Positions 1 through 64,000 of a DNA stretch of 64,000 bases are shown here, one piece after another. The stretch lies in the IMG/VR virus record IMGVR_UViG_3300022868_000009, positions 1-64,000 of that record; one strand, 5' to 3'. The DNA is from a virus. Below the pieces are notes generated by a model, which was given only the letters and a program-made list of their open reading frames with translations, searched no databases and was not told where the DNA came from. The position numbers and the translations under genes were made by a program. Positions within the stretch are counted from its first letter, which is position 1; each line of letters opens with the position of its first letter.

Positions 1-236
1 AATTCTTCAGGTAATTTAGGTAATTCAGTTAATTGGTTATAATAACAATATAATCTTTTTAATCCTTTAGGTAATTCAGGTAATTTAGTTAATTGGTTAT
101 TACCACAATATAATCCTTCTAACCCTTTAGGTAATTCAGGTAATTTTTTTAAGAAAAAACCATCTAAATCTAATATTTTACCATCATCATAATCTTTAAT
201 TAATTTATTTTCATTGTATGTCTTTAAATACTTCAT
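1..236 (-). CDS. Leucine-rich repeat protein, truncated by window edge
   Basis: The ATG start at 236 overlaps the stop codon of the upstream gene (TAATG), and the frame stays open to the window edge, so only the N-terminal 78 codons are seen. The protein begins with the recurrent KYLKTY peptide. It continues into 20-residue leucine-rich repeats of the pattern LPELPKGLK-LYC-NNQLTK, the short bacterial type known from YopM/IpaH-like proteins. It is a close paralogue of the LRR gene at 20714-21253. Such repeats usually bind protein partners; the partner here is unknown. The N-terminal tag suggests possible packaging in the virion, which is inference. Confidence 0.8.
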   Translation of the reverse strand, partial: MKYLKTYNENKLIKDYDDGKILDLDGFFLKKLPELPKGLEGLYCGNNQLTKLPELPKGLKRLYCYYNQLTELPKLPEE

Positions 237-580
237 TAAATTATATTCATTTTACCAGCTTCTAAAAAAGCATTCATATCTAAATCTTCCAATTCAATAA
301 ACTCTTCAAATGAAAATTCATGAAAAATACCATTAAATCTAACTCTACTTTGATGTGATATTTCATCTTTTGTAGTATTAACAATCATCTTTTTAGGATT
401 AAAATTAACATATTTTGATTTTAAATGCTTGTATCCTATAATATCACTTGGCCAAACATAACCGTTATCAAAAAGTCTTTTTTGAACATATCTAGATTCT
501 TCTTCATTATTAACTCTAACAGCAAAAAAACATAAAATATCTGAACCAATTTCTTCTAAATATGTCTTTAAATATTTCAA
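236..580 (-). CDS. Small tagged protein of unknown function
   Basis: A 114-residue protein with a TTG start at 580, chosen because it places the KYLKTY peptide exactly at the N-terminus as in its neighbours. The C-terminus (LEAGKMNII) is a divergent version of the KLGLL-type tail seen in nearby proteins. I recognise no catalytic motif in the middle. It overlaps the LRR gene downstream by the TAATG arrangement, which suggests translational coupling within one cassette. Function unknown. Confidence 0.7.
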   Translation of the reverse strand: MKYLKTYLEEIGSDILCFFAVRVNNEEESRYVQKRLFDNGYVWPSDIIGYKHLKSKYVNFNPKKMIVNTTKDEISHQSRVRFNGIFHEFSFEEFIELEDLDMNAFLEAGKMNII

Positions 581-674
581 CTTTGTTTAATATTGTATTT
601 TACTTATATCAACTTATATATTTAATTTTCAAACTTAAATTTTTTAAATTCATATAAAAAGAAAAAGAATTAAT

Positions 675-983
675 ATGTCTACTTCAATTCCACATGGATG
701 GTATACAGATTCAACCGGAATATCTATATCAACTGGAACAACATTTACAAGTACTTACACAGATATTTATGAATCACCACCTACAACACTACAACAATTA
801 ATAGATTATTGTAATGATAGAAAATTAACTGAAAAAGATTTAGAATGGTTAGAATATAACGTACCTTTCACTATTAATATATATGAACAATTACAAAAAA
901 TTGAAAATAAATTAGATAAACCTTTTTCTGCGGTAGTTAAGCAAAAATTAAGAAAAATGAAATTGGATAGAGTTAAAGTTTAA
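675..983 (+). CDS. Hypothetical protein
   Basis: A 102-residue protein on the forward strand between two reverse-strand genes. The N-terminal third is rich in Ser, Thr and Tyr (STSIPHGWYTD onward). The C-terminal half is charged and likely helical, ending in a Lys/Arg-rich stretch (KQKLRKMKLDRVKV). The ATG is preceded by an A-rich run (AAAAAGAAAAAGAATTAAT), the usual start context in this window. I recognise no family. A forward-strand AT-rich promoter-like stretch lies near 610-625. Confidence 0.6.
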   Translation: MSTSIPHGWYTDSTGISISTGTTFTSTYTDIYESPPTTLQQLIDYCNDRKLTEKDLEWLEYNVPFTINIYEQLQKIENKLDKPFSAVVKQKLRKMKLDRVKV

Positions 984-988
984 ATATT

Positions 989-1477
989 TCATAATAACCC
1001 CAATTTTTCTCCTTCTATTTTATGTGCGTATTTTATAATAAATTTATCATAACTTAAATATTTCGCCACGTCATATATTAATTTTATAAAATCTTTTGAG
1101 TATATTTGTCCAGTATAATCTGTATAATCATTATAACTATTTATAATATTATTATAATCTGATTGATTAATTTGATTTTTATGTGTTATTAATTTACTTA
1201 ATGAAAAACCATAACCATGTTCAGCTATTCTAGACATAATTTTAATTTGTTCCAATTTTAATCTATCATCTATACTCCATGTAAATGTTTTAACATCACC
1301 AATACTGGTAATTAATTCATAATAATCTTCGAAAAGTTCTTCTTTTAATTCACGATCATGTATGTACTCTATATCTTGTTTTATGTGTTTAAAATGATGA
1401 TCATTTAAATCGTTTAATAAACCACTCAATTTTACAACTTCAGAATTTCTATCTTCATATGTCTTTAAATATTTCAT
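989..1477 (-). CDS. Small tagged protein (KTYE head, KLGLL tail)
   Basis: A 162-residue protein beginning MKYLKTYEDRNSE and ending KIEGEKLGLL, so both recurrent terminal peptides are present. The body is charged and predicted mainly helical, with no motif I recognise. Its start codon overlaps the stop of the gene upstream (1477-1761) by one base (TAATG). The cassette 1-1761 therefore looks like one coupled operon of tagged proteins with unrelated bodies. Confidence 0.75.
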   Translation of the reverse strand: MKYLKTYEDRNSEVVKLSGLLNDLNDHHFKHIKQDIEYIHDRELKEELFEDYYELITSIGDVKTFTWSIDDRLKLEQIKIMSRIAEHGYGFSLSKLITHKNQINQSDYNNIINSYNDYTDYTGQIYSKDFIKLIYDVAKYLSYDKFIIKYAHKIEGEKLGLL

Positions 1478-1761
1478 TACATTAAACCTAATTTACCACC
1501 CTCAACAATTGATTCAATATCACTAATATGTTCTGGGAATTTATAATTAAAATCATAATCATAATAATCTAAATTAATAAAATGAGATATGTTATAACCT
1601 AAAGATTTAACTGTCTCTTGTGCTGTACTTAGACTAAAATCATCTGAATATTGGTAATGTAATTTTCCGTTTATGTACATTGCTGCTTGATTAAAATCAT
1701 ACATAACAACAAAAATCACATCTTTATTCTCTTTATTTTCATATGTCTTTAAATATTTCAT
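1477..1761 (-). CDS. Small tagged protein (KTYE head, KLGLM tail)
   Basis: A 94-residue protein beginning MKYLKTYENKENKD and ending VEGGKLGLM. The middle reads like a small alpha/beta domain (VIFVVMYDF near residue 17, then Tyr-rich segments). No family is recognised. It is the first gene of the reverse-strand cassette that runs to position 1, and a promoter-like motif lies 27-41 bases upstream, inside the 3' end of the homing-endonuclease gene. Confidence 0.75.
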   Translation of the reverse strand: MKYLKTYENKENKDVIFVVMYDFNQAAMYINGKLHYQYSDDFSLSTAQETVKSLGYNISHFINLDYYDYDFNYKFPEHISDIESIVEGGKLGLM

Positions 1762-1787
1762 TATAATATTTTTAATATTTCACAATG

Positions 1788-1802
1788 TTATATATTAAAA
1801 TT
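1788..1802 (-). promoter_or_regulatory. Putative T4-like late promoter
   Basis: On the reverse strand this reads AATTTTAATATATAA. It is the recurrent motif of this window and sits upstream of the gene starting at 1761. No -35 element is apparent. Assignment to the gp55-like sigma factor is inference. Confidence 0.45.
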
Positions 1803-3440
1803 AAATTTTAAATTACCACTATCATATATTCTATATATTTCTCTTTCTATCATTATTTCATGTTCACTCTTATTTGAATCATATCCTTCACTAACCAAAA
1901 TATCTTTTCTAAAATTAAATCTGTATCTTCTAATACCATCTATTACATAGTGATAGTTTGGTTTAGTTTCATCAACAAAATCAAATCCTAATTTATAATA
2001 TAAATTACCCTTACTCCATGATCTATCAGCATAACTTATTATCTCTTTGAATTTATAATTTTTAATAAAATATTTAAATAATTTACTAGCACCACCAACA
2101 ACACTGACATTTAATTTATTGCAAAATCTCAATAACTCATAAATACCATTTTTACTTTTACCACCCAATGGCTTTCTAGTTTTACCAAAAGTCATTAAAC
2201 TTACCAATTCATTTTCATAATATAAACCAACTTTAACAGAAGAACCAACAAATCCTTGAATATGATTTTCTTTTAAAAATTGTCTAGATTCATTAATATT
2301 AACTTCTTTCAATTCACATTTCCTAGCATATATAATATTAGATTTACTTAGCAAGTTTAATATTCTAGATTTTATTATATCTTGTTTATATTTCCAATCA
2401 TCTTCATAAATATGAATAAGTTGTATATTTTTTTCTAGACATTTAATAGTTTTTTGATAATGATAATCATTTGATTTATTTAATTCATTATGCCAATATA
2501 CACCATTAAATTCAAAAGCTAATTTTAATTCTGGTAAATAAATATCTAATTCATAAGGTTTTAAAATTGTTCTATCGGAAATTATAATTTTATTATCATA
2601 GTTTTCTTTAATAAAATCTTGCAATTGTAATTGCATACCAGAAATATTATAACTATTTACTGGATTGCATTTTGTACATAGAATAGTTTCATATTTTATC
2701 CTATTATAAAGTAATACTGAAGATATCTCAAAATCATGCCCTTTTTCACAATTGAAAATATAAATCCCATTCTTTTTTATTTCTTTAATACCAAATTCTT
2801 TATATTTTTCTAATATATTCTTATTTTTAGTAGTTTTTATTTTTTCTTTAACATTTTCTAATTGAGAAGTATGTTCAACACCATATTTTTCCAAATTATT
2901 TTTAATTGTATTTTCTTTAACTTTATCACTTTTAGAAGAAATATCTGTGCCATATTTTTCAAGACATGTTTCTCTACTCTTTCCTCTTATTTCTTCTGAT
3001 TGCATTAAATATTCAACACCGTATTTTTGTTTATTTGTCTTCTTTTGTATTTCTTGTATTTCTTTATTTTTTAAGTGATGTGTTACACCATATTTTTCAA
3101 GACATGTTTCTTTGATCTTTTCTTTAATTTCCTCTAATTGAAAAACATTGTCAACACCATATTTTTTTTGTAATGTATTTTTTGTTTTATGTTGTTTACA
3201 TTTACTACAGTAATAATTTGTTTCTCCATTCGAAGTTATCTTATTATAATCACTATAAACAATATCTTTTTCAATTTTACAATGAAAACATCTAACTTTA
3301 ATTTTTTGCCTAGATTGTAAAGGTAATTCTGAAATAAATATTTCAATTATATCACCAGATTCACAATCATAGCCTAATTCTTTGTACCTACCCACATTTT
3401 TATTTGATAATTTTATTTTAATTTTCCTGTTGACAATCAT
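1788..3440 (-). CDS. VSR-like (EDxHD-type) homing endonuclease
   Basis: A 550-residue protein. Residues about 60-205 carry five or six repeats of a KYGV-centred DNA-binding module (EKYGVDNVFQ-type). A C-rich segment follows (CEKGH ... CTKCNP). The nuclease core lies around residues 290-360: ELDIYLPELKLAFEFNG-YWH then HIYEDDW, the layout of VSR-like EDxHD homing enzymes such as I-Bth0305I in the PD-(D/E)XK superfamily. It sits directly downstream of the major capsid gene and has its own promoter-like motif. A paralogue lies at 8010-9752. It probably mobilises itself into the conserved capsid block; the target site is not known. Confidence 0.8.
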   Translation of the reverse strand: MIVNRKIKIKLSNKNVGRYKELGYDCESGDIIEIFISELPLQSRQKIKVRCFHCKIEKDIVYSDYNKITSNGETNYYCSKCKQHKTKNTLQKKYGVDNVFQLEEIKEKIKETCLEKYGVTHHLKNKEIQEIQKKTNKQKYGVEYLMQSEEIRGKSRETCLEKYGTDISSKSDKVKENTIKNNLEKYGVEHTSQLENVKEKIKTTKNKNILEKYKEFGIKEIKKNGIYIFNCEKGHDFEISSVLLYNRIKYETILCTKCNPVNSYNISGMQLQLQDFIKENYDNKIIISDRTILKPYELDIYLPELKLAFEFNGVYWHNELNKSNDYHYQKTIKCLEKNIQLIHIYEDDWKYKQDIIKSRILNLLSKSNIIYARKCELKEVNINESRQFLKENHIQGFVGSSVKVGLYYENELVSLMTFGKTRKPLGGKSKNGIYELLRFCNKLNVSVVGGASKLFKYFIKNYKFKEIISYADRSWSKGNLYYKLGFDFVDETKPNYHYVIDGIRRYRFNFRKDILVSEGYDSNKSEHEIMIEREIYRIYDSGNLKFNFNI

Positions 3441-3450
3441 TTTTTTATTT

Positions 3451-3465
3451 TTATATATTAAATTT
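3451..3465 (-). promoter_or_regulatory. Putative T4-like late promoter for homing endonuclease
   Basis: Reverse-strand reading AAATTTAATATATAA lies 11-25 bases upstream of the ATG at 3440 and matches the recurrent motif. Confidence 0.45.
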
Positions 3466-3515
3466 TAATGTTAGAAATTGGATTTTTTACATAAAGATGT
3501 TATTAATATATATAC

Positions 3516-3546
3516 AAAAAAAAGAGGAGATAAACTCCTCTTTTTC
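3516..3546 (-). terminator. Rho-independent terminator after major capsid gene
   Basis: The inverted repeat AAAGAGGAG / CTCCTCTTT has a five-base ATAAA loop and poly-A on the left, which is poly-U on the reverse strand. It lies just downstream of the stop codon at 3566, as expected for the end of the capsid transcript. Confidence 0.8.
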
Positions 3547-3565
3547 TTTGTGGTTAAAGTATTTA

Positions 3566-5329
3566 TTAAATAAGTACTCCATTTGTGTCTGTAACCTGTA
3601 TTTCCATGAATTGTTTCCAAGGAAAAAAGCCTATGTCAGCTATGGCATATCTTGAACGAATTAACATTCTTGGTGCCCAAGTTGCCTCTGAAATTAAACT
3701 AATAGACTGAGCCATTAGATAAGGAATGAAAATCAAACCTGGTTGATCAACTGAATTCTTTCTTCCTAAAAAGACTCTGTTATCGTCCCATCTCATATAA
3801 GGATCTACATAGATAGCTATGTTACCAATATTACCCATTGGGTATAATTGACCATTTGTATTCAATTTACCTGCGTTAACTGGATTGATAGTATAACCTG
3901 CAATATCTTGAATAACTGATGCAACGTTTCCGTTAGTTACTAAATATTGAGCTGGTCCTACTCTACCATCTGTTGCGATAAAGTTTGAAGCATTATTGAT
4001 TTTAGCAATAAGTTTTCTTTGGATTGAATGAGTAGTTTCTCCTCCTGGTGCAGGACCGAATCCTGTAGCACCAATATAAGTGTCTACGTCAAAATCAAAC
4101 TTAGGAGTACCTGTTGAATCAACTGGAGTTGTTGCTGAAGCTCTGTTTTGAGCAGCTAATTCTCTAATCTTAGCAACAATTTGTTTAGAAATTGTTTGTG
4201 TAAGTTCGTTAATTAATACTGACTCAAGTTTCTGAACAATGTCCATACCTGTTGAAGCTTTAATATCTTCAATTTGAGTTCTCTTAAGAGCTGATGTAAT
4301 CTCGATATCACCTACTTGTACTGACTTAGTAAATACGTCAGGACCGATAACACCTGGATATGTGTTTTCATCTACTTCTCTTAACATTGGGTTTTTATCA
4401 TCCCATCCTGCTACGAAACCAGGAATATGATCTTCCATTAATGAAACTAGTTCAATAGATGTTGTACCAGTAAAATCATAATTTGTAGTTGTTAATAATT
4501 CAGCACCTTGTAACAATGTTGTTACTGAATCAGTACTAGAAACATCAAATGTGTTTCTTTTAGCTACAGTTGGATAAGCACCTGAAACAGGAGCACCAAT
4601 TTGTTTAAATGTACGGAACATTGGTTTACCATCTATTCTTGAAAAACCTAAAAATTCTAACCAACCTTGACGACCTTCAGTAACTGTAGGTTCAATCAAA
4701 CTTGTTGTAGCATCGAAAGTTCTGGTTTTATCTGTATCATCATAATATGTGTCAACAGTTGTTGTACCTGATATTGAGAAGAACATTCTTGATGTTAATC
4801 CACCAATTGTTTCAGTTACACTTGCTGTTGCCATATCAGCTGCAAGATCAGCTCTTAACAATGTATGTTGAGCTGCGATGTTAGTGTCTATTTTAAACAC
4901 CAATGGTCTTTCGTCTCTATCAGTACCATCTGCATTATTGTCATATTTAAAATCGACGAATAATAATTCGATACGTGGAGAAGAAGAAGGTTTAACTGCT
5001 AATAGGTCAAGACCAATTGTTTGAGCAGCAATCTTCATTGATACTGGAAGTAAGTTTTGTGCGATATCACCTGATCCATCAACTGATTGTTTCACGCCAC
5101 TGTCAGCACCATTCCATACAGCACCTGGAGTTCCCCATGGTGTTGGAGGAGCAACTGCGCCCATACCATTTAAGTTACCAAGTGTTGAATAAGAAATATT
5201 CTCATTCATTTGGTGCATTTCGGCATATTCTGCCATCCATGTTCTCTTGTCTTCATCTTCTACTCTTAGAGTATCTAGAACAGGAGCCCATTTTTTTAAC
5301 GCTTTTGATTTGTCTACTATAAAATTCAT
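3566..5329 (-). CDS. Major capsid protein, T4 gp23-like
   Basis: A 587-residue protein with the layout of the T4 gp23 family (T4 gp23 has 521 residues). The N-terminus (KALKKWAPVLDTL) matches the gp23 start. The central segment SALKRTQIEDIKASTGMD then INELTQTISKQIVAKIRELA corresponds to the SIELAQDLRAVHGMDA ... EINREVVDWI region of T4. The C-terminal half has the nucleotide-free P-domain pattern GNIAIYVDPYMRWDD and PYLMAQSISLIS. It forms the hexameric shell lattice. It follows the protease-scaffold gene, as in T4, and ends at a strong terminator. Maturation cleavage by the upstream protease is expected, but I could not place the site. Confidence 0.93.
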   Translation of the reverse strand: MNFIVDKSKALKKWAPVLDTLRVEDEDKRTWMAEYAEMHQMNENISYSTLGNLNGMGAVAPPTPWGTPGAVWNGADSGVKQSVDGSGDIAQNLLPVSMKIAAQTIGLDLLAVKPSSSPRIELLFVDFKYDNNADGTDRDERPLVFKIDTNIAAQHTLLRADLAADMATASVTETIGGLTSRMFFSISGTTTVDTYYDDTDKTRTFDATTSLIEPTVTEGRQGWLEFLGFSRIDGKPMFRTFKQIGAPVSGAYPTVAKRNTFDVSSTDSVTTLLQGAELLTTTNYDFTGTTSIELVSLMEDHIPGFVAGWDDKNPMLREVDENTYPGVIGPDVFTKSVQVGDIEITSALKRTQIEDIKASTGMDIVQKLESVLINELTQTISKQIVAKIRELAAQNRASATTPVDSTGTPKFDFDVDTYIGATGFGPAPGGETTHSIQRKLIAKINNASNFIATDGRVGPAQYLVTNGNVASVIQDIAGYTINPVNAGKLNTNGQLYPMGNIGNIAIYVDPYMRWDDNRVFLGRKNSVDQPGLIFIPYLMAQSISLISEATWAPRMLIRSRYAIADIGFFPWKQFMEIQVTDTNGVLI

Positions 5330-5349
5330 TTTTATAATTCTTTTTTTTT

Positions 5350-5361
5350 ATTATATATTTC
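5350..5361 (-). promoter_or_regulatory. Putative late promoter of capsid gene
   Basis: Reverse-strand reading GGAAATATATAA lies about 22-32 bases upstream of the capsid ATG. It lacks a -35 box and is followed by a poly-A leader, as at other sites in this window. Confidence 0.5.
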
Positions 5362-5466
5362 CCTTTAAAAGTCTATTTTTTCCATTTTTGACTGTTTTTC
5401 AAGCCTTTTTTATCTGAAACCTTTGTCTTTATGAGGTTATATAAATATTATTTTTTAACGACCTAA

Positions 5467-7902
5467 TTATATATTTTTAAGTCTGTTATAGAATCTGTCT
5501 AATTGATCTTCTGATAATGTCGTATTATCAACTAGTTGGTTCTTTTGTAGAACTTGTTTAGATTCTTTAATTAATGAATAGTTTTCCATTTTTCTACTAT
5601 TCCAAAAAGCTTCCATTTTTGCAGGAGTATCTAAATTAGGATACAATTTAGCAGTTAATAGTATGCTTTTCTTTTGGTCATTTTCTAGACCTTCATATAT
5701 TGGTTGTAAATCACTAGGGATATTTTCTACCAATACATCTTCAAAAGTTTTCTTAACACTTAGAGCATCAGTCATAGCTTTAAGGACTTGATTTTCTGAA
5801 TAATACGTGCTTTCGTTTAATGCAAGTTTTACTTTTTCTCTATCTTCGTCAGTTAAAGAATGATAAGATTTTTTATTTCTCTCTGTTAAGAATTGTAAAA
5901 AATGAGGCTCGCTATTTGCAGCTACTTTACGTTTTTTAGTTTCAGTAATAAGTTTGCCAATTTGAGATTTCAATGAATCTTCATTTTCTAATATTTTATC
6001 ACCAATAATGATGATTTTACTTTCGTGTATTTGTAATTCTTCTTGATTGTCTGTTAATTTTAAAAGTACCATACCATCGTTAGGCATGTAAGCCATAACT
6101 TCACCTGGTCTATCATTAAATGTTGCAGTCATTCCAGGAACAATTTGATCACTAACTACTTCTTGTCCTTGTACACTCACAGGTGCAACACCTATACTAG
6201 TATCAACTACTGGTGGTTGTGCTTGTACATCAATTTGAGTCTGTGCTTGAACTGGTTGTCCAAATTCATCAACTTCAGCTTGAGCTTGAGCATCTTGTTG
6301 AACAAATTCTTGTCCTTGTTGAGCTTGAGCTTGAACATCTTGTACTTGTGCATCAGCGTCTAATTGTATTGGACTTTGAATTGCATCAGTTGTTTGTGCT
6401 TGAGTTTGATTTTGATTTTGAACAAAATCAGTATCAGTATCATTATCATAAAATCTTTCTACATTTTGAACTTTCATATTAGGCATTTGAGCACCTTGAT
6501 TTTCGTTCAGTTCACCACTATTTAAATGTTCAACAGTTTGGTCTAAAGATTCTGCAAGATAATTTTGATATGCTTGAGTATCAGCAACATTTTCTGCAAT
6601 ATATTCACTATAAGCGATATTGTTATCTACATGTTCTGCAATATATTCACTATAAGCGATATTGTTATCTACATGTTCTGCTACATACTCAGTATAAGCG
6701 ATATTGTTATCTACATGTTCTGCAATATATTCTGCATATTCAATATTGTTATCTACATGTTCTGCAATATATTCTGCATAAGCAATATTTTTATCAAGAT
6801 TTTCTGCTACATATTCTGAATAGTCGATAGATTTTTCAATTGATTCAGCTAAATAATCTGAAAATTGAATATTCTTATCAACGTTCTCAGCGATATACTC
6901 AGAAAAGTCGATATTTTTGTCTAATGTTTCAGCGATGTATTCACTGTAATCAATAGTTTTGTCTAATTCTTCAGCAATGTATTCTGAATAGTTGATAGAC
7001 TTTTCTAATTCTTCTGCTAAATAGTCATTGTGTTTAACAAGACCTTCTGTTTTAGCTTTCAATGTTGAGTTTTCATTAACTACATGTTGAATCTGATCAG
7101 CTAAATAATCTAAATAGCCTGTTACAGAAATTTGTTGTTCGTTTAAATTTTCTAGAAGTTCAGCCATTTTCATCATTCTCTCAGGTTCTACTCCACCTTT
7201 GGCATTTTCTTCAAAGAAACGTTGAACTGATTCAATTTGTTCAGTTAAATAATTTGAATACTCAATCATTTGATTTTTTGTTACAAATTCGTTGTTGTTA
7301 TTCATTTCTAAGAAATCATTAAATTTTGACGAATCTGATAAGTCATAAATACGAAAGTTTGAACTTTCATTAAAACCTAAAGACTCGTTGAGTGATTTTA
7401 ATTCCATTTTTGCAGAACTAAAACCTGGATCTGCAACGGCATCATATGTAAAAAGTTTCTTTATAGCCACCGTACCATTACTTTCAGTAATACCAGCCGC
7501 TCTAGAGCTAACAAAAATAGGGCAATTGTCATCGACTAATGCTTTAGCCTCTTTGCCCCAATGTGTATTAAGTAACCTAATTGTACCTTCTACTCTATTC
7601 GCTTGTGGATTATGAAAAATTGATTCCAATGTATGTGAAACTCTTGCAAGTGATGTATCGAACACGTCAGGATGATCGAATTCACCATATATGACACCTA
7701 AGTTTTTTTTACGTTCATTAAGTTCGCCTAAATGCGGTAAAAACTTATCAGAAGTATAAATTCTTTCATTACGATTAACTACATCAAATTCGGTAAAAAT
7801 ACCTCCTAAAATATATTCTTTCTTTTGAGAACTTTGCTCCTGAATGAGTTTTAAACCATCAGTCGAATTTTCAATGATCAAAACCGGTTTGTTTCCATTC
7901 AT
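5467..7902 (-). CDS. Prohead protease (gp21-like) fused to repeat-containing scaffold
   Basis: An 811-residue fusion. Residues 1-170 form a T4 gp21-type serine protease: GIFTEFDVVNRNERIY, the catalytic-His motif GEFDHP and the catalytic-Ser motif FVSSRAAG. Residues about 290-457 are twelve 14-residue repeats of the pattern YSEYIAEHVDNNI, a likely coiled coil. The rest is Gln-rich (about 500-580), then a charged C-terminal domain. In T4 the protease (gp21) and core scaffold (gp22) are separate neighbours, so here one gene appears to supply both. Each repeat contains I/L/V-A-E, mostly matching the (I/L)-x-E cleavage consensus of gp21. The gene sits between portal and capsid genes, as in T4. Confidence 0.9.
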   Translation of the reverse strand: MNGNKPVLIIENSTDGLKLIQEQSSQKKEYILGGIFTEFDVVNRNERIYTSDKFLPHLGELNERKKNLGVIYGEFDHPDVFDTSLARVSHTLESIFHNPQANRVEGTIRLLNTHWGKEAKALVDDNCPIFVSSRAAGITESNGTVAIKKLFTYDAVADPGFSSAKMELKSLNESLGFNESSNFRIYDLSDSSKFNDFLEMNNNNEFVTKNQMIEYSNYLTEQIESVQRFFEENAKGGVEPERMMKMAELLENLNEQQISVTGYLDYLADQIQHVVNENSTLKAKTEGLVKHNDYLAEELEKSINYSEYIAEELDKTIDYSEYIAETLDKNIDFSEYIAENVDKNIQFSDYLAESIEKSIDYSEYVAENLDKNIAYAEYIAEHVDNNIEYAEYIAEHVDNNIAYTEYVAEHVDNNIAYSEYIAEHVDNNIAYSEYIAENVADTQAYQNYLAESLDQTVEHLNSGELNENQGAQMPNMKVQNVERFYDNDTDTDFVQNQNQTQAQTTDAIQSPIQLDADAQVQDVQAQAQQGQEFVQQDAQAQAEVDEFGQPVQAQTQIDVQAQPPVVDTSIGVAPVSVQGQEVVSDQIVPGMTATFNDRPGEVMAYMPNDGMVLLKLTDNQEELQIHESKIIIIGDKILENEDSLKSQIGKLITETKKRKVAANSEPHFLQFLTERNKKSYHSLTDEDREKVKLALNESTYYSENQVLKAMTDALSVKKTFEDVLVENIPSDLQPIYEGLENDQKKSILLTAKLYPNLDTPAKMEAFWNSRKMENYSLIKESKQVLQKNQLVDNTTLSEDQLDRFYNRLKNI
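6532..7035 (-). repeat. Twelve in-frame 42-base repeats encoding scaffold coiled coil
   Basis: Twelve consecutive 14-codon units encode Y-x-x-Y-(I/L/V)-A-E-x-(L/V/I)-(D/E)-x-x-(I/V). The four copies nearest 6600-6760 are nearly identical at DNA level (ACATGTTCTGCAATATATTC on the forward strand), which suggests recent expansion. Two heptads per unit fit a continuous coiled coil. Confidence 0.9.
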
Positions 7903-7918
7903 AAGATTTTTCTTTTTT

Positions 7919-7931
7919 TACTATATATTCA
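7919..7931 (-). promoter_or_regulatory. Putative late promoter of protease-scaffold gene
   Basis: Reverse-strand reading TGAATATATAGTA lies 17-29 bases upstream of the ATG at 7902, the same position as the motif at the capsid gene. Confidence 0.45.
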
Positions 7932-7982
7932 ATCAAAATAACCTGTTTTTTCCATTTTTGGTGTCATTTATGGTCACATTTT

Positions 7983-7996
7983 TAAATATATAAATT
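7983..7996 (+). promoter_or_regulatory. Putative late promoter of second homing endonuclease
   Basis: Forward-strand TAAATATATAAATT lies 14-27 bases upstream of the ATG at 8010. Confidence 0.45.
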
Positions 7997-8009
7997 AAAA
8001 ATATAATTC

Positions 8010-9752
8010 ATGTTTTTGACAAAAAAATTAGCAGTTACAATAAACCCTTCAAATATCAAACATTTTAAAAAATATTTTGATAATATAGAAGTTAAAGATG
8101 AAATCGTTGTCAACATTGATCAATTAAATAAAGGTAGTCAGTTCATAATTAATGTTCAATGTGATCAATGTGGTCTTAAAAAAGAACTCAAATACAAAAA
8201 TTATTTAGGTTATGGTTACATTAATGGTGATTATTTATGTAGATCATGTAAATTAAAGAAAAATAATCAAGAAAAATATGGGGTTGACAACGTTTTTCAG
8301 CTTGAGGAGACAAAAGAAAAATCTAGAAAAACATGCATGAAAAAATATGGTGTTGAATACATTTCCCAATCAAATAAAACAAAAGATAAAATAAAACAAA
8401 TAAGCATAGAAAAATATGGTGTTAATCATTTTACACAAAATGATAATATTAAAAACAAACAAAAGCAAACAAATTTAGAAAAATATGGTGTAGAAAATCC
8501 ATCACAATCCATTGAAATTAAGAAAAAGAAAGAAAATAATTGGTTAATTAAAAATGATGAAGAGAAGGAATCAATTCTTAAAAAAAGAATTAAAACGAAT
8601 CAAATTAAATATAATTCTGATCATATTTTCACAAATGATTTTTTTAAAGAAAGAATAAAACAAACGAATTTAGAAAAATATGGTGTAGAAAACCCATCAT
8701 TAAACAAGAAAGTATCACAAAAAATAATATCTTCTTTAAAAGAAACACTTTTATCTAAACAATTTGAAAACATTGATAATTTAATAAATGTTCAAGGAGA
8801 TATTTTTTTAATTAAATGTGATGCATGTGGTGATGAATTTAAAATATTAAATAGTCTTTTTTATAAAAGAAGAGAATCAAACACATTAATTTGTACAAAT
8901 TGTAACCCTGTGTCTAAAAATGTATCTGGCAAAGAAATACAATTGTTGAATTTTATTAAAGACAATTACAATGGGACAATTATTGAAAACAGCAAAAAAA
9001 TAATATCACCACTAGAATTAGATATTTATCTTCCAGATTTAAATTTAGCATTTGAATTCAATGGTATCTATTGGCATTGTGAATTATACAAAGATAATAA
9101 CTATCATTCAAACAAGACTAAAATGTGCAATAATAAAAATATAAATCTTTTTCACATCTTTGAAGATGATTGGGTTTATAAACAAGATATAGTAAAATCT
9201 ATGATTATTAACAAAATAAATAGAACAACAAATAGAATATATGCACGAAAAACAACATTAAAAATAATAACAAATAATACATTAATTAAAGAATTTTTAA
9301 ATAGTAATCATATACAAGGTTATGTTGGTTCTTTTATTAAACTGGGATTATTTTATAATGATGATATTGTAAGTTTAATGACATTTAAAAATGTTAAAGA
9401 TGGTTATGAATTAAACAGGTTTTGTAATAAATTAAACACAAATGTAATTGGTGGTGCAAGTAAATTATTTAAATATTTTACAAAAAATTACTCATTTGAT
9501 AAGATAATATCATTCTCGAATAATGATTACTCAGAAGGAAATCTATATAAAACACTAAATTTTAGATTAGATAAAAAAATAAAACCGGATTATTCTTACA
9601 TTAAGAATGATAAAAGGGAACATAAATTTAATTTCAGGAAGAAAAAATTATCTCAAAATTTCAACATTTTAAATAAAACAGAACATGAAATATGTTTTGA
9701 AAATAATATTTATAGAATATATGACAGCGGCAAATTAAAATGGGTTTATTAA
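8010..9752 (+). CDS. VSR-like (EDxHD-type) homing endonuclease, second copy
   Basis: A 580-residue paralogue of the enzyme at 1788-3440, in opposite orientation to the capsid genes around it. It has about five KYGV repeats (residues 88-235), a CDACGDEF ... CTNCNP zinc-like segment, and the nuclease core ELDIYLPDLNLAFEFNG-YWHCE plus HIFEDDW near residues 330-390. It is inserted exactly between the portal and protease-scaffold genes. Its own promoter-like motif and a shared bidirectional terminator make it an independent unit, typical of a freestanding homing gene. Cleavage has not been shown. Confidence 0.8.
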   Translation: MFLTKKLAVTINPSNIKHFKKYFDNIEVKDEIVVNIDQLNKGSQFIINVQCDQCGLKKELKYKNYLGYGYINGDYLCRSCKLKKNNQEKYGVDNVFQLEETKEKSRKTCMKKYGVEYISQSNKTKDKIKQISIEKYGVNHFTQNDNIKNKQKQTNLEKYGVENPSQSIEIKKKKENNWLIKNDEEKESILKKRIKTNQIKYNSDHIFTNDFFKERIKQTNLEKYGVENPSLNKKVSQKIISSLKETLLSKQFENIDNLINVQGDIFLIKCDACGDEFKILNSLFYKRRESNTLICTNCNPVSKNVSGKEIQLLNFIKDNYNGTIIENSKKIISPLELDIYLPDLNLAFEFNGIYWHCELYKDNNYHSNKTKMCNNKNINLFHIFEDDWVYKQDIVKSMIINKINRTTNRIYARKTTLKIITNNTLIKEFLNSNHIQGYVGSFIKLGLFYNDDIVSLMTFKNVKDGYELNRFCNKLNTNVIGGASKLFKYFTKNYSFDKIISFSNNDYSEGNLYKTLNFRLDKKIKPDYSYIKNDKREHKFNFRKKKLSQNFNILNKTEHEICFENNIYRIYDSGKLKWVY

Positions 9753-9757
9753 TATAA

Positions 9758-9791
9758 ACAAAAAACTTCGATAAAAATCGAAGTTTTTGTT
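9758..9791. terminator. Bidirectional terminator between convergent genes
   Basis: The inverted repeat AAAAACTTCGAT / ATCGAAGTTTTT has an AAAA loop and lies between the convergent stops of the homing endonuclease (9752) and the portal gene (9798). The A/T runs on both sides allow termination in either direction. Confidence 0.8.
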
Positions 9792-9797
9792 TCTATA

Positions 9798-11513
9798 TTA
9801 GAATTGAGTCTGTACTCCACCTTCATCACCGCCTTGTACTCCGCCTTCTTGTGAACCACCACCTTCACCAAAGTCACTATCGCCTTCACCACCTTCACCA
9901 AAGTCACTGCCTTCATCACCACCTTCTCCACCTGGAGCACCTCCACTATCTGGAGCACCACCGCCTTGACCTGGAGCCATTCCACCACCAGTCATTTTGT
10001 ATTTGTCGTTTTCAGCTATATCTTCATCTGTTAATTTCATAATATTTCTAACAATCCACTCAATATGTAAATAAGGATCGCCTTTTTCATCTTGTAGGTT
10101 ACCACTTAATGTAGCAGCAATATCAGATCTTTTTGCTAAATTATTTAAATATTTCCATTCTTCAAATAAATGATTTTTATTAAAAATAGATTTCAATGAA
10201 TAATGAAATAAATTATCATCTTTTAATTCAGGAAAATCTAAAATTGTTTGTATTTTTAAAGGTTTAATTATAACTTCTTTAAATAATGTTTGTAGTCTTC
10301 TTATATAATTTCCAAATTTAATTTCTTCTCTTGTCATTTCAGCACTATCACTATAAATATTACCTCCACCACTTTCTTCCTCAAATCTACTAAATGGAAT
10401 ATGAGTAGCTCTTTTAAGGTTTTTATAAAACCAATTTAACATAGAATCTTCATTTAAATCAGTACCTTGTGATTGCATTATTTCAATATCTGGTGTTCCT
10501 TCACCTGACTGTGGAAACCAAAAATCTTTACTATGAGGAATATCTGTAGAACCATTTATACTAACAGTACCCATTCTATCATCCCATTGAACATCTTCAT
10601 GGTATTCAGCCATCAATTGATAAACTTGTTGTTCAGCTTGTTGTCTTGTCAAACCTCCAACTGGAATTACAAATTTCTTATACATAGCAGCTTGATTAAT
10701 ATTATATAGTAATCTTGTTTGTTCAACTAATTTTAATTGATTATAAGGTCTAATTAAATTTTCTACATAAGATGTTTCAGCATACTCATTATTATTTGAA
10801 TAAGAAATATAAATTATTTGTGAATCTAATAAAACTCTTCTTTGTTGTGGGTTATCTGGATATTGAATCCATACAACTGTAGATGTTCCAGGATCAGTAG
10901 CAACTATCAAAGTCATTGGATCTAAGGGAACTAAATCAATTATACTTTTTTGTCTATTATCATACACTAATTCAAATGTAATATATCCATCAATTAATAA
11001 AGATTTAAAATATTGCCATGCAGTAATACCATCATTAAACCCAAAATTTATCATTAATTTTTTATAATTTTCTTGATATTTTTGTTTAATTGTATTATCA
11101 AATTCATCTGGTAAATCTTGCATTTTACAAAATTGATTATCATCATTATAAATAACAGCTTCATTTGCTATATCTTCTAAAAATCCTTTAATTTCATCTT
11201 TAATAGAATATTGTCTAAGAATTTTTCTTTTATCTTCATAAGATCTATCTAAATATGCAATATTCTTCCTATTTAATACCTTAGAGATGACCTTTTTTGT
11301 AAAAATATCATACATATTAGTTCCTGATTCAGCATTAGTTTGATTTGGATCTTCATGTATTCCAACTGCTACAGTATTCTTTAATACCATATCACCATAA
11401 TCCATTCCGAATGTACTAAGATTTCTTAATAATCTATTAAAAAATCCTTTGTTTTCAACTGTTCCACCTAGATCAGATGTAGTATTTTTTTGATAAGGGT
11501 TATATGTTGCCAC
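9798..11513 (-). CDS. Portal protein, T4 gp20-like
   Basis: A 571-residue protein starting with GTG at 11513 (MATYNPYQK). The core matches the T4 gp20 family: YLDRSYEDKRKILRQYS near the start, the wing and stem regions, and the segment VDLVPLDPMTLIV. The conserved helical region IPFSRFEEESGGGN ... EEIKFGNYIRRLQTLFKEV follows. The last 65 residues are an unusual Gly/Glu/Asp/Ser-rich, probably disordered tail (GGGMAPGQGGGAPDSGG and onward). As dodecameric portal it would nucleate the prohead and form the DNA channel. Gene order portal, protease-scaffold, capsid follows T4. Confidence 0.9.
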   Translation of the reverse strand: MATYNPYQKNTTSDLGGTVENKGFFNRLLRNLSTFGMDYGDMVLKNTVAVGIHEDPNQTNAESGTNMYDIFTKKVISKVLNRKNIAYLDRSYEDKRKILRQYSIKDEIKGFLEDIANEAVIYNDDNQFCKMQDLPDEFDNTIKQKYQENYKKLMINFGFNDGITAWQYFKSLLIDGYITFELVYDNRQKSIIDLVPLDPMTLIVATDPGTSTVVWIQYPDNPQQRRVLLDSQIIYISYSNNNEYAETSYVENLIRPYNQLKLVEQTRLLYNINQAAMYKKFVIPVGGLTRQQAEQQVYQLMAEYHEDVQWDDRMGTVSINGSTDIPHSKDFWFPQSGEGTPDIEIMQSQGTDLNEDSMLNWFYKNLKRATHIPFSRFEEESGGGNIYSDSAEMTREEIKFGNYIRRLQTLFKEVIIKPLKIQTILDFPELKDDNLFHYSLKSIFNKNHLFEEWKYLNNLAKRSDIAATLSGNLQDEKGDPYLHIEWIVRNIMKLTDEDIAENDKYKMTGGGMAPGQGGGAPDSGGAPGGEGGDEGSDFGEGGEGDSDFGEGGGSQEGGVQGGDEGGVQTQF

Positions 11514-11531
11514 GAATAAAAAGTTATTTTT

Positions 11532-11546
11532 GATTATATATTAAAA
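11532..11546 (-). promoter_or_regulatory. Putative late promoter of portal gene
   Basis: Reverse-strand reading ATTTTAATATATAAT lies 19-33 bases upstream of the GTG start at 11513. Confidence 0.45.
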
Positions 11547-11598
11547 TAATAAGTCCTCCTTAAAAACATATTTTTTAGAAAAAAATGACTTTAAAACT

Positions 11599-11611
11599 TC
11601 AATATATAATT
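11599..11611 (+). promoter_or_regulatory. Putative late promoter
   Basis: Forward-strand TCAATATATAATT lies 58-70 bases upstream of the preferred ATG at 11669, or 28-40 bases upstream of the alternative GTG at 11639. Confidence 0.35.
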
Positions 11612-11668
11612 TTGAGTTGTACCATAGAATTTTAAAAGGTGCAACATATAAAAAATAAACTTAAAATT

Positions 11669-12955
11669 ATGAATATTAAGCTTGCACTATTTAACTTTAA
11701 AAATGAGTTAACTATCGACCAATTAGATGAAGCAAAAATTGCTCAATTACATCTAGAAAACTACGAAAATCTTAGTGAAAAAGAAATGTTTGAATCATTA
11801 AGAGGGCAGTTAAACGGTTTCACATATGAATCTAAAGTAGTATCATTCTTAGAATCAGTTAAAGATGAAATAGATTCTAAACCACTTATTTATGAATTAA
11901 AAGACCTTTATAAAAAAGTAGAAAGAAAAAATCTAGGTCTTATTTACAGACAACCTCTTGTAACTCTTCTTGAAATTATTAATAGACAAGATGACGAATC
12001 AAGAATGGATGGTGTTTTAAATGAACTTTCAATTTATGATTGGGTTCCTGAAATTAAAGCTTTTTTATTAAATCAAACTAAAAATCCAATGGAACATCAA
12101 AATCTTCAAAGAAATGGTAACGCTTCTAAGATTTACACATTGGTTGAAAAATGTAATGAAGGTAGTCTAGTATTTATTTCTGATAGATGGTTCTTAATTA
12201 ATGAATCAGAAATCAAACAAGTTTTATTAGATGATTATGTACAAGATATTGAAAAAATGAGAGAAGTTAGATTACTAGAACAAGTACTTGATACTGCAGA
12301 AATTCATGGTGATAGAATTGAATTCAAAATTGATGAACAATTATATATTGGAATTTCAACTAAAGATAAAAACATTATCTATATGAATGGTGAAAAACTT
12401 GATAAAGAAACTACATTAGAAAGCATTTTTAATTCACCAATTGTACCTTACTTAAAAAGAAATCAATACGTTCTTTTAGAAACTACTAGAAATAATTTAG
12501 ACAAATTAATGGATCTTGATATTGCAGTTAGAGTTGAAAACCCACTTAATCCATATTTAGAAGCTTACTGTTTCAATTATAAAGATAAAATGTATTTATA
12601 TTCAAGAGATATGAGAACTGGTTCTGCTTTCTTTCAATATGAAAATGCTTCTGAAATTATCAGAGATATTCAAAAAGAACTTGATTACGATTTAACTAAA
12701 TTTTTCGAAAATAAACTTTCAAAAGAACTTAAACATCTAAGAGCTTTAGAAGATAAAGAAAAATCAATTGAAATGAAACTTAAAGAAATTAGTGAATCTG
12801 TTGAATTACTTAAAGATTCTGATGTTTGGGAAGAAGAAGAAATACAACTAGTTTATAAAAACTTCATGACTCAAAAAAATACACTTCTTAAAAATTTCAA
12901 TTTAATTAAAAACGATAAAATTAAAGCTAGAAAATTAGTTATTAATGGACATTAA
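11669..12955 (+). CDS. Hypothetical protein, possible virion component
   Basis: A 428-residue protein when read from the ATG at 11669 (MNIKLALFNFKNEL). An in-frame GTG at 11639 would add ten residues and cannot be excluded. The sequence is mostly helical and charged, with a C-terminal coiled-coil-like stretch (residues about 340-410, LSKELKHLRALEDKEKSIEM). No family is recognised. It diverges from the portal gene and carries the recurrent promoter motif, so a structural or assembly role is plausible but unproven. Confidence 0.75.
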   Translation: MNIKLALFNFKNELTIDQLDEAKIAQLHLENYENLSEKEMFESLRGQLNGFTYESKVVSFLESVKDEIDSKPLIYELKDLYKKVERKNLGLIYRQPLVTLLEIINRQDDESRMDGVLNELSIYDWVPEIKAFLLNQTKNPMEHQNLQRNGNASKIYTLVEKCNEGSLVFISDRWFLINESEIKQVLLDDYVQDIEKMREVRLLEQVLDTAEIHGDRIEFKIDEQLYIGISTKDKNIIYMNGEKLDKETTLESIFNSPIVPYLKRNQYVLLETTRNNLDKLMDLDIAVRVENPLNPYLEAYCFNYKDKMYLYSRDMRTGSAFFQYENASEIIRDIQKELDYDLTKFFENKLSKELKHLRALEDKEKSIEMKLKEISESVELLKDSDVWEEEEIQLVYKNFMTQKNTLLKNFNLIKNDKIKARKLVINGH

Positions 12956-12960
12956 TAGAA

Positions 12961-13101
12961 ATGATTAAAGAAATAGGAGAAATGAAAGTTGCTAATATGT
13001 TAGCAAGTAAATTTTTAAAAGATTTTAATCCAGTAATTGATGAATATATAGTTCAATATATCGGAGCGGAAACAGAAGGTGAAAAAATGGGATTAATGTA
13101 A
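12961..13101 (+). CDS. 46-residue tagged small protein
   Basis: The start follows the previous stop by three bases. The protein begins MIKEIGEMKVANML and ends ETEGEKMGLM, the KLGLL-type tail. Its stop overlaps the next ATG (TAATG). It lacks the KTYE head but shares the tail and the coupled organisation with the other tagged genes. Function unknown. Confidence 0.65.
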   Translation: MIKEIGEMKVANMLASKFLKDFNPVIDEYIVQYIGAETEGEKMGLM

Positions 13102-13586
13102 TGAAAAATCTAAAAACTTTTGAATCATATATAATAGACAAATATAAAGAACGGGGAGAAAATAGTGAAAAAGAACGTGAAATTCATGGAGAAATACAAA
13201 AACTTCAAAACAAAATCTACATTTTACAAAAAAAAGAAAGTGAATATGTTAGAAAAAATGATAAATCTAATTTTTTTTTAAATGAAGAATATTTTAAATT
13301 AAAAAATATCTTACCATTCGAAGATAATGGTCGATTTTTAATTTTCACATTCGATAAACTTTGTACAATAGAAAATAAATCATACCAAGATTTAAGAATA
13401 AAGAAAAACAACACAAAACGTCTTTCTAATTTTAGTTTAGGTATTTCTTCAAATAAAAGATCTGATACTCATGACCCAAGTACAGTTGTAACAGATTTCA
13501 AAGTTCAAAAACAATACAAAATATTAGATTGGATACATGTAAATTATCCAGAATATTTTCAAGCAAATAAATTAGGACTGTTATGA
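13101..13586 (+). CDS. Tagged protein (KTFE head, KLGLL tail)
   Basis: A 161-residue protein beginning MKNLKTFESYI and ending YFQANKLGLL. Residues about 20-50 form a charged coiled-coil-like helix (EKEREIHGEIQKLQNKIYIL). The rest is an uncharacterised alpha/beta region. Its stop overlaps the next start by ATGA. It shares both terminal peptides with genes near 1000-1761, whose bodies are unrelated. Confidence 0.75.
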   Translation: MKNLKTFESYIIDKYKERGENSEKEREIHGEIQKLQNKIYILQKKESEYVRKNDKSNFFLNEEYFKLKNILPFEDNGRFLIFTFDKLCTIENKSYQDLRIKKNNTKRLSNFSLGISSNKRSDTHDPSTVVTDFKVQKQYKILDWIHVNYPEYFQANKLGLL

Positions 13587-14086
13587 AATATTTAATAACA
13601 TATAATGAATTAACAGGTTCAGCTAGTTATCCATACGAATTAGTTAAAACAAAAAATATAATCTTAGATGATGATGAAACAGTAACAATGATAACATATA
13701 AATTTAAATCTAAAGGTGGTAATATATATACAAATATCCTTCAATTTAAAGGAGATGATAATCATATGTTTTCTGTAAATTTTCAAGATGAAGATAGTTA
13801 TTTTAAAGAACTTGATAAAGATGGTATTTATGATATTAATTATTTAAATACAAATAAAGGTGATGCTGTCATGATTATTTCTACTGTTTGTAATATTATT
13901 CAAGATTATTATGAAAAACATAAAGATCATCTATATTTATTTGGGTTTACTGTAACAGAACCTAAAAGATTAAATATATATAAATATTATCTTCAAAACA
14001 TGTTTCCTGAATGGAAATTAGAAGAAGAAGAAATTAAAGATAATATTCATCGTTTAACTTGTACTAAAGATATAATTTTCGATTAA
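13583..14086 (+). CDS. Tagged protein related to 28712-29359
   Basis: A 167-residue protein beginning MKYLITYNELTG, with the head peptide but no KLGLL tail. The segment FGFTVTEPKRLNIYKYYLQN then FPEW resembles GETEHPTKIKFYRNIIKD then LPEY in the protein at 28712-29359. Upstream, HMFSVNFQD parallels NVFNLSFTT there. These suggest one shared, undescribed domain. The start overlaps the previous stop (ATGA), so it is probably coupled. Confidence 0.7.
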   Translation: MKYLITYNELTGSASYPYELVKTKNIILDDDETVTMITYKFKSKGGNIYTNILQFKGDDNHMFSVNFQDEDSYFKELDKDGIYDINYLNTNKGDAVMIISTVCNIIQDYYEKHKDHLYLFGFTVTEPKRLNIYKYYLQNMFPEWKLEEEEIKDNIHRLTCTKDIIFD

Positions 14087-14228
14087 CCAAAATTAAAATT
14101 ATTCATATTTTTAAACTTTTTAAATACTTAATTATAACTAATGTATAATAATATTTACAGGCTTTAAACTTATCTAATGTAATCTACTGAATCATAGGCT
14201 TTTCAACACCAAAAAATAATAATAAAAT

Positions 14229-14606
14229 ATGGCAAATTATTTAGAAGATGTTGATCTTTTATACGAAATTATTTTAAGTAAAGGAAAAGGAGATCTTACC
14301 AAAAAAGCAGAAATATATTTCATGCTTATAGCAGAACGAACAATACTAAAATTTCATAACAGATATAAAAACGAAGATGAAGAAATGGAATGTCTTCAGA
14401 CAGGATTACTTCAAATGTTTTCAAATTGGAGTAATTTCAATGAGAAAAAATTCTCAGTATCACTACCATATATGACAGAAATCTTCAAAAGAGGTGCAGC
14501 AGATGCATATAATACTATACGTAAAAAGAAATCGTATCATGACAGTGCTCCGAAGATGATTAGTATTGACTCTTCTAACGAAGGAAAAGGTTTACATAAT
14601 ATGTAA
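14229..14606 (+). CDS. Late-transcription sigma factor, T4 gp55-like
   Basis: A 125-residue protein resembling the core of T4 gp55 (185 residues). The segment IYFMLIAERTILKFHNRY matches the gp55 region LAIMLIAEGLSKRFNF, and the next part (ECLQTGLLQMFSNWSNFNEKK) matches its helical continuation ending FDETKY. RGAADAYNTIRKKKSYHD corresponds to the AFVQRIKKERK segment. It lacks the long gp55 C-terminus that binds the sliding clamp. It would direct host RNA polymerase to late promoters, and the recurrent AATATATAA motif is the obvious candidate. No such motif is apparent in front of this gene itself, which fits expression before the late phase. Confidence 0.75.
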   Translation: MANYLEDVDLLYEIILSKGKGDLTKKAEIYFMLIAERTILKFHNRYKNEDEEMECLQTGLLQMFSNWSNFNEKKFSVSLPYMTEIFKRGAADAYNTIRKKKSYHDSAPKMISIDSSNEGKGLHNM

Positions 14607-14607
14607 T

Positions 14608-15156
14608 CTATTTAATATAACCTTTTTTAATCATATCATGTATATATTGTGAATGTTGTATATTTTTATTATTGGCATAACCAATAGTCATATGCATCCC
14701 CCAATAAGGTCTATCTAAATCAACTTCTGATCTAATTTCATCAAAAGTTGTTCTTTGTTCTGGAGTAACTCTTAACCACCAATGTTCACCATCAGTTTTT
14801 AAACCTAAATCTAAATAAACATCAACTTTTTTACCATTCCATTTTTTCTTTACCTCTTGCCATTTAGCCTCTTTTTGAACTTCAGTTCCTTTCCCCATAT
14901 CTTTGTAAGAATCATTTATAAAAGTAACATGAGCATTTCTCATTGGTTTATTTAATTCTAAATTATATCTTTTCTTTACAAACCACGAATAATATTCACA
15001 TAATTCACCCTCTAACATTACCATAGCAACTTTCTTCCAAATAGATTGTTGTTTTTGTTTTTCAGTTTTATCAACTGGATCAAACACAATTGTTCCTTGT
15101 ATTTTAATTTGTTCATTCATGTTTTCATTGATATAATCACTAAATAATGTAATCAT
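14608..15156 (-). CDS. 2H phosphoesterase-like protein
   Basis: A 182-residue protein with two HxTx motifs, AHVTFI (His76, Thr78) and MHMTIG (His155, Thr157), the signature of the 2H phosphoesterase fold (RNA ligase-like, cyclic phosphodiesterases, phage anti-CBASS Acb1). The N-terminus ITLFSDYINE resembles the capsid-targeting peptide of T4 internal proteins, including the (I/L)-x-E end. Substrate is unknown: RNA 2',3'-cyclic phosphate or a cyclic oligonucleotide defence signal are both possible. It is convergent with the sigma-factor gene. Confidence 0.75.
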   Translation of the reverse strand: MITLFSDYINENMNEQIKIQGTIVFDPVDKTEKQKQQSIWKKVAMVMLEGELCEYYSWFVKKRYNLELNKPMRNAHVTFINDSYKDMGKGTEVQKEAKWQEVKKKWNGKKVDVYLDLGLKTDGEHWWLRVTPEQRTTFDEIRSEVDLDRPYWGMHMTIGYANNKNIQHSQYIHDMIKKGYIK

Positions 15157-15176
15157 TGTTTATTTAATATTATTTT

Positions 15177-15192
15177 AATTATATATAAATTT
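15177..15192 (-). promoter_or_regulatory. Putative late promoter of 2H phosphoesterase gene
   Basis: Reverse-strand reading AAATTTATATATAATT lies 21-36 bases upstream of the ATG at 15156. Confidence 0.4.
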
Positions 15193-15208
15193 TGTGAGTT
15201 GTAGTTTG

Positions 15209-15222
15209 TTAATATATAAAAT
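15209..15222 (+). promoter_or_regulatory. Putative late promoter of gp4-like gene
   Basis: Forward-strand TTAATATATAAAAT lies 18-31 bases upstream of the ATG at 15240, divergent from the motif at 15177. Confidence 0.45.
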
Positions 15223-15239
15223 CACAACAAGAAAAAATT

Positions 15240-15764
15240 ATGGCAAAACCTAAATTCAATAAAACAAAGACAAATTATAGTAAAGGTTTATTCATTCCAG
15301 AAAATCCTTTAAAATATGTTGGAAATCCAGATGAAATTCTATATAGAAGTTCTTGGGAATTAAAATTTATGATCTATTGTGATAAAACTCCAAGAATTAA
15401 AAAATGGGCAAGTGAAAATGTTGGTATTCCTTATTATGATGAATTTGGAAAAATACATAGATATTTTCCTGATTTTTATATAGAAATAACATATAGTGAT
15501 GATTTAGAAAGAGAAGAGAGAGTTTTCATAGAAATAAAACCAGATAAAGAAATAATACCGGATTTTATAGATCCAGTAACTGGTCAACTTAAACCAATTA
15601 AAAGAAAAAAAACATTAAAATCAAATGAAACATACGAATATCAATTAAGAACATATGCTAAAAATAGAATGAAATGGGAATCTGCAAAAGAATGGTGTGA
15701 AAAAAGACATATGAAATTTTTTGTTATCGGTGAAAGTAAATTAAAAGAAAGTAAAATATTATAA
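15240..15764 (+). CDS. Head completion nuclease, T4 gp4-like
   Basis: A 174-residue protein matching the T4 gp4 (50/65) head-completion family: PENPLKYVGNPDEILYRSSWE, then KKWASENVGIPYYDEFGKIH, RYFPDFYIEI and EIKPDKE. These supply the acidic and Lys residues of a PD-(D/E)XK, TnsA-like nuclease fold. The C-terminal KNRMKWESAKEWCEKR is also typical. In T4 the protein acts after DNA packaging, before tail joining. Its stop is one base from the next start, so the two are coupled. Confidence 0.85.
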   Translation: MAKPKFNKTKTNYSKGLFIPENPLKYVGNPDEILYRSSWELKFMIYCDKTPRIKKWASENVGIPYYDEFGKIHRYFPDFYIEITYSDDLEREERVFIEIKPDKEIIPDFIDPVTGQLKPIKRKKTLKSNETYEYQLRTYAKNRMKWESAKEWCEKRHMKFFVIGESKLKESKIL

Positions 15765-16474
15765 TGGAATTAAAAACTCATATCGCAAATAGAGTTAATA
15801 TGGATGGTGGTTCAGTAGATACGTACATTAAAAACTCAACCAATATTATTTTTGATTTAGTTAAAAATCCAGATAAAGAACTCGCGCTAATGAGTATTAA
15901 AACATTAAAACTCGGTAAATTTTATCTTATTAAATATAATTATAATGGTAATAAAATATGGTGTCCTATATTTACTCTAGAATATAAAGTAAATAAAAAT
16001 AAAAATTTATTATTCGCAATTAATATAGATTATTTACCATACAAATTTAGGATTTTATTTTTTAATATGTTGTTTAAACAATTCTCATTTTATATAGAAG
16101 AAAATGAAAAAATTCAAGATGTAAAGAATGAAAAACGATTCAAAGAAATTAAATTTGAGTATGTATATAAATTACTTGAAAGAGCAGGCGAACATCAATA
16201 TTGTATAACTGCATATGATATATTAAAAATAGATAATTTATATGCTGTATCTACAAACATTGCTCATAGATTTATAGTAATAAATACAAGTCTTGTAAAT
16301 CTTCAAAATATGTATAAAATGCATGATAAAATGGATAATAACAATTATAAGAAAGAAATTCTTAATATAATGAAAGAATACCAAAAATTACTTGAAGATT
16401 ATCAACAAGATTCTAAAGAATATTATCAGAGATTAAGGTCATTTGAAGATAAATTAAAAATAATTAAAAATTAA
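15764..16474 (+). CDS. Hypothetical protein downstream of gp4-like gene
   Basis: A 236-residue protein coupled to the gp4-like gene. The middle, GKFYLIKYNYNGNKIWCPIF then NIDYLPYKFRILFFN, looks like a beta-rich domain. The C-terminus (residues about 190-236) is a long charged helix. I do not recognise the family. Position between a head-completion gene and a convergent tail gene suggests a virion assembly role. It overlaps the opposite-strand gene end by four bases. Confidence 0.7.
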   Translation: MELKTHIANRVNMDGGSVDTYIKNSTNIIFDLVKNPDKELALMSIKTLKLGKFYLIKYNYNGNKIWCPIFTLEYKVNKNKNLLFAINIDYLPYKFRILFFNMLFKQFSFYIEENEKIQDVKNEKRFKEIKFEYVYKLLERAGEHQYCITAYDILKIDNLYAVSTNIAHRFIVINTSLVNLQNMYKMHDKMDNNNYKKEILNIMKEYQKLLEDYQQDSKEYYQRLRSFEDKLKIIKN

Positions 16475-17376
16475 AAATTATACTTATTCCAAGTTCTTGG
16501 AGATGGATCTCCTGGTTTATACTTAGCAGCTTGACTATCTTTTTCATCAGTACTTAATTTATAAAAATACGTTTTCCAAAATACTTTCTGAATACCAGCT
16601 GAATCAACTTGTCCATAATTTTTAAGATATTTTTTTAATGTATCAAAATAATCTGTTGTAGGTTTCGGAACACCAAATCTATTCCAATCAAATTCATCAT
16701 CATTATCACAAACCTCTAAATCATCAACATTTATTTTAAATATTGGATAATAAGATTTAACATTAATACTAAACTTCATTACTTTTCTAGTATCACTACC
16801 CATATCTATTTCTCTAGGTATTTCAATACTTTGATCATCTGGTAATAATAATACTGCATCAATTTGCAAACCATAATAATCCATTCTAAAAAACATATAA
16901 TTAAATAATGTATCTAAGGTTCTTTGCCATGCCATATAAGCATCTCTTTCACTTGCAACACTAATTTCTATTTGATAATTAAGTTGTATTGGAACTGCTT
17001 TTACTTTTGAAATAATATTCCTAACTTCATCATTTATTTTTGTTTGTTGAGATAAATATTGATTTGGATTTGCAAATTCATTACTTATAGGTGTAGCAGA
17101 ATTAAAAGTCACCACTGCTCTTGGTATTTGATCAGTATTTAATTCAATTCTTTCACCTCTTATATCATCAACCCATGTATCTAAAACGAACCTTTCGTCA
17201 CCTGGTATTGTAAGATAGAAAGGACAAACCACTCGTCTTTTAAGTCCATTACCTTCAGGACCACCTTCAGCAAATCTGTTAATCCAACGTATATTTCTAG
17301 TTAATGTTCTACATAAAGAAACACCAATACCTCTAATCCAAACATCATCAAAATTATAAACATTATCTAATTCCAT
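16471..17376 (-). CDS. Tail completion / sheath stabiliser, T4 gp15-like
   Basis: A 301-residue protein whose layout fits T4 gp15 (272 residues). A basic N-terminal segment leads into VCPFYLTIPGDERFVLDTWV, then IPRAVVTFNSATP. Next comes VPIQLNYQIEISVASERDA, followed by the AWQRTLDTLFNYMFF helix, which parallels IKMIYELSIFTRYEDDMFQIV in T4. gp15 caps the tail tube and sheath and binds the neck. The match is by pattern only, so another neck or tail-terminator protein is possible. It has its own upstream motif at 17396. Confidence 0.6.
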   Translation of the reverse strand: MELDNVYNFDDVWIRGIGVSLCRTLTRNIRWINRFAEGGPEGNGLKRRVVCPFYLTIPGDERFVLDTWVDDIRGERIELNTDQIPRAVVTFNSATPISNEFANPNQYLSQQTKINDEVRNIISKVKAVPIQLNYQIEISVASERDAYMAWQRTLDTLFNYMFFRMDYYGLQIDAVLLLPDDQSIEIPREIDMGSDTRKVMKFSINVKSYYPIFKINVDDLEVCDNDDEFDWNRFGVPKPTTDYFDTLKKYLKNYGQVDSAGIQKVFWKTYFYKLSTDEKDSQAAKYKPGDPSPRTWNKYNF

Positions 17377-17395
17377 AAAAAATATTATTTTTCAA

Positions 17396-17411
17396 TATTA
17401 TATATTAAAAT
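17396..17411 (-). promoter_or_regulatory. Putative late promoter of gp15-like gene
   Basis: Reverse-strand reading ATTTTAATATATAATA lies 20-35 bases upstream of the ATG at 17376. Confidence 0.45.
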
Positions 17412-17490
17412 CAACATTACTTAATTCAATTTTTATTTTCAAGATAAATTTTGTATATTTAACAAACTTTAAAACTAAAAATTACTATAT

Positions 17491-17562
17491 ATGATAGACA
17501 ATAAAAATTTCTTAATGGAAGACGAACCCGATTCGCATAAACAAATAGGAGGTAACGCATAA
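17491..17562 (+). CDS. 23-residue leader peptide coupled to transporter gene
   Basis: A short open frame (MIDNKNFLMEDEP at the N-terminus) ends with a TAA that overlaps the ATG of the transporter (TAATG). Its last codons contain the AGGAGGT Shine-Dalgarno sequence of the transporter, so translating it would sweep ribosomes over that site. It may be a true leader peptide or simply an untranslated leader. Confidence 0.45.
   Translation: MIDNKNFLMEDEPDSHKQIGGNA
17547..17553 (+). promoter_or_regulatory. Canonical Shine-Dalgarno AGGAGGT
   Basis: A perfect AGGAGGT with eight bases before the ATG at 17562. Most other starts in this window have only A-rich leaders, so this site is an exception and suggests a different origin or control for the transporter gene. 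Confidence 0.8.
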
Positions 17563-18569
17563 TGACCTACCTCATAATTACAGTATTAATACTATTTTCT
17601 GGACTTTTTTCCGGACTTACCCTTGGATTACTAAAACTCTCTAAATCAGAATTACAAAGAAAAATAAATATTGGTGATAAAAGAGCCAAAAATGTTTACT
17701 CAATTAGAAAAAATGGTAGCCTTTTACTAACAACATTACTACTTGGTAATGTATTAGTAAATTCTATATTATCTGTATTTTTAAGCTCAGTTGGAACTGG
17801 TATAATGGCTGTTATATTATCAACTGTATTAATTACAATTTTTGGAGAAATATTACCACAAGCCACAATATCTAGATACGCTCTTGGATTCGGTTCAAGG
17901 ACAGTTTGGCTCGTAAAATTTTTTATAGGTTTATTTTATATAGTTGCAAAACCAATTTCACTTGGTATTGATTTATTACTTGGTGAAGAAGGAAAACATA
18001 CCTTAAAAAAGAGAGAATTAGCTGAAATAGTAAAAGAACAAGAAGACAATCTTGAAAGCCCTATTGATGAAGATGAAGAAAGGATCATGTTAGGAGCATT
18101 ATCATTCTCAGATAAATGTGCAAAAAATATCATGACACCTAAATCAGTAGTATTCTCTTTAAAAGATGATAAAATATTAGATAAAAAAACACTTTTAAAA
18201 ATTAAAAATAAAGGATTTTCTAGAGTACCAATTTATTCTAATAATAATGACCACGTAACATCAGTATTATACGCTAAAAATTTAATTGATATTGATAATA
18301 ATTCAAAAAAGAAAATTAATGATTTATCTACTAATTCATTACTTAGAGTTGACGAATCAATAAAATTAGACAAACTTTTTAATGTTTTTATTAAAAGAAA
18401 AAAACATATCGCAATAATATATGATGAATATGGTACGTATAGTGGTATTGTAACATTGGAAGATATTGTAGAAGAAATATTGTGTGTTGAAATTGTTGAT
18501 GAACAAGATACAATAGAAAATATGCAAAAACACGCCAAAGATAAAATTGGTGCAGAACTCATTAAATAA
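17562..18569 (+). CDS. CNNM/CorB-type transporter (DUF21 plus CBS pair)
   Basis: A 335-residue membrane protein. Residues 1-140 form the DUF21 (CNNM) transmembrane domain with the signature SGLFSGLTLGLLKLSKSEL and IFGEILPQ. Residues about 175-310 form a CBS pair, including KNIMTPKSVVFSL and TYSGIVTLEDIVEEIL. Family members are linked to Mg2+ transport or export. The usual C-terminal CorC domain is absent, as the protein ends soon after the CBS pair. Such a gene is uncommon in phages. It is followed by a strong terminator and carries a canonical Shine-Dalgarno sequence, so recent acquisition is plausible. Confidence 0.88.
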   Translation: MTYLIITVLILFSGLFSGLTLGLLKLSKSELQRKINIGDKRAKNVYSIRKNGSLLLTTLLLGNVLVNSILSVFLSSVGTGIMAVILSTVLITIFGEILPQATISRYALGFGSRTVWLVKFFIGLFYIVAKPISLGIDLLLGEEGKHTLKKRELAEIVKEQEDNLESPIDEDEERIMLGALSFSDKCAKNIMTPKSVVFSLKDDKILDKKTLLKIKNKGFSRVPIYSNNNDHVTSVLYAKNLIDIDNNSKKKINDLSTNSLLRVDESIKLDKLFNVFIKRKKHIAIIYDEYGTYSGIVTLEDIVEEILCVEIVDEQDTIENMQKHAKDKIGAELIK

Positions 18570-18586
18570 TAAAATATTTTAAAAAT

Positions 18587-18615
18587 GAAAAACCCCGTTT
18601 TAAACGGGGTTTTTT
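18587..18615. terminator. Bidirectional Rho-independent terminator
   Basis: The palindrome AAACCCCGTTT / AAACGGGGTTT with flanking A and T runs lies between the convergent transporter (ends 18569) and Hsp20 (ends 18617) genes. Confidence 0.9.
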
Positions 18616-18616
18616 G

Positions 18617-19012
18617 TTACTTAATTTCAATTAATTTTGGTTTCTTTTCAGGTAATTGTAATTTAGATAATTCAATTTTAAGAATACCATCTTCACATTT
18701 TGCTATTATTTTTTCTTCATCTATTTCATCTGGTATAGTAAATGATCTAACAAATGATTTTTGTGAAAATTCTTTTCTAGTGAATTTTCTATTTTCTAAA
18801 GAATCTTCTACTTTACCTTTTATTGTTAAAATACCATCTTGAATATCAATTTTAATATCTTCTTTTTTAAATCCTGGTAACATAACTTCTATTAAATAAC
18901 CATCTTCTTTTTCTTCAATATTTGTTGAAGCTAATGGATCTCTTTGATATCCACCAATTCCAAAAAATTCTTTTGCAAATTCGTCAAAAGGACTTCTACA
19001 TTGTATTAACAT
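18617..19012 (-). CDS. Small heat-shock protein, Hsp20 family
   Basis: A 131-residue alpha-crystallin domain protein: VMLPGFKKEDIKIDIQDGIL then TIKGK, SFTIPDEIDEEKI and the C-terminal CEDGILKIELSK. A Lys/Pro-rich tail with IEIK follows. It acts as an ATP-independent holdase that keeps unfolding proteins soluble. A second, divergent Hsp20 lies nearby at 19795-20340. Phage sHSPs are known in T4-like cyanophages; a role in virion assembly or host stress is likely but not shown. Confidence 0.9.
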   Translation of the reverse strand: MLIQCRSPFDEFAKEFFGIGGYQRDPLASTNIEEKEDGYLIEVMLPGFKKEDIKIDIQDGILTIKGKVEDSLENRKFTRKEFSQKSFVRSFTIPDEIDEEKIIAKCEDGILKIELSKLQLPEKKPKLIEIK

Positions 19013-19277
19013 AATTTTATAATTTATTTTTGAATGTCTATGACATTATAAATAATTTATATTCAATATCTATACCAAAAAAATATATCGGACATTTTGT
19101 CAGGTTTTTGTAAGGTTTTTGTAAGGTAAATTCTGATAGAAGATGTTAGATTTATTTTCAAGTTTATAAACAAATATTGTAATAAATTCAATAAACGAAA
19201 AGTCTATCTAAATAAAACTAGAGGCACACAACAACCATTCCTGACTAGTCCAGCAGGTATATACGCTACTACAATGT
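19013..19277. other. Gene-free stretch with short direct repeats
   Basis: No convincing open frame or tRNA is seen. Near 19105-19126 the element GTAAGGTTTTT repeats in tandem (AGGTTTTTGTAAGGTTTTTG). The part from about 19205 to 19270 is less AT-rich than its surroundings. It precedes the Hsp20 gene on the reverse strand, so it may hold its control region. Confidence 0.3.
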
Positions 19278-19823
19278 TTATCTGAATGTTTTTTTATAAA
19301 CATTTTTAATTGCAGATATTCCATTCTCATTTATTTTACGAGTTCCAATACCAGCAAAATCAGTTGTCAATACAGGAGTTACAGAATACTCAAAAATACC
19401 CTTATCAAAATTAAAATAAAACCACTTATTCTTATTTTGATCAAATACATAAACAGGTTTATTACAATCTATAGCCATCTGAACAGCCCATCCTGTCCCA
19501 CCATTGACTTCACATTTTGTTTTCAAAATACCAATAGCAAAAATACATTCAGAATTTTTAACTTGTAACCAATTACGAGATAACAAATACATATATCTTT
19601 CTGGTTGTCTTTTAAATGTTTTGTTTGCTAAATATACTTTTTCTTTACCTTCTTCGAATTCATCTTCAGTTAATTCATCTTCAGGTTTAGAAGCAGGATT
19701 AGGTGATTGATACCAGTAATGATGACTAATTACTCCATACTCTTCACCCAAAGAACCCCAATATGTGTCAGCACCAATAGCGCCACCACTATGGTTATTG
19801 TATATTAATTTTTCGTTTTTCAT
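19278..19823 (-). CDS. SLOG-like nucleotide-binding protein, circularly permuted
   Basis: A 181-residue Rossmann-like protein. It carries SGGAIGADTYWGSLGEEYGV near the N-terminus, then RNWLQVKNSECIFAIG and GGTGWAVQMAIDCNKPVYVF. At the C-terminus comes FAGIGTRKINENGISAI. In common phage and bacterial SLOG/YspA-like proteins the AGIGSR element is N-terminal and precedes SGGA-GAD, so the order here is circularly permuted. SLOG domains bind nucleotides or NAD-derived ligands; the ligand here is unknown. The start overlaps the 3' end of the Hsp20-like gene by 29 bases, so they are likely co-transcribed. Confidence 0.7.
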   Translation of the reverse strand: MKNEKLIYNNHSGGAIGADTYWGSLGEEYGVISHHYWYQSPNPASKPEDELTEDEFEEGKEKVYLANKTFKRQPERYMYLLSRNWLQVKNSECIFAIGILKTKCEVNGGTGWAVQMAIDCNKPVYVFDQNKNKWFYFNFDKGIFEYSVTPVLTTDFAGIGTRKINENGISAIKNVYKKTFR

Positions 19824-20340
19824 CCGTTTTTATCTTTGATTTAGGCATAGATATACTTAAGATACCATTTTCATGTTTTGCAGTAATTTTACTAATCTTA
19901 ACATCCTTATTGATTTTAAATGTTCTTGAAAAAGAACGAGGTTTCAATTCTGATCTTAACCAATCAATTGCACCAAATTTCTTTGATTGTTTAAATTTAC
20001 CATCTTTAACAAATAAATGTGATACATTAATAATATTACTACCTTGTGCATCTTTATCAATGTCAAGTTTTATTTCGTCTTTTGGTGTATATGGTGCAAT
20101 AACATCCATAACATAACCTGTTTCATCACTATAAAAATTAACTAAAGGATATTTAACAGAAATACAACCAGATGTCATTGGTGCGGTATAATCGGTGATT
20201 TCTTCTTTAACATGTTTATTACAACATTCTTTTTCTTTTTCTCTCTTTGATTCTTTCTCTAAATTGTCTTCTAGTTCATTAAACATATCATTGACCCAAT
20301 CAGATACTTTACCAAAGTTTATTTCAAATTCTTTTTTCAT
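19795..20340 (-). CDS. Divergent Hsp20-like protein
   Basis: A 181-residue protein with a charged N-terminal helix containing CCNKH (residues 1-50), then an alpha-crystallin-like domain. The latter shows YPLVNFYSDETGYVMDVIAP, then DEIKLDID, SRTFKINKDVKISKI and the diagnostic ENGILSISMPK. It has a longer inserted loop than typical sHSPs. It is distinct from the Hsp20 at 18617 and may hetero-oligomerise with it. The N-terminal MKKEFEINFGK may also act as a targeting segment. Confidence 0.75.
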   Translation of the reverse strand: MKKEFEINFGKVSDWVNDMFNELEDNLEKESKREKEKECCNKHVKEEITDYTAPMTSGCISVKYPLVNFYSDETGYVMDVIAPYTPKDEIKLDIDKDAQGSNIINVSHLFVKDGKFKQSKKFGAIDWLRSELKPRSFSRTFKINKDVKISKITAKHENGILSISMPKSKIKTDEKRKINIQ

Positions 20341-20356
20341 ATTTTTAAATTTTTAA

Positions 20357-20373
20357 GTTTAATATATAGTATT
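20357..20373. promoter_or_regulatory. AT-rich promoter-like motif in divergent spacer
   Basis: The short spacer between divergent genes (starts 20340 and 20394) holds GTTTAATATATAGTATT. It could serve the forward cassette (21-37 bases upstream of 20394). Read on the reverse strand it is less convincing. Confidence 0.35.
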
Positions 20374-20393
20374 AGTAAAAAAATAAAAAGTTT

Positions 20394-20726
20394 ATGATAG
20401 TTTCATTTAATGAATTTCTTAATGAAAATTTTATTTCTGGAAGATTTCTCACCAATATTAATGGCAGAGAAATTGTACTTAAACTTCAAGTAGAATATAT
20501 AAATTTATTAACAAAAGTTTATCTTATAAAAGATAATAAAGTTTATGATAATTTATCTATTAATTTACCTGATTCACGTAAACTTAGAGAAGGTGAATTC
20601 TTTTTAAATCCTGATATTAATTCTAATATTGTAAAAGAATTAACAAAACAAAACTTTATAACAAAACAAAAAACAGAATCGATTGCAGGTGATAAAAAAA
20701 CAACAGCATACAAATTAAATATTTAA
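20394..20726 (+). CDS. Small protein with capsid-targeting-like N-terminus
   Basis: A 110-residue protein starting MIVSFNEFLNENF, which resembles the T4 capsid-targeting peptide (MKTYQEFIAE), including an L-x-E end. The body is predicted beta-rich, with no known motif. Its last four codons overlap the start of the LRR gene in another frame. It leads a four-gene forward cassette to 23156. Confidence 0.7.
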   Translation: MIVSFNEFLNENFISGRFLTNINGREIVLKLQVEYINLLTKVYLIKDNKVYDNLSINLPDSRKLREGEFFLNPDINSNIVKELTKQNFITKQKTESIAGDKKTTAYKLNI

Positions 20727-21253
20727 AGACATATAGTGAAAATCAATTAATTAATGACCATTTAAGTGATGATGGTAAAACATTAGATTTAACTGGTTTA
20801 AATCTAACTGAATTACCTGAATTACCTAAAGGGTTAAAAACATTATATTGTTATAATAACTATTTAACTGAATTACCTGAATTACCAAAAGGGTTAAAAG
20901 AATTATTTTGTAATAATAACCAATTAACTAAATTACCTGAATTGCCTAAAGGCTTATTAAAATTAGATTGTGAAGATAACAAATTAACTAAATTACCCGA
21001 ATTACCTAAAAATTTAGAAGAGTTATATTGTGAAAATAACCAATTACCTGAATTACCTGAATTACCTAAAGGATTAAAAAGTTTATATTGTAATCATAAC
21101 CAATTAACTAAATTACCTGAATTACCAAAAGGGTTAGAATATTTATTTTGTAATTATAATGAATTACCTTATGATGATTTAGATGGTTATTGGGAATGGT
21201 TTTGGAAAGAAAACCCAGACCTTCATAATGCAAATAAAATGGGATTATATTAA
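20714..21253 (+). CDS. Leucine-rich repeat protein with apparent ATT start
   Basis: A 179-residue protein when read from ATT at 20714, which gives the same head (KYLKTYSENQLIND) as the paralogue at 1-236, where the codon is ATG. No in-frame ATG, GTG or TTG lies between 20714 and the repeats; a TTG at 20942 would cut the repeats in half. Six or seven 20-residue LRRs of the form LPELPKGLK-LYC-NNQLTK fill residues 35-155. The protein ends in NANKMGLY, the KLGLL-type tail. It overlaps the upstream gene by 13 bases. AUU initiation is known for infC; an ATG-to-ATT mutation is the alternative. Confidence 0.75.
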   Translation: MKYLKTYSENQLINDHLSDDGKTLDLTGLNLTELPELPKGLKTLYCYNNYLTELPELPKGLKELFCNNNQLTKLPELPKGLLKLDCEDNKLTKLPELPKNLEELYCENNQLPELPELPKGLKSLYCNHNQLTKLPELPKGLEYLFCNYNELPYDDLDGYWEWFWKENPDLHNANKMGLY

Positions 21254-22795
21254 ATGAAATATTTAAAAACATACAAATTATTTGAAAACCCTAACCATAT
21301 TTATAAAAATATTAAAGGAGAATGGATTGATTTATCATTCGAAGATGATGATGCAATTCCATTTTTTTATGATATTGAATTAAATACTATATTTTTAGGT
21401 CAATCAAAAATTGATGGTATATACTATATACACCCCGAATTAATACAAATTGTCAATAAACATAGATCACAAAAAGGGTACGCACCATTAAGCATTTATG
21501 ATACAAATCTATTATACTCTGGTAGAATTTGGAAAGGTAGAAAAGTAATATCTTTTTGGTCATATCCAGATAAAGAAATGTTTGACATTATAATAAATAA
21601 ATTAGAAGATAAATCTTCTGTAAGAATATGGGGTAATGATTGGTTAATTGAAGTAGTTATAGGTGATGATAATATATCAATTAAAAATTTACCTTACAAT
21701 TGGAAAGATAACAACGCAATGGAAAAAGGTATAATTAAAATGGTACCTGTTGATGAATATGATAAAAGTGAAAACTTTGATAGAGAAGATCATATTAAAT
21801 CACCATTAAATAAATCTAAAAAACCGACATACTATAAAACATCTAAACACAAACCAAAAAATATCACTAATATTGAATATAAAGGAATGATGAAAAATAT
21901 ATATCAAGAAAGTATATTATCATTTGGAGAATATATTAAAGAAACTCCTGATTATATTTATAATAGAAATACTGAGTGGGAAATGGAATGGTCTGATGAT
22001 GATGCAAGACCTTTTCAATATTTAACTAATGATCTTTTTTCCGGTGAAAAAAGTGGTGAATTTCATTTAGGTAATTATGGCGACAATCATCCAGATATGT
22101 TTCCTTCAGGTGGATTATATTCAGGTAGAATATGGGATGACCCATCAAAACAAATAATATCATTTTGGGATTATCCACCAAATAAAGAAGAATTCAAAAA
22201 AATTATAGATCAATTAGAAAGAAAAACTGGGCATAAGATTTGGAATAAAGATTGGAAAATAGAAGTTTTAGTCGATAAAAACATTAATAGATGGGATATT
22301 GAAGCCGGTGATGATATGACTTCAGATTTAGAATCAATAATAATACCTGTTGTAGATTATACTGGTAGTGAAGACACTCCTAAAGAATTATTAAATATGC
22401 ATTTAAAAGATAAATCTAAACTCAAAGTTCCAACTGGTTTTGGTTCTAAACATAAACATAAATATCAAACAAATCTTGAACCGATTCGTTATAAAAATAT
22501 GATGAAAAATGTATTTACTGAAAATGTAGACACAAAACCAAAAAGAAAGAAGAAAAAAGTAATATACGAAGCAATTATCAATGATATTAAAGGAAATATT
22601 ATATCATATATAACTAATTTTAAAATGACTAAATTAGAAGAAAAGTGGATGACTTGTAATGTAAAAGGATACAAGAAAAAGAAAGTTGAAGGATACAAAA
22701 CTAAAGTTTGGGTTTATTTTGAAGATAAACTTAAATTAAATACAAAATGTTTTAAAAATGGTAAAATAGAATTACTAGTAATAGATGATAAATAA
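21254..22795 (+). CDS. Tagged protein with internally duplicated domain
   Basis: A 513-residue protein beginning MKYLKTYKLFENPNH. Two copies of one undescribed domain (residues about 10-200 and 235-420) share the pattern LYSGRIW-(6-8)-ISFW-YP, (K/R)IW-(N/K)DW-IEV and a closing YK-MMKN segment. Between the copies lies ESILSFGEYIKE, which looks like a second targeting peptide, suggesting in-frame fusion of two adjacent paralogues. The C-terminal 90 residues are Lys-rich. It has no KLGLL tail. It starts on the base after the LRR stop. Confidence 0.75.
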   Translation: MKYLKTYKLFENPNHIYKNIKGEWIDLSFEDDDAIPFFYDIELNTIFLGQSKIDGIYYIHPELIQIVNKHRSQKGYAPLSIYDTNLLYSGRIWKGRKVISFWSYPDKEMFDIIINKLEDKSSVRIWGNDWLIEVVIGDDNISIKNLPYNWKDNNAMEKGIIKMVPVDEYDKSENFDREDHIKSPLNKSKKPTYYKTSKHKPKNITNIEYKGMMKNIYQESILSFGEYIKETPDYIYNRNTEWEMEWSDDDARPFQYLTNDLFSGEKSGEFHLGNYGDNHPDMFPSGGLYSGRIWDDPSKQIISFWDYPPNKEEFKKIIDQLERKTGHKIWNKDWKIEVLVDKNINRWDIEAGDDMTSDLESIIIPVVDYTGSEDTPKELLNMHLKDKSKLKVPTGFGSKHKHKYQTNLEPIRYKNMMKNVFTENVDTKPKRKKKKVIYEAIINDIKGNIISYITNFKMTKLEEKWMTCNVKGYKKKKVEGYKTKVWVYFEDKLKLNTKCFKNGKIELLVIDDK

Positions 22796-23156
22796 ATACG
22801 AAAAATTCATATATGAACGTTTAGGACAGAATGAAGGTGATATTAATATCGTTGGTATTCATGTTAATGATAAAAATCTAGATGTAATACTTGAAGAAAT
22901 ATCAAATTATTTTAACTTGAAAAGCTTTTTAAATGCTGATTTTGTAAGAAAAAGTGCATCTAGAGAATTGTTTTATGTTAATATATATCCAGTCAATAGT
23001 AATTATAATTACTTTTGGAATAGTATAAATGAATATGATAATATCTTTAATGATTTGGATGAACCTAATACATATAAACTAGAAGATTGGTTTGAAAAAT
23101 ACTTAAATGTTACATTAGAAGAATTTGTAGAAGCTAAAAAATTAGGACTATTATAA
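22785..23156 (+). CDS. Small protein (CTS-like head, KLGLL tail)
   Basis: A 123-residue protein starting MINKYEKFIYERLG, similar to a capsid-targeting peptide, and ending EEFVEAKKLGLL. The body is a small alpha/beta domain with no recognised motif. It overlaps the previous gene by 11 bases, closing the forward cassette. It is convergent with the kinase gene, whose stop is the next base. Confidence 0.7.
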   Translation: MINKYEKFIYERLGQNEGDINIVGIHVNDKNLDVILEEISNYFNLKSFLNADFVRKSASRELFYVNIYPVNSNYNYFWNSINEYDNIFNDLDEPNTYKLEDWFEKYLNVTLEEFVEAKKLGLL

Positions 23157-24824
23157 TTATTTAGTATTTAACAAATAAACATTTTCTCCATCATTACACA
23201 CAATGCCTGCATTAGTTACAAATATTTGGCTGTCTTCACTTACTAAATCACATTTGAAATTTGAAATTTCACTAAAATCATCAGGTCTTAATATTAAAAT
23301 TGCATCATCTTCTGGTTTAACTACATAACTTCCTTCTTTATATCCAATATGACTCATATTATTAATTTTATCAGCGTCATATAACATATTCATACCTTTT
23401 ATTTTAAACATATTATATTTAATTTTTTCATCATCTAAATATTGTACAACTCCAATATCACCAATTTGATAAATATCTTTCACTATTTGTGGCATTTTAA
23501 TATGATTTAAAGTATCATTATTATTATAATAGATATAAGAAAAACCACCAATATTTTGAATTAAACCTTCATATTTTCTAAAACTTCTACCATAAACATT
23601 TCTGTTCTCAACTTTAACATTAACTCCATCTTTATTACTTATAACATTATCTAAATATATTCTATACATTAATTCTTTTTCAACTACCACTAAAATATTA
23701 TTATATCTATGAATTGATAATGGTTTATTAAAAGATACATTAAGTACTTTTTTCATTGTAAAATCTTTATTTACATAGAAAAGTTCATTGTTTTTAGAAA
23801 CATAAAAATGCTTATCTGTTGGATAAGTTTCATAAGATGAATCTAATTCACCTAAAGTTTTATGATATCCTTTAGTTGCAACATCAAATATAACAGTTTT
23901 ATCTTTTAAATGTATACACAACTTATTATTACTAGTATTTATATACTTTACAATTCCATTTTCAATTAATTCACTCACAGCTAGTTGATTTGTTTTTTGA
24001 ATTGTTTTAACCTTCTTCTTGATAATTGTCTTTGCGGATGGCTTTAAATCTATGATAAATCTTTCGCCTTCACGAAAAATTCTTTCAAATTGTGATTGTA
24101 AACCTGGATTTTGTATTGGTTCATAACATTTTGGAATTTTCAAATTATTATCATTTAAAAATACAGGTATTTTATAAATCATTCTATCAGCCATTGAAGG
24201 ATAATTTTTATGTATACCTTTAAATGGATGTAAATTAGTTAACATATTAAAAATTAATACAGCTAAAGAAAAATAATCACTTTCTTTATTTATTCTACCA
24301 TGATATAAATAATCTCTAATATCATCTAATAATCTACCAGAATGTGGGTTTCCTGGTGTTTGATATGAATCTACATCAATAAAAGACATAGAACCTTTAT
24401 CATTTATTAATATATTAAATGGATTTAAGTCACCAATTATAATATCTTGTTTATGTATATACTGTACTGCTTCAATTAATTTTTGTGCGATTTTAAATTT
24501 CAAATTATCATCAATATTATTACGCTTACAAAAATTAGAATTATATACAGAAAATAAAGGGAAATGATCATCTGAAACCATACTCATAACATATCCTACA
24601 ATTTTCTTTTTATCATATAATATATTTTCTGGTTTTACGAATAAATTAGATTTGATATCTGATAAACTTCTAAATTTACTTTCTGACATAGGTTCTATAC
24701 CAGGTAAATATAATTTTGCAACTTTATTTCCACTCAATTCGATAATTCTGCCTTCACCACCTCTGGTTATTTCTTTATTATCATCAACATTAAATACATT
24801 TCCTCTGCTATCATATAATTTCAT
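23157..24824 (-). CDS. Protein kinase-like protein of a TerY-P-type triad
   Basis: A 555-residue protein. Residues 1-265 form a protein-kinase fold: a Gly-rich loop (TRGGEGRI), the VAK lysine (Lys37), the catalytic loop IIGDLNPFNIL (Asp132, Asn137), and FIDVDSYQ in place of DFG (Asp150). Residues about 290-555 look like a beta-propeller-type sensor domain. With the PP2C phosphatase (24836-25576) and VWA protein (26079-26783) it makes the kinase, phosphatase, VWA trio called the TerY-P triad, also seen as yegI-yegK-yegL in E. coli. Its substrate is unknown. It is the last gene of the operon. Confidence 0.8.
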   Translation of the reverse strand: MKLYDSRGNVFNVDDNKEITRGGEGRIIELSGNKVAKLYLPGIEPMSESKFRSLSDIKSNLFVKPENILYDKKKIVGYVMSMVSDDHFPLFSVYNSNFCKRNNIDDNLKFKIAQKLIEAVQYIHKQDIIIGDLNPFNILINDKGSMSFIDVDSYQTPGNPHSGRLLDDIRDYLYHGRINKESDYFSLAVLIFNMLTNLHPFKGIHKNYPSMADRMIYKIPVFLNDNNLKIPKCYEPIQNPGLQSQFERIFREGERFIIDLKPSAKTIIKKKVKTIQKTNQLAVSELIENGIVKYINTSNNKLCIHLKDKTVIFDVATKGYHKTLGELDSSYETYPTDKHFYVSKNNELFYVNKDFTMKKVLNVSFNKPLSIHRYNNILVVVEKELMYRIYLDNVISNKDGVNVKVENRNVYGRSFRKYEGLIQNIGGFSYIYYNNNDTLNHIKMPQIVKDIYQIGDIGVVQYLDDEKIKYNMFKIKGMNMLYDADKINNMSHIGYKEGSYVVKPEDDAILILRPDDFSEISNFKCDLVSEDSQIFVTNAGIVCNDGENVYLLNTK

Positions 24825-24835
24825 ATCAGTAATAT

Positions 24836-25576
24836 TTAAGTTTTGTCAATTATTATTGCCTTTGGTTCTATATTATCTTCAATAAAAATTAATCTTACAA
24901 TAGATAAATCATCATAATGATAATATCCTTTTTTATCAAGTATGTTACAAAGTCTTGGTAACATAGCTTTACTCTTTAATATTTTTTGTTCTCTCAATAA
25001 AGAGTTCATTGGTTCTTCTAATGATATTAATCCTTCATTTTTAAATGTAAATATACCATCACTCATCACTGAAATATCTTCAACATTTTCATGGTTCATT
25101 ATATAAAAAGTATTCCAAACTTTTTCAAATGTTTCATTTAAATGATAGGCTATATAATCAGGTTGGTTATTTTGATCAACTTCATATAATTCATCATTTA
25201 CCATATAAGCACCATCACCTGATATTACTACGAATGACATTCTAGTTGAAAAATCGGTAATTGAAAAAACAATTGTAGATAGAATTTCATCCAAATTTAG
25301 AGTTAAAATATTCTTAATTGCGATTAGAGAGATAAAAAATTTATTTAAGACAATCTTACATATCTCCTCTGGCGACCCCTTAAAAACTAAAGATTCTTCT
25401 ATGACTTTCCTTAATATTTTCTTAAATAAACTTGAAGCAAAATGAGAATCTACTCCTCCAGAACAACCATCAAAAATAGCCATAAATACATAATCATCTA
25501 AAACCATTCGAAAAGTAGAGTCTTCACACTGTTTGTGATCAGACCCTATTCTCAATATTTCTCTTATATAATACAT
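24836..25576 (-). CDS. PP2C-type protein phosphatase
   Basis: A 246-residue protein when read from the ATG at 25576 (MYYIREILRIGSDHKQCED). This start is preferred because upstream codons overlap the preceding gene. PP2C metal-binding motifs are present: GSDHKQCED, AIFDGCSGG, ISGDGAYMV, SVMSDGIFTF and YDDLSIVRL. It should reverse Ser/Thr phosphorylation by the adjacent kinase. The spacing of 11 bases to the kinase gene supports co-expression. Confidence 0.85.
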   Translation of the reverse strand: MYYIREILRIGSDHKQCEDSTFRMVLDDYVFMAIFDGCSGGVDSHFASSLFKKILRKVIEESLVFKGSPEEICKIVLNKFFISLIAIKNILTLNLDEILSTIVFSITDFSTRMSFVVISGDGAYMVNDELYEVDQNNQPDYIAYHLNETFEKVWNTFYIMNHENVEDISVMSDGIFTFKNEGLISLEEPMNSLLREQKILKSKAMLPRLCNILDKKGYYHYDDLSIVRLIFIEDNIEPKAIIIDKT

Positions 25577-25577
25577 T

Positions 25578-25863
25578 TTAATTATTAAATTTTGGTTTAT
25601 ATTTGACAGGTTCAATCTTATATGTGTATTCTTTTTTACCACATATTTTACATTTTCTACTCCATCTATCTTTTTGTTTATCAATATAGTAACCATCGGG
25701 ATGGGGGGTCACTACCATGTCCCTCATAGTGAGTGAACACCCATTTCTGGTAAGTTTCTGAATCATATTTAGTATCTTCGAACTTGTGACTACAATTACT
25801 AATCAATCGTTCTTGTGTTTCAATTTGTTTCTTTAACTCTTTTATTTTGTCTATTGATTTCAT
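25578..25863 (-). pseudogene. Small zinc-finger-like protein split by a frameshift
   Basis: Two overlapping frames read as one protein. The first (from ATG 25863) gives MKSIDKIKELKKQIETQ, a NCSHKF pair and THYEGHGSDP. The second, one base further on, gives HPDGYYIDKQKDRWSRKC then CGKKEY. The switch falls in a run of six Gs (25703-25708). Removing one base gives a continuous 94-residue protein with two Cys/His pairs, so an extra base, a sequencing error or programmed slippage are all possible. It sits between the VWA and phosphatase genes of the triad operon. Confidence 0.65.
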
Positions 25864-25864
25864 A

Positions 25865-26077
25865 TTAATTAATTATTTCATTTTCATCGTTAGGTGTTTC
25901 TAAATATGCGTCTAATACTTTAAAATTAAGCAAACTACTATGAATTTTATTAAACTCTTTCTTTGCATCATCAATGTTTAATGCCCAGAGGTATTTATGA
26001 TTATTTAAAGGTTCCTCTGGTTGATGTGGAGAATATGATTCATACTCAACTTTAAAAACTTTTTGTGTTCTTTTCAT
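25865..26077 (-). CDS. Hypothetical protein in triad operon
   Basis: A 70-residue protein beginning MKRTQKVFKVEYESY. The pattern YLWALNIDDAKKEFNKIH suggests a small alpha/beta fold. No family is recognised. It follows the VWA gene by one base, so it is probably translated with it. Confidence 0.65.
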   Translation of the reverse strand: MKRTQKVFKVEYESYSPHQPEEPLNNHKYLWALNIDDAKKEFNKIHSSLLNFKVLDAYLETPNDENEIIN

Positions 26078-26078
26078 A

Positions 26079-26783
26079 TTAAAAACTTACATTTGTAATA
26101 GCTTTACCACTTGATGTTGTAGAAATTGAAGATGAAATAAAATCAATCATTTTTCTGATTTCTTTTGATGATAGTCCAACATAAGCTAAATGTTGTACTC
26201 CCATGTCTTCTTTTGCTTCTTCATAGTACTGTTTGTTAGTGTCTCCAATACCAAACATAATTGATGTGAAACTAAAGGTATTTTTTTCATTATTTGTGAA
26301 ATCTTGGATTTTCTTTTTAACATCATCACTAGCTCCATATCTTGATGAATTATCCATTCCATCTGTTAAAATGAAAACTAATGTTTTTGTATTAATACCA
26401 CTATCTTCAAGATTTTTTCTATAATCTAAGGCATTATCTAAGGCTTTGTCTACTGCATCATAAAGTGCAGTTCCACCACCTTTAGGAGTGAAATCCATTT
26501 GAGGTACGTTAACAACTGGTTGAAAACCTGTTTTAACTTCTACTCTCTCACAGAATTCTATAGTAGATACAAACAATCTATCTGCAATATGAGATTTTTG
26601 CATTTCTTGTGTGAACTCATTGAATGCAACATTCAATTCATTATTATACCTACTAATTGAGGGTGATACATCAACAACAAACACCGCGTTTATTGTTTCT
26701 TCGACTTGGATTTCTTCAGGGTCAAAATTATTGAATGATACTCCAAAGTCCATTCCGTTTCCTATTGTGCTAATATTTTTCAT
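26079..26783 (-). CDS. VWA-domain protein, TerY-like
   Basis: A 234-residue von Willebrand factor A protein with an intact metal-binding MIDAS: FVVDVSPSIS (DxSxS), GGGTALYDAV (Thr) and ILTDGMDNSS (Asp). Size and sequence style fit TerY. It is first in the operon VWA, 70-residue protein, zinc-finger-like protein, PP2C, kinase. In characterised TerY-P systems the VWA protein is thought to scaffold or be phosphorylated by the kinase; in this phage the role is unknown. Confidence 0.85.
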   Translation of the reverse strand: MKNISTIGNGMDFGVSFNNFDPEEIQVEETINAVFVVDVSPSISRYNNELNVAFNEFTQEMQKSHIADRLFVSTIEFCERVEVKTGFQPVVNVPQMDFTPKGGGTALYDAVDKALDNALDYRKNLEDSGINTKTLVFILTDGMDNSSRYGASDDVKKKIQDFTNNEKNTFSFTSIMFGIGDTNKQYYEEAKEDMGVQHLAYVGLSSKEIRKMIDFISSSISTTSSGKAITNVSF

Positions 26784-26794
26784 AACTTTATTTT

Positions 26795-27586
26795 TTATTT
26801 TTTATTAATGATTTTTATTGTGGAGACTCCAAATCTCATACCGAGTTTTTTAGCGTCTTCAAAAATATTAATTGAATTATCTTCAAATCCTGGTACATCT
26901 GATGTTGTATCTTCCAATAAAATAACTTTCTTCAAAAGATCGGGTGAAATTTCTATCATTTGATTTATTGTACTACATAAACAATGTGATTTTGCTTCAC
27001 CAGAAATATATATATTATCATATTTTTCAAGTGTCTCGATTAAACTTTGGTTAATTTGTGTTTCTGGTCTATTCATTACTGGAATATTTGCTCTAAAAGC
27101 TCCAAAATGTTCAGTCATTGGATAAGTACCTTTAGTAAATACTCCATAAAAGTTACCTTCTTTTGTCCAATCTATTACAGCATCCATAACTGAATTAATA
27201 ATAGCGGCTCCTGATGTACCAATAACACAATGTTCTGGCCATATACAATGTGGAAATTCACCTTGAGATTCTAATTCATGAATGTACTTGATTGCTTCAT
27301 TTGGATAAAATCTTGGTGTCCAAACTCCATCATCTACATCTTTCGATGTAATTAATGTAAAAGGATTAGGGAAGTTACCATCTTTGTCTTGCCAAAATGA
27401 TGGATGACTAATATCAATTGGATGATGACTGTCTTGTGTCATACCAATATAGTCAATTTTTTCTTTATTAGCTTTGATAAACTCAGCTAATCTTTCTGTG
27501 TCTTTGTCTGCACCTGGCACAGATAACGATCCTGTTGGCAAACAGAAATCGTTTTGAGCGTCGATAATTAATAATGCGTTTTTCAT
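26795..27586 (-). CDS. Nicotinamidase-like cysteine hydrolase
   Basis: A 263-residue isochorismatase-fold enzyme. It has the nicotinamidase triad: Asp9 in LIIDAQNDFC, Lys152 in VFTKGTYP and Cys202 in GEAKSHCLCSTI. The metal site DSHHP (Asp52, His54) is also present, with a further histidine at 61. PncA converts nicotinamide to nicotinate, feeding NAD recovery. In a phage this could restore NAD drained by NAD-degrading defences or by its own NAD-dependent ligase (46521-47771); that link is inference. Its A-rich leader follows a promoter-like stretch near 27622-27640. Confidence 0.85.
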   Translation of the reverse strand: MKNALLIIDAQNDFCLPTGSLSVPGADKDTERLAEFIKANKEKIDYIGMTQDSHHPIDISHPSFWQDKDGNFPNPFTLITSKDVDDGVWTPRFYPNEAIKYIHELESQGEFPHCIWPEHCVIGTSGAAIINSVMDAVIDWTKEGNFYGVFTKGTYPMTEHFGAFRANIPVMNRPETQINQSLIETLEKYDNIYISGEAKSHCLCSTINQMIEISPDLLKKVILLEDTTSDVPGFEDNSINIFEDAKKLGMRFGVSTIKIINKK

Positions 27587-27620
27587 AATTTTAAAATTTA
27601 TTTTTTTTTGTAATTAATCT

Positions 27621-27695
27621 TTATTTTATATATTTATAAAAATGTATAAAAGGTACAATTAACAATATGTTGTAAAACATAATTAAAATTTTCAT
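27621..27695 (-). CDS. Possible 24-residue hydrophobic peptide
   Basis: A short open frame (MKILIMFYNILLIVPF then HFYKYIK) upstream of the nicotinamidase gene. It has a hydrophobic core and basic end, as in small membrane peptides. Such frames arise easily in AT-rich DNA, so this is tentative. Confidence 0.25.
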   Translation of the reverse strand: MKILIMFYNILLIVPFIHFYKYIK

Positions 27696-27729
27696 AATTT
27701 TAAAAATAAAATGAAACCACTATAAATAA

Positions 27730-27760
27730 AGAAAACCAATCAAAATTTGATTGGTTTTTT
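27730..27760 (-). terminator. Rho-independent terminator after adenine methyltransferase
   Basis: The perfect inverted repeat AAAACCAATCAAA / TTTGATTGGTTTT lies downstream of the reverse-strand gene that ends at 27788. A is rich on the left, giving the U-tract on the transcript. Confidence 0.8.
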
Positions 27761-27787
27761 AATTTTATGTTTTTTAACATATTAAAA

Positions 27788-28702
27788 TTAAAAGTTCATT
27801 ATTAAAACCTCATGTCCACCTTTATCCTTATCTTTCTTTTGGATAGATGTAGAAGCTTTATTAAAAGTTCTTTCTTCCCATCTATATTCATATTTAGGGA
27901 AAAACTTTTGCAAAGGTTCAAAATCATAATAAGATAATATGAATTTACCTTTAATCTTATGTAAGATTTTTGCTAATCGAGCATGACCTGCTTCACCAAA
28001 ATGTTCTAATCCTCTATAATAGTTCTTTTCAGTTGAAAAATATGGGGGATCGAGATAAAATAATGATTCTTCATCATCGTATTTTTCTATAAGATCTTGG
28101 AAATCTAAACATTCAAACTTATTTATTTTATCAAGTTTTTCTAAATTTTCTTCTTTTTGTAATTTACGAAGTAATATTTGCATTTTAGGTTCTGGACATG
28201 GTTTTTCTGGTTTGTAAGAACTAGCTGAATAAGAAAATCCAATTTTTTCATGAGATATACTTGAAAATGCATGTCTTAAAAGAAAAGCATATTTAAATCC
28301 TAATTCAAAATCTGGCATCTGAATTATTATTTCTTTACCAACATTATCAGTGTAAAGTTCTTTTTTAAATGATTGAAATATAGATTTGAATCTATTATAT
28401 TGTTCTTCATAGACATAACTCTCATCATTTTTAATAAAATGTATTAAACCATTAGGTTCATTCATTTCTAATAAATATTCTCTAAATTCTGGAATGGAAC
28501 AACAATGATAGAAATTTGTTAAAAAAGGATTTAAATCATTGTAGATTATTTTATCACAGAAAGAAAAATCGTTTTTGAAGTAAGGCCACATAGCACCTGC
28601 AAAAACTTCAACGTAAGTTTTTGTTTTATCTTTTAATTCTTTGGTAATTTGATCAAATAACCAAAAACTTTGTCTCGATTTTCCCCCGTAGAAGCTTATC
28701 AC
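27788..28702 (-). CDS. DNA adenine methyltransferase (Dam/D12 class)
   Basis: A 304-residue N6-adenine methyltransferase. The SAM-binding FYGGKSR motif is at the N-terminus, with EVFAGAM next. DLNPFLTNFY and the catalytic DPPYF (in LFYLDPPYFST) follow. Dam-like phage enzymes methylate their own DNA and can block host restriction. Target sequence cannot be read from the gene. It follows the gene at 28712 after nine bases and ends at a strong terminator. Confidence 0.88.
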   Translation of the reverse strand: MISFYGGKSRQSFWLFDQITKELKDKTKTYVEVFAGAMWPYFKNDFSFCDKIIYNDLNPFLTNFYHCCSIPEFREYLLEMNEPNGLIHFIKNDESYVYEEQYNRFKSIFQSFKKELYTDNVGKEIIIQMPDFELGFKYAFLLRHAFSSISHEKIGFSYSASSYKPEKPCPEPKMQILLRKLQKEENLEKLDKINKFECLDFQDLIEKYDDEESLFYLDPPYFSTEKNYYRGLEHFGEAGHARLAKILHKIKGKFILSYYDFEPLQKFFPKYEYRWEERTFNKASTSIQKKDKDKGGHEVLIMNF

Positions 28703-28711
28703 GTTGTAGTA

Positions 28712-29359
28712 TTATTTTTTCACTTTTTTAAAGTAATAAGATTTCAAACCATTTGTAAATGAGGAAACATCTTCTATTTCTTCATATTCTGGTAATGAAT
28801 CTTTAATTATGTTTCTGTAAAATTTTATTTTTGTTGGATGTTCTGTTTCACCAATTAATAATACAATTTTATTATAATTTAAACTAATGAAACCAATAGA
28901 TTTTTCTATTACATAAATCAATCTTTTAGTTAATTCTATAATTTCATTTTTATCAGTTTCAGTTTCATATTTTTTATGATTAATTAAATCTCTATTTTCT
29001 TTTGTAGTAAAAGACAAATTAAACACATTATCATTTTTAAATTGGTTTTCTTCTTTTACATATATAAAATCAATGATATATTCTTGTCCAGAATCAGTTT
29101 TAAATGGACTATAATAATTTATTTCATTTGTATAATATTTCGATTTTTCTTGTTTAATAGAAAATATTGTTTCTTTAGGTCTTGCAAAAATCTCATTTAA
29201 TATGAATTCATTAAATTTACCAACATATTTCTTTTTTGGATTCATTCTTAATTTTTCATACCCGATAATTTCGATAATTTCTGTACTTGATCGACCTTCT
29301 TTAATCAAAGATCTTAAATAGTCATTGTCTTTTTTAGTCCAATTTTCCGTAAATTCCAT
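28712..29359 (-). CDS. HTH-like protein with domain shared with 13583-14086
   Basis: A 215-residue protein. Residues 1-35 (WTKKDNDYLRSLIKEGRSST) look like a Myb/HTH-type DNA-binding helix set. Residues about 44-54 read GKFNEFILNE, resembling the targeting peptide of tagged proteins. Residues 75-215 resemble the protein at 13583-14086, including GETEHPTKIKFYRNIIKD. So the shared domain has here gained an N-terminal extension. Function unknown. Confidence 0.65.
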   Translation of the reverse strand: MEFTENWTKKDNDYLRSLIKEGRSSTEIIEIIGYEKLRMNPKKKYVGKFNEFILNEIFARPKETIFSIKQEKSKYYTNEINYYSPFKTDSGQEYIIDFIYVKEENQFKNDNVFNLSFTTKENRDLINHKKYETETDKNEIIELTKRLIYVIEKSIGFISLNYNKIVLLIGETEHPTKIKFYRNIIKDSLPEYEEIEDVSSFTNGLKSYYFKKVKK

Positions 29360-29416
29360 AATTTAATTATTTTTATATAGTACAAAATTAAAAAATTGTT
29401 GATTTTTTATTGGCAA

Positions 29417-29441
29417 GAAAAAAGAGTTAAACACTCTCTAT
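29417..29441 (-). terminator. Terminator overlapping end of thioredoxin gene
   Basis: On the reverse strand AGAGTGTTTAACTCT forms a short hairpin followed by TTTTTT. It overlaps the last codons and stop (29427-29429) of the thioredoxin gene. Confidence 0.6.
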
Positions 29442-29789
29442 TTTTTTGAGTTTTAATGTTTCTATTAGATGCTCAATTTTCGGTTTTGGTAAAAAACCAT
29501 TATAAATTTTAACTTCCCCCTTCATATTAATCATAATCAATGTTGGTAAACTTTTAACACCAAACATTTCAACAAGTTCATATTCATTTTCAGCATCTAC
29601 TTTAAAAAAATCAATTTCAGAGTATTTTATTTCCAATTGTTGTAAAACAACTTGAGTAATTTTACAGGGAGCACACCATTCAGCGTAAAAATCAATAATA
29701 CATGGTTTTGAACCTATAAATTTATAATCTTCATTTTTGCTAATTTCCAAAATTTTTTCTTTTAATTCTATTGCCGTTAAGTTTTTCAT
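29427..29789 (-). CDS. Thioredoxin
   Basis: A 120-residue thioredoxin-fold protein with the redox site FYAEWCAPCKI and the cis-proline segment VKSLPTLIMI. The WCAPC variant replaces the usual WCGPC. It probably supplies reducing power in the cytoplasm, for example to a ribonucleotide reductase. No signal peptide is present. It is monocistronic between two terminator hairpins. Confidence 0.9.
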   Translation of the reverse strand: MKNLTAIELKEKILEISKNEDYKFIGSKPCIIDFYAEWCAPCKITQVVLQQLEIKYSEIDFFKVDAENEYELVEMFGVKSLPTLIMINMKGEVKIYNGFLPKPKIEHLIETLKLKKIESV

Positions 29790-29863
29790 ATACCCTTACA
29801 TTTGTTTTTAGTTATATATCCCTTAAATTATACGAAATAGATAAAGATTGAAGTAAACTTACT

Positions 29864-29906
29864 AAATTCAAAGAACACGTAGAAATTTTACGTGTTCTTT
29901 GAATTT
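29864..29906 (-). terminator. Strong 18-bp hairpin after secreted-protein operon
   Basis: AAATTCAAAGAACACGTA pairs perfectly with the downstream arm across a seven-base loop (GAAATTT). It lies 32 bases downstream of the stop at 29938. The U-tract is short, so it may act as a terminator or as a 3' stability hairpin. Confidence 0.7.
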
Positions 29907-29937
29907 GTTATATTTGGTAACTTTTTCTAAATTATTT

Positions 29938-30327
29938 TTATTTTTTTATTATTCTCATAACACCTGGTAACCTTATATCAGTATTCAAATACCCTCTTTG
30001 ATTTTTATTTTGTGTAAAAAATATTGTAGCATGTGATTTATATGTTATTAATTCACCATCCATGTTTTTAACTGTTAATTCGTCTTTGCCTTTAGCTATA
30101 TAAATTGGAAAATTAGAAAATCCCCATTTTTTAAATTTCCACATACAATCCCAAGCCTTATATTCTTCTTTATTTTTTGTTTTATAAACTATTATTGAAG
30201 CATCAAATGGATCATCAACTTCTAATAATATAATTGTAGCATCACCTGGATCCATCATATTAATTACAGTTTGACTACAACAAACTAAACTTGTTAATAT
30301 TAATATTAATGTTAATATTTTTTTCAT
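29938..30327 (-). CDS. Predicted secreted protein or lipoprotein
   Basis: A 129-residue protein with an N-terminal signal sequence (MKKILTLILILTSLVCCSQ) containing a possible lipobox Cys at about residue 16. The mature part has no recognised domain. It is last in the operon of exported proteins 29938-34224 and overlaps the preceding gene by four bases. Confidence 0.7.
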   Translation of the reverse strand: MKKILTLILILTSLVCCSQTVINMMDPGDATIILLEVDDPFDASIIVYKTKNKEEYKAWDCMWKFKKWGFSNFPIYIAKGKDELTVKNMDGELITYKSHATIFFTQNKNQRGYLNTDIRLPGVMRIIKK

Positions 30328-30794
30328 CTTATAATAAGTTTCTTTTTATATATTTCGTTCATTGAAGTAGCAATAATAATATATGTACCAGAATTTAATC
30401 TATTCATACAATCACAATCAATTGGTTCTTTTGATTGGAATATTGAATTTAATTCAAAACTACCAGTTATAAATATATTATCATTGTGTATAACTAAACA
30501 CTTCGGATCATCAATATTTGCATCTCCAATTTGATTACACCATATAAACTCTCCATTTTCAGATAACTTTATTAAGGCAATATCCTTATTTCCAAATGAT
30601 GTAAAATTGTTTCCTAATATATTTATTGTGCCATAAAATTCAACAAGAACATATATCGAATTTTCAGAATCAGTGTAAATCGATTCCGATTCAATATTAT
30701 TTGTTCCATTTATTGGTATAGACCATACCCATCTTTGTTGAGAAAAAGATGATATGGATAAGAAAAGTAATAATATGATTAATAAATTTCTCAT
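30324..30794 (-). CDS. Secreted beta-propeller fragment with T9SS-like tail
   Basis: A 156-residue protein with a signal peptide ending near SSFSQ. The segment KDIALIKLSENGEFIW then IGDANIDDPK matches SBBP-type beta-propeller repeats common in secreted Bacteroidota proteins. It ends SGTYIIIATSMNEIYKKKLI, which resembles the end of a type IX secretion sorting domain. It is short compared with host versions, so probably a reduced copy. It overlaps its neighbours by four bases on both sides. Confidence 0.7.
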   Translation of the reverse strand: MRNLLIILLLFLSISSFSQQRWVWSIPINGTNNIESESIYTDSENSIYVLVEFYGTINILGNNFTSFGNKDIALIKLSENGEFIWCNQIGDANIDDPKCLVIHNDNIFITGSFELNSIFQSKEPIDCDCMNRLNSGTYIIIATSMNEIYKKKLIIR

Positions 30795-32122
30795 TCAACT
30801 ATTAATTTAGTTTTATAATAACCATCAATAATAACAATATAAACACCACAAGGTAGTCCATATATTTGATTATCAACAATATTTGCTTTTATGTCTCTAC
30901 CTAATATATCAGTAATTTGAATATTTTGATAAGTACCAGATATATTAATTGATTCATTAGACGAAGCAGGATTAGGATAAAGGTTTAATGAATTATTTTC
31001 ACAATTAACATAAATTGTATTATATGTATTTGTTTTTCCATCATAATCAATTTGTTTTAACCTATAATATCCACCATTAGAATAATCTATATATTTATAG
31101 TTTATAGTTTGGTTACTATTACCATTTCCAGAAACAGTTCCTATTGATGTAAATGATATACCATCAAAACTTTTTTCAATAACAAAATAATCATTGTTAA
31201 TTTCTGATAGTGTTTCCCATTCGATTAAAACGTTATTATTTTTTGTATTACAAATTCCATTAAAAGTTATTAATTCTACAGGTAAAGGCATTATTTCACT
31301 ACCCAAAGTAACTTTTGTCCATGTTAAAGTTGAACCAAATAAATTTTTAGTGATTGGAACATTTGATCCTGTATAATCAATTACTGGTGTCCAATAATCA
31401 GGTCCTCCACCATTCACCCATTGAAACATAATTAATTCAACAGGATTATGTACATTTAATTCTTGAGGATAACAATCATGAAAAGTAACATTTGTTCCTG
31501 CGAATATTGCAGGTGCGTCTATCTGAAAATAACGAAAAACACTGTTATTTCCTGCAAAAGTACCTGTACCAGGTTGAACTAAATGTCCCCGAATAATATT
31601 TACACCTATTCCTGTCAAATTAACTGTTAAACCCAAATTGGAAATATTTCCAACAGGATTATCTCTAATTGCACGAATAGTTCCGGTTCCTAATCCATCA
31701 CTTCCTCCTGCATCTGTTGCTTTAACTCTTCTTGTAGATGCCTCATTGTTAAGTATTCCTGAATAGTTTAAATCAACCAAAGCATCTTTTAAATCAAAAT
31801 CTCCCTGTGTCATTTGTAATATATTGGAAATACTAATATCTCTACCAACATTAACACTAACACCACCTCCTATATTATTTACAGTAACATTATAAAATGC
31901 TGTTGTGTTAGCTCCTAAAATTGATTGATTAACATTACCAATAAAGTGTACTGTGCTGTTTCCAGCTATTACTATACCATTATTAGTCCAATTGCCATTA
32001 CCATCAATTAAAACTTGTACAGTGCTATTCATTACAATTTGCGCACTATTGTTTAATAATCCTTGCGAAAAAAAATTATATGATAATATCAATAATAAGA
32101 CTATAATTTGTATTTTTTTCAT
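30791..32122 (-). CDS. Secreted protein with type IX secretion sorting domain
   Basis: A 443-residue protein. A signal peptide (MKKIQIIVLLLILSYNFFSQ) leads into a beta-rich passenger (residues 25-265). A linker typical of Bacteroidota, LPVELITFNG then VLIEWETLSEINNDYFVIEK, comes next. The last 70 residues (NLYPNPASSNESINIS to GVYIVIIDGYYKTKLIVE) are a type A T9SS sorting domain. The host T9SS would export it to the cell surface or medium. Base composition is visibly richer in G+C than nearby phage genes, suggesting transfer from a host. Confidence 0.88.
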   Translation of the reverse strand: MKKIQIIVLLLILSYNFFSQGLLNNSAQIVMNSTVQVLIDGNGNWTNNGIVIAGNSTVHFIGNVNQSILGANTTAFYNVTVNNIGGGVSVNVGRDISISNILQMTQGDFDLKDALVDLNYSGILNNEASTRRVKATDAGGSDGLGTGTIRAIRDNPVGNISNLGLTVNLTGIGVNIIRGHLVQPGTGTFAGNNSVFRYFQIDAPAIFAGTNVTFHDCYPQELNVHNPVELIMFQWVNGGGPDYWTPVIDYTGSNVPITKNLFGSTLTWTKVTLGSEIMPLPVELITFNGICNTKNNNVLIEWETLSEINNDYFVIEKSFDGISFTSIGTVSGNGNSNQTINYKYIDYSNGGYYRLKQIDYDGKTNTYNTIYVNCENNSLNLYPNPASSNESINISGTYQNIQITDILGRDIKANIVDNQIYGLPCGVYIVIIDGYYKTKLIVE

Positions 32123-33768
32123 TTTCGTATTGGTTTTTTAGTCCCATATTTCCCATTTACAAGTTTATATTTTCCATGATTTGGACCTGCTGGTATTATT
32201 TCTCCAACTCTCACATGGTCTTCTATATTATAATTATATACATCCCAATCTTTTGCCCACCTAAAAATGTCTCTGCGACTAGGTTGATTTTTAGCATTAG
32301 CAGCATCAATATTATATTTTAACCAAGCTGGTCCAGGAGCTTGAACAAATCTTCCTTCACCATAGTTTGTTTTTGGTTTAGCAATAATCTGATAATCAAT
32401 TTCACCACTATTTATGCCTCCATTACGTTCAACAAGATCAAAACCTGTGGCTGATTTGTTAATAACTGCAACACCATTACATTCAAGAATATTAACTTGT
32501 AAAATTACTTTTAATGGATTGTCTGCATCTACAAAAATAATATCTACAAGTATTGGATCAAGTTCTACATGTGATTTGCCATTTACAAGTTGTACTGTTC
32601 CATAATCAACATACCAGTATTCAGGAGATTCAGGACAAGTAAGTGTTATTCTTCCATGATCTTTTGTCGAGATAATTTCACTTACAGCACCAATTCCATA
32701 TATTTTTCTGTTAGTTACTCCGTCATATGCTGTATATGCCCAATATCCGTTTCCTTGTGAATAAGCTCCCGCAGAGTATCCATAACCAGTAGCATAACCG
32801 GCATTTGGATCACTTCCTGCACCAGGACCTGAAGCAGATGTATAAACCCCAATTGCATCTTCATCGCTAGTTGCATATAGCTTAGCTCCTGTAGCACTTG
32901 TATACCATGCAGGTGTAACTCCGCCTGAATATGTGCAATTCCCATGAATTGCTGTATGTATAAATCCACCTTCATTAAGATTTACATTCATTTGCGAGTA
33001 TATTCCAGGCACATCACCATCTAAAACATCATTATCATCGCCATAAAAATATCCAGGAATCCAACAATCAGAATAACCAACAATAGCTGCTATGTTAGCA
33101 TTAAGAGTAGTTTTTCCATATACTGCAATTCTGTTAGGGTCGTTAACTAACCCATGAACAGCGGCACCCCCTACAGTTGAACCTCCAACAGTAATTGACC
33201 CGTTAAATCCTAGATAACCATAAGTTTGATTTCCTGATACATTTGAAAATCCCTGTACTGCACAAGCACCATTAACAGCACTTGTTGTTTCAAAATATCC
33301 TGCAACAGTATTAGTTGAACCAATATATTCAATACCATGTACTTCTCCATCGTCATGAACTTTAATTGCAGTATTATATTCAGGGCGGATATAGTTCATA
33401 CCAGTAGGTCTAATCCAATATTCAACATTTCCTGGAATGTTAGGTAAATTTCCTGAAAACAGCCATTTCCATTTTCCTGAAGCAGTATTCCAATAATAGT
33501 ATCCAGGGATAACATTATTTGGAGCAACTCCAGCCGTAGCAGTATTATAAATAAGTAAAGCATCTGCAGGTGCAGTTATTGGTGATATTGAATTATTTGC
33601 AGTAAGTGTTACACGAGGGATTAAGATCCCTTTGTCTGTTGAACTAATATCTAACATTGCAGATGCATTTGGAGCAACTCCTGTTGAATTTATTGCTACA
33701 TTTTGTGTAAATAACCAAACTGGTAATAAACATAATAATACTATTAAAAAATTTTTTATTTTTTTCAT
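32119..33768 (-). CDS. Large secreted surface or fibre-like protein of Bacteroidota type
   Basis: A 549-residue protein with a signal peptide (MKKIKNFLIVLLCLLPVWLF). The N-terminal motif ASAMLDISSTDKGILIPRVT, then LLIYNTATAG and YYYWNTASGKWKWL, is the hallmark of many Bacteroidota secreted and fibre-like proteins. A Gly-rich beta region follows (200-350). The C-terminal segment KSATGFDLVERNGG then IDYQIIAKPK is typical of the same family. It lacks a T9SS tail itself but is coupled by overlap to a gene that has one. Higher G+C than its neighbours suggests host origin. Confidence 0.8.
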   Translation of the reverse strand: MKKIKNFLIVLLCLLPVWLFTQNVAINSTGVAPNASAMLDISSTDKGILIPRVTLTANNSISPITAPADALLIYNTATAGVAPNNVIPGYYYWNTASGKWKWLFSGNLPNIPGNVEYWIRPTGMNYIRPEYNTAIKVHDDGEVHGIEYIGSTNTVAGYFETTSAVNGACAVQGFSNVSGNQTYGYLGFNGSITVGGSTVGGAAVHGLVNDPNRIAVYGKTTLNANIAAIVGYSDCWIPGYFYGDDNDVLDGDVPGIYSQMNVNLNEGGFIHTAIHGNCTYSGGVTPAWYTSATGAKLYATSDEDAIGVYTSASGPGAGSDPNAGYATGYGYSAGAYSQGNGYWAYTAYDGVTNRKIYGIGAVSEIISTKDHGRITLTCPESPEYWYVDYGTVQLVNGKSHVELDPILVDIIFVDADNPLKVILQVNILECNGVAVINKSATGFDLVERNGGINSGEIDYQIIAKPKTNYGEGRFVQAPGPAWLKYNIDAANAKNQPSRRDIFRWAKDWDVYNYNIEDHVRVGEIIPAGPNHGKYKLVNGKYGTKKPIRK

Positions 33769-33772
33769 ATTT

Positions 33773-33883
33773 TTATTTTACAATTAATTTTATTTTATAA
33801 TATCCATCAATAATAACAATATAAATTCCACTATTTAAACCTTCTATTTGATTATCCATATTTTGTTTTATAAATTTTTTCAT
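33773..33883 (-). pseudogene. Remnant of a T9SS sorting domain
   Basis: A 36-residue frame starting in an ATGA overlap with the gene upstream. Its second half (DNQIEGLNSGIYIVIIDGYY then KIKLIVK) closely repeats the last 28 residues of the protein at 30791-32122 (DNQIYGLPCGVYIVIIDGYY). It is probably the remains of a duplicated, largely deleted T9SS cargo gene, though a small translated peptide cannot be excluded. Confidence 0.65.
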
Positions 33884-34224
33884 TCTTTTTTGTTTTTCAT
33901 TTTTTCTTTAATATACATATCTTTACAATTTTTATAATTTATTATATTATCTATATTAGATTTATAATAACATTTACCATAAAAACGCATTTCAATTTTT
34001 TTAAATAATACATTGTAATCTTTGTGATTTTTTGTTAATTTTACAAAAATTAAATATTCTGCTTCACAGGTTGATATTACTTTACAACCCAAAGATTTTA
34101 CATATATTATAACTTCTTGGAAATCATTATCATCGGATACATATCCAAATAGGCAATGATTTTCTTTTTGACTAAATGCCAAAGTTGAAATCATCATAAA
34201 TAAGTAAATTAGGAATTTTTTCAT
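33880..34224 (-). CDS. Small secreted protein
   Basis: A 114-residue protein with a signal peptide (MKKFLIYLFMMISTLAFSQ, cleavage after FSQ). The mature part has four Cys and is Lys/Tyr-rich; no family is recognised. It is first in the exported-protein operon that runs down to 29938. Confidence 0.7.
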   Translation of the reverse strand: MKKFLIYLFMMISTLAFSQKENHCLFGYVSDDNDFQEVIIYVKSLGCKVISTCEAEYLIFVKLTKNHKDYNVLFKKIEMRFYGKCYYKSNIDNIINYKNCKDMYIKEKMKNKKE

Positions 34225-34258
34225 TTTTTATATCATTCTTTTTATTTATAGACGTAAA

Positions 34259-34290
34259 ATTTGATTTAAGGTTGCCTTAAATTTGATCTT
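34259..34290. repeat. Inverted repeat with flanking direct repeats upstream of secreted operon
   Basis: ATTTAAGG-TTG-CCTTAAAT is an eight-base palindrome, with AAATTTGAT on each side. It lies about 40 bases upstream of the operon start at 34224. On the reverse strand, TATAAATA (34241-34248) lies between it and the ATG. It may be an operator or an RNA hairpin. Confidence 0.4.
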
Positions 34291-34332
34291 TTACCTCATT
34301 ATTTATATATTAAAATTTTAAAAAAAATTATA

Positions 34333-34363
34333 AAAAAAAGTGATGTTTAAATCACTTTTTTTA
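34333..34363 (-). terminator. Terminator after 37-residue gene
   Basis: AAAAAAGTGAT / ATCACTTTTTT has a short loop and lies immediately after the stop of the small reverse-strand gene at 34361. Confidence 0.75.
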
Positions 34364-34474
34364 TTTTTTCTTTTTGGGAAAGAATTTTTTGATAGGATGA
34401 TTTTTCTTTTTCTGCTCATCATCATACTCCTTTTTAAGTTTCTCTACTATTCTATCAAAATTTTTATCATCCAT
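34361..34474 (-). CDS. 37-residue basic protein
   Basis: ATG at 34474 opens a frame MDDKNFDRIVEKLKKEYDD that ends in a Lys-rich tail (KKFFPKKKK). It lies between the release-factor gene and a terminator. It is hydrophilic, probably helical, of unknown function. Confidence 0.5.
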   Translation of the reverse strand: MDDKNFDRIVEKLKKEYDDEQKKKNHPIKKFFPKKKK

Positions 34475-34553
34475 AATATTTATCCTCTACTTTAGTATAC
34501 TTATAATATATGTTTTTGTTTTAAATTTTTGACTAATCGACCAAAATCTTACA

Positions 34554-35232
34554 TTAATGTAAAAGTTCAATCTTACCCTTAATTATATTTTTATAACTCG
34601 ATTTACTATTAGTAATATGATCAACAATTATACCAGTTTTTAAATTATAAGTCCTTCTTCTATTTGACCTAGATCTTAAACCTATTTGTTCATTTCTACC
34701 ATTAGAATAAGACTCATTATATTCTTTATTAAATTTATCTTGTAATCTTTTCTTTAATTCTTTCCACGCACCAGATTCATTTTTATGTTGATTTCTACCA
34801 TCAACTCTTACTTGAATATTAGTAGGGATATGTTTTAAAATAACACAACTCATAGTTCTATTTCTATGTTGACCGCCCGGTCCAGAACCCATAGTATATA
34901 TTACTTCTACATCATTTTTATCAATATTAACTGAAATATCTTGTTTTTCATCTAAAACTGCAACAGAAACTGTTGATGTGTGCATTCTACCTTTTGATTC
35001 TGTTGGTGGTACACGTTGCCATTTATGATTACCTATTTCATTTGAGAAGAATTCTTTTACACCATCACCGCTAAAGACATAAATCAACTAAACCTTCTCT
35101 TTCATTAAGAGAAATTAGTTTAAATCCCTTTAACTTTAATGTTTTTAAGTAAATGTTTTTCATATCTTGTACTAGAAGTTTAGCATCCTCGCCACCTTCT
35201 TGATCTCTGATTTCTATAATAATTTTTTCCAT
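34554..35232 (-). CDS. RF1-like peptide chain release factor with +1 frameshift
   Basis: Two overlapping frames make one factor. Frame 1 (ATG 35232, stop TAG 35071-35073) encodes the PCRF segment IIEIRDQEGGEDAKLLVQDM then GFKLISLNE. Frame 2 (to 34554) continues SGDGVKEFF, WQRVPPTESKGRMHTS, GSGPGGQHRNR (the GGQ loop) and RRRTYNLKTG. PPT matches the RF1-type PxT codon-recognition motif. The junction reads CTT TAG C, the RF1 counterpart of the CTT TGA C site of bacterial prfB. A +1 slip there would yield about 225 residues, lacking the N-terminal part of domain 1 (RF1 has about 360). Upstream frame-2 reading is blocked by a TAG before its TTG. Confidence 0.85.
35070..35076 (-). promoter_or_regulatory. 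Putative programmed +1 frameshift site CTTTAGC
   Basis: On the reverse strand the last sense codon CTT is followed by TAG and C. Slipping one base gives TTT in the P site and AGC next, which enters the downstream frame at SGDGV. A weak purine-rich stretch (GAGAAGG) lies about 20 bases upstream. Confidence 0.7.
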
Positions 35233-35247
35233 AACTTTGTTTTATTT

Positions 35248-35637
35248 TTATAATTCTGCTTTTTCAAAAAATTTCTGCATAGTTAAATATGCAAAAGAAT
35301 GTGCGTCTAATAAAGTATATTGTTTCCAACAAAAAAGTACAGATAATATAAATAATGCACCACTTATTATTGTAAATAATACAGGTAATTTAATTAGACA
35401 GATTAATGTAAGAATTAACAAAGCTATAGAAATATGCTTGCTATGTTTGAATCGGTAAAAATATTTAATAATGTTTTTAACATTGTGTTTAATTTGTATT
35501 TGTTTTAGTACTTTTAATGGAACTGATTTTTTATCATCCATTGTCATTTTTTGATAACCATCATAAGTTATATGTTCATATTCATTATCTACATGACAAT
35601 CTTTGTTTAATAAATCTTCAATTATAATTTTTTCCAT
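35248..35637 (-). CDS. Small membrane protein
   Basis: A 129-residue protein. Two adjacent hydrophobic segments (residues about 70-88 and 90-108, ISIALLILTLICLIKLPVLF then TIISGALFILSVLFCW) form a helical hairpin. The N-terminal 60 residues are charged and probably cytoplasmic. No family is recognised. It precedes the release-factor gene in the same direction. Confidence 0.65.
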   Translation of the reverse strand: MEKIIIEDLLNKDCHVDNEYEHITYDGYQKMTMDDKKSVPLKVLKQIQIKHNVKNIIKYFYRFKHSKHISIALLILTLICLIKLPVLFTIISGALFILSVLFCWKQYTLLDAHSFAYLTMQKFFEKAEL

Positions 35638-35672
35638 AATATTAATATACGAAAATTCTTCTAAGAAAAAAA

Positions 35673-35921
35673 CTATAAAACTTTATATTTTAAGATATTA
35701 TTTAAACTATTCTTAGGATCTTTTTCTACTACGAATCCGCCTTTCCAATTAGATTTTTCAGCTTGTTTGAATAACTCATCATAAGTACCTTTATCAAGTT
35801 GTAGATGCATTTCTTCTTTTCGTTTAATATGGTCATCTAATTGCTTGAGTAAAATATTCTTTCTTTGTTGAACACCTTCGTTCATTTCGTTAAATTCGTT
35901 AAATTCATCATAACTTTTCAT
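35673..35921 (-). CDS. Small helical protein with CTS-like N-terminus
   Basis: An 82-residue protein starting MKSYDEFNEFNEMNEG, close to the capsid-targeting pattern of T4 internal proteins. Residues 20-60 are a charged helix. Unknown function; a packaged internal protein is possible. Confidence 0.6.
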   Translation of the reverse strand: MKSYDEFNEFNEMNEGVQQRKNILLKQLDDHIKRKEEMHLQLDKGTYDELFKQAEKSNWKGGFVVEKDPKNSLNNILKYKVL

Positions 35922-35982
35922 TATAATAATTATATTTTCTTCTATATATTAAAATACATATTGATAAATTTTATAATTATGT

Positions 35983-36054
35983 AACGCAGATCAGAATCGA
36001 ACTGACAGCCTTTGGGATATGATTCCAATGCTCTACCTATTGAGCTACTGCGTT
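35983..36054 (-). tRNA. tRNA-Met(CAT)
   Basis: Acceptor AACGCAG pairs with CTGCGTT. The D arm is GCTC-GAGC and the anticodon loop ATCATAT gives CAT. The T arm is GTCAG-TTCGATT-CTGAT. CCA is not encoded. Whether it acts as elongator, initiator or lysidine-modified Ile tRNA cannot be told from sequence. Confidence 0.9.
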
Positions 36055-36385
36055 ATTTATTTTTAATTCTATCTAATTTAATCTTTCGATCAATTCTTAT
36101 AATTTTCTTTTTAACTTCTTCATCTTTAAAATTTGGATGTAAATATAAATTACACATAACATGGAAAACATCTGGATTTATATCACCATTTTCATCTAAA
36201 CATGGTTTTAATATATCCATCATTATATATGTTCTAATAGATGTATAATTATTTTGAAATTCATAACGTTTACAAATAAAATCTATATAACTATCAACAT
36301 CAACAGGTATTATTTTATTCTCAAATTCGTCAATTAAAACATCAATTATATATTCATCATTAAAACCATTACTATCATCCGTCAT
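36053..36385 (-). CDS. Hypothetical acidic protein
   Basis: A 110-residue protein (MTDDSNGFNDEYIID onward), predicted helical, with a basic C-terminus (RKIKLDRIKNK). No motif is recognised. Its stop touches the 5' end of the tRNA-Met gene, so both may lie on one transcript. Confidence 0.6.
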   Translation of the reverse strand: MTDDSNGFNDEYIIDVLIDEFENKIIPVDVDSYIDFICKRYEFQNNYTSIRTYIMMDILKPCLDENGDINPDVFHVMCNLYLHPNFKDEEVKKKIIRIDRKIKLDRIKNK

Positions 36386-36494
36386 CCTTTACTCTACTAA
36401 TTTAACTTTTCTTTGATACTGGTATTAAAATTCTACTATTTTCCATATAACTTATATTTCAAATAATATAATATGTTTAAAAATTTTGTATTTA

Positions 36495-36531
36495 AAAAGA
36501 ACCGTATCAATAATAAATTAATACGGTTTCA
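36495..36531 (-). terminator. Terminator after 36568-36759
   Basis: GAACCGTAT and ATACGGTTTC form a nine-base stem with a 13-base loop. On the reverse strand it is followed by a U-rich tract (TTCTTTTTAAAT). Confidence 0.7.
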
Positions 36532-36567
36532 GTAGAGGGTAACTAATATAATTGGTAAGATAAAAAA

Positions 36568-36759
36568 CTATTCTTGTTCCTTTTTAGCTTTAAGGTTACC
36601 CTTAGTTTTTCCTTTTACTTCTTTTTCTTTCTTGTCTGGTCTAACTAATTCTTTCCAGATGTTTTTAGGACAATAATTATATCCGTTTGCTAACTTTTCA
36701 TAAACTTCCTTTTCTTTTACTCTAATTGGAAGGTCGTCTCCGAGTCTCATTGTTTTCAT
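36568..36759 (-). CDS. Small Lys-rich protein
   Basis: A 63-residue protein: an N-terminal part with RLGDDLPIRVKEKEV and NIWKELVRPDK, then a Lys-rich disordered tail. Unknown function. It ends before a terminator. Confidence 0.55.
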   Translation of the reverse strand: MKTMRLGDDLPIRVKEKEVYEKLANGYNYCPKNIWKELVRPDKKEKEVKGKTKGNLKAKKEQE

Positions 36760-36767
36760 AAGCTAAT

Positions 36768-37277
36768 TTAATTAATTTTTATAATATTTGATTTTTCTAT
36801 TTTTATTGATTTTTCTATTTTTAATTTTTCTATTGGTTTTTCTTTTTTAATATTATTAAAATCTATAACCTTCAATGTTATAGTATCTGTTTTTTGTTTA
36901 AATGTAAATTCATGCTCACCTTTACCATAATGGTTTATTTTTACAAATAAATTAAAAACTGTATTTTCATTAATTTGTCTAGATTCATTTACTTTAAAAA
37001 TATATTTAATTTGTTTACCATCAAACTCATATTCAGCATAAAAATCTTTGTTTTTAGAATCAAGATAAACTACAGGTTTAATTTCACCATCATATGCAAC
37101 AAATTCATTTATATCTGCAAATGGACCAACAATTGCAAAACCAACAATAAATATAACTATTGATGCAAATACACACCATGCTTTCGTTAAAGATTTTTTA
37201 GAAAATATTGATAATAAAATAAATATCATTAATAATCCAGGACTAATTATCCATGCAAGTGTTAATAGTAAACTCAT
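36768..37277 (-). CDS. Membrane protein with external domain
   Basis: A 169-residue protein with two N-terminal transmembrane helices (residues 3-25 and 32-52, ending GFAIVGPFAD). A beta-rich domain follows (VVYLDSKNKDFYAEYEFDGK), then a Lys/Ile repeat tail. No family is recognised. An envelope location is predicted. Confidence 0.65.
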   Translation of the reverse strand: MSLLLTLAWIISPGLLMIFILLSIFSKKSLTKAWCVFASIVIFIVGFAIVGPFADINEFVAYDGEIKPVVYLDSKNKDFYAEYEFDGKQIKYIFKVNESRQINENTVFNLFVKINHYGKGEHEFTFKQKTDTITLKVIDFNNIKKEKPIEKLKIEKSIKIEKSNIIKIN

Positions 37278-37355
37278 TTTTTATATTTTTTTAATTTGTA
37301 TAAATATACAAAAATTTCAACTTAAAAAAAATTTTCGATTCTAAATTTTAATTGT

Positions 37356-37427
37356 AGGTATAGATGGATTTGAACCACCGACTTCTACTGTATAAGAGTA
37401 GCACTCTGACCCCTGAGTTATATACCC
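37356..37427 (-). tRNA. tRNA-Ile(TAT)
   Basis: Acceptor GGGTATA/TATACCT. Anticodon stem CTACT/AGTAG, loop CTTATAC giving TAT, which reads the AUA codon frequent in this AT-rich genome. The T loop is TTCAAAT. Its 5' end overlaps the last codons of the gene at 37418-37804. Confidence 0.85.
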
Positions 37428-37804
37428 ATGTCTAATCGTTTAAAAATTTTCCTTTCAATTGTTTCTATCATATAATTAGAATAAAAAAACAAATCGTACA
37501 TATTCTTTACCTCTTTTACATTATAATAATCACTATATTCATATATTTGATAAGTGATGCCTGTACCTGTTTTATAGGATGATGTATAACATATATATTC
37601 TTTATTTTTGTATTTTTTATATCTTACACTATGCAACGTGTTTATTATATAACCATTTTTAATATTTTTATAAACACTTTTAACATTTTTAATATTTTTA
37701 AAATCAAACTCATTAAATATACGTTGAAAAGCATGCTTAGGACTTAAAACCTTATTTTTTTCAAAATAATGTTCAAAACCAATTTGATATTTGTTTTTTC
37801 TCAT
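37418..37804 (-). CDS. Hypothetical Lys/Tyr-rich protein
   Basis: A 128-residue basic protein (MRKNKYQIGFEHYFEKNK onward) with no recognised motif. Its 3' end overlaps the 5' end of tRNA-Ile(TAT) by ten bases. Confidence 0.6.
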   Translation of the reverse strand: MRKNKYQIGFEHYFEKNKVLSPKHAFQRIFNEFDFKNIKNVKSVYKNIKNGYIINTLHSVRYKKYKNKEYICYTSSYKTGTGITYQIYEYSDYYNVKEVKNMYDLFFYSNYMIETIERKIFKRLDMGI

Positions 37805-37842
37805 ATTATTTTTGTATGTTTACGACAAAGTTTTCAATACTT

Positions 37843-37924
37843 AATATCTGATTCGAACCTACGTTGGGGCGTTTACCTCATCAGATTAACAGTCTGACAC
37901 CTTCGACCACTCGGACACAGATCA
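37843..37924 (-). tRNA. Degenerate class II tRNA, Tyr-like body with GTT anticodon
   Basis: The D arm TGTCCGAGTGG and a long variable arm indicate class II. Anticodon stem TCAGA/TCTGA with loop CTGTTAA gives GTT (Asn). A typical bacterial tRNA-Tyr has the same arm with loop CTGTAAA (GTA). The 3' side of the T stem is missing, so the T stem does not close and the acceptor pairs over only five bases. Probably a decayed tRNA. Confidence 0.55.
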
Positions 37925-37932
37925 ATTTATTA

Positions 37933-38646
37933 TTACACAATTTCCGATTTTATTGCATTTGGTGGAATATTATCATAAGTATAATATGCTTCAGAATCTT
38001 CGTTAAACTTTGGATCTTTATGTAATTTAATATTATTAATCATCACTTTCATATCTATTTCTAGAATAATATATTCTTCCTTAGAATGAAATTCTTTTTC
38101 TTCTAAGTAATTTTTAGATATTTTTTCATTTCCAAATAAATAAATTCTTTCTGGATGTTGTTCAATAACGTTTTTAGTTTTAGGAACTATACCTTGTTTT
38201 TTAATTTTATCTAAATTTTTTTTATTTGTAACATGATATAATTTTTCTGGTACACCAACTTCAGAATCAAATCTTTTATTTAAATAAACTATGAAATCTT
38301 CATCTTTTTTCCAAACATGTGTTGAAATACTTGTTTTTTTACCATCCATATACTGGTTTGAAATATTATAACCTAAATTATTTACCAAAATCAATAAATC
38401 AGAATAAAATTCTTTTAATCTTTCTCCATAAAAATTAAGTTCAATTCTATCTTTAAGAATATATAATTTGACACTACCTTTTACTTTATGTTTTTTAAGC
38501 AAATCGTCGATTTTTTGAACTGATATATCATAATCAATACTTTTAATAAGACCCTCTTTAATTAAATTATAATTGAAAGACTCTAACATTTTATTATTAA
38601 AGTCATGATGATATCCACAAAATTCAAAATATTTTTTCATATTCAT
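37933..38646 (-). CDS. Putative ADP-ribosyltransferase-fold protein
   Basis: A 237-residue protein. The C-terminal half contains LYHVTNKKNLDKIKKQGI then ERIYLF and a distant EAYYTYDNIPP, a pattern recalling DarT/KptA-like ADP-ribosyltransferases (His in YHxT, Gly-hydrophobic after Ile-rich helix). The protein at 54608-55393 has the same pattern. Both contain LIKEGLI near the N-terminus; here it follows ESFNYN, suggesting a capsid-targeting peptide ending in I-K-E. T4 Alt is a packaged ADP-ribosyltransferase, so an injected enzyme is plausible. Catalytic Glu is not certain. Confidence 0.6.
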   Translation of the reverse strand: MNMKKYFEFCGYHHDFNNKMLESFNYNLIKEGLIKSIDYDISVQKIDDLLKKHKVKGSVKLYILKDRIELNFYGERLKEFYSDLLILVNNLGYNISNQYMDGKKTSISTHVWKKDEDFIVYLNKRFDSEVGVPEKLYHVTNKKNLDKIKKQGIVPKTKNVIEQHPERIYLFGNEKISKNYLEEKEFHSKEEYIILEIDMKVMINNIKLHKDPKFNEDSEAYYTYDNIPPNAIKSEIV

Positions 38647-38658
38647 TATATATTAAAT
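38645..38658 (-). promoter_or_regulatory. Putative late promoter
   Basis: Reverse-strand reading TGAATTTAATATATAA begins just upstream of the ATG at 38646. Spacing is too short for that ATG, so it may instead mark an internal start or be coincidental. Confidence 0.2.
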
Positions 38659-38677
38659 TCATTTTTTTGTTTATTTG

Positions 38678-38750
38678 AGGGGAAACTAGGACTCGAACCT
38701 AGGACACCTTGATTAACAATCAAGTACTCTACCAACTGAGTTATATCCCC
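38678..38750 (-). tRNA. tRNA-Asn(GTT)
   Basis: Acceptor GGGGATA/TTTCCCC with one mismatch, D arm ACTC-GAGT, anticodon stem CTTGA/TCAAG with loop TTGTTAA giving GTT, and T arm CTAGG-TTCGAGT-CCTAG. Confidence 0.9.
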
Positions 38751-38831
38751 TGGTATAGGGCTAAAACCACTACCCTATCTTTGAAAGTTTACAAATCTAC
38801 CTGTGGTTAGGTCATAGAACTGCTCCTACAG

Positions 38832-38903
38832 TAGTCCGTAGGGGAATCGAACCCCTCTCTCTGGGCTGAAAACCCAACGTCCTGCGCAATAGACGAACGG
38901 ACC
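38832..38903 (-). tRNA. tRNA-Glu(TTC)
   Basis: Acceptor GGTCCGT/ACGGACT. Anticodon stem TTGGG/CCCAG with loop TTTTCAG giving TTC. T arm GGGG-TTCGATT-CCCC. Confidence 0.85.
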
Positions 38904-38915
38904 ATAAATTACATG

Positions 38916-38997
38916 TAGCGGGTCTAGGAGTCGAACCTAGTATCTCGTGGGTTATGAGCCCAGAATGATTTATAATTATCCATTTCACTCCCCCGCA
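38916..38997 (-). tRNA. tRNA-Met(CAT) with enlarged D loop
   Basis: Acceptor TGCGGGG/ACCCGCT pairs over its central five bases. The anticodon loop CTCATAA gives CAT. T arm CTAGG-TTCGACT-CCTAG. The D region AGTGA-(loop)-TCATT has a loop of about 15 bases instead of 7-11. Confidence 0.75.
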
Positions 38998-39043
38998 ATA
39001 TAATTTCAATCTTTAAAAATTTATCAATATGTCAAAGAACTTG

Positions 39044-39117
39044 TGGGTATAGATGGATTCGAACCATCGACCTCTACCGTATCAGAGTAGCACTCTAACC
39101 AACTGAGCTATACACCC
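39044..39117 (-). tRNA. tRNA-Ile(GAT)
   Basis: Acceptor GGGTGTA/TATACCC, D arm GCTC-GAGT, anticodon loop CTGATAC giving GAT, T arm GATGG-TTCGAAT-CCATC. It closely resembles the Ile(TAT) gene at 37356, which suggests duplication with an anticodon change. Confidence 0.92.
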
Positions 39118-39118
39118 G

Positions 39119-39836
39119 TTATAATTTCAACCATTTTCTTATTGAATTATCACTAACACCATATTTTTTACCTACCTGTACATAATTACTTTCTTGAATT
39201 TCTTTCAATAAAATTTCTTTATTAGGTCTTTCTACTTTTCTGCTTTTTTCATGATAACATTCTACACATTGTTTTGATTGTCTTCATTTCATTACCACAT
39301 TCACAATAGTATTTTTTCTTTTCTTTTTTTTGATATTTTTGATATTTCTCTTTTTTTAAATCAGATTTATTAGATTTTGTTTTACTTTTACCACAATATG
39401 TGCTTGTCTGGCTATGACAATTTGGACATAATAATCTAAGATTTTCTAATCTATTATCTAAGTTATCACCATTTATATGGTCCAAATGTAAAGATATAGA
39501 TTTTCTTTTCCATTCATTTATTCCACATTCATCACATTTATATTCTAAAATATCTTCTTCAATAAGACGTTTTTTCAAAGAACCATTATTAGTATAAGTT
39601 GAATTTTCAACTAATATTTCATCCAACGAATAAGTTTTTGAAAAATTCTTAAAATTTTCACCTGTATTCCAACCTTGTCCTGTAAAATGTGATTTATCAA
39701 TATTATATAATTTAACATATTTTTTAATTGTTTTATAATTTCCACCTACTGGTCTTATGTCTAATTTTCTACAAACATCAGCAATTGAAAATGATTCTTT
39801 TACTATTTTCTCTAAATTATCTTTTTCATATTTCAT
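39119..39836 (-). pseudogene. HNH homing endonuclease, C-terminus frameshifted
   Basis: The open frame from ATG 39836 encodes 195 residues. The N-terminal segment is KYEKDNLEKIVKES, followed by the HNH core (CDECGINEW, LHLDHINGDNLDNRLENLRL, CPNCH) and CECGNEMKTIKT, then a premature stop at 39249. Sequence down to 39119 in another frame encodes the missing tail: CVECYHEK, RKVERPNKE and KYGVSDNSIRKWLK, as in the paralogues at 40659 and 41591. Restoring two bases in the TGTG run near 39262 rejoins the frames as MCVEC. The loss removes the DNA-recognition helix-turn-helix. Confidence 0.8.
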
Positions 39837-39853
39837 ATTAATATTTATTTTAT

Positions 39854-39868
39854 ATTATATATTAAAAC
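39854..39868 (-). promoter_or_regulatory. Putative late promoter of first HNH gene
   Basis: Reverse-strand reading TTTTAATATATAA lies 18-32 bases upstream of the ATG at 39836. Confidence 0.4.
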
Positions 39869-39931
39869 TTAAAAGCTATATTTTTTAATGTAAATATACG
39901 TTTGATATATTTATATTAACTAAAAATAGTG

Positions 39932-40016
39932 TACCTGGAATGGGACTCGAACCCATACGACCATAAAGATCAATAGATTTTAAGTCTATCTCGGCTACCA
40001 ATTACGACACCCAGGC
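39932..40016 (-). tRNA. tRNA-Leu(TAA)
   Basis: Class II tRNA: acceptor GCCTGGG/TCCAGGT, anticodon stem ATAGA/TCTAT, loop CTTAAAA giving TAA. Long variable arm (GATCTTTATGGTC) and T arm ATGGG-TTCGAGT-CCCAT are intact. Confidence 0.9.
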
Positions 40017-40039
40017 ATTTGTGTCTTATTTTATCATTA

Positions 40040-40210
40040 TTAACGAATCCTTTTATAATTCATTCTTTCTTTTTTACCTTTTCTTTCTCTAATCAAATCG
40101 TGTTCAATTTCAATAGCGAATTTTAAGTATAACCACATATCTGAATTAGGTCTTTGTTTACTCATACCTAATCTATATTTAATTATTTTATTTCTAGTTT
40201 TTTTATTCAT
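40040..40210 (-). CDS. 56-residue basic protein within tRNA cluster
   Basis: ATG at 40210 opens MNKKTRNKIIKYRLGMSK and ends in a basic tail (KGKKERMNYKRIR). It lies between two tRNA-Leu genes. The composition suggests nucleic-acid binding. The start has an A-rich leader. Confidence 0.55.
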   Translation of the reverse strand: MNKKTRNKIIKYRLGMSKQRPNSDMWLYLKFAIEIEHDLIRERKGKKERMNYKRIR

Positions 40211-40235
40211 TTCTTTCCTTTCTTATATTTATTTG

Positions 40236-40315
40236 TACCTCTGGAGAGACTCGAACTCTCACACCTTTCGGCACTGGTGCCTAAAACCAGCGTGTCTACA
40301 TTCCACCACAGAGGC
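40236..40315 (-). tRNA. tRNA-Leu(TAG)
   Basis: Class II tRNA: acceptor GCCTCTG/CAGAGGT, anticodon stem CTGGT/ACCAG, loop TTTAGGC giving TAG (reads CUA). Variable arm TGCCGAAAGGTG and T arm GAGAG-TTCGAGT-CTCTC are intact. It is a Leu tRNA, not a stop suppressor. Confidence 0.9.
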
Positions 40316-40323
40316 ATATTTAA

Positions 40324-40355
40324 TAAAAAAGCCAGTTCTTTATTTTGAACTGGCT
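40324..40355 (-). terminator. Terminator or attenuator hairpin in tRNA cluster
   Basis: AGCCAGTTC and GAACTGGCT pair with an eight-base loop and are followed by six Us on the reverse strand. Its upstream arm can instead pair with the end of a mini open frame at 40377-40421. Confidence 0.75.
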
Positions 40356-40376
40356 CTATAATTTAACAATAGTATA

Positions 40377-40421
40377 TTAGAGCCAGTCCCAGATTTCCTC
40401 TAGTAATAAATTAATAATCAT
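40377..40421 (-). CDS. 14-residue mini open frame (possible leader peptide)
   Basis: The frame encodes MIINLLLEEIWDWL, with two Trp codons close to the stop. Its 3' end (GACTGGCTCTA) can pair with TAGAGCCAGTT in the following hairpin. A related mini frame with IFDW at its end lies at 42641-42730. Translation is not proven. Confidence 0.35.
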   Translation of the reverse strand: MIINLLLEEIWDWL

Positions 40422-40474
40422 ATTTATATTTATATTCAACATTTTTGTACTTTTTATTTTATTTTATTTTTTAG

Positions 40475-40546
40475 AGGCTCCGACTGAATTCGAATCAGTG
40501 TATCTAGTTTTGCAGACTAGTGCCTTAACCACTCGGCCACGGAGCC
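40475..40546 (-). tRNA. tRNA-Cys(GCA)
   Basis: Acceptor GGCTCCG/CGGAGCC is perfect. Anticodon stem CTAGT/ACTAG, loop CTGCAAA giving GCA. T loop TTCGAAT, with T stem CTGA/TCAG. Confidence 0.92.
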
Positions 40547-40557
40547 ATTATTTTTTG

Positions 40558-40652
40558 TGGGAGCCGAGGGACTCGAACCCCCCTACCGCAAAGTCCATTA
40601 CGACAATTTGTTGACGCGGATCGGTTTTACAGACCGATGCCGTTAGACTCCC
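40558..40652 (-). tRNA. tRNA-Tyr(GTA) lacking a D arm, with long variable region
   Basis: Acceptor GGGAGTC/GGCTCCC. Anticodon stem TCGGT/ACCGA, loop CTGTAAA giving GTA. T arm GGGGG-TTCGAGT-CCCTC. Only eight bases separate the acceptor and anticodon stems, so no D arm can form. The variable region is about 37 bases, with CCGC/GCGG closing an insert that contains GTCGTAATGGAC. Confidence 0.65.
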
Positions 40653-40658
40653 AAACTT

Positions 40659-41354
40659 TTACGACTTATTTTTTATTGTATTTTCATAAGTTTTTAACCA
40701 TTTTCTTATAGCATTATCACTAACACCATATTTTCTTCCAGTAGCAGAATAACCTACTCTTTTTATTTCTATTTTTAATTTTTCATAAGAAGGTCTTTCA
40801 ACTTTCCTGTTGTTTTTTGCTGAACATTTCACACACATTTTTGAATTTTTATGTATTTCATTACCACATTCACAATAATTTTTTTCTTTTTTCTTTTTTC
40901 TATTTTTACCAGCATGTGTATCTAATGTTGCATTACAATTAGGACATACAATCCTCAAATTTTCTATTTTATTATCATCATAAACACCATTCTTGTGATC
41001 CAAAATTAAACTCATTTTTTTACCATTCCATATTTCATCTTGTCCACATATTTCACATTTTCTTTCTTTTAAACCTTCATCATATAATCTTTCTTTTAAA
41101 TGTGTTCTACTAAATGTAGAATTTTCAACTAATATTTTTTCTAATGGTGTCTTATTTTTAGTTGATAAATATTTAATTTTATCATAACATTTAGTAAAAT
41201 GTGTTATATCCAAATCATACAACTCAATATATTTTTTCAATGTTTTAGGGTTACCACCAGCATTTCTTATTCCTAATTTTTCTAAACACTCTTTTTGTGT
41301 TTTAGATGTCTTAACTATTTCTTCAAGATTTTCTTTTGTCCATTTTAATTTCAT
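40659..41354 (-). CDS. HNH homing endonuclease, intact copy
   Basis: A 231-residue protein, one of three related genes in the tRNA cluster. It opens with KLKWTKENLEEIVKTSKTQK, an N-terminal helix-turn-helix-like region. The HNH core follows: CEICGQDEIW, LILDHKNGVYDDNKIENLRI, VCPNCNATLDTH. Then come CECGNE and MCVKC zinc pairs and a C-terminal module KYGVSDNAIRKWLKTYE that probably reads DNA. It sits between tRNA-Tyr and tRNA-Gln, a common target for homing genes. Confidence 0.85.
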   Translation of the reverse strand: MKLKWTKENLEEIVKTSKTQKECLEKLGIRNAGGNPKTLKKYIELYDLDITHFTKCYDKIKYLSTKNKTPLEKILVENSTFSRTHLKERLYDEGLKERKCEICGQDEIWNGKKMSLILDHKNGVYDDNKIENLRIVCPNCNATLDTHAGKNRKKKKEKNYCECGNEIHKNSKMCVKCSAKNNRKVERPSYEKLKIEIKRVGYSATGRKYGVSDNAIRKWLKTYENTIKNKS

Positions 41355-41369
41355 AAAAAAAAGTTTTCT

Positions 41370-41384
41370 TTTATATATTAAATC
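41370..41384 (-). promoter_or_regulatory. Putative late promoter of second HNH gene
   Basis: Reverse-strand reading GATTTAATATATAAA lies 16-30 bases upstream of the ATG at 41354. Confidence 0.4.
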
Positions 41385-41414
41385 TCGAACCTCGTTTTTT
41401 CATTTTTTCATTTG

Positions 41415-41485
41415 TTGTCCCCAAAGGATTTAAACCCTTACCACAACCTTCAAAAGGTTATGTGCTATCATTACACCAGAGGACA
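41415..41485 (-). tRNA. tRNA-Gln(TTG)
   Basis: Acceptor TGTCCTC/GGGGACA. Anticodon stem TAACC/GGTTG, loop TTTTGAA giving TTG. The T loop is TTTAAAT, which differs from the usual TTCRANT but has an intact stem. Confidence 0.85.
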
Positions 41486-41512
41486 AAATATAATCTAAAA
41501 CTTATTTTCTAG

Positions 41513-41583
41513 CAGTCCATGGGAGATTCGAACTCCAACCTTTGCCGTGAAAAGCTGTAGTGCTACCATTACACCATGGGGCT
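41513..41583 (-). tRNA. Degenerate tRNA-like sequence, TTC anticodon (Glu?)
   Basis: It has a tRNA-like D region (GGTGTAATGGTAGCAC) and T loop (GGAG-TTCGAAT-CTCC). The acceptor arms fit only if one extra C is bulged in the 5' strand, and the anticodon stem (CTACAGC versus GGCAAAG) does not pair well. It is probably a decaying tRNA; an intact tRNA-Glu(TTC) lies at 38832. Confidence 0.45.
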
Positions 41584-41590
41584 AATTATT

Positions 41591-42286
41591 CTAAATCTTT
41601 TCGTATTGTTTTTTCCATTTCCTAATAGCATTATCACTAACACCATACTTTCTTCCTACACCACAATAACCTAATTCAACTATTTCTTTTATCAATTCTT
41701 TATATGTTGGTCTTTCTATTTTTCTCTGACTCTTAGATACACATTCTCTACATTTAATAGCAGATTTAGTAATCTCATTTCCACATTCACAATAATATTT
41801 CTTTTTCTCCGTAACGTAATTATATTTACTATTTCCAATATTCTTACCACCGTGTGTTTCTAAACCAGCATTACAATTTGGACAAACAATTCTAAGATTT
41901 TCTATTCTATTATCATTATTTACACCGTTTTTATGATCTAATATTAAACTGATTTTTACATCATTCCATTCTTCACCTTGATTACACAACTCACATTTTC
42001 TTTCTTTTAACCCTTCTTTGTATAATCTATCTTTTAAATTAGTTGTATAAGTATACGTCGAATTTTCTACTAATATTTCTTTTGTTTTTATTTTAGTAAA
42101 ATTACCACCATTACTATGAAACTTAAAATGTGTTATATCTAAATTATAAGTTTTAATATATTTTTTAATAGTTTGCCTATTTCCATAATATGGTTTTAAT
42201 CCTAAATTTCTAGCAACATCTGATAAATTACCAGATTCAGAAACTATTTTACTAAAATACTCTTTTTCATATCTATTTGTTTTCAT
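41591..42286 (-). CDS. HNH homing endonuclease, third copy
   Basis: A 231-residue paralogue of 40659-41354. Features in order: YEKEYFSKIVSESGNLSDVA at the N-terminus, CELCNQGEEW, LILDHKNGVNNDNRIENLRI, VCPNCNAGLETHGGKN, CECGNE, CRECV and KYGVSDNAIRKWKKQYE at the C-terminus. All zinc and HNH residues appear intact. It lies between a degenerate tRNA and tRNA-Asp, consistent with insertion near tRNA genes. Confidence 0.85.
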   Translation of the reverse strand: MKTNRYEKEYFSKIVSESGNLSDVARNLGLKPYYGNRQTIKKYIKTYNLDITHFKFHSNGGNFTKIKTKEILVENSTYTYTTNLKDRLYKEGLKERKCELCNQGEEWNDVKISLILDHKNGVNNDNRIENLRIVCPNCNAGLETHGGKNIGNSKYNYVTEKKKYYCECGNEITKSAIKCRECVSKSQRKIERPTYKELIKEIVELGYCGVGRKYGVSDNAIRKWKKQYEKI

Positions 42287-42297
42287 AAGATTTTATT

Positions 42298-42312
42298 TTT
42301 ATATATTAAAAT
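42298..42312 (-). promoter_or_regulatory. Putative late promoter of third HNH gene
   Basis: Reverse-strand reading ATTTTAATATATAAA lies 12-26 bases upstream of the ATG at 42286. Confidence 0.4.
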
Positions 42313-42365
42313 CTTCGAACCCAAATTCAAATTAACCAACATTTCAATGAACCTTTATTTTCTTG

Positions 42366-42442
42366 CGGTCCCTACGGGATTCGAACCCGTCTGTTTTTCC
42401 TGAGTGACAGTCAGGTGGCCACGCCAAGCAACCCCAGAGACC
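42366..42442 (-). tRNA. tRNA-Asp(GTC)
   Basis: Acceptor GGTCTCT/AGGGACC. Anticodon stem CCTGA/TCAGG, loop CTGTCAC giving GTC. T arm ACGGG-TTCGAAT-CCCGT. Confidence 0.92.
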
Positions 42443-42448
42443 TTTCTA

Positions 42449-42565
42449 TTATTTCTCAATTCTCTTTAATTTACTCGCTATTCTACGATTATCTCTTTTT
42501 AAATCTCTTAATTCTCTTGAAAGAAGAGCTTTTAATATTCTTATTTTTATATTTCTTGTTCTCAT
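42449..42565 (-). CDS. 38-residue basic protein
   Basis: ATG at 42565 opens MRTRNIKIRILKALLSR, an Arg/Lys-rich helix continuing to KRIEK. It lies just upstream of tRNA-Asp and downstream of a terminator-like hairpin. It resembles other tiny basic proteins in this cluster (40040-40210). Confidence 0.5.
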   Translation of the reverse strand: MRTRNIKIRILKALLSRELRDLKRDNRRIASKLKRIEK

Positions 42566-42590
42566 TTTATTTTCATTTTTTATATTAATC

Positions 42591-42619
42591 AAAAAAACCA
42601 GTCATAATTGACTGGTTTA
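42591..42619 (-). terminator. Terminator or attenuator hairpin
   Basis: AAACCAGTCA and TGACTGGTTT form a perfect ten-base stem with a four-base loop. Seven Us follow on the reverse strand. The first arm (ACCAGTC) can also pair with GACTGGT at the end of the mini frame 42641-42730. Confidence 0.8.
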
Positions 42620-42640
42620 GCATATCATACGGATATAACC

Positions 42641-42730
42641 TTACCAGTCGAAGATTTGATCCTCCTGTAAATAATTATCAAGACATATAATGTCAAGATT
42701 TTCTATTTGATATGTTAAATTGTTTATCAT
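42641..42730 (-). CDS. 29-residue mini open frame (possible leader peptide)
   Basis: ATG at 42730 encodes a peptide ending NYLQEDQIFDW, similar to NLLLEEIWDWL at 40377-40421. DNA upstream of both Trp codons aligns as well. Within the frame GACATTATATGTC could form a small hairpin. CATATCA upstream and TGATATG downstream could close a larger fold. It may be a regulatory leader upstream of the tRNA transcript. Confidence 0.4.
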   Translation of the reverse strand: MINNLTYQIENLDIICLDNYLQEDQIFDW

Positions 42731-42900
42731 CGAATTTATTTATTTAATTCTTTTATTAATTTAATACTCAAAAGTTTTAAATTTTTATATCATTTTTATA
42801 TATTTAACTCAATAAGTCAAATTTTACCATTTTTGAACTTTTGTTATACAAATATAAGGAAATTTCCGAATAAATTAAAATTTTAGAACAAATTTTAAAA

Positions 42901-43164
42901 TTAAACTAGCCCTCTAATTAATATTTCTATTTCTTCATTATTTGTACAATCATTAATAAAATCTTGAATTAATGGTATATTAGTTATCATTTTTTTATTT
43001 TCAGAATTGTATACATCCCATAAATCATCACTTGTTACTTTTGCCCATTTAAAGAAAAATTTGAGAATTACTTTTAATTCACCAAATGAAACCTTCTCAT
43101 CTATATAATCCATATTGTTAGAATGTGCAAATTCATCAATATAAATCTCAAGTAAATTATTCAT
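42901..43164 (-). CDS. Hypothetical acidic helical protein
   Basis: An 87-residue protein (MNNLLEIYIDEFAHS onward) with WDVYNSENKK in the middle. No recognised family. It is followed on the upstream side, three bases away, by the coiled-coil gene, so the two are probably co-expressed. The spacer from 42731 to 42900 holds nothing I recognise. Confidence 0.6.
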   Translation of the reverse strand: MNNLLEIYIDEFAHSNNMDYIDEKVSFGELKVILKFFFKWAKVTSDDLWDVYNSENKKMITNIPLIQDFINDCTNNEEIEILIRGLV

Positions 43165-43167
43165 AAT

Positions 43168-43716
43168 TTATTCTTCTTCCTCTTTTACTTCAATTTCAGT
43201 TTGTGTAGATCTCCAAGATTTAAGATAATCTATAGTTTCATCAATAATATTATCCATTTCTTGTTCAGATTCTTCTATAATTTTATTCTTTATTTCAATC
43301 ATTACCAAAAACTGTTTATTTTTCTCATTAATTAAAGAAACTTCTCTTTCTAAATCTTCAATTTTTTTCTCTTTTTGAATATTTATATTTTTTGCATATT
43401 CTTTTTGATGTTCAAGTTCTTCAGTTAATAAATCAATATCAGTACTTAATGAATCAGTTTGAACAATCAACGTTTTATTCTGCACATTTAAAACAGTGTT
43501 CTCAATTTCTGATTTTATTTTAAGATTATTATCAATAAAAACCTTTTTAACCCCTAATTGAGCAGTCAATCTCATTTTAGTATTTTTTATTTCATCTTCC
43601 TGATTTCTAAACAATCCTTTTTTAACATAATCAAATAATTCTCGACCATTTTCTGTTAACATCTTAACAATTAACCTATTCTCGCTTGTTTTGTATACTG
43701 TAAATTTTACTTTCAT
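43168..43716 (-). CDS. Coiled-coil protein
   Basis: A 182-residue protein when read from the ATG at 43716 (MKVKFTVYKTSENRLIVKM). An earlier in-frame start would overlap the upstream gene. After a beta-strand-rich N-terminus, residues about 75-165 form a coiled coil (LTEELEHQKEYAKNIN, then LEREVSLINEKNKQF). The end is acidic. Function unknown. Confidence 0.65.
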   Translation of the reverse strand: MKVKFTVYKTSENRLIVKMLTENGRELFDYVKKGLFRNQEDEIKNTKMRLTAQLGVKKVFIDNNLKIKSEIENTVLNVQNKTLIVQTDSLSTDIDLLTEELEHQKEYAKNINIQKEKKIEDLEREVSLINEKNKQFLVMIEIKNKIIEESEQEMDNIIDETIDYLKSWRSTQTEIEVKEEEE

Positions 43717-43720
43717 ATTT

Positions 43721-43942
43721 TTATTTTTTAAGTTTAATATCATATTTATTCATTAATTCGCTGGCATATTCTGAAATATCTAATGTATCAGAATTAAGAA
43801 ATTCATCTACAATTTCTGTAACTATATCAATATATGGTTTCTTTTTTTGTATATCATCTTTCTTTGCAGCTTTTTCCATAATTTCTTTTTCAATTACTCT
43901 ATATTCTTTACTAACTCGGTGTTCTTTATCTTTAAATGGCAT
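43721..43942 (-). CDS. Small hypothetical protein
   Basis: A 73-residue charged protein (MPFKDKEHRVSKEYR onward) with acidic DTLDISEYASELMNKYD near the C-terminus. No family is recognised. It lies in a run of same-strand genes with short spacing. Confidence 0.6.
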   Translation of the reverse strand: MPFKDKEHRVSKEYRVIEKEIMEKAAKKDDIQKKKPYIDIVTEIVDEFLNSDTLDISEYASELMNKYDIKLKK

Positions 43943-43961
43943 AATTTTATATTTTATAAGT

Positions 43962-44588
43962 TTATAATTCTTTAATTCTTTTTACATAATCAAACCAGAA
44001 TAAATAGTTTTTAACAAACTCTAAACTAGATTCATCATAATTGTTTTTAAATATTTTATATTTTATTTTATCTAAAAATAAGATTTCCTTAATTTTACTA
44101 ATAGACATTTGATTAGAAACTCTATTATCAAAATCTTCCTCGATCATATTTCTATTCTTGATTACAAGTTCTTTTCTCTTTTTATAATTTGCATCAATAA
44201 TTATAATTTCATCGAACATCTTATGAAGACCACCTTTCATCATGGTTGCGCTTTCAGATATAAATAAATCTTTTTTCAATGTGTATTCTGCGGTGTATCT
44301 TCTGTAATAAAACTTACGTATTAAAAAAGGTTTTAATAAACTTTCAAGTTGATTCAATTTTTGTTTATCATTGAATATAATACTTGATAACTTTTGTTTG
44401 TTTATTTCATCATCATTGTAAATATCTTTACCAAATATTTCAATAACGTGTTTTTTTACAGATTTATCATAATATAAAGCCTTTGCTTCATCATCAAAAT
44501 AGAAAACTTCTACATTTTCTATTTCAAATAACTCACAAATATGAGATTTACCGGAACCTATACCACCGGTTATACCAACTGTTTTCAT
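43962..44588 (-). CDS. coaE: Dephospho-CoA kinase-like protein
   Basis: A 208-residue P-loop kinase read from ATG 44588. GITGGIGSGKSHICE is the Walker A motif of CoaE, and VFYFDDEAKALYYD matches the CoaE VIDADxxxR-type segment. FISESATMMKGG then IIIDANYKKRKELVIKNRN fits the lid region. CoaE phosphorylates dephospho-CoA, the last step of CoA synthesis. The adjoining gene (44590-45627) carries a CoaD domain for the step before it, so the pair makes a two-step module. Confidence 0.8.
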   Translation of the reverse strand: MKTVGITGGIGSGKSHICELFEIENVEVFYFDDEAKALYYDKSVKKHVIEIFGKDIYNDDEINKQKLSSIIFNDKQKLNQLESLLKPFLIRKFYYRRYTAEYTLKKDLFISESATMMKGGLHKMFDEIIIIDANYKKRKELVIKNRNMIEEDFDNRVSNQMSISKIKEILFLDKIKYKIFKNNYDESSLEFVKNYLFWFDYVKRIKEL

Positions 44589-44589
44589 A

Positions 44590-45627
44590 TTAAGGTAAAA
44601 ATTGATCTGAAAAATCACCATACTTCTTAATGGCTCTTATATCTGTTGAACTTATATATTCATACTCCTTGTCACAAGGAATATAAATTACTTTTAATTG
44701 TGGATACATCTTAGTCATATAAAACATCAATTTATTTTCTGCTTCTAAATCATATCCGTTTCTTAATCCTCTAATTAATGTTATATCACCTGTTTGTGAT
44801 TTTAAGAAATCAGTTAATAATCCATCATAATTTGTTACTTCTCTATACTTTAAAGTATATTTAAGATTATTTAATTCTTTATCAAACTGTTCTAAATTAA
44901 CATTTTTAGAATCATTTTTTCCTTTAGCCACAATAACTTTATCAAAGATTTTTTCTCCTTTTTCTAATATATTTAAATGACCTTTATGAAAAGGATTAAA
45001 TGAACCTCCATATACAGCAATTTTAGGTACTCTATTTTTGATAACTTCTATCAAAGAAGGTATATTATTAGATATAGCTAGACCACCAAGTTCTATATTA
45101 TTAGAAAGAAACTCTATTCTTTTCTCTTTATAAATTGAATAATTTGCAAATTGATATTCTTTCATTATCAATTTTTCTATTCTAATCATCTCTGCCAAAT
45201 TAGTTCTTAATGAAGATGTATCAATATTTGAAAATAATTCTTCTAATTTTGTTTCTGGTTTCATTGTTTCTGTAGCTCTAATTAAAGCAAAAACTTTATC
45301 TTTAAATATAGACATTTCTAATATTGATTTATTCCATATAGAATCTAAATAATTTAAAGATGATTCTTCCATTGAGAGACCATTATCTTTATTTTTACCA
45401 TCAACTAAATTCCAAGGTCTATAATCCCAGTCATGGAATATAGCCGCAATAGTCAAAATATCAAAATCTTTTTCATCTAATTCAAGTTCTTCAATTTTTA
45501 ATAACATTGGTTCCAGGTGATTTTCTAAATTATGGTAAAATCTCCATGGTTGAGTCCAAACTTCAATGACAGTTTTAGTATTTATTTCAATACCATATTT
45601 TTTAAATAATTTATCTACTGATATCAT
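44590..45627 (-). CDS. coaD: HD-domain protein fused to phosphopantetheine adenylyltransferase
   Basis: A 345-residue fusion. Residues 1-190 form an HD phosphohydrolase-like domain (RFYHNLENHL, then IFHDWDYRP), similar to COG4339-type proteins. Residues about 200-345 form a nucleotidyltransferase. It has GGSFNPFHKGHLNIL (the HxGH motif), then TLIRGLRNGYDLEAE. The CoaD-type C-terminal EYISSTDIRAIKKYGDFSDQ then FLP follows. CoaD adenylates 4'-phosphopantetheine. NadD-like activity is possible because the families are related, but the RGLR and ISST segments favour CoaD. The substrate of the HD part is unknown. Confidence 0.78.
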   Translation of the reverse strand: MISVDKLFKKYGIEINTKTVIEVWTQPWRFYHNLENHLEPMLLKIEELELDEKDFDILTIAAIFHDWDYRPWNLVDGKNKDNGLSMEESSLNYLDSIWNKSILEMSIFKDKVFALIRATETMKPETKLEELFSNIDTSSLRTNLAEMIRIEKLIMKEYQFANYSIYKEKRIEFLSNNIELGGLAISNNIPSLIEVIKNRVPKIAVYGGSFNPFHKGHLNILEKGEKIFDKVIVAKGKNDSKNVNLEQFDKELNNLKYTLKYREVTNYDGLLTDFLKSQTGDITLIRGLRNGYDLEAENKLMFYMTKMYPQLKVIYIPCDKEYEYISSTDIRAIKKYGDFSDQFLP

Positions 45628-45965
45628 TTTTCTATGTAATTAAGTTTTTTTTCTTTGGGTTCTAATATATCTTCTGTAAATTGAAGTTCCTTTTCTGAAA
45701 AATATTCAGATTCTGTACTATTTGTAATAGTATCACCAGTATATAAATAATTATATACCTGTTTATCAACCATAAATATTCTAATAGTAGTTGGTGTTTT
45801 AATTGTTACTTGATATACTAATGAATCTTTTGAAATATCATGATAATTATATTCATAATCTATAATAACACCAGCTGGTAATTCATCTATACAAACTTTT
45901 CTAATATCTCTTACACATGACATTAATAAAAAGACTGATAATATTAATATTATATATTTTTTCAT
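45624..45965 (-). CDS. Predicted lipoprotein
   Basis: A 113-residue protein with a lipoprotein signal (ILSVFLLMSC, Cys at residue 17). The mature part is beta-rich (VIIDYEYNYHD onward). No family is recognised. It overlaps genes on both sides by four bases, so it is part of a compact operon. Confidence 0.7.
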   Translation of the reverse strand: MKKYIILILSVFLLMSCVRDIRKVCIDELPAGVIIDYEYNYHDISKDSLVYQVTIKTPTTIRIFMVDKQVYNYLYTGDTITNSTESEYFSEKELQFTEDILEPKEKKLNYIEK

Positions 45966-46195
45966 AATTCTAATTTTTGTTTACGTGTTAATTGTTTAAT
46001 CCTGTATTCTTCTTTAGCCGCTTCTGATTTTGTTTCAAACTCCCAAAACTTATAGATTTTTACTGGTAATTTAGAACCTCTTAATAATTTTGATCCCTTA
46101 CCATTATTATGTGTTTCAATTCTTTTCTCTAAATTATTGGTAATTCCACAATATAAACTATCATCTGAGCAAGTAAGTAAATAAGTAAACCACAT
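45962..46195 (-). CDS. GIY-YIG nuclease-like protein (YhbQ family)
   Basis: A 77-residue single-domain protein with TYLLTCSDDSLYCGITNNL (the GIY-YIG signature in Y-x-L ... Y-x-G-I-T form), the conserved Arg and a C-terminal EYRIKQLTRKQK. It is similar in size to YhbQ/UPF0213 proteins. It could be a DNA repair nuclease or a minimal homing-type module. Gene overlaps with neighbours are four bases or one base. Confidence 0.85.
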   Translation of the reverse strand: MWFTYLLTCSDDSLYCGITNNLEKRIETHNNGKGSKLLRGSKLPVKIYKFWEFETKSEAAKEEYRIKQLTRKQKLEL

Positions 46196-46386
46196 TAATT
46201 TACTTCTATTTCATCACCAGTTATTGTAATTGTACAAGGAATTCCTAATCCTCTTACACCTTTTTCAACTTCTGCTTCATATTTTTCACCATTATATTCA
46301 AATTCTACAATATAACCAGACCAAATTCCAGAATACGTTCCATCAGGAACTTCTGTTTCTACTTTTACCATTTTTTTAATTTTCAT
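46195..46386 (-). CDS. Small hypothetical protein
   Basis: A 63-residue, beta-rich protein (KVETEVPDGTYSGIWSGY then EFEYNGEKYEAEV). No recognised family. Its start overlaps the end of the small gene 46376-46531. Confidence 0.6.
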   Translation of the reverse strand: MKIKKMVKVETEVPDGTYSGIWSGYIVEFEYNGEKYEAEVEKGVRGLGIPCTITITGDEIEVN

Positions 46387-46531
46387 ATTTAAGTTCTTTT
46401 ATATATTCTTCTGTATTTTTAACTAATCTCTGATAAAATGTACTTTCAGGATTCTTTTCTAATTCTAATTTATATCTTTTTAAAGATTTTTCATAAATCT
46501 TAATCATCATACTATTGTTTCTATTTTTCAT
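46376..46531 (-). CDS. 51-residue helical protein
   Basis: ATG at 46531 lies inside the last codons of the ligase gene. The protein (MKNRNNSMMIKIYEKSLKR at the start) is charged and helical. It ends overlapping the next gene by 11 bases, as do many genes here. Confidence 0.5.
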   Translation of the reverse strand: MKNRNNSMMIKIYEKSLKRYKLELEKNPESTFYQRLVKNTEEYIKELKYEN

Positions 46532-47771
46532 TTAAAAAATCTTCATATTGTTTAAGATATTCATCTGCATTTGGTGAAACCTCTAAGATATCAACTATCT
46601 GCGGGATAATTTCCCCTTTTTTCGCAATTGATACTCTAGCACCAGGAAATACTTTATTTTTAATTATATATCCAAGATTATGTAGACTAGCTCTTGAAAC
46701 AATAGTACCATCTAACTCAACTGGTTTTAACATTGCAACACCTGTAAATTCTCCGTCTTTTCCTAAAGTCCAATCAATATCTAATATAACTGTTTCGGTA
46801 TTGTTTGGTGGAAATTTAATTGCTACCATACTTTTAGGATGGTGTGATGTAACACCCATTTTATTTCTTAAAGATTCGGGATATTTTAAAACTATGCCAT
46901 CTAACCAAAATGGACATCTTTTTCTATATTTTTTAAACTCTTTATAGATTTTATCAAAATCATCAATTGATTTAAGCGTCATTATAAATGGTTTATATTT
47001 ATTATTAAATCCATTTTCTTCTAAAATATTCATAGTTTCAATAACTGGATAATTTCCATCATCTGTCACAGCTACCATATCATAAGCTACAAATGTTAAA
47101 TCTTGTATTTGCTTTAAACTATATTCTTCACCACTAATCAAACCACCAATATAATTTCTTGGATTTGATATACAACCTTCTTCTGATTCATCATATTTTT
47201 CAACCCATAAATCTTCTTCAATAACTAACTCACCCCTAATCTGATATTTATGTTCTTTTAAAGATATTTCAGCAGGTACGATATGTCTTACTTTTTCGGT
47301 TCTATCTTTACCATTCTTAGTATCATTGCCTCTAGTTAATGCTTGAACAAACTTACCATTTTCATAAATCAATTCAAAACCATTACCATCATATTTTCCA
47401 CTACATTCTATATATTCTGCCTTTCTTCTAGACAAGAATAAATTTAAAGTATGTAAAGGATAATTATTTTCATCTTCTACTTGTATTTTCTCTAATGATA
47501 ACATTGATGTTGGGTGTGGATATTTAGCTTCATCTTTTTCGTCAATATCAATAATATTAGCAGGTTCTAATCCTAATTTTTTAATTTGTTTAATACTAGG
47601 AAAATCAACTAATTTAGTTACTTCCAAAATTAAACTATGTTTTGTATCTTTAAGTTTTTGTTCAAATTTATCAAATTGTGCATCATTAATGGTAGGTTTA
47701 AATAAAATATAATATTCATACTTATATCTTAAATATTGTTCACACATTTGTTTAATTGTCTTTAAATCCAT
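46521..47771 (-). CDS. ligA: NAD-dependent DNA ligase, short form
   Basis: A 416-residue LigA-type ligase. It has an NAD-binding Ia-like N-terminus (YYILFKPTINDAQFD), the motif I lysine SGKYDGNGFE (Lys126), GELVIEEDLW, DGIVLKYPE, and MVAIKFPPN. The OB fold follows (LGKDGEFTGVAMLKPVELDG). Zinc finger, HhH and BRCT domains of cellular LigA (about 670 residues) are absent. It ends with TAG. It uses NAD and releases NMN, so it fits with the NAD-related nicotinamidase gene elsewhere in this window. Confidence 0.9.
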   Translation of the reverse strand: MDLKTIKQMCEQYLRYKYEYYILFKPTINDAQFDKFEQKLKDTKHSLILEVTKLVDFPSIKQIKKLGLEPANIIDIDEKDEAKYPHPTSMLSLEKIQVEDENNYPLHTLNLFLSRRKAEYIECSGKYDGNGFELIYENGKFVQALTRGNDTKNGKDRTEKVRHIVPAEISLKEHKYQIRGELVIEEDLWVEKYDESEEGCISNPRNYIGGLISGEEYSLKQIQDLTFVAYDMVAVTDDGNYPVIETMNILEENGFNNKYKPFIMTLKSIDDFDKIYKEFKKYRKRCPFWLDGIVLKYPESLRNKMGVTSHHPKSMVAIKFPPNNTETVILDIDWTLGKDGEFTGVAMLKPVELDGTIVSRASLHNLGYIIKNKVFPGARVSIAKKGEIIPQIVDILEVSPNADEYLKQYEDFLNEK

Positions 47772-47901
47772 CTAATATTTCTTTTAGTACTTTAATATTT
47801 TTAATTTCTTTATCATAAAGGTCAACACTAAGTCTTCTCATTAATGGTAACAATTCTTCTTTTTCCTTTATAATTCTTGATATTTTTTCTTTATAATCCA
47901 T
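47752..47901 (-). CDS. 49-residue helical protein upstream of ligase
   Basis: ATG at 47901 opens MDYKEKISRIIKEKEELLP and the frame ends 20 bases inside the ligase coding region. It is a charged helix of unknown function. Overlap suggests coupled translation with the ligase. Confidence 0.5.
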   Translation of the reverse strand: MDYKEKISRIIKEKEELLPLMRRLSVDLYDKEIKNIKVLKEILDGFKDN

Positions 47902-47938
47902 AATATAATCATTTTATTCAAAAATAAAAAATTACAAG

Positions 47939-48565
47939 TTAATTTAATTCTTGAATATTTGTTTTTTGTTCATTGAACAATTCATCACCTTTTTTTATCT
48001 TTACATCTTTTATAAAAGAATTTTTTCTTATTTTTGCCGCATTAACTCTATAATCCATAAGTACTTTTGTTATTTTTTCATCTACTTCTTTTGATGTTTG
48101 TTTTTCAGTATTATAATTATAAACTGGCCCATCAGCCCATAATCTATAATATTTCTCTGTTTCACTTATTTCTATAATATGTCCCTTGTTAATATTAGTA
48201 ATCTCAATAAAACTAATTTTTGGATAATCTAATAATTTTTTAGAAACTAATTTAGTTTTAGTATTTTCAATAATTTCAACAATGCCATCATCAATATTTA
48301 TTGATTCATGTGACATTTCATGCCTATAAATCAAGCTATTTAATCTATCAATAGAACGTTCAGAATCCATAAATAATGACTCACCGCCTGGATACTCACA
48401 CCATTTATTAACTGTGCCATAATATTGATCTCCATTTTCTAATATTACTAAATAATAATTTTCACATTCTGTTTGTTTAATCAATTCTATTCTTGAATTA
48501 TCTGTATTCATACAACTTACAAATAGAAATAAAAGTGATGTTAAAATTAATAGTATTCTTTTCAT
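47939..48565 (-). CDS. Lipoprotein, tandem paralogue 1
   Basis: A 208-residue protein with lipobox LFLFVSC (Cys18). Its first 70 mature residues match the next two genes: YYLVILENGDQYYGT, WCEYPGGE, then LNSLIYRHEM. A longer C-terminal domain follows. These three adjacent lipoproteins look like a tandem duplication. Phage lipoproteins such as Llp and Cor block reinfection, which is one possible role. Confidence 0.75.
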   Translation of the reverse strand: MKRILLILTSLLFLFVSCMNTDNSRIELIKQTECENYYLVILENGDQYYGTVNKWCEYPGGESLFMDSERSIDRLNSLIYRHEMSHESINIDDGIVEIIENTKTKLVSKKLLDYPKISFIEITNINKGHIIEISETEKYYRLWADGPVYNYNTEKQTSKEVDEKITKVLMDYRVNAAKIRKNSFIKDVKIKKGDELFNEQKTNIQELN

Positions 48566-48570
48566 ATTTA

Positions 48571-48816
48571 TTATTTTTTTAAATTTTCTATTTCTGTATT
48601 TTTTATTAAATCGTTTAAATTATTAGTAAGACTTGGACTAACATAATCACCATCAGGATAAGTACACCAAATACATGTATCATCACTAAAATATTGATCT
48701 CCATTTTCTAGAGTAACAAAATATTTACCATCATATATTTTAATATCTGCATTATTTGTTGTTCCACAACTTATCATTAAAAACAAAAATGATAAAATTA
48801 ATAATATTCTTTTCAT
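48571..48816 (-). CDS. Lipoprotein, tandem paralogue 2
   Basis: An 81-residue protein with signal and lipobox LFLMISC (Cys17). The mature part shows KYFVTLENGDQYF, WCTYPDGDYVS, then LNDLIKNTE. It is the shortest of the three paralogues, essentially the shared domain alone. Confidence 0.75.
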   Translation of the reverse strand: MKRILLILSFLFLMISCGTTNNADIKIYDGKYFVTLENGDQYFSDDTCIWCTYPDGDYVSPSLTNNLNDLIKNTEIENLKK

Positions 48817-48820
48817 GTTT

Positions 48821-49198
48821 TTAATTTAATGGGTTGATATTACTTTTAATTTCTCTTTCTTCTAAATCCTTTTCTCTTTTATTGAGTTCCTTCTCTTTAT
48901 TTTCTAGATTTTTTAATTTTTCTAATTGAGGCTCAATTTCATTTTTCATTTCATAACCCCTAATCAAAGTATTAATCTCTCCTCTGTTTATAGAACCACA
49001 ATTACAAACAGAAACCATATCACCACTTGGGTAATAATACCAATCATCAACATTACCAGTAATTTCAATTTCTTCTGAAGGTAGTGTAATAAAATATTTA
49101 TCGTTTTCTAATTTTTGTATTTCTGCATCATCTAAATTAGATGAGCAACCGGTAAGCATTAATACTAATAGTATTAAGGGGTAAAATAATTTTTTCAT
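48821..49198 (-). CDS. Lipoprotein, tandem paralogue 3
   Basis: A 125-residue protein with lipobox VLMLTGC (Cys18). The shared domain reads KYFITLPSEEIEIT, WYYYPSGDMVS, INTLIRGYEM. A charged coiled-coil tail (EKEKELNKREKDLEEREI-type) follows. It is the first gene of the trio. Confidence 0.75.
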   Translation of the reverse strand: MKKLFYPLILLVLMLTGCSSNLDDAEIQKLENDKYFITLPSEEIEITGNVDDWYYYPSGDMVSVCNCGSINRGEINTLIRGYEMKNEIEPQLEKLKNLENKEKELNKREKDLEEREIKSNINPLN

Positions 49199-49262
49199 AC
49201 ATTTCTTTTTAAATTAATATTGTAGATAATATATGAAAATTTATTTAAATAAAAAATAATTT

Positions 49263-49475
49263 TTAGAGTTTGTTTAATCGTTCAATAACACGATTTTCAA
49301 TATCAGGTATCACCAATCTTTCTAAGGTTTTTAATATCTCTTTATCAATTTCTTCAGTAACAGATTCAGAGAATTGTGTTTCCCATTCATTAACAGCATC
49401 ACTACCATAAATTTCTGATAAATCTTGTGCGGTTTCTCTTCCCCAAATAGCTCTTGCGCCTCTCTTTTTTCTCAT
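49263..49475 (-). CDS. Small hypothetical protein
   Basis: A 70-residue protein (MRKKRGARAIWGRETAQ at the start) with a basic N-terminus and helical remainder. No family is recognised. It overlaps the Nudix gene by four bases. Confidence 0.55.
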   Translation of the reverse strand: MRKKRGARAIWGRETAQDLSEIYGSDAVNEWETQFSESVTEEIDKEILKTLERLVIPDIENRVIERLNKL

Positions 49476-50173
49476 CTTAATAAATTTGATAACATATAAA
49501 ATTGTGGTGCTAACATTTCTTCGGCTTTTTCTTTACCAACAAAACCTGCCCAATCAACTTCTTCTGCTTGTAGATTTTCTTTTGGTATAGTCAAAACACT
49601 AAAATAATTCTTAAATTCTTGTGAATCTAAATATATAACAGTATAATAATAAGTTTTAAATTTACTATTTTTAAATACACCACAAGTTTTAAATTCTTTT
49701 TCTTTTACTTTTTCTAGTGGATAACCAACACCTATTTCTTCTGCAACTTCTCGAATTGCAGCTTGTGGTTTTGTTTCACCTTCTTCTAAATGACCTTTTG
49801 GATAAGAACATGTTTTTTCCCAATTCAAATTAACATCATGTACTAATAACATTTTATTATTATAAATAAACACAATTCCTGCTGAAAATGATTCATTTAA
49901 TTTCTTAAATTGATATTGAAATTCACTTTTAGTAATCTTAAATAAACCATCTGTTTCATCAAAACCACCAAACTCATCCATTTTCTGGACCATCATGTTA
50001 TCAACACCAGGTATCATAGGATCCGTATTCATCATTTCACGAACCTTAAAATTACCTAATTCTTTACCATCTCTCCAAATTCTGATATAATTATCAACAT
50101 TAAGTTGTTCAAATGATATAAATTCATTAATTTCTTCAACATTTTCTTTTAAAAATTTATAGTAATTTTTCAT
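49472..50173 (-). CDS. Nudix hydrolase with CTS-like N-terminus
   Basis: A 233-residue protein. The start (MKNYYKFLKENVEE) resembles a capsid-targeting peptide ending in L-K-E. Residues about 98-200 hold a Nudix domain with the box GHLEEGETKPQAAIREVAEE then IG, matching GX5EX7REUXEEXGU. Nudix enzymes hydrolyse nucleoside diphosphate derivatives, such as ADP-ribose, NADH, CoA or RNA caps. The substrate is open. If packaged it would act early in infection, which is inference. Confidence 0.82.
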   Translation of the reverse strand: MKNYYKFLKENVEEINEFISFEQLNVDNYIRIWRDGKELGNFKVREMMNTDPMIPGVDNMMVQKMDEFGGFDETDGLFKITKSEFQYQFKKLNESFSAGIVFIYNNKMLLVHDVNLNWEKTCSYPKGHLEEGETKPQAAIREVAEEIGVGYPLEKVKEKEFKTCGVFKNSKFKTYYYTVIYLDSQEFKNYFSVLTIPKENLQAEEVDWAGFVGKEKAEEMLAPQFYMLSNLLR

Positions 50174-50520
50174 ATTCCTAAATCAATATCGTGTTTTTCT
50201 GGGTTATATGGTTCTACATAATAGTCAAGCCAATTTTCCATTTCTTCATACCTTATTTCTTCAGCTTCTCCTGCGTCTACTTCATCTTCCTCCATTATAT
50301 TATCCACATCTCTCAATCCATACATACCTTCATAATTTTCATATTCTTCTATTGCTAATTGATATGATAATTTTTCAGCATCATCTTTACTTATATCTTT
50401 TTCTAATCTTAATGGTATAGCACCACCAAAACCGCCACTTAAACCAGCAAAAAGTACCCAATCACCATTTCCTGACAAATGAATATTATTTCCTTCAAAC
50501 ATTTTAAATTTTGTTTTCAT
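50170..50520 (-). CDS. Hypothetical acidic protein
   Basis: A 116-residue protein starting MKTKFKMFEGNN, a possible weak targeting peptide. The middle is Gly-rich (GNGDWVLFAGLSGGFGG) and the end highly acidic. No family is recognised. It overlaps the Nudix gene by four bases. Confidence 0.6.
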   Translation of the reverse strand: MKTKFKMFEGNNIHLSGNGDWVLFAGLSGGFGGAIPLRLEKDISKDDAEKLSYQLAIEEYENYEGMYGLRDVDNIMEEDEVDAGEAEEIRYEEMENWLDYYVEPYNPEKHDIDLGI

Positions 50521-51086
50521 TTTTTTACAACTGCTATTTTTAGTATTTTTTCATTTCTCACATATTCATAATGATCAAAATGACCATCTTCATAAATATC
50601 TACTGGTGCTGCTTTATTCCAATCACTAAATAAACCTAAAAAATAATTATAAATAAATGCTACCCATTCACCACAGATAAATTTCTTACCTGATTTACTT
50701 TTACTTCTACCAATCCATATTTCTTTACCAAATAATTTTTTCCAAATATATCTTACTGGTTGATAAAATAATAAATTAATAAATTCGTAAGGCGTGTGGC
50801 CTGTATATTCTAAAACAAAATTAATGATATCACTTTTCATTTTATCATCAATATTTTTCTTAGGTTTCAAAATCATTAACCCTTTATCTGATTCTATATA
50901 ATCTTCAAATTTTGTTAATGCTATTCCATGTTTATCTGCTTCAATGACATATAATATACCATTTAACCATAAAAAAAATGCTGAATGGTTAAATTCACAA
51001 TCTTCGAACCATTGTATCGCCTCTGGTAAAATACCTTTAGAACTAACTAATAAATTATCACCTGTTTCAATTTGAATATTTCCCAT
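50517..51086 (-). CDS. YiiX/NlpC-like papain-fold protein
   Basis: A 189-residue protein with a permuted papain-like pattern. ETGDNLLVSSKG opens the sequence, with FNHSAFFLW (catalytic His), YVIEADKHG and a late FICGEWVAFIYN (catalytic Cys). This matches YiiX/YebB-type amidases or peptidases. The natural substrate is unknown: peptidoglycan, lipid or a protein amide. No signal peptide is seen. It precedes an acidic hypothetical gene by overlap. Confidence 0.72.
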   Translation of the reverse strand: MGNIQIETGDNLLVSSKGILPEAIQWFEDCEFNHSAFFLWLNGILYVIEADKHGIALTKFEDYIESDKGLMILKPKKNIDDKMKSDIINFVLEYTGHTPYEFINLLFYQPVRYIWKKLFGKEIWIGRSKSKSGKKFICGEWVAFIYNYFLGLFSDWNKAAPVDIYEDGHFDHYEYVRNEKILKIAVVKK

Positions 51087-51100
51087 ATTTAATTTTTTAT

Positions 51101-51116
51101 TTTATATATTAATTTT
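51101..51116 (-). promoter_or_regulatory. Putative late promoter
   Basis: Reverse-strand reading AAAATTAATATATAAA lies 15-30 bases upstream of the ATG at 51086. Confidence 0.4.
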
Positions 51117-52291
51117 CAATTTTGACTTTGAAATCCAATTCTTTTCTTTTCTTGTATACTAATAATCTGATTATGACCTTCATAAATCTCTGATAAAGTT
51201 GTTGGATTATCAAAAGTTTTTCCATTATCTAAATGTTTACATAACTTATTAGCTTGTTTAGGTTTCAAAGCTTTAAATTCATAATTAACTTTTAATCTAC
51301 CAGCTCTTAATAAAGCAGGATCTATCTCTTTATTAGATGTATTAAATGTTGAAATTATTTGAACCTCCAAATGATCATTTAATAAACCATCTGTCATATT
51401 TAATATATTTGCAATAGCTTGTGTTCTTTGCATAAATGTATTAGATATAATATTCTCCGAATCTTCTAATATTAAAATAGATTTCTTAAATTTAGAAATA
51501 AAAGACATGAAACCTGGTTCTGCTATACTTTCCATCATATAAGGTGGAACATAAATTACAGTTTTTTCTTCTGAAAGGTCTGCAATTAGTTTACGAACAT
51601 ATGAAGTTTTACCAACCCCAGGCTGGCCGTGTAATAAAAACAATCCAAATTTATCATTTTTTAATGAATCAACAATTTTCTTATCTATTTCGATGAAATC
51701 CTTACCATAATTTAATTCAAGATTAAAATCCATTTCTTTGATATATGAACCTAGTAATTGATACCCATTATCACCAACTCCAATCGTAAAAAATTGATTC
51801 TTTTTACGTGGAATATACATACATTTTTCAATATCTTTCAACATTTCATCTTCAATCCATTTTGAAGTTATAATATCTGGATCATAATATATCATTAAAT
51901 GTTGAACTTTATCAGTTTTATCTTCACTGGTTGCAAAATCATGATAATCATCATCATCTAAATTCCTAAACTCATCAAAAAATGTAAAGTAAAACATCAA
52001 ATCACCTCTATTATTTAAAATTTTAACATAATACTTATAATCTTTAAAAGATCTATTCTTTTCATCAATAGATACTTCTGTGTTTCTCATAATAACATCA
52101 CCTTCCATGTTTTTAGTAATTTGCCATTTTTCTTCAAGATATTGCCACCAAAGATCAGAATGTATTTCTTGATTAACATAATATTTACCGACATATTTGT
52201 TAAATTGTAGACACATAAGATTAAAGTCAACTTCAATTTGTGCCATTGAGTATAAGGTATTTTCACCAAATTTAATGTCAAATGTATTCAT
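51116..52291 (-). CDS. AAA+ ATPase
   Basis: A 391-residue protein. The N-terminal 200 residues are unique. The AAA+ core has Walker A (GQPGVGKTSYV), Walker B (SILILEDSE), sensor 1 (ISTFNTSNK) and the second-region-of-homology segment LLRAGRLKVNYEF. The BCS1/FtsH-like core suggests remodelling or unfolding of protein substrates. Its partners are unknown. Confidence 0.85.
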   Translation of the reverse strand: MNTFDIKFGENTLYSMAQIEVDFNLMCLQFNKYVGKYYVNQEIHSDLWWQYLEEKWQITKNMEGDVIMRNTEVSIDEKNRSFKDYKYYVKILNNRGDLMFYFTFFDEFRNLDDDDYHDFATSEDKTDKVQHLMIYYDPDIITSKWIEDEMLKDIEKCMYIPRKKNQFFTIGVGDNGYQLLGSYIKEMDFNLELNYGKDFIEIDKKIVDSLKNDKFGLFLLHGQPGVGKTSYVRKLIADLSEEKTVIYVPPYMMESIAEPGFMSFISKFKKSILILEDSENIISNTFMQRTQAIANILNMTDGLLNDHLEVQIISTFNTSNKEIDPALLRAGRLKVNYEFKALKPKQANKLCKHLDNGKTFDNPTTLSEIYEGHNQIISIQEKKRIGFQSQN

Positions 52292-52376
52292 TTCTTAATA
52301 TTTAATTTTGTAATTTGATTTTAAATTATACATTATTTTAATGGAAAAGTTATATTTTTATTTAAGGTTGGGAAGA

Positions 52377-53423
52377 TTACATTATTCCTAATTTCTGTGC
52401 GTTATATATTGATTGTATATTATTAATTATGTTGTTTAATTCTTTATCATCTAAATTTTTAATTTTATTAGAAAAATCTCTAGAAGCAAACCATTTATAA
52501 CATTTGCTTTTTGGTTTTGCAAATTCCACTAAATATTTAAGTCTAGAATAACTTTTCATTTTATATTGCCATAAAATATCATCAAAATGTTCTTTTAGTA
52601 TATCAACATTATCTTTATAAACAACATTAACCCAAAAGAAATCTTCTGGTAATTTAGATTCATTATCCCAATATCTATCAATTTCAAATTCTAAATCATT
52701 CTGGAGTTGTTGGTAATCTTTTTTAGATTCATATTCTTGCGATTGATATTCAATATCATATGTATAAGGTAAATTATTACCAACTAATCTAAAAAAATCA
52801 CCTATACTATTAATATCTTTATCTTTTATATATTTTAAAAGTGCATCATATTCTACTGTGACACTTACACCATTTTGATATTTACCTGTATAAATAAAAT
52901 CATAATAAAATGGTTGTTCATTTGAGATTTCTTTCTCAATTAATATGGATAATGCTTTTTCTTTCACAATAGATAGTGAATATTTAAACGAATCTTTAAT
53001 TTCTTCAAGGTCAAAATTTTCAAAGAAAACTGCAAATTCTCCCTCATCAACATTATTATTTACATAATCAATCTTATTATCAAGATATTTTGCGAAATTT
53101 AAAACTTTTTGTATTTGTTGTGTAGTCATATAATGATGAATATAATTTACCTCATCATCATCAATATAAAATTCATAACCATATGAATTTGCAAATCTTA
53201 ACCATTCAATAACACCTCTTTCAATTTCCAATAAATCTTCAAAATCATCTATTTTAATATCAAATGATAATTCATCTTTTTCAACTTCTAAATAACCGTG
53301 ATTTTCTTGAATATCTAAATAATTTGAGATTTCTTCTGGTTTCTCTTCACCAGACATAATTTTCTCAACTACTTCTTTTAGGATAGAATTTTTAATATCT
53401 TCAAAATATTTAATATATTTCAT
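52377..53423 (-). CDS. Large tagged protein (KYFE head, KLGIM tail)
   Basis: A 348-residue protein beginning MKYIKYFEDIKNS and ending IYNAQKLGIM, so both terminal peptides are present. The acidic body has a central segment EFAVFFENFDLEEIKD and a C-terminal FKYSLS-like region, with no known motif. It is the largest protein carrying both tags, and lies far from the other tagged cassettes. Confidence 0.75.
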   Translation of the reverse strand: MKYIKYFEDIKNSILKEVVEKIMSGEEKPEEISNYLDIQENHGYLEVEKDELSFDIKIDDFEDLLEIERGVIEWLRFANSYGYEFYIDDDEVNYIHHYMTTQQIQKVLNFAKYLDNKIDYVNNNVDEGEFAVFFENFDLEEIKDSFKYSLSIVKEKALSILIEKEISNEQPFYYDFIYTGKYQNGVSVTVEYDALLKYIKDKDINSIGDFFRLVGNNLPYTYDIEYQSQEYESKKDYQQLQNDLEFEIDRYWDNESKLPEDFFWVNVVYKDNVDILKEHFDDILWQYKMKSYSRLKYLVEFAKPKSKCYKWFASRDFSNKIKNLDDKELNNIINNIQSIYNAQKLGIM

Positions 53424-53426
53424 CTA

Positions 53427-53441
53427 ATTATATATTAATAT
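53427..53441 (-). promoter_or_regulatory. Putative late promoter of tagged gene
   Basis: Reverse-strand reading TATTAATATATAATT lies immediately upstream (4-18 bases) of the ATG at 53423, inside the 3' end of the SemiSWEET gene. Spacing is short, so the assignment is weak. Confidence 0.3.
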
Positions 53442-53680
53442 TTAATTTTAAAATATAAAATTGTAGATTGTATTAAGATTGCAAATGAATTTGCTATTAT
53501 AAGTGGTAAATCTACGATACATATACCATAAATCAACCATAATAAAATACCAATAACAAACATCAAAACCATTGTTAATGATAAATCATCACTCTTTTTT
53601 GTTTTTATAAGTTTAATTAATTGAGGCAACCCTGCTAAGGTTGTTAAAATTGCTGCTAAAATACCAATTATCATAACCAT
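53435..53680 (-). CDS. SemiSWEET-type sugar transporter
   Basis: An 81-residue protein with three transmembrane helices and the PQ-loop motif AGLPQLIKLIKTKKSDDLSL between helices 1 and 2. Its size and topology match bacterial SemiSWEETs (about 85-95 residues), which dimerise to move sugars across the inner membrane. It lies next to nucleotide-sugar genes. A phage copy is unusual. Confidence 0.85.
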   Translation of the reverse strand: MVMIIGILAAILTTLAGLPQLIKLIKTKKSDDLSLTMVLMFVIGILLWLIYGICIVDLPLIIANSFAILIQSTILYFKIKY

Positions 53681-53681
53681 A

Positions 53682-54611
53682 TTAAATACCTAGATTTTTA
53701 TATATCTCATATGTTGTTTTAATTCCTTCGTCTAATTCTATTTTATATTTCCAACCAATTTCATTTATTTTAGAAACATCTAATATTTTTCTCATTGTTC
53801 CGTTTGGTTTTGTAATATCCCATGTTATATTACCTTTGAATCCAATAACTTTTGATATTTTCTCAGCTAGTTCTTTAATTGTAATATCAGAGCCTGTGCC
53901 AATATTAAGTATTTCATTTTTTTCATAATTATTCATTAAAAATACTAATGATTCTGCTAAGTCTTGTACATGTAAAAATTCTCTTTTAGGTGTTCCATCA
54001 CCCCACAAATTAACATCAGTATTATTTACCTTAGCTTCATGTATTTTTCTTATCATAGCTGCAAAAACATGACTCTTTTCTAAATCATAATTATCAGCAT
54101 CACTACCATATAAATTTGTTGGCATCACTGCAATATATTTTGTTCCATATTGATTATTATAATTCTCTATCATTTTCAGACCGGAAATCTTTGCAACTGC
54201 ATATGGCTCATTTGTTTGTTCTAATTTAGATGTCAATAAATATTCTTCTTTAATAGGTTGTGGACAATTCTTAGGGTATACGCAACTTGAAGCTAAAAAC
54301 AACACCTTTTTAACATCATTTAAATATGAATTATGTATGATATTATTTTGAATCATCATATTTTCATATAAAAATTCTGCTCTTCTTACATTATTATCAT
54401 ATATACCTCCTACTTTTGCAGCACACATAAATACATATTCTGGTTTTTGTTCTTCAAAAAAGATTTTAGTATCATTTTGATTAATTAAATTTAACTCTTT
54501 ACTTGTTCTAGTTATTAAATTAGTATAACCTTGATCTTGTAATGTTTTTAAAACTGAAGAGCCAACTAATCCTGTGTGACCAGCTACATATATTTTATCA
54601 TTTTTATTCAT
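53682..54611 (-). CDS. fcl: GDP-L-fucose synthase
   Basis: A 309-residue short-chain dehydrogenase: Rossmann motif GHTGLVGSS, MCAAKVGGIYDNN, SSCVYPKNCPQPIKE, the catalytic pair YAVAKISG (Tyr, Lys) and LWGDGTPKREFLHVQDLA. It converts GDP-4-keto-6-deoxymannose to GDP-L-fucose. With the Gmd gene at 55397-56419 it completes the GDP-fucose branch. It overlaps the ADP-ribosyltransferase-like gene by four bases. Confidence 0.93.
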   Translation of the reverse strand: MNKNDKIYVAGHTGLVGSSVLKTLQDQGYTNLITRTSKELNLINQNDTKIFFEEQKPEYVFMCAAKVGGIYDNNVRRAEFLYENMMIQNNIIHNSYLNDVKKVLFLASSCVYPKNCPQPIKEEYLLTSKLEQTNEPYAVAKISGLKMIENYNNQYGTKYIAVMPTNLYGSDADNYDLEKSHVFAAMIRKIHEAKVNNTDVNLWGDGTPKREFLHVQDLAESLVFLMNNYEKNEILNIGTGSDITIKELAEKISKVIGFKGNITWDITKPNGTMRKILDVSKINEIGWKYKIELDEGIKTTYEIYKNLGI

Positions 54612-55393
54612 AAATCTTCTTTTACAATTTTTATCTTTTTAGGTGATAGAGAATCATATGTAAAAAAACCAGATAATTCCATTGAATCTACATCAGTGTG
54701 TAATATATTTTTGTTTTTATCTAATTCTATCTCATATAAATCATATTTAAGTTCAATATTTTTATCTAAAAGATCATTTAATTTTAATGATTTTAAAATA
54801 TTTACATAATTGTCTATTTCTGTAAAAACATATATTCTTTCTCGATGATTTATTTTTCTTGAAAATGATTTAGGATATAAACCATTTCTTTTTATTGAGT
54901 TTCTATTTTTTACTGGTGATAAATGATAAACAATATCTGGAATATCAACATCATTTTTATATAAAGAATCATCATATTTAGCATCAAACAAAATAACAAT
55001 TTCTTTATTATTTTTCTTTATTTCAACATCAAAATTATTTATTATTACTTGTTTAACTTTTTGTTTCTTTTTATTGTCGGTTTCTTCTACTAACTTTGTA
55101 GTGAAAAAATTCAACGTATTTTGTTTATTATTTTCTCTTAATATTTTAAAATTAATTGGATAATAACCTAGATTTTCATTATATTTAAAAAACAACTCAT
55201 ACATATCTTCATCCAAAAATGATAAAGGATTATTAATAGTAATCTCATATCTAAATTTATCAAGTATATTTAATTCAATATCAAAACCAATTCCTCTTAA
55301 ATTGATTTCTAGTGATGAATATATATTGTATATGTTATGTGTCGTTATTAAACCTTCTTTTATCAAAGATAAAAATTGTTCATATGTTTTCAT
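54608..55393 (-). CDS. Putative ADP-ribosyltransferase-fold protein with CTS-like N-terminus
   Basis: A 261-residue protein beginning MKTYEQFLSLIKEG, very close to the T4 capsid-targeting sequence MKTYQEFIAE and ending in I-K-E. The C-terminal half reads YHLSPVKNRNSIKRNGLYPK, ERIYVF, then SGFFTYDSLSPKKI, as in 37933-38646. This is a DarT/KptA-like ADP-ribosyltransferase pattern. T4 Alt is a packaged, injected ADP-ribosyltransferase, which makes this the best candidate for an analogue here. It sits between fcl and gmd by overlap, which looks like insertion into that pathway operon. Confidence 0.65.
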   Translation of the reverse strand: MKTYEQFLSLIKEGLITTHNIYNIYSSLEINLRGIGFDIELNILDKFRYEITINNPLSFLDEDMYELFFKYNENLGYYPINFKILRENNKQNTLNFFTTKLVEETDNKKKQKVKQVIINNFDVEIKKNNKEIVILFDAKYDDSLYKNDVDIPDIVYHLSPVKNRNSIKRNGLYPKSFSRKINHRERIYVFTEIDNYVNILKSLKLNDLLDKNIELKYDLYEIELDKNKNILHTDVDSMELSGFFTYDSLSPKKIKIVKEDL

Positions 55394-55396
55394 CTA

Positions 55397-56419
55397 TTAA
55401 TATTTTTTTAAATCATGTTCCATCATTATTTTAACCAATTCTTTAAATTTAACGGTTGGTTCCCAATCTAATTCTTCTATAGCTTTTGAATAATCACCTC
55501 TTAACAATTCTACTTCAGCAGGTCTGTAATATTTTGGATCTATACCAATTACTTTTCTATTTGTGTTTTTATCAATAGCATATTCATTTTCATTTTCTCC
55601 AAACCATTCTAATTCAATATCTGTATATTTTATTGATTCATCTATAAATTCTCTAATAGAATGTGTTTCATTGGTTGCTAAAACAAAATCGTCTGCTTTA
55701 GTATGTTCAAACATTTTTATTATTCCATCTGCGTAATCTGGACAATATCCCCAATCTCTTTTAGCATTAAGATTTCCTAATGTTAATACTTCAAATTCCT
55801 CGCCATTTTTTAGCGCACTATCAATTTTAGATAAAGCTATTGTTATTTTTTTTGTAACAAATGTTTCACCCCTTCTTGGTGATTCCATATTAAAACATAT
55901 CACATTACAAGCAAACATGTCATATGCATTTCTATATAATTTAGTCATATGATATCCATATAATTTAGCAACTGAATATGGTGACTGGCAATTCATAGGT
56001 GTTTCTTCATTTTGGGGTTGTTCTACAACTTTTCCAAATAATTCAGATGTTGACATTTGTATTATTTTACAATTTGGTACATGTTTTCTAGCTGCTTCTA
56101 AAACAGATAAAGTTCCAAGTGCATCAACTTGACTTGTATACATTGGTATCTCAAATGATACATGAACATGTGATTGCGCCGCCGCATTTAAAATATAATC
56201 TGGTTTGACTTTATGAACTATACTATCTATTGAAAGATGATCAGTTAAATCTCCATAATAGAGATTTAATTCATTAAAAATATGATCTATTCTTTTGGTA
56301 TTAAAACTTGAACTTTTTCTTATTATACCATGAACTTCATAGTCTAATTTTAGAAATTTTTCTGCTAAGTATGAACCCAATTGACCAGTCACACCGGTTA
56401 AGAGTATTTTCTTTTTCAT
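55397..56419 (-). CDS. gmd: GDP-mannose 4,6-dehydratase
   Basis: A 340-residue protein read from ATG 56419 (MKKKILLTGVTGQLGSYLAE), which has the usual A-rich leader. An upstream ATG at 56449 would overlap the previous gene. Features: Rossmann GVTGQLGS, TSTSELFG-like MSTSELFGK, the catalytic pair YSVAKLYGYH, and FNMESPRRGETFVTKKI. It dehydrates GDP-mannose to GDP-4-keto-6-deoxymannose, the substrate of Fcl. Confidence 0.93.
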   Translation of the reverse strand: MKKKILLTGVTGQLGSYLAEKFLKLDYEVHGIIRKSSSFNTKRIDHIFNELNLYYGDLTDHLSIDSIVHKVKPDYILNAAAQSHVHVSFEIPMYTSQVDALGTLSVLEAARKHVPNCKIIQMSTSELFGKVVEQPQNEETPMNCQSPYSVAKLYGYHMTKLYRNAYDMFACNVICFNMESPRRGETFVTKKITIALSKIDSALKNGEEFEVLTLGNLNAKRDWGYCPDYADGIIKMFEHTKADDFVLATNETHSIREFIDESIKYTDIELEWFGENENEYAIDKNTNRKVIGIDPKYYRPAEVELLRGDYSKAIEELDWEPTVKFKELVKIMMEHDLKKY

Positions 56420-56438
56420 TTTTTCTTTTCTTTTCTTT

Positions 56439-57308
56439 TTATATCTCAATTTGAGATTTTTTCCATTTATATAAATATTCTTGTTGTATTTTTACATCTT
56501 GCGAAATCCATTTCAAAAATTTTATACTATCAGCTTTATAGAATCTAATTCTATTTCTTGTTGTTACATTTGTTCTAAACCCGAGTTTTTTGAATTTTTC
56601 AACCATTATAATTAAATCATCTTTTGTAAAACTATCTGTACATAAATAAACCACATCCCTACTAATATAACCATCACAAACATACCACCAATAGGATGAT
56701 ATCGATGTTAGTATATAATCTTTTGGTATTATTTTTTCACCATTTGGATACCATCGTTCATATTCAAAATATAAATTTCTATATGAATTACTTTTTGTGA
56801 AAAAATGTAAAGAATCACAATTCGTTTTTTTATTCTTTGTTAAATATTTCCAAGGTTCTAAAAAAGACATAGATGGTAAATCTTCAATAATTCTTTCTAA
56901 TGTCTGTAAATATTTAAATCCTAATGTAAATCTTGCTGATATAGTTGATTGTGATAATGAACCATCAGAAATCATAATACCATCAAATATTTCTTTTTCT
57001 TTGTCTGTAAAAGAAACATATTTATATCTACTTTCATCCCACTTAGAAGATTCTGACATCTGTTTTTTTGATTCATTTGTATGTGATTTACCATAAAAAG
57101 GATTATTTTCTCCGGAATTTTTAATAGACATTTTATTTTTCCACTCTTCTGTGTGTTTTTTGCCTTTATTATTCAGACCGTTTTGTGTCTTAGCACATTT
57201 ACCACCACAAAAACGTTTTTTTGATTCTCTTTTAAGATTTAAATTGACTTTAAATTCCTTTTCACAATATTCACATTTTTTTATTACAATGTTTTTTATT
57301 TTTGACAT
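56439..57308 (-). CDS. LAGLIDADG homing endonuclease with NUMOD3 region
   Basis: A 289-residue protein. A treble-clef-like start (CEYCEKEFK, CGGKC) leads into NUMOD3-type DNA-binding repeats (GENNPFYGKSHTNESKKQMS). Then come two LAGLIDADG helices, DGIMISDGSLS and YVCDGYISR. It lies upstream of gmd, within the surface-sugar operon. It has its own AT-rich leader (TTTATATATAATA just upstream of 57308). Confidence 0.82.
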   Translation of the reverse strand: MSKIKNIVIKKCEYCEKEFKVNLNLKRESKKRFCGGKCAKTQNGLNNKGKKHTEEWKNKMSIKNSGENNPFYGKSHTNESKKQMSESSKWDESRYKYVSFTDKEKEIFDGIMISDGSLSQSTISARFTLGFKYLQTLERIIEDLPSMSFLEPWKYLTKNKKTNCDSLHFFTKSNSYRNLYFEYERWYPNGEKIIPKDYILTSISSYWWYVCDGYISRDVVYLCTDSFTKDDLIIMVEKFKKLGFRTNVTTRNRIRFYKADSIKFLKWISQDVKIQQEYLYKWKKSQIEI

Positions 57309-57371
57309 ATTATTATATATAAAATTATCAACCCAATGATGCCAATTATTAATGATTTTTTAAATATTTTT

Positions 57372-58214
57372 TTAAATGTTTTCATTTATTATTTCTATTA
57401 TCTGTTGGGCTCTATTAAAATATGTATGATTTTCTTTTACATATTTATATCCTTCTTCAGATATTTTCTTTCTTATTTCTTCATTTTCGATATAGTAAGT
57501 AATTTTATCAAATAAATCTTCCTTGGAAGTATAAATGTCGAGATGTTTACCTATATCAAAAAGGTTTTCAAGATTTTCAGTTTTATTTGTCAATAAGAAA
57601 GTATTGCAACCTAGTGTTTCAAATGTTCTATAATTTAAATCATCTGACATATTACGGTTGAAATGTATTTTATAAGAGTTTATAGCATTGACCATATCAT
57701 CACCAATAACAAAGATATCATTTTTGATATTTGGTATAGAATCAATCCAATCTTTTCTGTTGACATAATTACCACAGAAACCAACATTGTGTATTTTTTC
57801 AATTTCTGGTTTATAATCTATAAGATCAGAAGGATATGCATTTGGTAGATAATAACATTTTTGTTTTTTGAAAAATCTTGAATGTGATTCAATTGCGTTT
57901 AAAACCACCTCAAAATTATTATTAGAACAAATTAAAGCATGTTGTTGAGGTACGACATGTGAATCAATAGACCAAAATAATTTTAGACCTTTGAAATCTT
58001 TCATGTTTGGTAACCAACCACTATTATAATTTTCTATACATAATAATGCATCACAATCTTCTGATATTTCTTCAAAAGGTATATTTGAATAATTTAAACC
58101 CCAAACAACTGAATCTATATTTAGTTTATCGAAAGCTCTTTTAAAGTTTAGAGATTCTCTAAATTTCCTGTTTTTTTCGTGTCGTCCTTGTTCTTGTATT
58201 ATTAATATTTTCAT
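57372..58214 (-). CDS. Glycosyltransferase, GT-B-like
   Basis: A 280-residue protein with MKILIIQEQGRHEKN at the start. A C-terminal donor-binding segment follows: HFNRNMSDDLNYRTFETLGC then FLLTNKTE. Similar proteins (CgeB-type) act on surface glycans. It probably transfers a sugar, perhaps from GDP-fucose, to a phage or host-surface acceptor. Acceptor is unknown. Confidence 0.7.
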   Translation of the reverse strand: MKILIIQEQGRHEKNRKFRESLNFKRAFDKLNIDSVVWGLNYSNIPFEEISEDCDALLCIENYNSGWLPNMKDFKGLKLFWSIDSHVVPQQHALICSNNNFEVVLNAIESHSRFFKKQKCYYLPNAYPSDLIDYKPEIEKIHNVGFCGNYVNRKDWIDSIPNIKNDIFVIGDDMVNAINSYKIHFNRNMSDDLNYRTFETLGCNTFLLTNKTENLENLFDIGKHLDIYTSKEDLFDKITYYIENEEIRKKISEEGYKYVKENHTYFNRAQQIIEIINENI

Positions 58215-58225
58215 ATTACTTCAGT

Positions 58226-59014
58226 TTATTTTAATATCCAATTATGTTTAGATTTTGATACATTTTTCGTTCTTATTGTATAAAGGTACAATTTATTATC
58301 TAAATTTAATGAATCTGCTAAAGATTTAAAAGATGAATCCATACAATGTACTTCTTTAGCATTTTCAATTATATAACAATAATCAAGTATATTATCTGTT
58401 AAACCTAATTCAGGTTTTATTATTTTTAAATCTGTATCTATATTTATTTTTAAACCTCTACTTACATCATCATGTAAAAAACAATAATTATTTTCTTCAA
58501 TATTGAAGTGTTTGAATAATTCTTTTTCTTTTGAAATATCTCTATTTATTTTAAATTTTGACCATCTATAATCAAATGGAATATTTAAAGAATCATAGAA
58601 ATTCACGTCAAAATCCATACTTGAATCGTTAATATTTGTTACTCTAATTACTTCTTTGTTTGTTGGACCAATAAATGGACAATATGCATTAATAAAACCT
58701 TTTTTGTGTATATATTTATCAGCGTTAGGTGTTTCATTATACCATTTATAAAAATTGGAATTTTCTTCAGTAAAATAACCTTCAAATTTTATTGGTTCAT
58801 CAACAGATACTTGTTTTATTGATGTTTTTGCATCTTTACCCCAACACCAAATAATTAAATTGAGATTTTTAATATCTTTAAACATACTTTTCACTGATAT
58901 TTCATTATTTTTAGCTACTATCAAATTTATATAATTGTATTCTTCACATAAATTTCTTATTAGACCATTACATATTATCATGTCTCCTAATCCTTGATGT
59001 ACCATTAAATCCAT
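58226..59014 (-). CDS. Glycosyltransferase-family 9-like protein
   Basis: A 262-residue protein with MVHQGLGDMIICNGLIRNL at the N-terminus, a pattern of GT-9/heptosyltransferase-like proteins, and a late ENAKEVHCMDSSFKSLADSL, the acceptor-domain signature. It fits glycan synthesis with its neighbours. Donor and acceptor are not predictable. Confidence 0.68.
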   Translation of the reverse strand: MDLMVHQGLGDMIICNGLIRNLCEEYNYINLIVAKNNEISVKSMFKDIKNLNLIIWCWGKDAKTSIKQVSVDEPIKFEGYFTEENSNFYKWYNETPNADKYIHKKGFINAYCPFIGPTNKEVIRVTNINDSSMDFDVNFYDSLNIPFDYRWSKFKINRDISKEKELFKHFNIEENNYCFLHDDVSRGLKINIDTDLKIIKPELGLTDNILDYCYIIENAKEVHCMDSSFKSLADSLNLDNKLYLYTIRTKNVSKSKHNWILK

Positions 59015-59028
59015 TTGTTTCCTTATTT

Positions 59029-59448
59029 TTAATATTCTATTATTGAATCGCTACACACACCTAGAATATTTCCTAGGTTTTGTTTTTCTGGCATTACACA
59101 AATCGAACTTGTTGTCAATTCTTTACCAGGAAATGTCCATAATATATTTTTACTTGTTAATGTAATATCATCTTCTTGATGAAAAAAACAATGTATATTT
59201 TCTTCAAGTAACATTTGATATAAAGTTTGTATATCCTTAGCATGACACCAAAATTTTTCATTTTTAAGAAATTCAACATTAATAATATATTGTGGTTCAT
59301 CATGACCTAAATAATAAACATCATCAATAAACCATACATCTATTTCAACATCATATCCTAATTCTAATGCTTCTTTTATATAATCTGGTGAATTTTCTCT
59401 TTCTGGTATTCTACCATTTAAATTACCTCTATGTGATATTAATTTCAT
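59029..59448 (-). CDS. Glycerophosphodiesterase-like protein, short
   Basis: A 139-residue protein with the GDPD start ISHRGNL then ENSPDYIKEALELGYDVEID, and a later GHDEP His. These are the metal-binding and catalytic residues of glycerophosphodiester phosphodiesterases. It is about 100 residues shorter than free GDPDs, but short forms occur in capsule clusters. It overlaps the cupin-like gene by four bases. Confidence 0.75.
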   Translation of the reverse strand: MKLISHRGNLNGRIPERENSPDYIKEALELGYDVEIDVWFIDDVYYLGHDEPQYIINVEFLKNEKFWCHAKDIQTLYQMLLEENIHCFFHQEDDITLTSKNILWTFPGKELTTSSICVMPEKQNLGNILGVCSDSIIEY

Positions 59449-59765
59449 TTTAAATATTTATCGTTTTTAGAACTTGGTGTTTTCACACAACAAGTTACAA
59501 CATCTGTAAGACACTCAAAATCGGTGTATTCACCTGGTTCTATTACTATTATATCATCATCAGTGTATTTTTTACCATTCATTATAACAGTACCAGTAAT
59601 TATTATTGTATATTCTGTTGATATTTTGTGTACATGTGATTCTTCATAATCAGCTTTTTTATACCGCTTTATAGCAACTTCAAAATCATCAGTATTATCT
59701 AAAGTTGGTTCAAAGTTTCCAATAAACCAACCTTTGAAGAAATTATTTAAATTAGATTTTATCAT
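59445..59765 (-). CDS. Cupin-like protein
   Basis: A 106-residue protein with a beta-barrel pattern: SHVHKISTEYTIIITGTVIM then IVIEPGEYTDFECL. This matches the cupin fold, with His pairs that could bind a metal. In sugar clusters such domains are often epimerases or isomerases, but activity is not known. Confidence 0.7.
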   Translation of the reverse strand: MIKSNLNNFFKGWFIGNFEPTLDNTDDFEVAIKRYKKADYEESHVHKISTEYTIIITGTVIMNGKKYTDDDIIVIEPGEYTDFECLTDVVTCCVKTPSSKNDKYLK

Positions 59766-60669
59766 ATAACTCTTCTATTATTTTTTGTTTATCTTGTCCT
59801 ATTGTATTATAAGCCATATGAATACAAAAACCATTTTTAATAAATACCATATTTAAGTTGTATCTATCTTTATAGATATTTAATGGCACTTCATCAAAAG
59901 GATCTCTAAACAATGATGCATCTTCAATAATCTTTTTCCACACATTAGTTTTAATAAAATAAAAACTATTACAAAAATATGGTCTTTTAACTATTTCCAA
60001 ATCATATTCTTGTTTACTGAAAAATTTATCTTTATTATTAATTATTATTTCTGCAAGTTTAATCTGTCCTTCATAAGATATTCTTATAGGATGAACACCT
60101 TTATAATAGTGTTTTAATTTAGAAACCATATCATAATATGTGTCTGGTGACCATTCATCCTCATATCTTAATGAATTTAATTCTGTATAATTTGCTCCCC
60201 ACATGTTTGGAATATGTGTATTTTTAAATAAATCATAGAAATAATTTTTTTCTTCACTCGAGCAAAAATCTCTAATAAACATTTCAACACTTGGTATACC
60301 ATTTGATATTAATGGTGCAACAAATAAATTATTTTCGTCTTGCAAAATATCTATATTTTCTATAATATAATCCCACAAATATTCATTTATCATAATATCA
60401 TCATCCATAGAACATGAGTATTCACAATCAGATGTTATGAATTTTTTTATTTTACTCATATAATCACCAGATTTCGTATATACTATTTCTGTGTTTATTC
60501 CATCAGATATAAAGTCTGATTTTAATTGTTGCCAAATATCTACATCATTAGAATAGTTAATTAGTAATTTTATTTTATCTTTATTTTTTATCTTTTTTAA
60601 GAAAGATAAAGATTTTTTAGAAAATTCTAATCTACTACTACTATGTGCTAAATAATTAATTTGTATCAT
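59752..60669 (-). CDS. Glycosyltransferase, GT-A-like
   Basis: A 305-residue protein with a GT-A-like N-terminus and the acidic metal site CSMDDDIMINEY near residue 92. The second half holds CNSFYFIKTNVWKKII and WGANYTELN. It probably transfers a sugar for a surface glycan. It overlaps genes on both sides, in line with one operon. Confidence 0.65.
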   Translation of the reverse strand: MIQINYLAHSSSRLEFSKKSLSFLKKIKNKDKIKLLINYSNDVDIWQQLKSDFISDGINTEIVYTKSGDYMSKIKKFITSDCEYSCSMDDDIMINEYLWDYIIENIDILQDENNLFVAPLISNGIPSVEMFIRDFCSSEEKNYFYDLFKNTHIPNMWGANYTELNSLRYEDEWSPDTYYDMVSKLKHYYKGVHPIRISYEGQIKLAEIIINNKDKFFSKQEYDLEIVKRPYFCNSFYFIKTNVWKKIIEDASLFRDPFDEVPLNIYKDRYNLNMVFIKNGFCIHMAYNTIGQDKQKIIEELYDKI

Positions 60670-61348
60670 TTTTTTTTGTTTTTTTTGATAAATTTATTAT
60701 TTGGTATGGTTCTATAAAAATATTTTCTATCACATCATAACCACAATATTCGAACATTTTCTTCACTGTATGTTCTGTGAATGTGTGATGGTGCATAACT
60801 CGGGTATCAATATTATTTAAACATAATTCTTTCCAATTTGGATTATTTCTCCAAGGATGGTTTTTATTATTTAAATTATCATAAAAATGGTTATCATCTT
60901 TTTCATCCACAGAATTCATGAAATCCTCTATCAAATGATCAATGGTTGTTTCTTCCCTATCCTTATCAAAACAATACCTATAATCTGGAATAATACAAAA
61001 AATATAACCATCATCGTTCAATAGATTACTCCATTTTTTAATGACCTTTATAGGATTTGCAATGTGTTCTATTACATGAGAAGTTAATATAAAATCATAT
61101 TTTTTTTCTATTTTATCAACATTAACACAGTCGATATTGTATTGCGTACCCACTTTATTATTATAAATAAATTTATTGTTTAAATTTTTTTGAAATACAT
61201 TATTATCAAAAATATTACCACCATCCAAAGTAACATAATCGTAAAAACTTTTACCATTAACTTTGAGTAATCTATCATTAAATAAATCACTCGGACCACC
61301 AAATTCTATGCCAAATTTTCCATCCAATTCTTCAACAACTACTTTCAT
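60656..61348 (-). CDS. SAM-dependent methyltransferase
   Basis: A 230-residue class I methyltransferase. GIEFGGPSDLF is the SAM-binding loop, and DFILTSHVIEHIANPIKVIK then LLNDDGYIFCIIPDYR are motifs typical of methyltransferase 11. It may methylate a glycan or a nucleotide sugar in this cluster. It overlaps the GT-A-like gene by 14 bases. Confidence 0.82.
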   Translation of the reverse strand: MKVVVEELDGKFGIEFGGPSDLFNDRLLKVNGKSFYDYVTLDGGNIFDNNVFQKNLNNKFIYNNKVGTQYNIDCVNVDKIEKKYDFILTSHVIEHIANPIKVIKKWSNLLNDDGYIFCIIPDYRYCFDKDREETTIDHLIEDFMNSVDEKDDNHFYDNLNNKNHPWRNNPNWKELCLNNIDTRVMHHHTFTEHTVKKMFEYCGYDVIENIFIEPYQIINLSKKTKKNDTN

Positions 61349-62183
61349 ATATAAATATTTTATTTTTTAATTCAATCACATTTGAATTTTTCTTTGCGAT
61401 AGATAGACTAGGGTAGTATATTAAATTATTAAATGATTCAATATCTATACAAACATTTTGTTCATTTATGTGTTTATATGGCGACACAATAACATCATTA
61501 AAACCAGAATCATATAATGATCTGAAAAAATCATATTCATCTGAAACATATTTACCATTTGGCGATAATTTAGGAAAATATTTTTTTTCTAAAAGTTGAG
61601 TAATATGGTTCTTTTCAGATGCATCAAAACCTAAACTTAATTTGTTTCCAATTTGAATACCGAAATAACCCGTTTCTGTTAGTTGATCACCAATCTTCAT
61701 TTCACCATCATGGTCATTTTTAAATATCCAATCATTTTTTCTTAAGCACTCCGACTTCGCCCACCAAAAAGGTGCCCTCAGGTGAGATTCATGTGGATAT
61801 CCTTTACCACCATTAAATATCTGACTTGCACCAAATCCCAATTTATCATTAGAATACATCACACTTATTATATTATCTAACCAATTATCTCGCTTTAAAT
61901 ATACATCATCCGACAAAAAAATAAAAAAATCATATAATCTTTCATATTTAGAATAAAAATATCTATATGCTCCAAAAGCTCTATATTCTACATCTTTACC
62001 ATTTATAATCTTATTTTCTAAAATAACTTTACCATTTTTGTTTATGATATCAGGTATCAAGCCTCTACCATCTCTATGTACAATTATTAAATCATGTGAA
62101 ATATCCACATCCAATTCACTATACGTTTTATATAAAACCGTTTCGAATGAATCACCTACTAACATTATTATTGCTATTTTCAT
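61332..62183 (-). CDS. Glycosyltransferase, GT-A-like
   Basis: A 283-residue protein read from ATG 62183 (MKIAIIMLVGDSFETV), which overlaps the upstream stop by ATGA. FIFLSDDVYLKRDNW carries the acidic metal site, and RAPFWWAKSECLRKNDWIF fits a GT-A fold. The sugar and acceptor are unknown. Confidence 0.68.
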   Translation of the reverse strand: MKIAIIMLVGDSFETVLYKTYSELDVDISHDLIIVHRDGRGLIPDIINKNGKVILENKIINGKDVEYRAFGAYRYFYSKYERLYDFFIFLSDDVYLKRDNWLDNIISVMYSNDKLGFGASQIFNGGKGYPHESHLRAPFWWAKSECLRKNDWIFKNDHDGEMKIGDQLTETGYFGIQIGNKLSLGFDASEKNHITQLLEKKYFPKLSPNGKYVSDEYDFFRSLYDSGFNDVIVSPYKHINEQNVCIDIESFNNLIYYPSLSIAKKNSNVIELKNKIFIYESSC

Positions 62184-63532
62184 CTTTTTAAAAAAACATT
62201 TAAATCTTCTGGTGTGCCTAATCCCCACATTTTTTCAATATTAAATATTTTTATTTTTTTATTTTCTTTTATATATTCATTATAGACGGGTGCAACATAA
62301 AACTCTCCATTTACTCTTATATCTTTTTGTATCATTTGTTCAGCATATTTCACATAATCTGAACCTTTAGACCAATAATATATTCCAACTGTTGCAATAT
62401 CTGATATTGGTTTCTTTTCGGCAACCTCTATAACATTCTCATTTTCGTCCAATTTAGCAAAACTCCACTTTGGATGAGTTGATTTAAACGTCAACATACC
62501 ACCATCAGCCTTAGTTTCTACCATCTTATAATAAAAATCGATTGGATTCCATTCTACAAATTGATCAGAATTAGCAATCAATAATGGTTTATCATTATTA
62601 ATAAATTCTTTTGCCAATAATGTTGTGCAAGCAGCACCTTCAGTAAGACTATCAACTTGAACTATATTACATTTTGGTGTAATCAAATTCAATAAATATG
62701 TTAAATTATATTTTTCATAATGTTCTTTCTGAACTACATAAGTATAATTAGCATCAAAACCTAGATTATCTACAACTACCTGAATCATTGGTTTTCCATT
62801 AACTTCTATTAATGGTTTTGGAAATGTGTAACCTGCCTGTTGGAATCTACTTCCTGCACCAGCCATTGGTATTAAGACATTCAAATCTTTCATTTCAATT
62901 TTTTCTTCTTCTTTATTCATATTTATTTTATTATTCAATTTTTCTAATGTTAAATCTTGTGGATTTTTAACAATTAGTAAATTTGCACCACTATTTCTAG
63001 CTGATTCAATGCCTCTTGGACTATCTTCCACAATAAGTGTCTCTCTAGGATTAATTCCTGCATGAGCCATACACCTCAAATATATTTCAGCATTTGGCTT
63101 TGGAATATTAACATCTTCGTTAGATAAATAATAATCAACATATTCTATTAAACCAGTTTTATATAACAACAATTTAACTGTTTCTCTTATTGCATTCGAT
63201 GCACAATATATTTTATAATCTTTTTCTTTTAAAGTTTTTAATAAATTTACTAATCTTTCATCTCTTTTAATATTACTACGAATTAATTCAAAAGTTAATT
63301 TTTGTTTTTCATCATAGATTTCTTTATGTAATTCTGATGGTAAACCTTTTTCATCTGTAAGCATTTTCAATTTTCTACCAGTCGGCAAACCATCATATCT
63401 ATTATAATGTTCATCTAATGTGATAATATATTTTTCTTGACTTATTTTTTTAATTGCATCGTTTAATGAGTCATAATGTAAATCTTTAGTTTCAACTAAT
63501 ACACCATCTAAATCAAATATTATCAATTTCAT
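62180..63532 (-). CDS. HAD phosphatase fused to sugar nucleotidyltransferase
   Basis: A 450-residue fusion. Residues 1-200 form a beta-phosphoglucomutase-like HAD domain (LIIFDLDGVLVETKD, YCASNAIRE, IVEDSPRGIESA). Residues about 215-450 form a nucleotidyltransferase (LIPMAGAGSRFQQAGY, then TFPKPLIEVNGKPMI). The two activities could dephosphorylate or isomerise a sugar phosphate and then activate it, for example as an NDP-sugar. Such fusions occur in capsule loci. Confidence 0.85.
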   Translation of the reverse strand: MKLIIFDLDGVLVETKDLHYDSLNDAIKKISQEKYIITLDEHYNRYDGLPTGRKLKMLTDEKGLPSELHKEIYDEKQKLTFELIRSNIKRDERLVNLLKTLKEKDYKIYCASNAIRETVKLLLYKTGLIEYVDYYLSNEDVNIPKPNAEIYLRCMAHAGINPRETLIVEDSPRGIESARNSGANLLIVKNPQDLTLEKLNNKINMNKEEEKIEMKDLNVLIPMAGAGSRFQQAGYTFPKPLIEVNGKPMIQVVVDNLGFDANYTYVVQKEHYEKYNLTYLLNLITPKCNIVQVDSLTEGAACTTLLAKEFINNDKPLLIANSDQFVEWNPIDFYYKMVETKADGGMLTFKSTHPKWSFAKLDENENVIEVAEKKPISDIATVGIYYWSKGSDYVKYAEQMIQKDIRVNGEFYVAPVYNEYIKENKKIKIFNIEKMWGLGTPEDLNVFLKR

Positions 63533-64000
63533 TCCATTTTATATTATTTTTTTTAAAAAAATCAAATAATTTTTCTTCACCATTTAAATTTTCTATTTGA
63601 TCCAATGATATAGTATTTAATATTAAATTTTCTTTTTCACTCGAAAAAGTAAAAATCTTATCCTTTTGTTTTAATAATTTAACTGTCGAAAATTTATTCA
63701 TACTAAATTCATTATTTTTTTTAACTCTATAAGACCATTCTACATCTTCACCTTCACCCCAACAAAGATTATCGTTTAATAGATATTTAAACATCATTTC
63801 TTTTTTAGCAACCCAATAAGATCCAGAAAAATACATCAATTTACTTAAATGTTCCATCTCATATGGTATTAACAAACCACTAACTAAATTTTCACAATCA
63901 TAAGACCATAATGTCCAATCCCTGTATCTAGAACCATCTAAATTTTGTATCTTATTCATACAAAATGAAAAATAATCACCGTATTCTAAAAAACCTTCAT
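63513..64000 (-). CDS. Glycosyltransferase C-terminal part, truncated by window edge
   Basis: The frame is open to the window end (upstream residues read EGFLEYGDYFSFC), so the start lies outside. The visible part holds SGSYWVAKKEMM and LCWGEGEDVEWSYRV, typical of the C-terminal half of GT-A (family 2 or 27-like) enzymes. It belongs to the same surface-glycan operon. Confidence 0.7.
   Translation of the reverse strand, partial: EGFLEYGDYFSFCMNKIQNLDGSRYRDWTLWSYDCENLVSGLLIPYEMEHLSKLMYFSGSYWVAKKEMMFKYLLNDNLCWGEGEDVEWSYRVKKNNEFSMNKFSTVKLLKQKDKIFTFSSEKENLILNTISLDQIENLNGEEKLFDFFKKNNIKWNEIDNI

Follow-up and report, generated by a model that had tools for sequence, protein, structure and literature searches.

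Bacteriophage T4 packs three internal proteins (IPs) and Alt, and its packaging tag is borne by only three or four T4 proteins. The capsid targeting sequence of IPI, IPII and IPIII was described by Mullaney and Black (1996) and is reviewed in PMC9026906; mutagenesis has shown that residues 4 and 7 direct targeting, and residues 8 and 10 processing (PMC9026906). In the literature we found, there is no settled account of how the ten-residue T4 tag finds the core. The giant phages SPN3US and phiKZ also package many internal proteins that are cleaved by the prohead protease (PMC5694885). In contrast to the peptides described here, these inner body proteins mostly have long propeptides, often >100 aa, and share no short common tag. 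The injected anti-restriction protein DarB of P1 has an N-terminal capsid localisation signal, but this signal is not a short conserved peptide, and P1 has no separate identified scaffold (PMC9024508). The phage described here is uncultured, and its tagged set is predicted from the genome.

The phage studied here carries N-terminal heads of ~10 residues, some of which, like the T4 capsid targeting sequence, follow the order aromatic-x-x-aromatic-[IL]-x-E, and it likewise encodes an S77 prohead protease and a gp23-type capsid protein. It differs from T4 in having an estimated 70–90 carriers of the tag, in using a longer variant, MKxLKTY, whose P3 residue is Y, and in a scaffold that is fused to the protease and contains the motif as a tandem repeat. 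The window that we analyzed is the first 64 kb (positions 1–64000) of a 344,634-bp linear-fragment IMG/VR phage record. ORFs were listed over the whole 344,634-base record, which yields ~480 genes (476 first starts were counted). An unconstrained motif search was dropped, as it did not separate the tag from generic MK.. starts. In its place we used a matrix of nine columns, aligned at the first aromatic residue, trained only on the phage's own genome and applied with a threshold of 8 bits. Over the whole record 91 genes exceed 8 bits, and the rate at internal positions is 0.7%. Curation removed four signal-peptide-like starts above the threshold, leaving 87 tagged genes. Likely false positives among the 87 are 93117 (DUF7487 family), 89073 and 23157, and the tagged genes missed by the matrix include 14608, 52377, 104975 and 272407. 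Allowing for false positives and misses, we estimate ~70–90 true tags, or about one gene in six, which is more than the initial annotation had listed.

The tag heads are spread through the entire record, beyond the 64-kb window. The pattern M[KR]x[LI]xx[YF] is found at 45 of 476 first starts, against 1.2 expected from internal positions, and [YF]xx[YFW][ILVM]xE in 22 heads against 1.8 expected. The long variant of the tag has L/I-x-x-[YF] in place of two spaced aromatics, so that the aromatic pair is not present in every head; the commonest head, MKYLKTYNE, often lacks the second aromatic plus I/L, unlike T4. An AT-rich composition bias of N-termini (MKK..F/Y) could in principle be mistaken for such a motif, and both the absorption of generic MK.. 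starts by the unconstrained search and the four signal-peptide-like starts above threshold are of the kind that this bias would produce. Against it, when each half of the genome was scanned with a matrix trained on the other half, 30 and 38 matches were recovered where 2.5 and 2.4 were expected, an excess of 12–15 times, and the AT-rich genomes of T4 and crAss001 gave only five and one matches. We consider composition bias an extremely improbable source of the 87 curated heads, which were obtained by a search of all N-termini of the full genome, the check that the initial annotation had named.

The heads rank as statistically equivalent to the T4 peptides when the matrix is applied to the 263 ORFs of T4, which were never in training. 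The top four are IPI (18.6 bits), gp61.1 (18.3 bits), and IPII and IPIII (16.9 bits); besides these only td (9.7 bits) exceeds 8 bits. In crAss001, a Bacteroides phage that has no such head machinery, a single ORF out of 101 exceeds the threshold, and this match is a membrane segment. The 735-kb phage LR756501 has 41 passing genes in the 400 kb sampled for tags, against 2.4 expected; MKTFNQFINE↓G and MIKTFDEFINE↓S are examples of their heads (the arrow marks the predicted cut). LR756502 has nine passing genes in 42 kb. The T4 protein gp61.1 (KJ477686, gene 61.1; 18952–19116 of the segment used) is an uncharacterised protein of 54 aa that begins MKTFKEFIKED... and scores beside the internal proteins, which makes it a candidate for a further small internal protein. 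The gene 61.1 region of T4 also holds the anti-toxin genes dmd and 61.2.

Within the window, every head named in the initial annotation was located in the ORF lists, with small corrections. Four genes on the minus strand lie at the start of the record: the tagged LRR protein MKYLKTYNEN... (3..236), which runs off the record's end and whose paralogue 97218 contains LRR_4; a 114-aa protein with the head MKYLKTYLEE (236..580; 13.6 bits), the start of which is corrected to TTG; a 162-aa protein, MKYLKTYEDR (989..1477; 13.4 bits); and a 94-aa protein, MKYLKTYENK (1477..1761; 13.6 bits). The latter two are located downstream of the capsid gene, with one gene between. They are followed on the plus strand by MKNLKTFESYII (head MKNLKTFESY; 13101..13586; 15.1 bits) and by MKYLITYNEL with a DUF6934 body (13583..14086; matrix and domain search), and on the minus strand by MITLFSDYINEN (MITLFSDYINE↓N; 14608..15156), a matrix miss that fits the T4 pattern. 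A plus-strand group comprises MIVSFNEFLNEN (MIVSFNEFLNE↓N; 20394..20726; matrix and T4 pattern), an LRR protein (20714..21253; from sequence), a 513-aa protein that passes the matrix and has no match in the Pfam search (MKYLKTYKLF; 21254..22795), and MINKYEKFIYE↓R (22785..23156; matrix and T4 pattern). For gene 20714 the initial annotation was right about the head, (I)KYLKTYSEN, which is intact, and wrong about the start, which is an isoleucine codon: an ATT-type or damaged start where the paralogues 97218 and 336852 have ATG. Further tagged genes of the window lie on the minus strand: MKSYDEFNEFNE (head MKSYDEFNEF; 35673..35921; 15.7 bits); a KptA/ART-like protein, MNMKKYFEF...LIKE↓GLI (37933..38646; matrix, weak Pfam match and motifs); a NUDIX protein, MKNYYKFLKE↓N (49472..50173; matrix, and NUDIX Pfam E = 6.3e-12); a weak-tag protein, MKYIKYFEDI (52377..53423), seen in the ORF list and under the matrix threshold; and a second KptA/ART-like protein, MKTYEQFLSLIKE↓GLI (head MKTYEQFL; 54608..55393), whose 21.8 bits are the best score.

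The window also encodes T4-type head machinery. The gp23-type major capsid protein (3566..5329, minus strand; PF07068, E = 4.7e-25) is 64% identical to that of LR756501. It is accompanied on the same strand by an 811-aa prohead protease-scaffold fusion (5467..7902) and a T4-type portal protein (9798..11513; phrog_213, E = 1.6e-64). The S77 protease domain is N-terminal in the fusion (7474..7824, minus strand) and is recognized by PF03420 with E = 5.7e-6, a match below the curated cut-off. His77 and Ser132/Ser133 are invariant in a 26-member alignment, and the His and Ser contexts GE(L/F)xHP and VSSR(G/A)xG are the same as in T4 gp21; we take this His and Ser to be the catalytic residues of a gp21-type protease. 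Foldseek places the prohead protease of T4 among the best matches of the fusion, along with the 'prohead core scaffolding protein and protease' of PTm1. None of the capsid, portal, terminase or sheath proteins identified in this record carries a tag.

The scaffold part of the fusion contains 11 tandem repeats of 14 residues (6529..7005, minus strand; pattern count). Their consensus is KNIxYSEYIAEN[LV]D, and the determinants of capsid targeting are present in every one. The pattern [YF]xx[YFW][ILVM]xE, which combines the four residues that mutagenesis of the T4 tag linked to targeting and processing, has 13 copies in the protease-scaffold against 0.28 expected, and at most two in any other protein. 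Across 50 homologous genes we counted 647 repeat units, of which 479 spacings are exactly 14; complete homologues have 9–16 copies each, and the more distant relative LR756500 has a degenerate form of the repeat. The repeat region was modelled as one long helix with low-to-moderate confidence (55.5). Tenacibaculum phage PTm1 and Chryseobacterium phage MA9V, of which 25–42 kb were read, similarly have a protease-scaffold fusion adjoining the capsid gene (annotated in PTm1), and MA9V has the head MKTFTCFINE↓A and the capsid N-terminus RWSEFINE↓A. However, they have few or no tags in these regions, and the 14-residue tandem array is absent from their scaffolds, as it is from T4 gp22. In the region of Lak that was read, a scaffold ORF was not found beside the capsid gene. 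The T4 capsid propeptide FGSFLTE↓A and that of MA9V, RWSEFINE↓A, are both tag-shaped. In the open-access literature searched, we found no description of the relation between repeat and tag or of a tag set of this size. LR756501 also has a 1691-aa protein (21458–26533 of the sampled segment), outside the scaffold, with seven repeats of ~60 residues, every one of which contains a tag-like pattern of the FVKY[LI]xE type.

The tag resembles a single 14-residue repeat (Y/F-x-x-F-I/L-x-E against Y-S-E-Y-I-A-E), which suggests that cargo is probably recruited by replacing a repeat. The two differ ahead of the first aromatic, where the tag has L-K-T and the repeat K-N-I-x. As T4 gp22 has no tandem repeat, mimicry of a repeat cannot be general. 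For this phage, we give even chances to the proposal that the tag loads cargo by mimicking the scaffold repeat.

The initial annotation had noted a cut motif at the end of several heads, and hydrophobic-x-E is found at residues 9–14 of 59% of tagged proteins against 19% of untagged ones. Of 61 predicted cut sites in tags, 28 have N at P2, 23 have N or S at P1' and 22 have Y at P3. The resulting letters N-E-N/S are those of a conserved site in the capsid protein, [LMI]NE↓N, where we predict a maturation cut at MNE↓N (residues 41–44; 5198..5209, minus strand). This [LMI]NEN-type site is conserved in relatives, and in some of them an HI insertion restores INEN. In the four members of the ART-like family, I-x-E-G-L-I is invariant within N-termini that are otherwise divergent. 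About 30% of tagged proteins lack the cut motif, and the predicted cleavage of the commonest variant, MKYLKTYNE-, is less certain because it has Y and not I/L at P3. MKYLKTYNE↓S would fall outside the T4 I/L rule and is the weakest link of the case.

These observations bear on an alternative in which the tag chiefly acts as a substrate of the protease or as a regulatory propeptide (of enzymes that are inactive until cleavage, for instance) and does not select cargo for injection. The enrichment of the cut motif and the use of the same cut letters in the scaffold and the capsid protein are in its favour. However, many heads retain the aromatics without a good cut site, and in T4 targeting (residues 4 and 7) can be separated from processing (residues 8 and 10); both sets are found together in heads of this phage. 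We judge the propeptide reading improbable compared with targeting.

Constraint on the heads acts on the peptide. In the 34 long heads, synonymous-codon identity where the residue agrees is 0.703, against 0.685±0.033 predicted by genome codon use, indicating that head codons are as free as elsewhere and that it is the peptide, not the DNA, which is constrained. Orthologues with bodies 24–42% identical retain tags in different letters: MIKKFSNLIE and MKYIKTYENH, MKKYGEFINES and MKNFTRFINEN, MKYLITYKQLLEFN and MDLLNNYSNFLNEFN. Some protein families have both tagged and untagged members. A DNA-level element that happens to encode KYLKTY, such as a translation enhancer, a promoter-proximal repeat or a recombination seed, would account for heads that are near-identical in DNA, for the existence of recent paralogues and for overlapping gene junctions at 18% of tagged against 9% of untagged genes. 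It does not fit the free variation of synonymous codons, the amino-acid pattern that is all the short heads have in common, its retention in other letters by orthologues, or the match of T4 proteins to the matrix. We rejected the DNA repeat reading on the codon test and regard a DNA-level element as very improbable.

The sequence AATATATA is found upstream of 21 of the 35 tagged genes in first position of a unit, against 51 of 199 untagged ones (p=1e-4). It lies mostly 10–50 bases before starts, and also precedes the capsid, protease-scaffold, portal and sheath genes. We propose that AATATATA is a putative late promoter element. The same test found no upstream enrichment of the T4 late box TATAAATA. 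Late timing of the tagged genes is inferred from this DNA element. At 302000–335800 of the record, many related proteins of ~100 aa with 'LYSLGYxW' segments are encoded in tandem; they are mostly untagged, few are preceded by AATATATA, and the region is perhaps an early one.

The bodies behind the tags are unrelated: the 87 curated genes fall in ~80 body clusters, in agreement with the earlier claim that the heads sit on differing proteins, for which the LRR (through a paralogue) and NUDIX assignments now have Pfam matches. Domains found on tagged proteins are NUDIX, RNase H, PolyA_pol/tRNA nucleotidyltransferase, DeoC aldolase, LRR and DUF6934, with DHH, Tpt1/KptA-like ART and 5'-nucleotidase below threshold. 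In each of the nine tagged proteins with Pfam matches that were examined, the domain begins behind the tag. The body called ADP-ribosyltransferase-like in the initial annotation shows the family motifs, while its Tpt1/KptA match is weak (E = 7e-4), and the quality of the structure predicted for the two ART-like proteins was too low for any use (pLDDT 43). PHROGs and PADLOC searches with 60 tagged proteins returned mostly unknown proteins, with a few enzymes among them and no notable defence family; a portal match on one protein was marginal and probably spurious. The cargo shows a thin theme of RNA repair and nucleotide functions. For some of it (RNase H, the CCA-adding-like enzyme, NUDIX), a role in the cytoplasm would be just as plausible. 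Short amphipathic N-termini can direct proteins elsewhere, whether to the membrane, to a compartment of replication or to a host complex, and the nucleotide and RNA enzymes of the cargo would be compatible with such a tag. Yet the heads have no hydrophobic stretch and match specifically the T4 internal proteins and the scaffold repeat, and we find such a destination as unlikely as the propeptide reading.

We conclude that the heads are very probably T4-type capsid targeting sequences. This reading, put forward as a candidate in the initial annotation, is supported by the blind recovery of the T4 internal proteins, by the S77 protease, gp23-type capsid and portal genes in the window, by the placement of the cut motif, by the common putative late element and by the tags kept in diverged orthologues. 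In the route that we infer from these sequences, tagged proteins would be made late in infection under the same putative promoter element as the head genes, and the two aromatics of the tag would dock them on the growing prohead core built of the protease-scaffold fusion, where each cargo protein would take the place of one scaffold repeat. After shell closure, cuts by the S77 protease would fall at many IAE sites in the scaffold, at [LMI]NE↓N in the capsid protein and at [IL]xE↓ in the tags, and the freed cargo would be left in the head and injected with the DNA. Taken as a whole, targeting tags, scaffold docking, cleavage and injection are with good confidence the best explanation of the data. 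A broader proposal, to which we give slightly less than even chances, is self-templated loading in this clade of huge phages: the tag would be a one-copy mimic of the repeat, any gene gaining it would have its product packed, as would have happened with about one in six, and an injected proteome of 70–90 proteins would act before phage genes are read. Were this true, the injected proteome would take in ART-like proteins, LRR proteins and enzymes acting on RNA and nucleotides. A scaffold with the tag determinants 9–16 times offers a concrete, testable model of binding. The tag would also predict from the genome which unknown proteins of huge phages are injected, and hence are candidates for counter-defence or takeover; the prediction is applicable to 735-kb phages, and in T4 it points at gp61.1.

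Several other features of the record were observed. From ~53400–64000 of the window to ~79000 of the record extends a long run of sugar-nucleotide and glycan genes, including GDP-mannose dehydratase, an epimerase and likely glycosyl- and methyltransferases, with the tagged ART-like gene 54608 inside it. A 178-aa protein (record 147588–148124) resembles the capsid protein at either end but lacks its middle part and has MNKN at the place of the NEN cut site; it is possibly a capsid remnant or a minor head protein. The large terminase (record 134669–137952) is apparently split by an intein- or intron-like insert. Eight paralogues, most of them 530–600 aa long, are located at 1788–3440 and 8010–9752 of the window and at 93117, 95580, 100168, 130817, 181954 and 204509 of the record; the one that was scanned is DUF7487, and one adjoins the capsid gene. 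They are probably homing endonucleases: PTm1 has a 'Hef-like homing endonuclease' at the same place as the capsid-adjoining paralogue.

Follow-up and report, generated by a model that had tools for sequence, protein, structure and literature searches.

A putative cargo operon in a huge T4-type phage contains a Bacteroidales-type gene pair and a type A T9SS sorting tail

Results

We observed that a window of 64,000 bases (bases 1-64000 of a 344,634-base IMG/VR virus record) carries an operon of genes with signal-peptide-like starts, at the core of which lie P4 and P3, two genes with relatives in Bacteroidales chromosomes. The C-terminus of P3 is a type A sorting tail of the type IX secretion system (T9SS). 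We consider it probable that the contig belongs to a huge T4-type phage of a T9SS-bearing Bacteroidota host, that the operon is a resident cargo whose P4 and P3 core derives from a stop/start-coupled gene pair of Bacteroidales chromosomes, and that its products remodel the cell surface.

The contig was taken to be a phage because the window contains a T4-type major capsid protein (Gp23; 3566..5329, minus strand), a prohead protease (5467..7902, minus strand; PHROG head maturation protease at 1.3e-29, with Peptidase_S77 below its cut-off) and a T4-type portal protein (Gp20; 9798..11513, minus strand). An alignment covering 89% of the portal gave 62.5% identity to its counterpart in the 735-kb phage LR756501 (a Mahaphage); for three phages of 634-642 kb the identity was 50-51%. 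Since these relatives are far larger, the 344,634-base record may be incomplete. The name Mahaphage was given to the clade holding all the largest phages of that study, in which Bacteroidetes hosts were predicted for the five phages above 634 kb (PMC7162821). The apparent Mahaphage relationship of the present phage comes from the portal comparison.

The operon runs on the minus strand from 34224 down to 29938, in the order P5, a 36-aa ORF, P4, P3, P2 and P1, with ATGA overlaps at four junctions (including 32119/32122, 30791/30794 and 30324/30327). The first gene, P5 (114 aa; 33880..34224, minus strand), belongs to no known family, while the last, P1 (129 aa; 29938..30327, minus strand), gave a weak DUF6150 match under the cut-off of that family. 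The N-termini of P1-P5 have one or two basic residues, then a hydrophobic stretch, and end in ..SQ or ..TQ (FSQ/FTQ/CSQ). By a simple heuristic rule (not SignalP or another trained predictor), such signal-peptide-like starts were seen in 11 of the 144 ORFs in the first 120 kb of the record, and the longest consecutive run was that of the five genes P1-P5 (p=0.0003 in shuffles). The preliminary description of this DNA had reported five consecutive coupled genes with signal peptides, ending at 33883. The run of five stands, but its fifth member lies at 33880-34224, beyond that end, and 33883 is the start codon of the 36-aa ORF, which has no signal peptide.

A strong terminator-like hairpin follows P1 (29855..29915, minus strand; T-run on the plus-strand side; z -7.0), and a weaker, AT-rich one with a T-run precedes P5 (34320..34375, minus strand; z -3.6). 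The flanking genes are a phage-type RF-1-type gene (34554..35087, minus strand) and a thioredoxin gene (29427..29789, minus strand). In a related contig (L169) the homologues of these two genes (61% and 39% identity, respectively) adjoin directly, in opposite orientation; in the window the cargo operon separates them. Cargo also lies behind the RF-1 gene in LR745206, but a hot spot at this position is unproven, since cargo is missing there in LR756501, LR756502 and LR756504. A candidate late-promoter motif, TATAAATA, was seen upstream of P5; with 9 sites near gene starts against 4.1 expected, it was too uninformative to be retained. The count of sigma-70-like sites was not above that in shuffles. 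No phage relatives of P1 or of the DUF6150 protein were found when these were searched for.

P3 (443 aa; 30791..32122, minus strand) consists of a signal-peptide-like start, a host-type body, an LPVEL linker, an Fn3-like domain and the T9SS tail (30794..30982, minus strand), which reads YPNP ... PCGVYIV ... KTKLIVE. PCGVYIV, near the C-terminus, corresponds to the PxGxYVV-type motif as defined previously (PMC5445135). The tail scored 28.9 bits against TIGR04183 (cut-off 23) and 27.4 bits against PF18962 (cut-off 27), so that the claim of one gene with a full type A domain and an LPVEL-type linker was confirmed at both curated cut-offs; when P3 was cut differently, PF18962 scored lower in hmmscan (24.6 bits in one run, and unlisted in another). 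An alignment of the tail with those of host homologues matched T9SS C-terminal domains of known structure in the PDB (8GLJ, 8GLK and gingipain R2), while the phage tail on its own matched 8GLJ and 8GLK only at E 0.13-0.17. A type B sorting domain (TIGR04131, NCBIfam) was not found in P1-P5.

P4 (549 aa; 32119..33768, minus strand) has a signal-peptide-like start and a Bacteroidales-type N-terminal domain, SAMLDISSTDKGILIPR, but no T9SS tail. An AlphaFold2 model of P4 had a pLDDT of 38 and was not used. A full-length relative was found on a Bacteroidales MAG contig (E 1e-162). Among 295 Bacteroidales genomes, relatives of P4 occurred in 110 (many matching the N-terminal domain only) and those of P3 in 106 (often the LPVEL region only). 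The two adjoin in the phage order in four genomes (G034, G148, G150 and G130); the G034 pair shows 58% (P4) and 46% (P3) identity and is 1-2 bases apart. In G169 one gene lies between them, and in G255 their order is reversed. The genes had been described as host-type, with a search for closest homologues in Bacteroidota proposed as a check, and for P4 and P3 this agrees with the Bacteroidales relatives. SprA and PorV were each found in 6/6 pair-carrying Bacteroidales genomes tested, and neither was found in the phages tested. In trees, the phage P4 was sister to G034 (99/97) and the phage P3 to G128/G162 (99/96). Each protein thus lies near host sequences; the nearest host relatives of the two differ, however, so that capture of both in one event is not demonstrated.

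The operon genes might also have reached the contig by an assembly error or contamination, with a piece of host chromosome joined to phage DNA. The core genes are host-type, P4 is rich in G+C, and searches for P4 in further phage contigs found none: IMG/VR gave no phage relatives with a protein query or a seven-sequence alignment, nor any further exact P4 31-mer (records very near the window may be missing from these searches), and INPHARED gave none. P4 was also not found in the related huge phages; their cargo is different, and there were no close strains among them.

Composition bears directly on this. In codon statistics covering the first 120 kb of the record, the G+C content of P4 was 0.352, against 24.9 +/- 3.0% for the phage, and that of P3 was slightly raised, at 0.282. 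GC3 was 0.131 for P4 and 0.108 for P3, against 0.138 +/- 0.033 for the phage. The excess in P4 sits at codon positions 1 and 2, a pattern shared by the phage's own capsid gene (G+C 0.359). Since GC3 is phage-like in both genes, the raised G+C reflects amino-acid make-up; foreign codon usage was ruled out, as GC3 equals the phage mean. The operon had been described as richer in G+C than the phage genes, which applies to P4 and slightly to P3, but not to the other operon genes, and codon usage is not foreign. A chimera is hard to reconcile with an operon GC3 that is that of the phage and not that of any host locus compared (0.19-0.33), and with a silent-site composition common to the flanking and the operon genes. 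The record has further T9SS and DUF6150 genes elsewhere, among them one at 84091-85020 for a LamG protein that bears a T9SS tail, and such tails also occur in related huge phages. We therefore regard a chimera as very improbable. As judged from the phage hallmark genes, the P3 tail and the Bacteroidales relatives, with no obvious chimera, the main proposal of the preliminary description, a phage genome with host-type proteins destined for Sec and T9SS export, appears well founded.

P2 (156 aa; 30324..30794, minus strand) has a signal-peptide-like start, an SBBP-like propeller piece and, of a T9SS tail, only the final third. Its tail scored 14.9 bits, below the cut-off, and covered profile positions 47-72 only. 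The propeller sequence that had been noted for this gene is thus present, whereas its T9SS-like end amounts to the last ~25 positions of the profile. The final 22 residues of P2 are SGTYIIIATSMNEIYKKKLIIR. As the last 22 tail residues are enough for secretion in P. gingivalis (reviewed in PMC5445135), P2 may remain an exported protein. The 36-aa ORF (33771..33883, minus strand) is ATGA-coupled to P5 and is a tail remnant with no cargo; an 87-nt stretch of its DNA (33770-33856) recurs, with 80% identity, at the end of P3 (30788-30874). Its simplest reading is that of a cargo gene lost or exchanged. The suggestion of two proteins with type IX tails therefore holds in full for P3 only, since the tail of P2 is truncated and that of the 36-aa ORF is a remnant. 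The tail-only ORF and the half-tail of P2 indicate that cargo bodies were deleted or exchanged in this operon. Both P2 and the 36-aa ORF look decayed, and the operon may be degenerating in part.

Host genes acquired by chance and now decaying, as neutral baggage, could also leave a half-tail such as that of P2 and a tail-only ORF such as that at 33771-33883. P4 and P3, on the other hand, are open, have kept their amino-acid composition and have silent sites at the phage equilibrium, and many phages carry T9SS cargo; we thus find this explanation improbable. Because GC3 is phage-like but GC1, GC2 and the open frames have been preserved, the composition implies that P4 and P3 have long resided in AT-rich phage DNA under purifying selection, assuming a donor with host-like GC3.

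P4 and P3 could also be virion parts, a fibre or a decoration, that are host-like in looks only. The bodies of the host relatives of P4 are repeated and beta-rich, which we read as fibre-like; a PHROG tail-protein family was matched very weakly (E 0.022), and tail tips and a minor tail protein of a phage are among the weak Foldseek matches of P3. Against the PDB, Foldseek gave only generic Fn3/Ig matches for P3, with low TM-scores. Proteins assembled in the cytoplasm would not be expected to have signal-peptide-like starts or a T9SS tail, the homologues are chromosomal genes of Bacteroidales, and the capsid and portal genes lie ~20 kb away from the operon. We consider virion parts even less probable than neutral baggage, and retain a resident cargo under selection as the preferred reading.

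Discussion

If the operon acts as we propose, its proteins would be made during infection and would cross the inner membrane by Sec. The type A tail of P3 would then be taken by the SprA translocon and the PorV shuttle of the host, ending in surface anchoring or in release, while P4, which has no tail, would most likely be exported with P3 or act as its partner. The surface of the infected cell would thereby be remodelled, and on the present sequences the virus probably alters the exterior of the cell that it infects. Use of the gliding machinery had also been suggested. This finds no support, because type A tails are PorV-dependent and end in static anchoring or release, whereas SprB reaches the gliding track through a tail of type B (PMC12618676).

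As to a benefit for the phage, our first guess is a shielding of the cell against other phages, that is, superinfection exclusion, although we hold this only tentatively; altered adhesion or aggregation is our second guess, and is more doubtful still. The blocking of other phages and a change in adhesion had both been put forward in the preliminary description, and are plausible. P1-P5 matched 0 families of PADLOC-DB, which covers known anti-phage defence proteins. The secreted cargo could instead work away from the cell: binding or degrading proteins set free in this way would help the infected host to feed or compete. Type A tails can give release into the medium (PMC12618676), and an endoglucanase and a glycoside hydrolase are among the T9SS cargo of the Cryophage (PMC7468147). 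Domain-profile searches found no enzyme domain in P1-P5, and the Fn3-like and propeller domains hint at structure or binding, so that we consider a function at a distance unlikely and prefer one at the surface of the infected cell.

Phage-encoded T9SS cargo was described earlier in the Cryophage (Bellas et al. 2020), with superinfection exclusion already proposed (PMC7468147). There, as here, phage genes have a type A T9SS domain and the system of the host is thought to be used; in the Cryophage, the cargo differs between variants. The Cryophage cargo, however, consists of endoglucanase, GH39 and PA14 proteins (PMC7468147), whereas here we see a coupled multi-gene operon with a host-chromosome-type gene pair and tail remnants, in a huge Mahaphage-related genome. 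The crAss-like BACON phages (de Jonge et al. 2019) likewise have proteins with T9SS sorting domains in Bacteroidetes phages, but these are encoded close to head genes and occur together with BACON repeats (PMC6949934); a domain-profile search found no BACON domain in the present operon. The Mahaphages (Al-Shayeb et al. 2020), with a related portal and predicted Bacteroidetes hosts, were reported to have predicted host-surface proteins that may affect infection by other phages (PMC7162821). Secretion is not mentioned in the main text of that paper, and the T9SS tails of those genomes were found here. A further likeness is to the Bacteroidales pair itself (G034, G148, G150 and G130), which has the same proteins, order and coupling, with a signal-peptide-like start on most and a T9SS-type end on P3, but sits among chromosomal genes. 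As far as our searches show, what is new is the coupled host-type pair, together with its long residence in the phage and the traces left by cargo exchange; the recurrence of T9SS tails in huge phages and the short-tail family described below are new as well. Because intact Bacteroidales relatives exist, the phage and host forms of P4 and P3 can be compared for display, phage blocking and adhesion, and the open question of why phages carry proteins addressed to the host T9SS becomes testable.

Large phages of environmental Bacteroidota could carry T9SS cargo in general, with surface-protein cassettes rotating behind sorting tails and many of these phages having a short tail of their own that escapes the standard T9SS models; we put this forward as a possibility rather than an expectation. 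If true, phages would supply these bacteria with surface proteins on a large scale that has gone unrecognised. At least one T9SS tail over the cut-off was found in each of LR756500, LR756501, LR756502, LR756504 and LR745206, a biased sample in that four of the five came via P3 similarity and LR756501 alone via the portal. No tail over the cut-off was found in Lak-B5, Lak-A2 or phage PAU. A P3-family search of IMG/VR gave at least 270 confirmed stretches and at least 592 candidates, most of the matches listed being to the LPVEL domain. Since such cargo is spread in huge phages and IMG/VR contigs, T9SS tails in viral metagenome contigs are by themselves no sign of host contamination.

In 80 IMG/VR loci that were kept, 73 of the 86 P3-family ORFs had a signal-peptide-like start, and only 13 of the 86 had a YPNP-type tail. 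Most of the remaining ORFs end in a short conserved stretch of ~40 residues (consensus LGQEVDxxxKGxxIxIYxDGSxxKxxR). That this is a shortened type A domain was unsupported by profile comparison (probability 4%), and it had no match in the PDB. A model of the short tail (A3) matched 2 of 395 Bacteroidota genomes, one of these matches being clearly chromosomal, and 16 of 32 phage records; those in G689, G696, G706, G709 and LR745206 lie outside the set used to build the model and are no evident near-copies of it.

Secreted-type proteins

Many phage proteins of the IMG/VR loci that have an LPVEL domain and a signal-peptide-like start share a short conserved C-terminal stretch, LGQEVDxxxKGxxIxIYxDGSxxKxxR (for example in loci L078, L097, L101, L111, L128, L139 and L153). 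The standard T9SS tail models did not report this stretch in the phage LPVEL proteins, and it was rare among the sampled Bacteroidota genomes.

Another cluster of signal-peptide-like genes was observed in the huge-phage record LR745206.1 (about 41.5-47.8 kb; L194 5523-11753), including an LPVEL-domain ORF and a protein with a weak T9SS tail. The LPVEL ORF overlaps the preceding ORF in a frameshift-like manner. Like the window operon, this cluster lies directly behind an RF-1-type gene.

Elsewhere in the phage record, we observed a full-length secreted-type DUF6150 protein (129 bits; plus strand, 111206-111535 of the whole record), for which no relative was found in the INPHARED phages. The operon protein P1 also matched the DUF6150 family weakly. 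The window further encodes four small putative lipoproteins on the minus strand (45624-45965 and 47939-49198), three of them consecutive, each with a signal peptide and lipobox cysteine.

Repeated ORFs and tRNA arrays

Paralogous ORFs of about 525-603 aa, with a MILTKxxxVKV-like start and a YDSGxLKFxY-like end, are dispersed over both strands (window 1788-3440 and 8010-9752; whole record 93117-94694, 95580-97226 and 100168-101979), and the huge-phage record LR756504 also has members of this family. Many unrelated window ORFs have in common a MKYLKTYE-like N-terminus (989-1761, 13101-13586, 21254-23156, 52377-53423 and others), and several ORFs a NAxKLGLL-like C-terminus; these common termini are possibly a capsid-targeting or prohead signal.

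The phage record has two tRNA arrays, one of 10 genes in the window (35981-42442) and one of seven outside it (L005 12615-15600, about 112.6-115.6 kb of the whole record), the latter in a GC-richer stretch around 113-116 kb.
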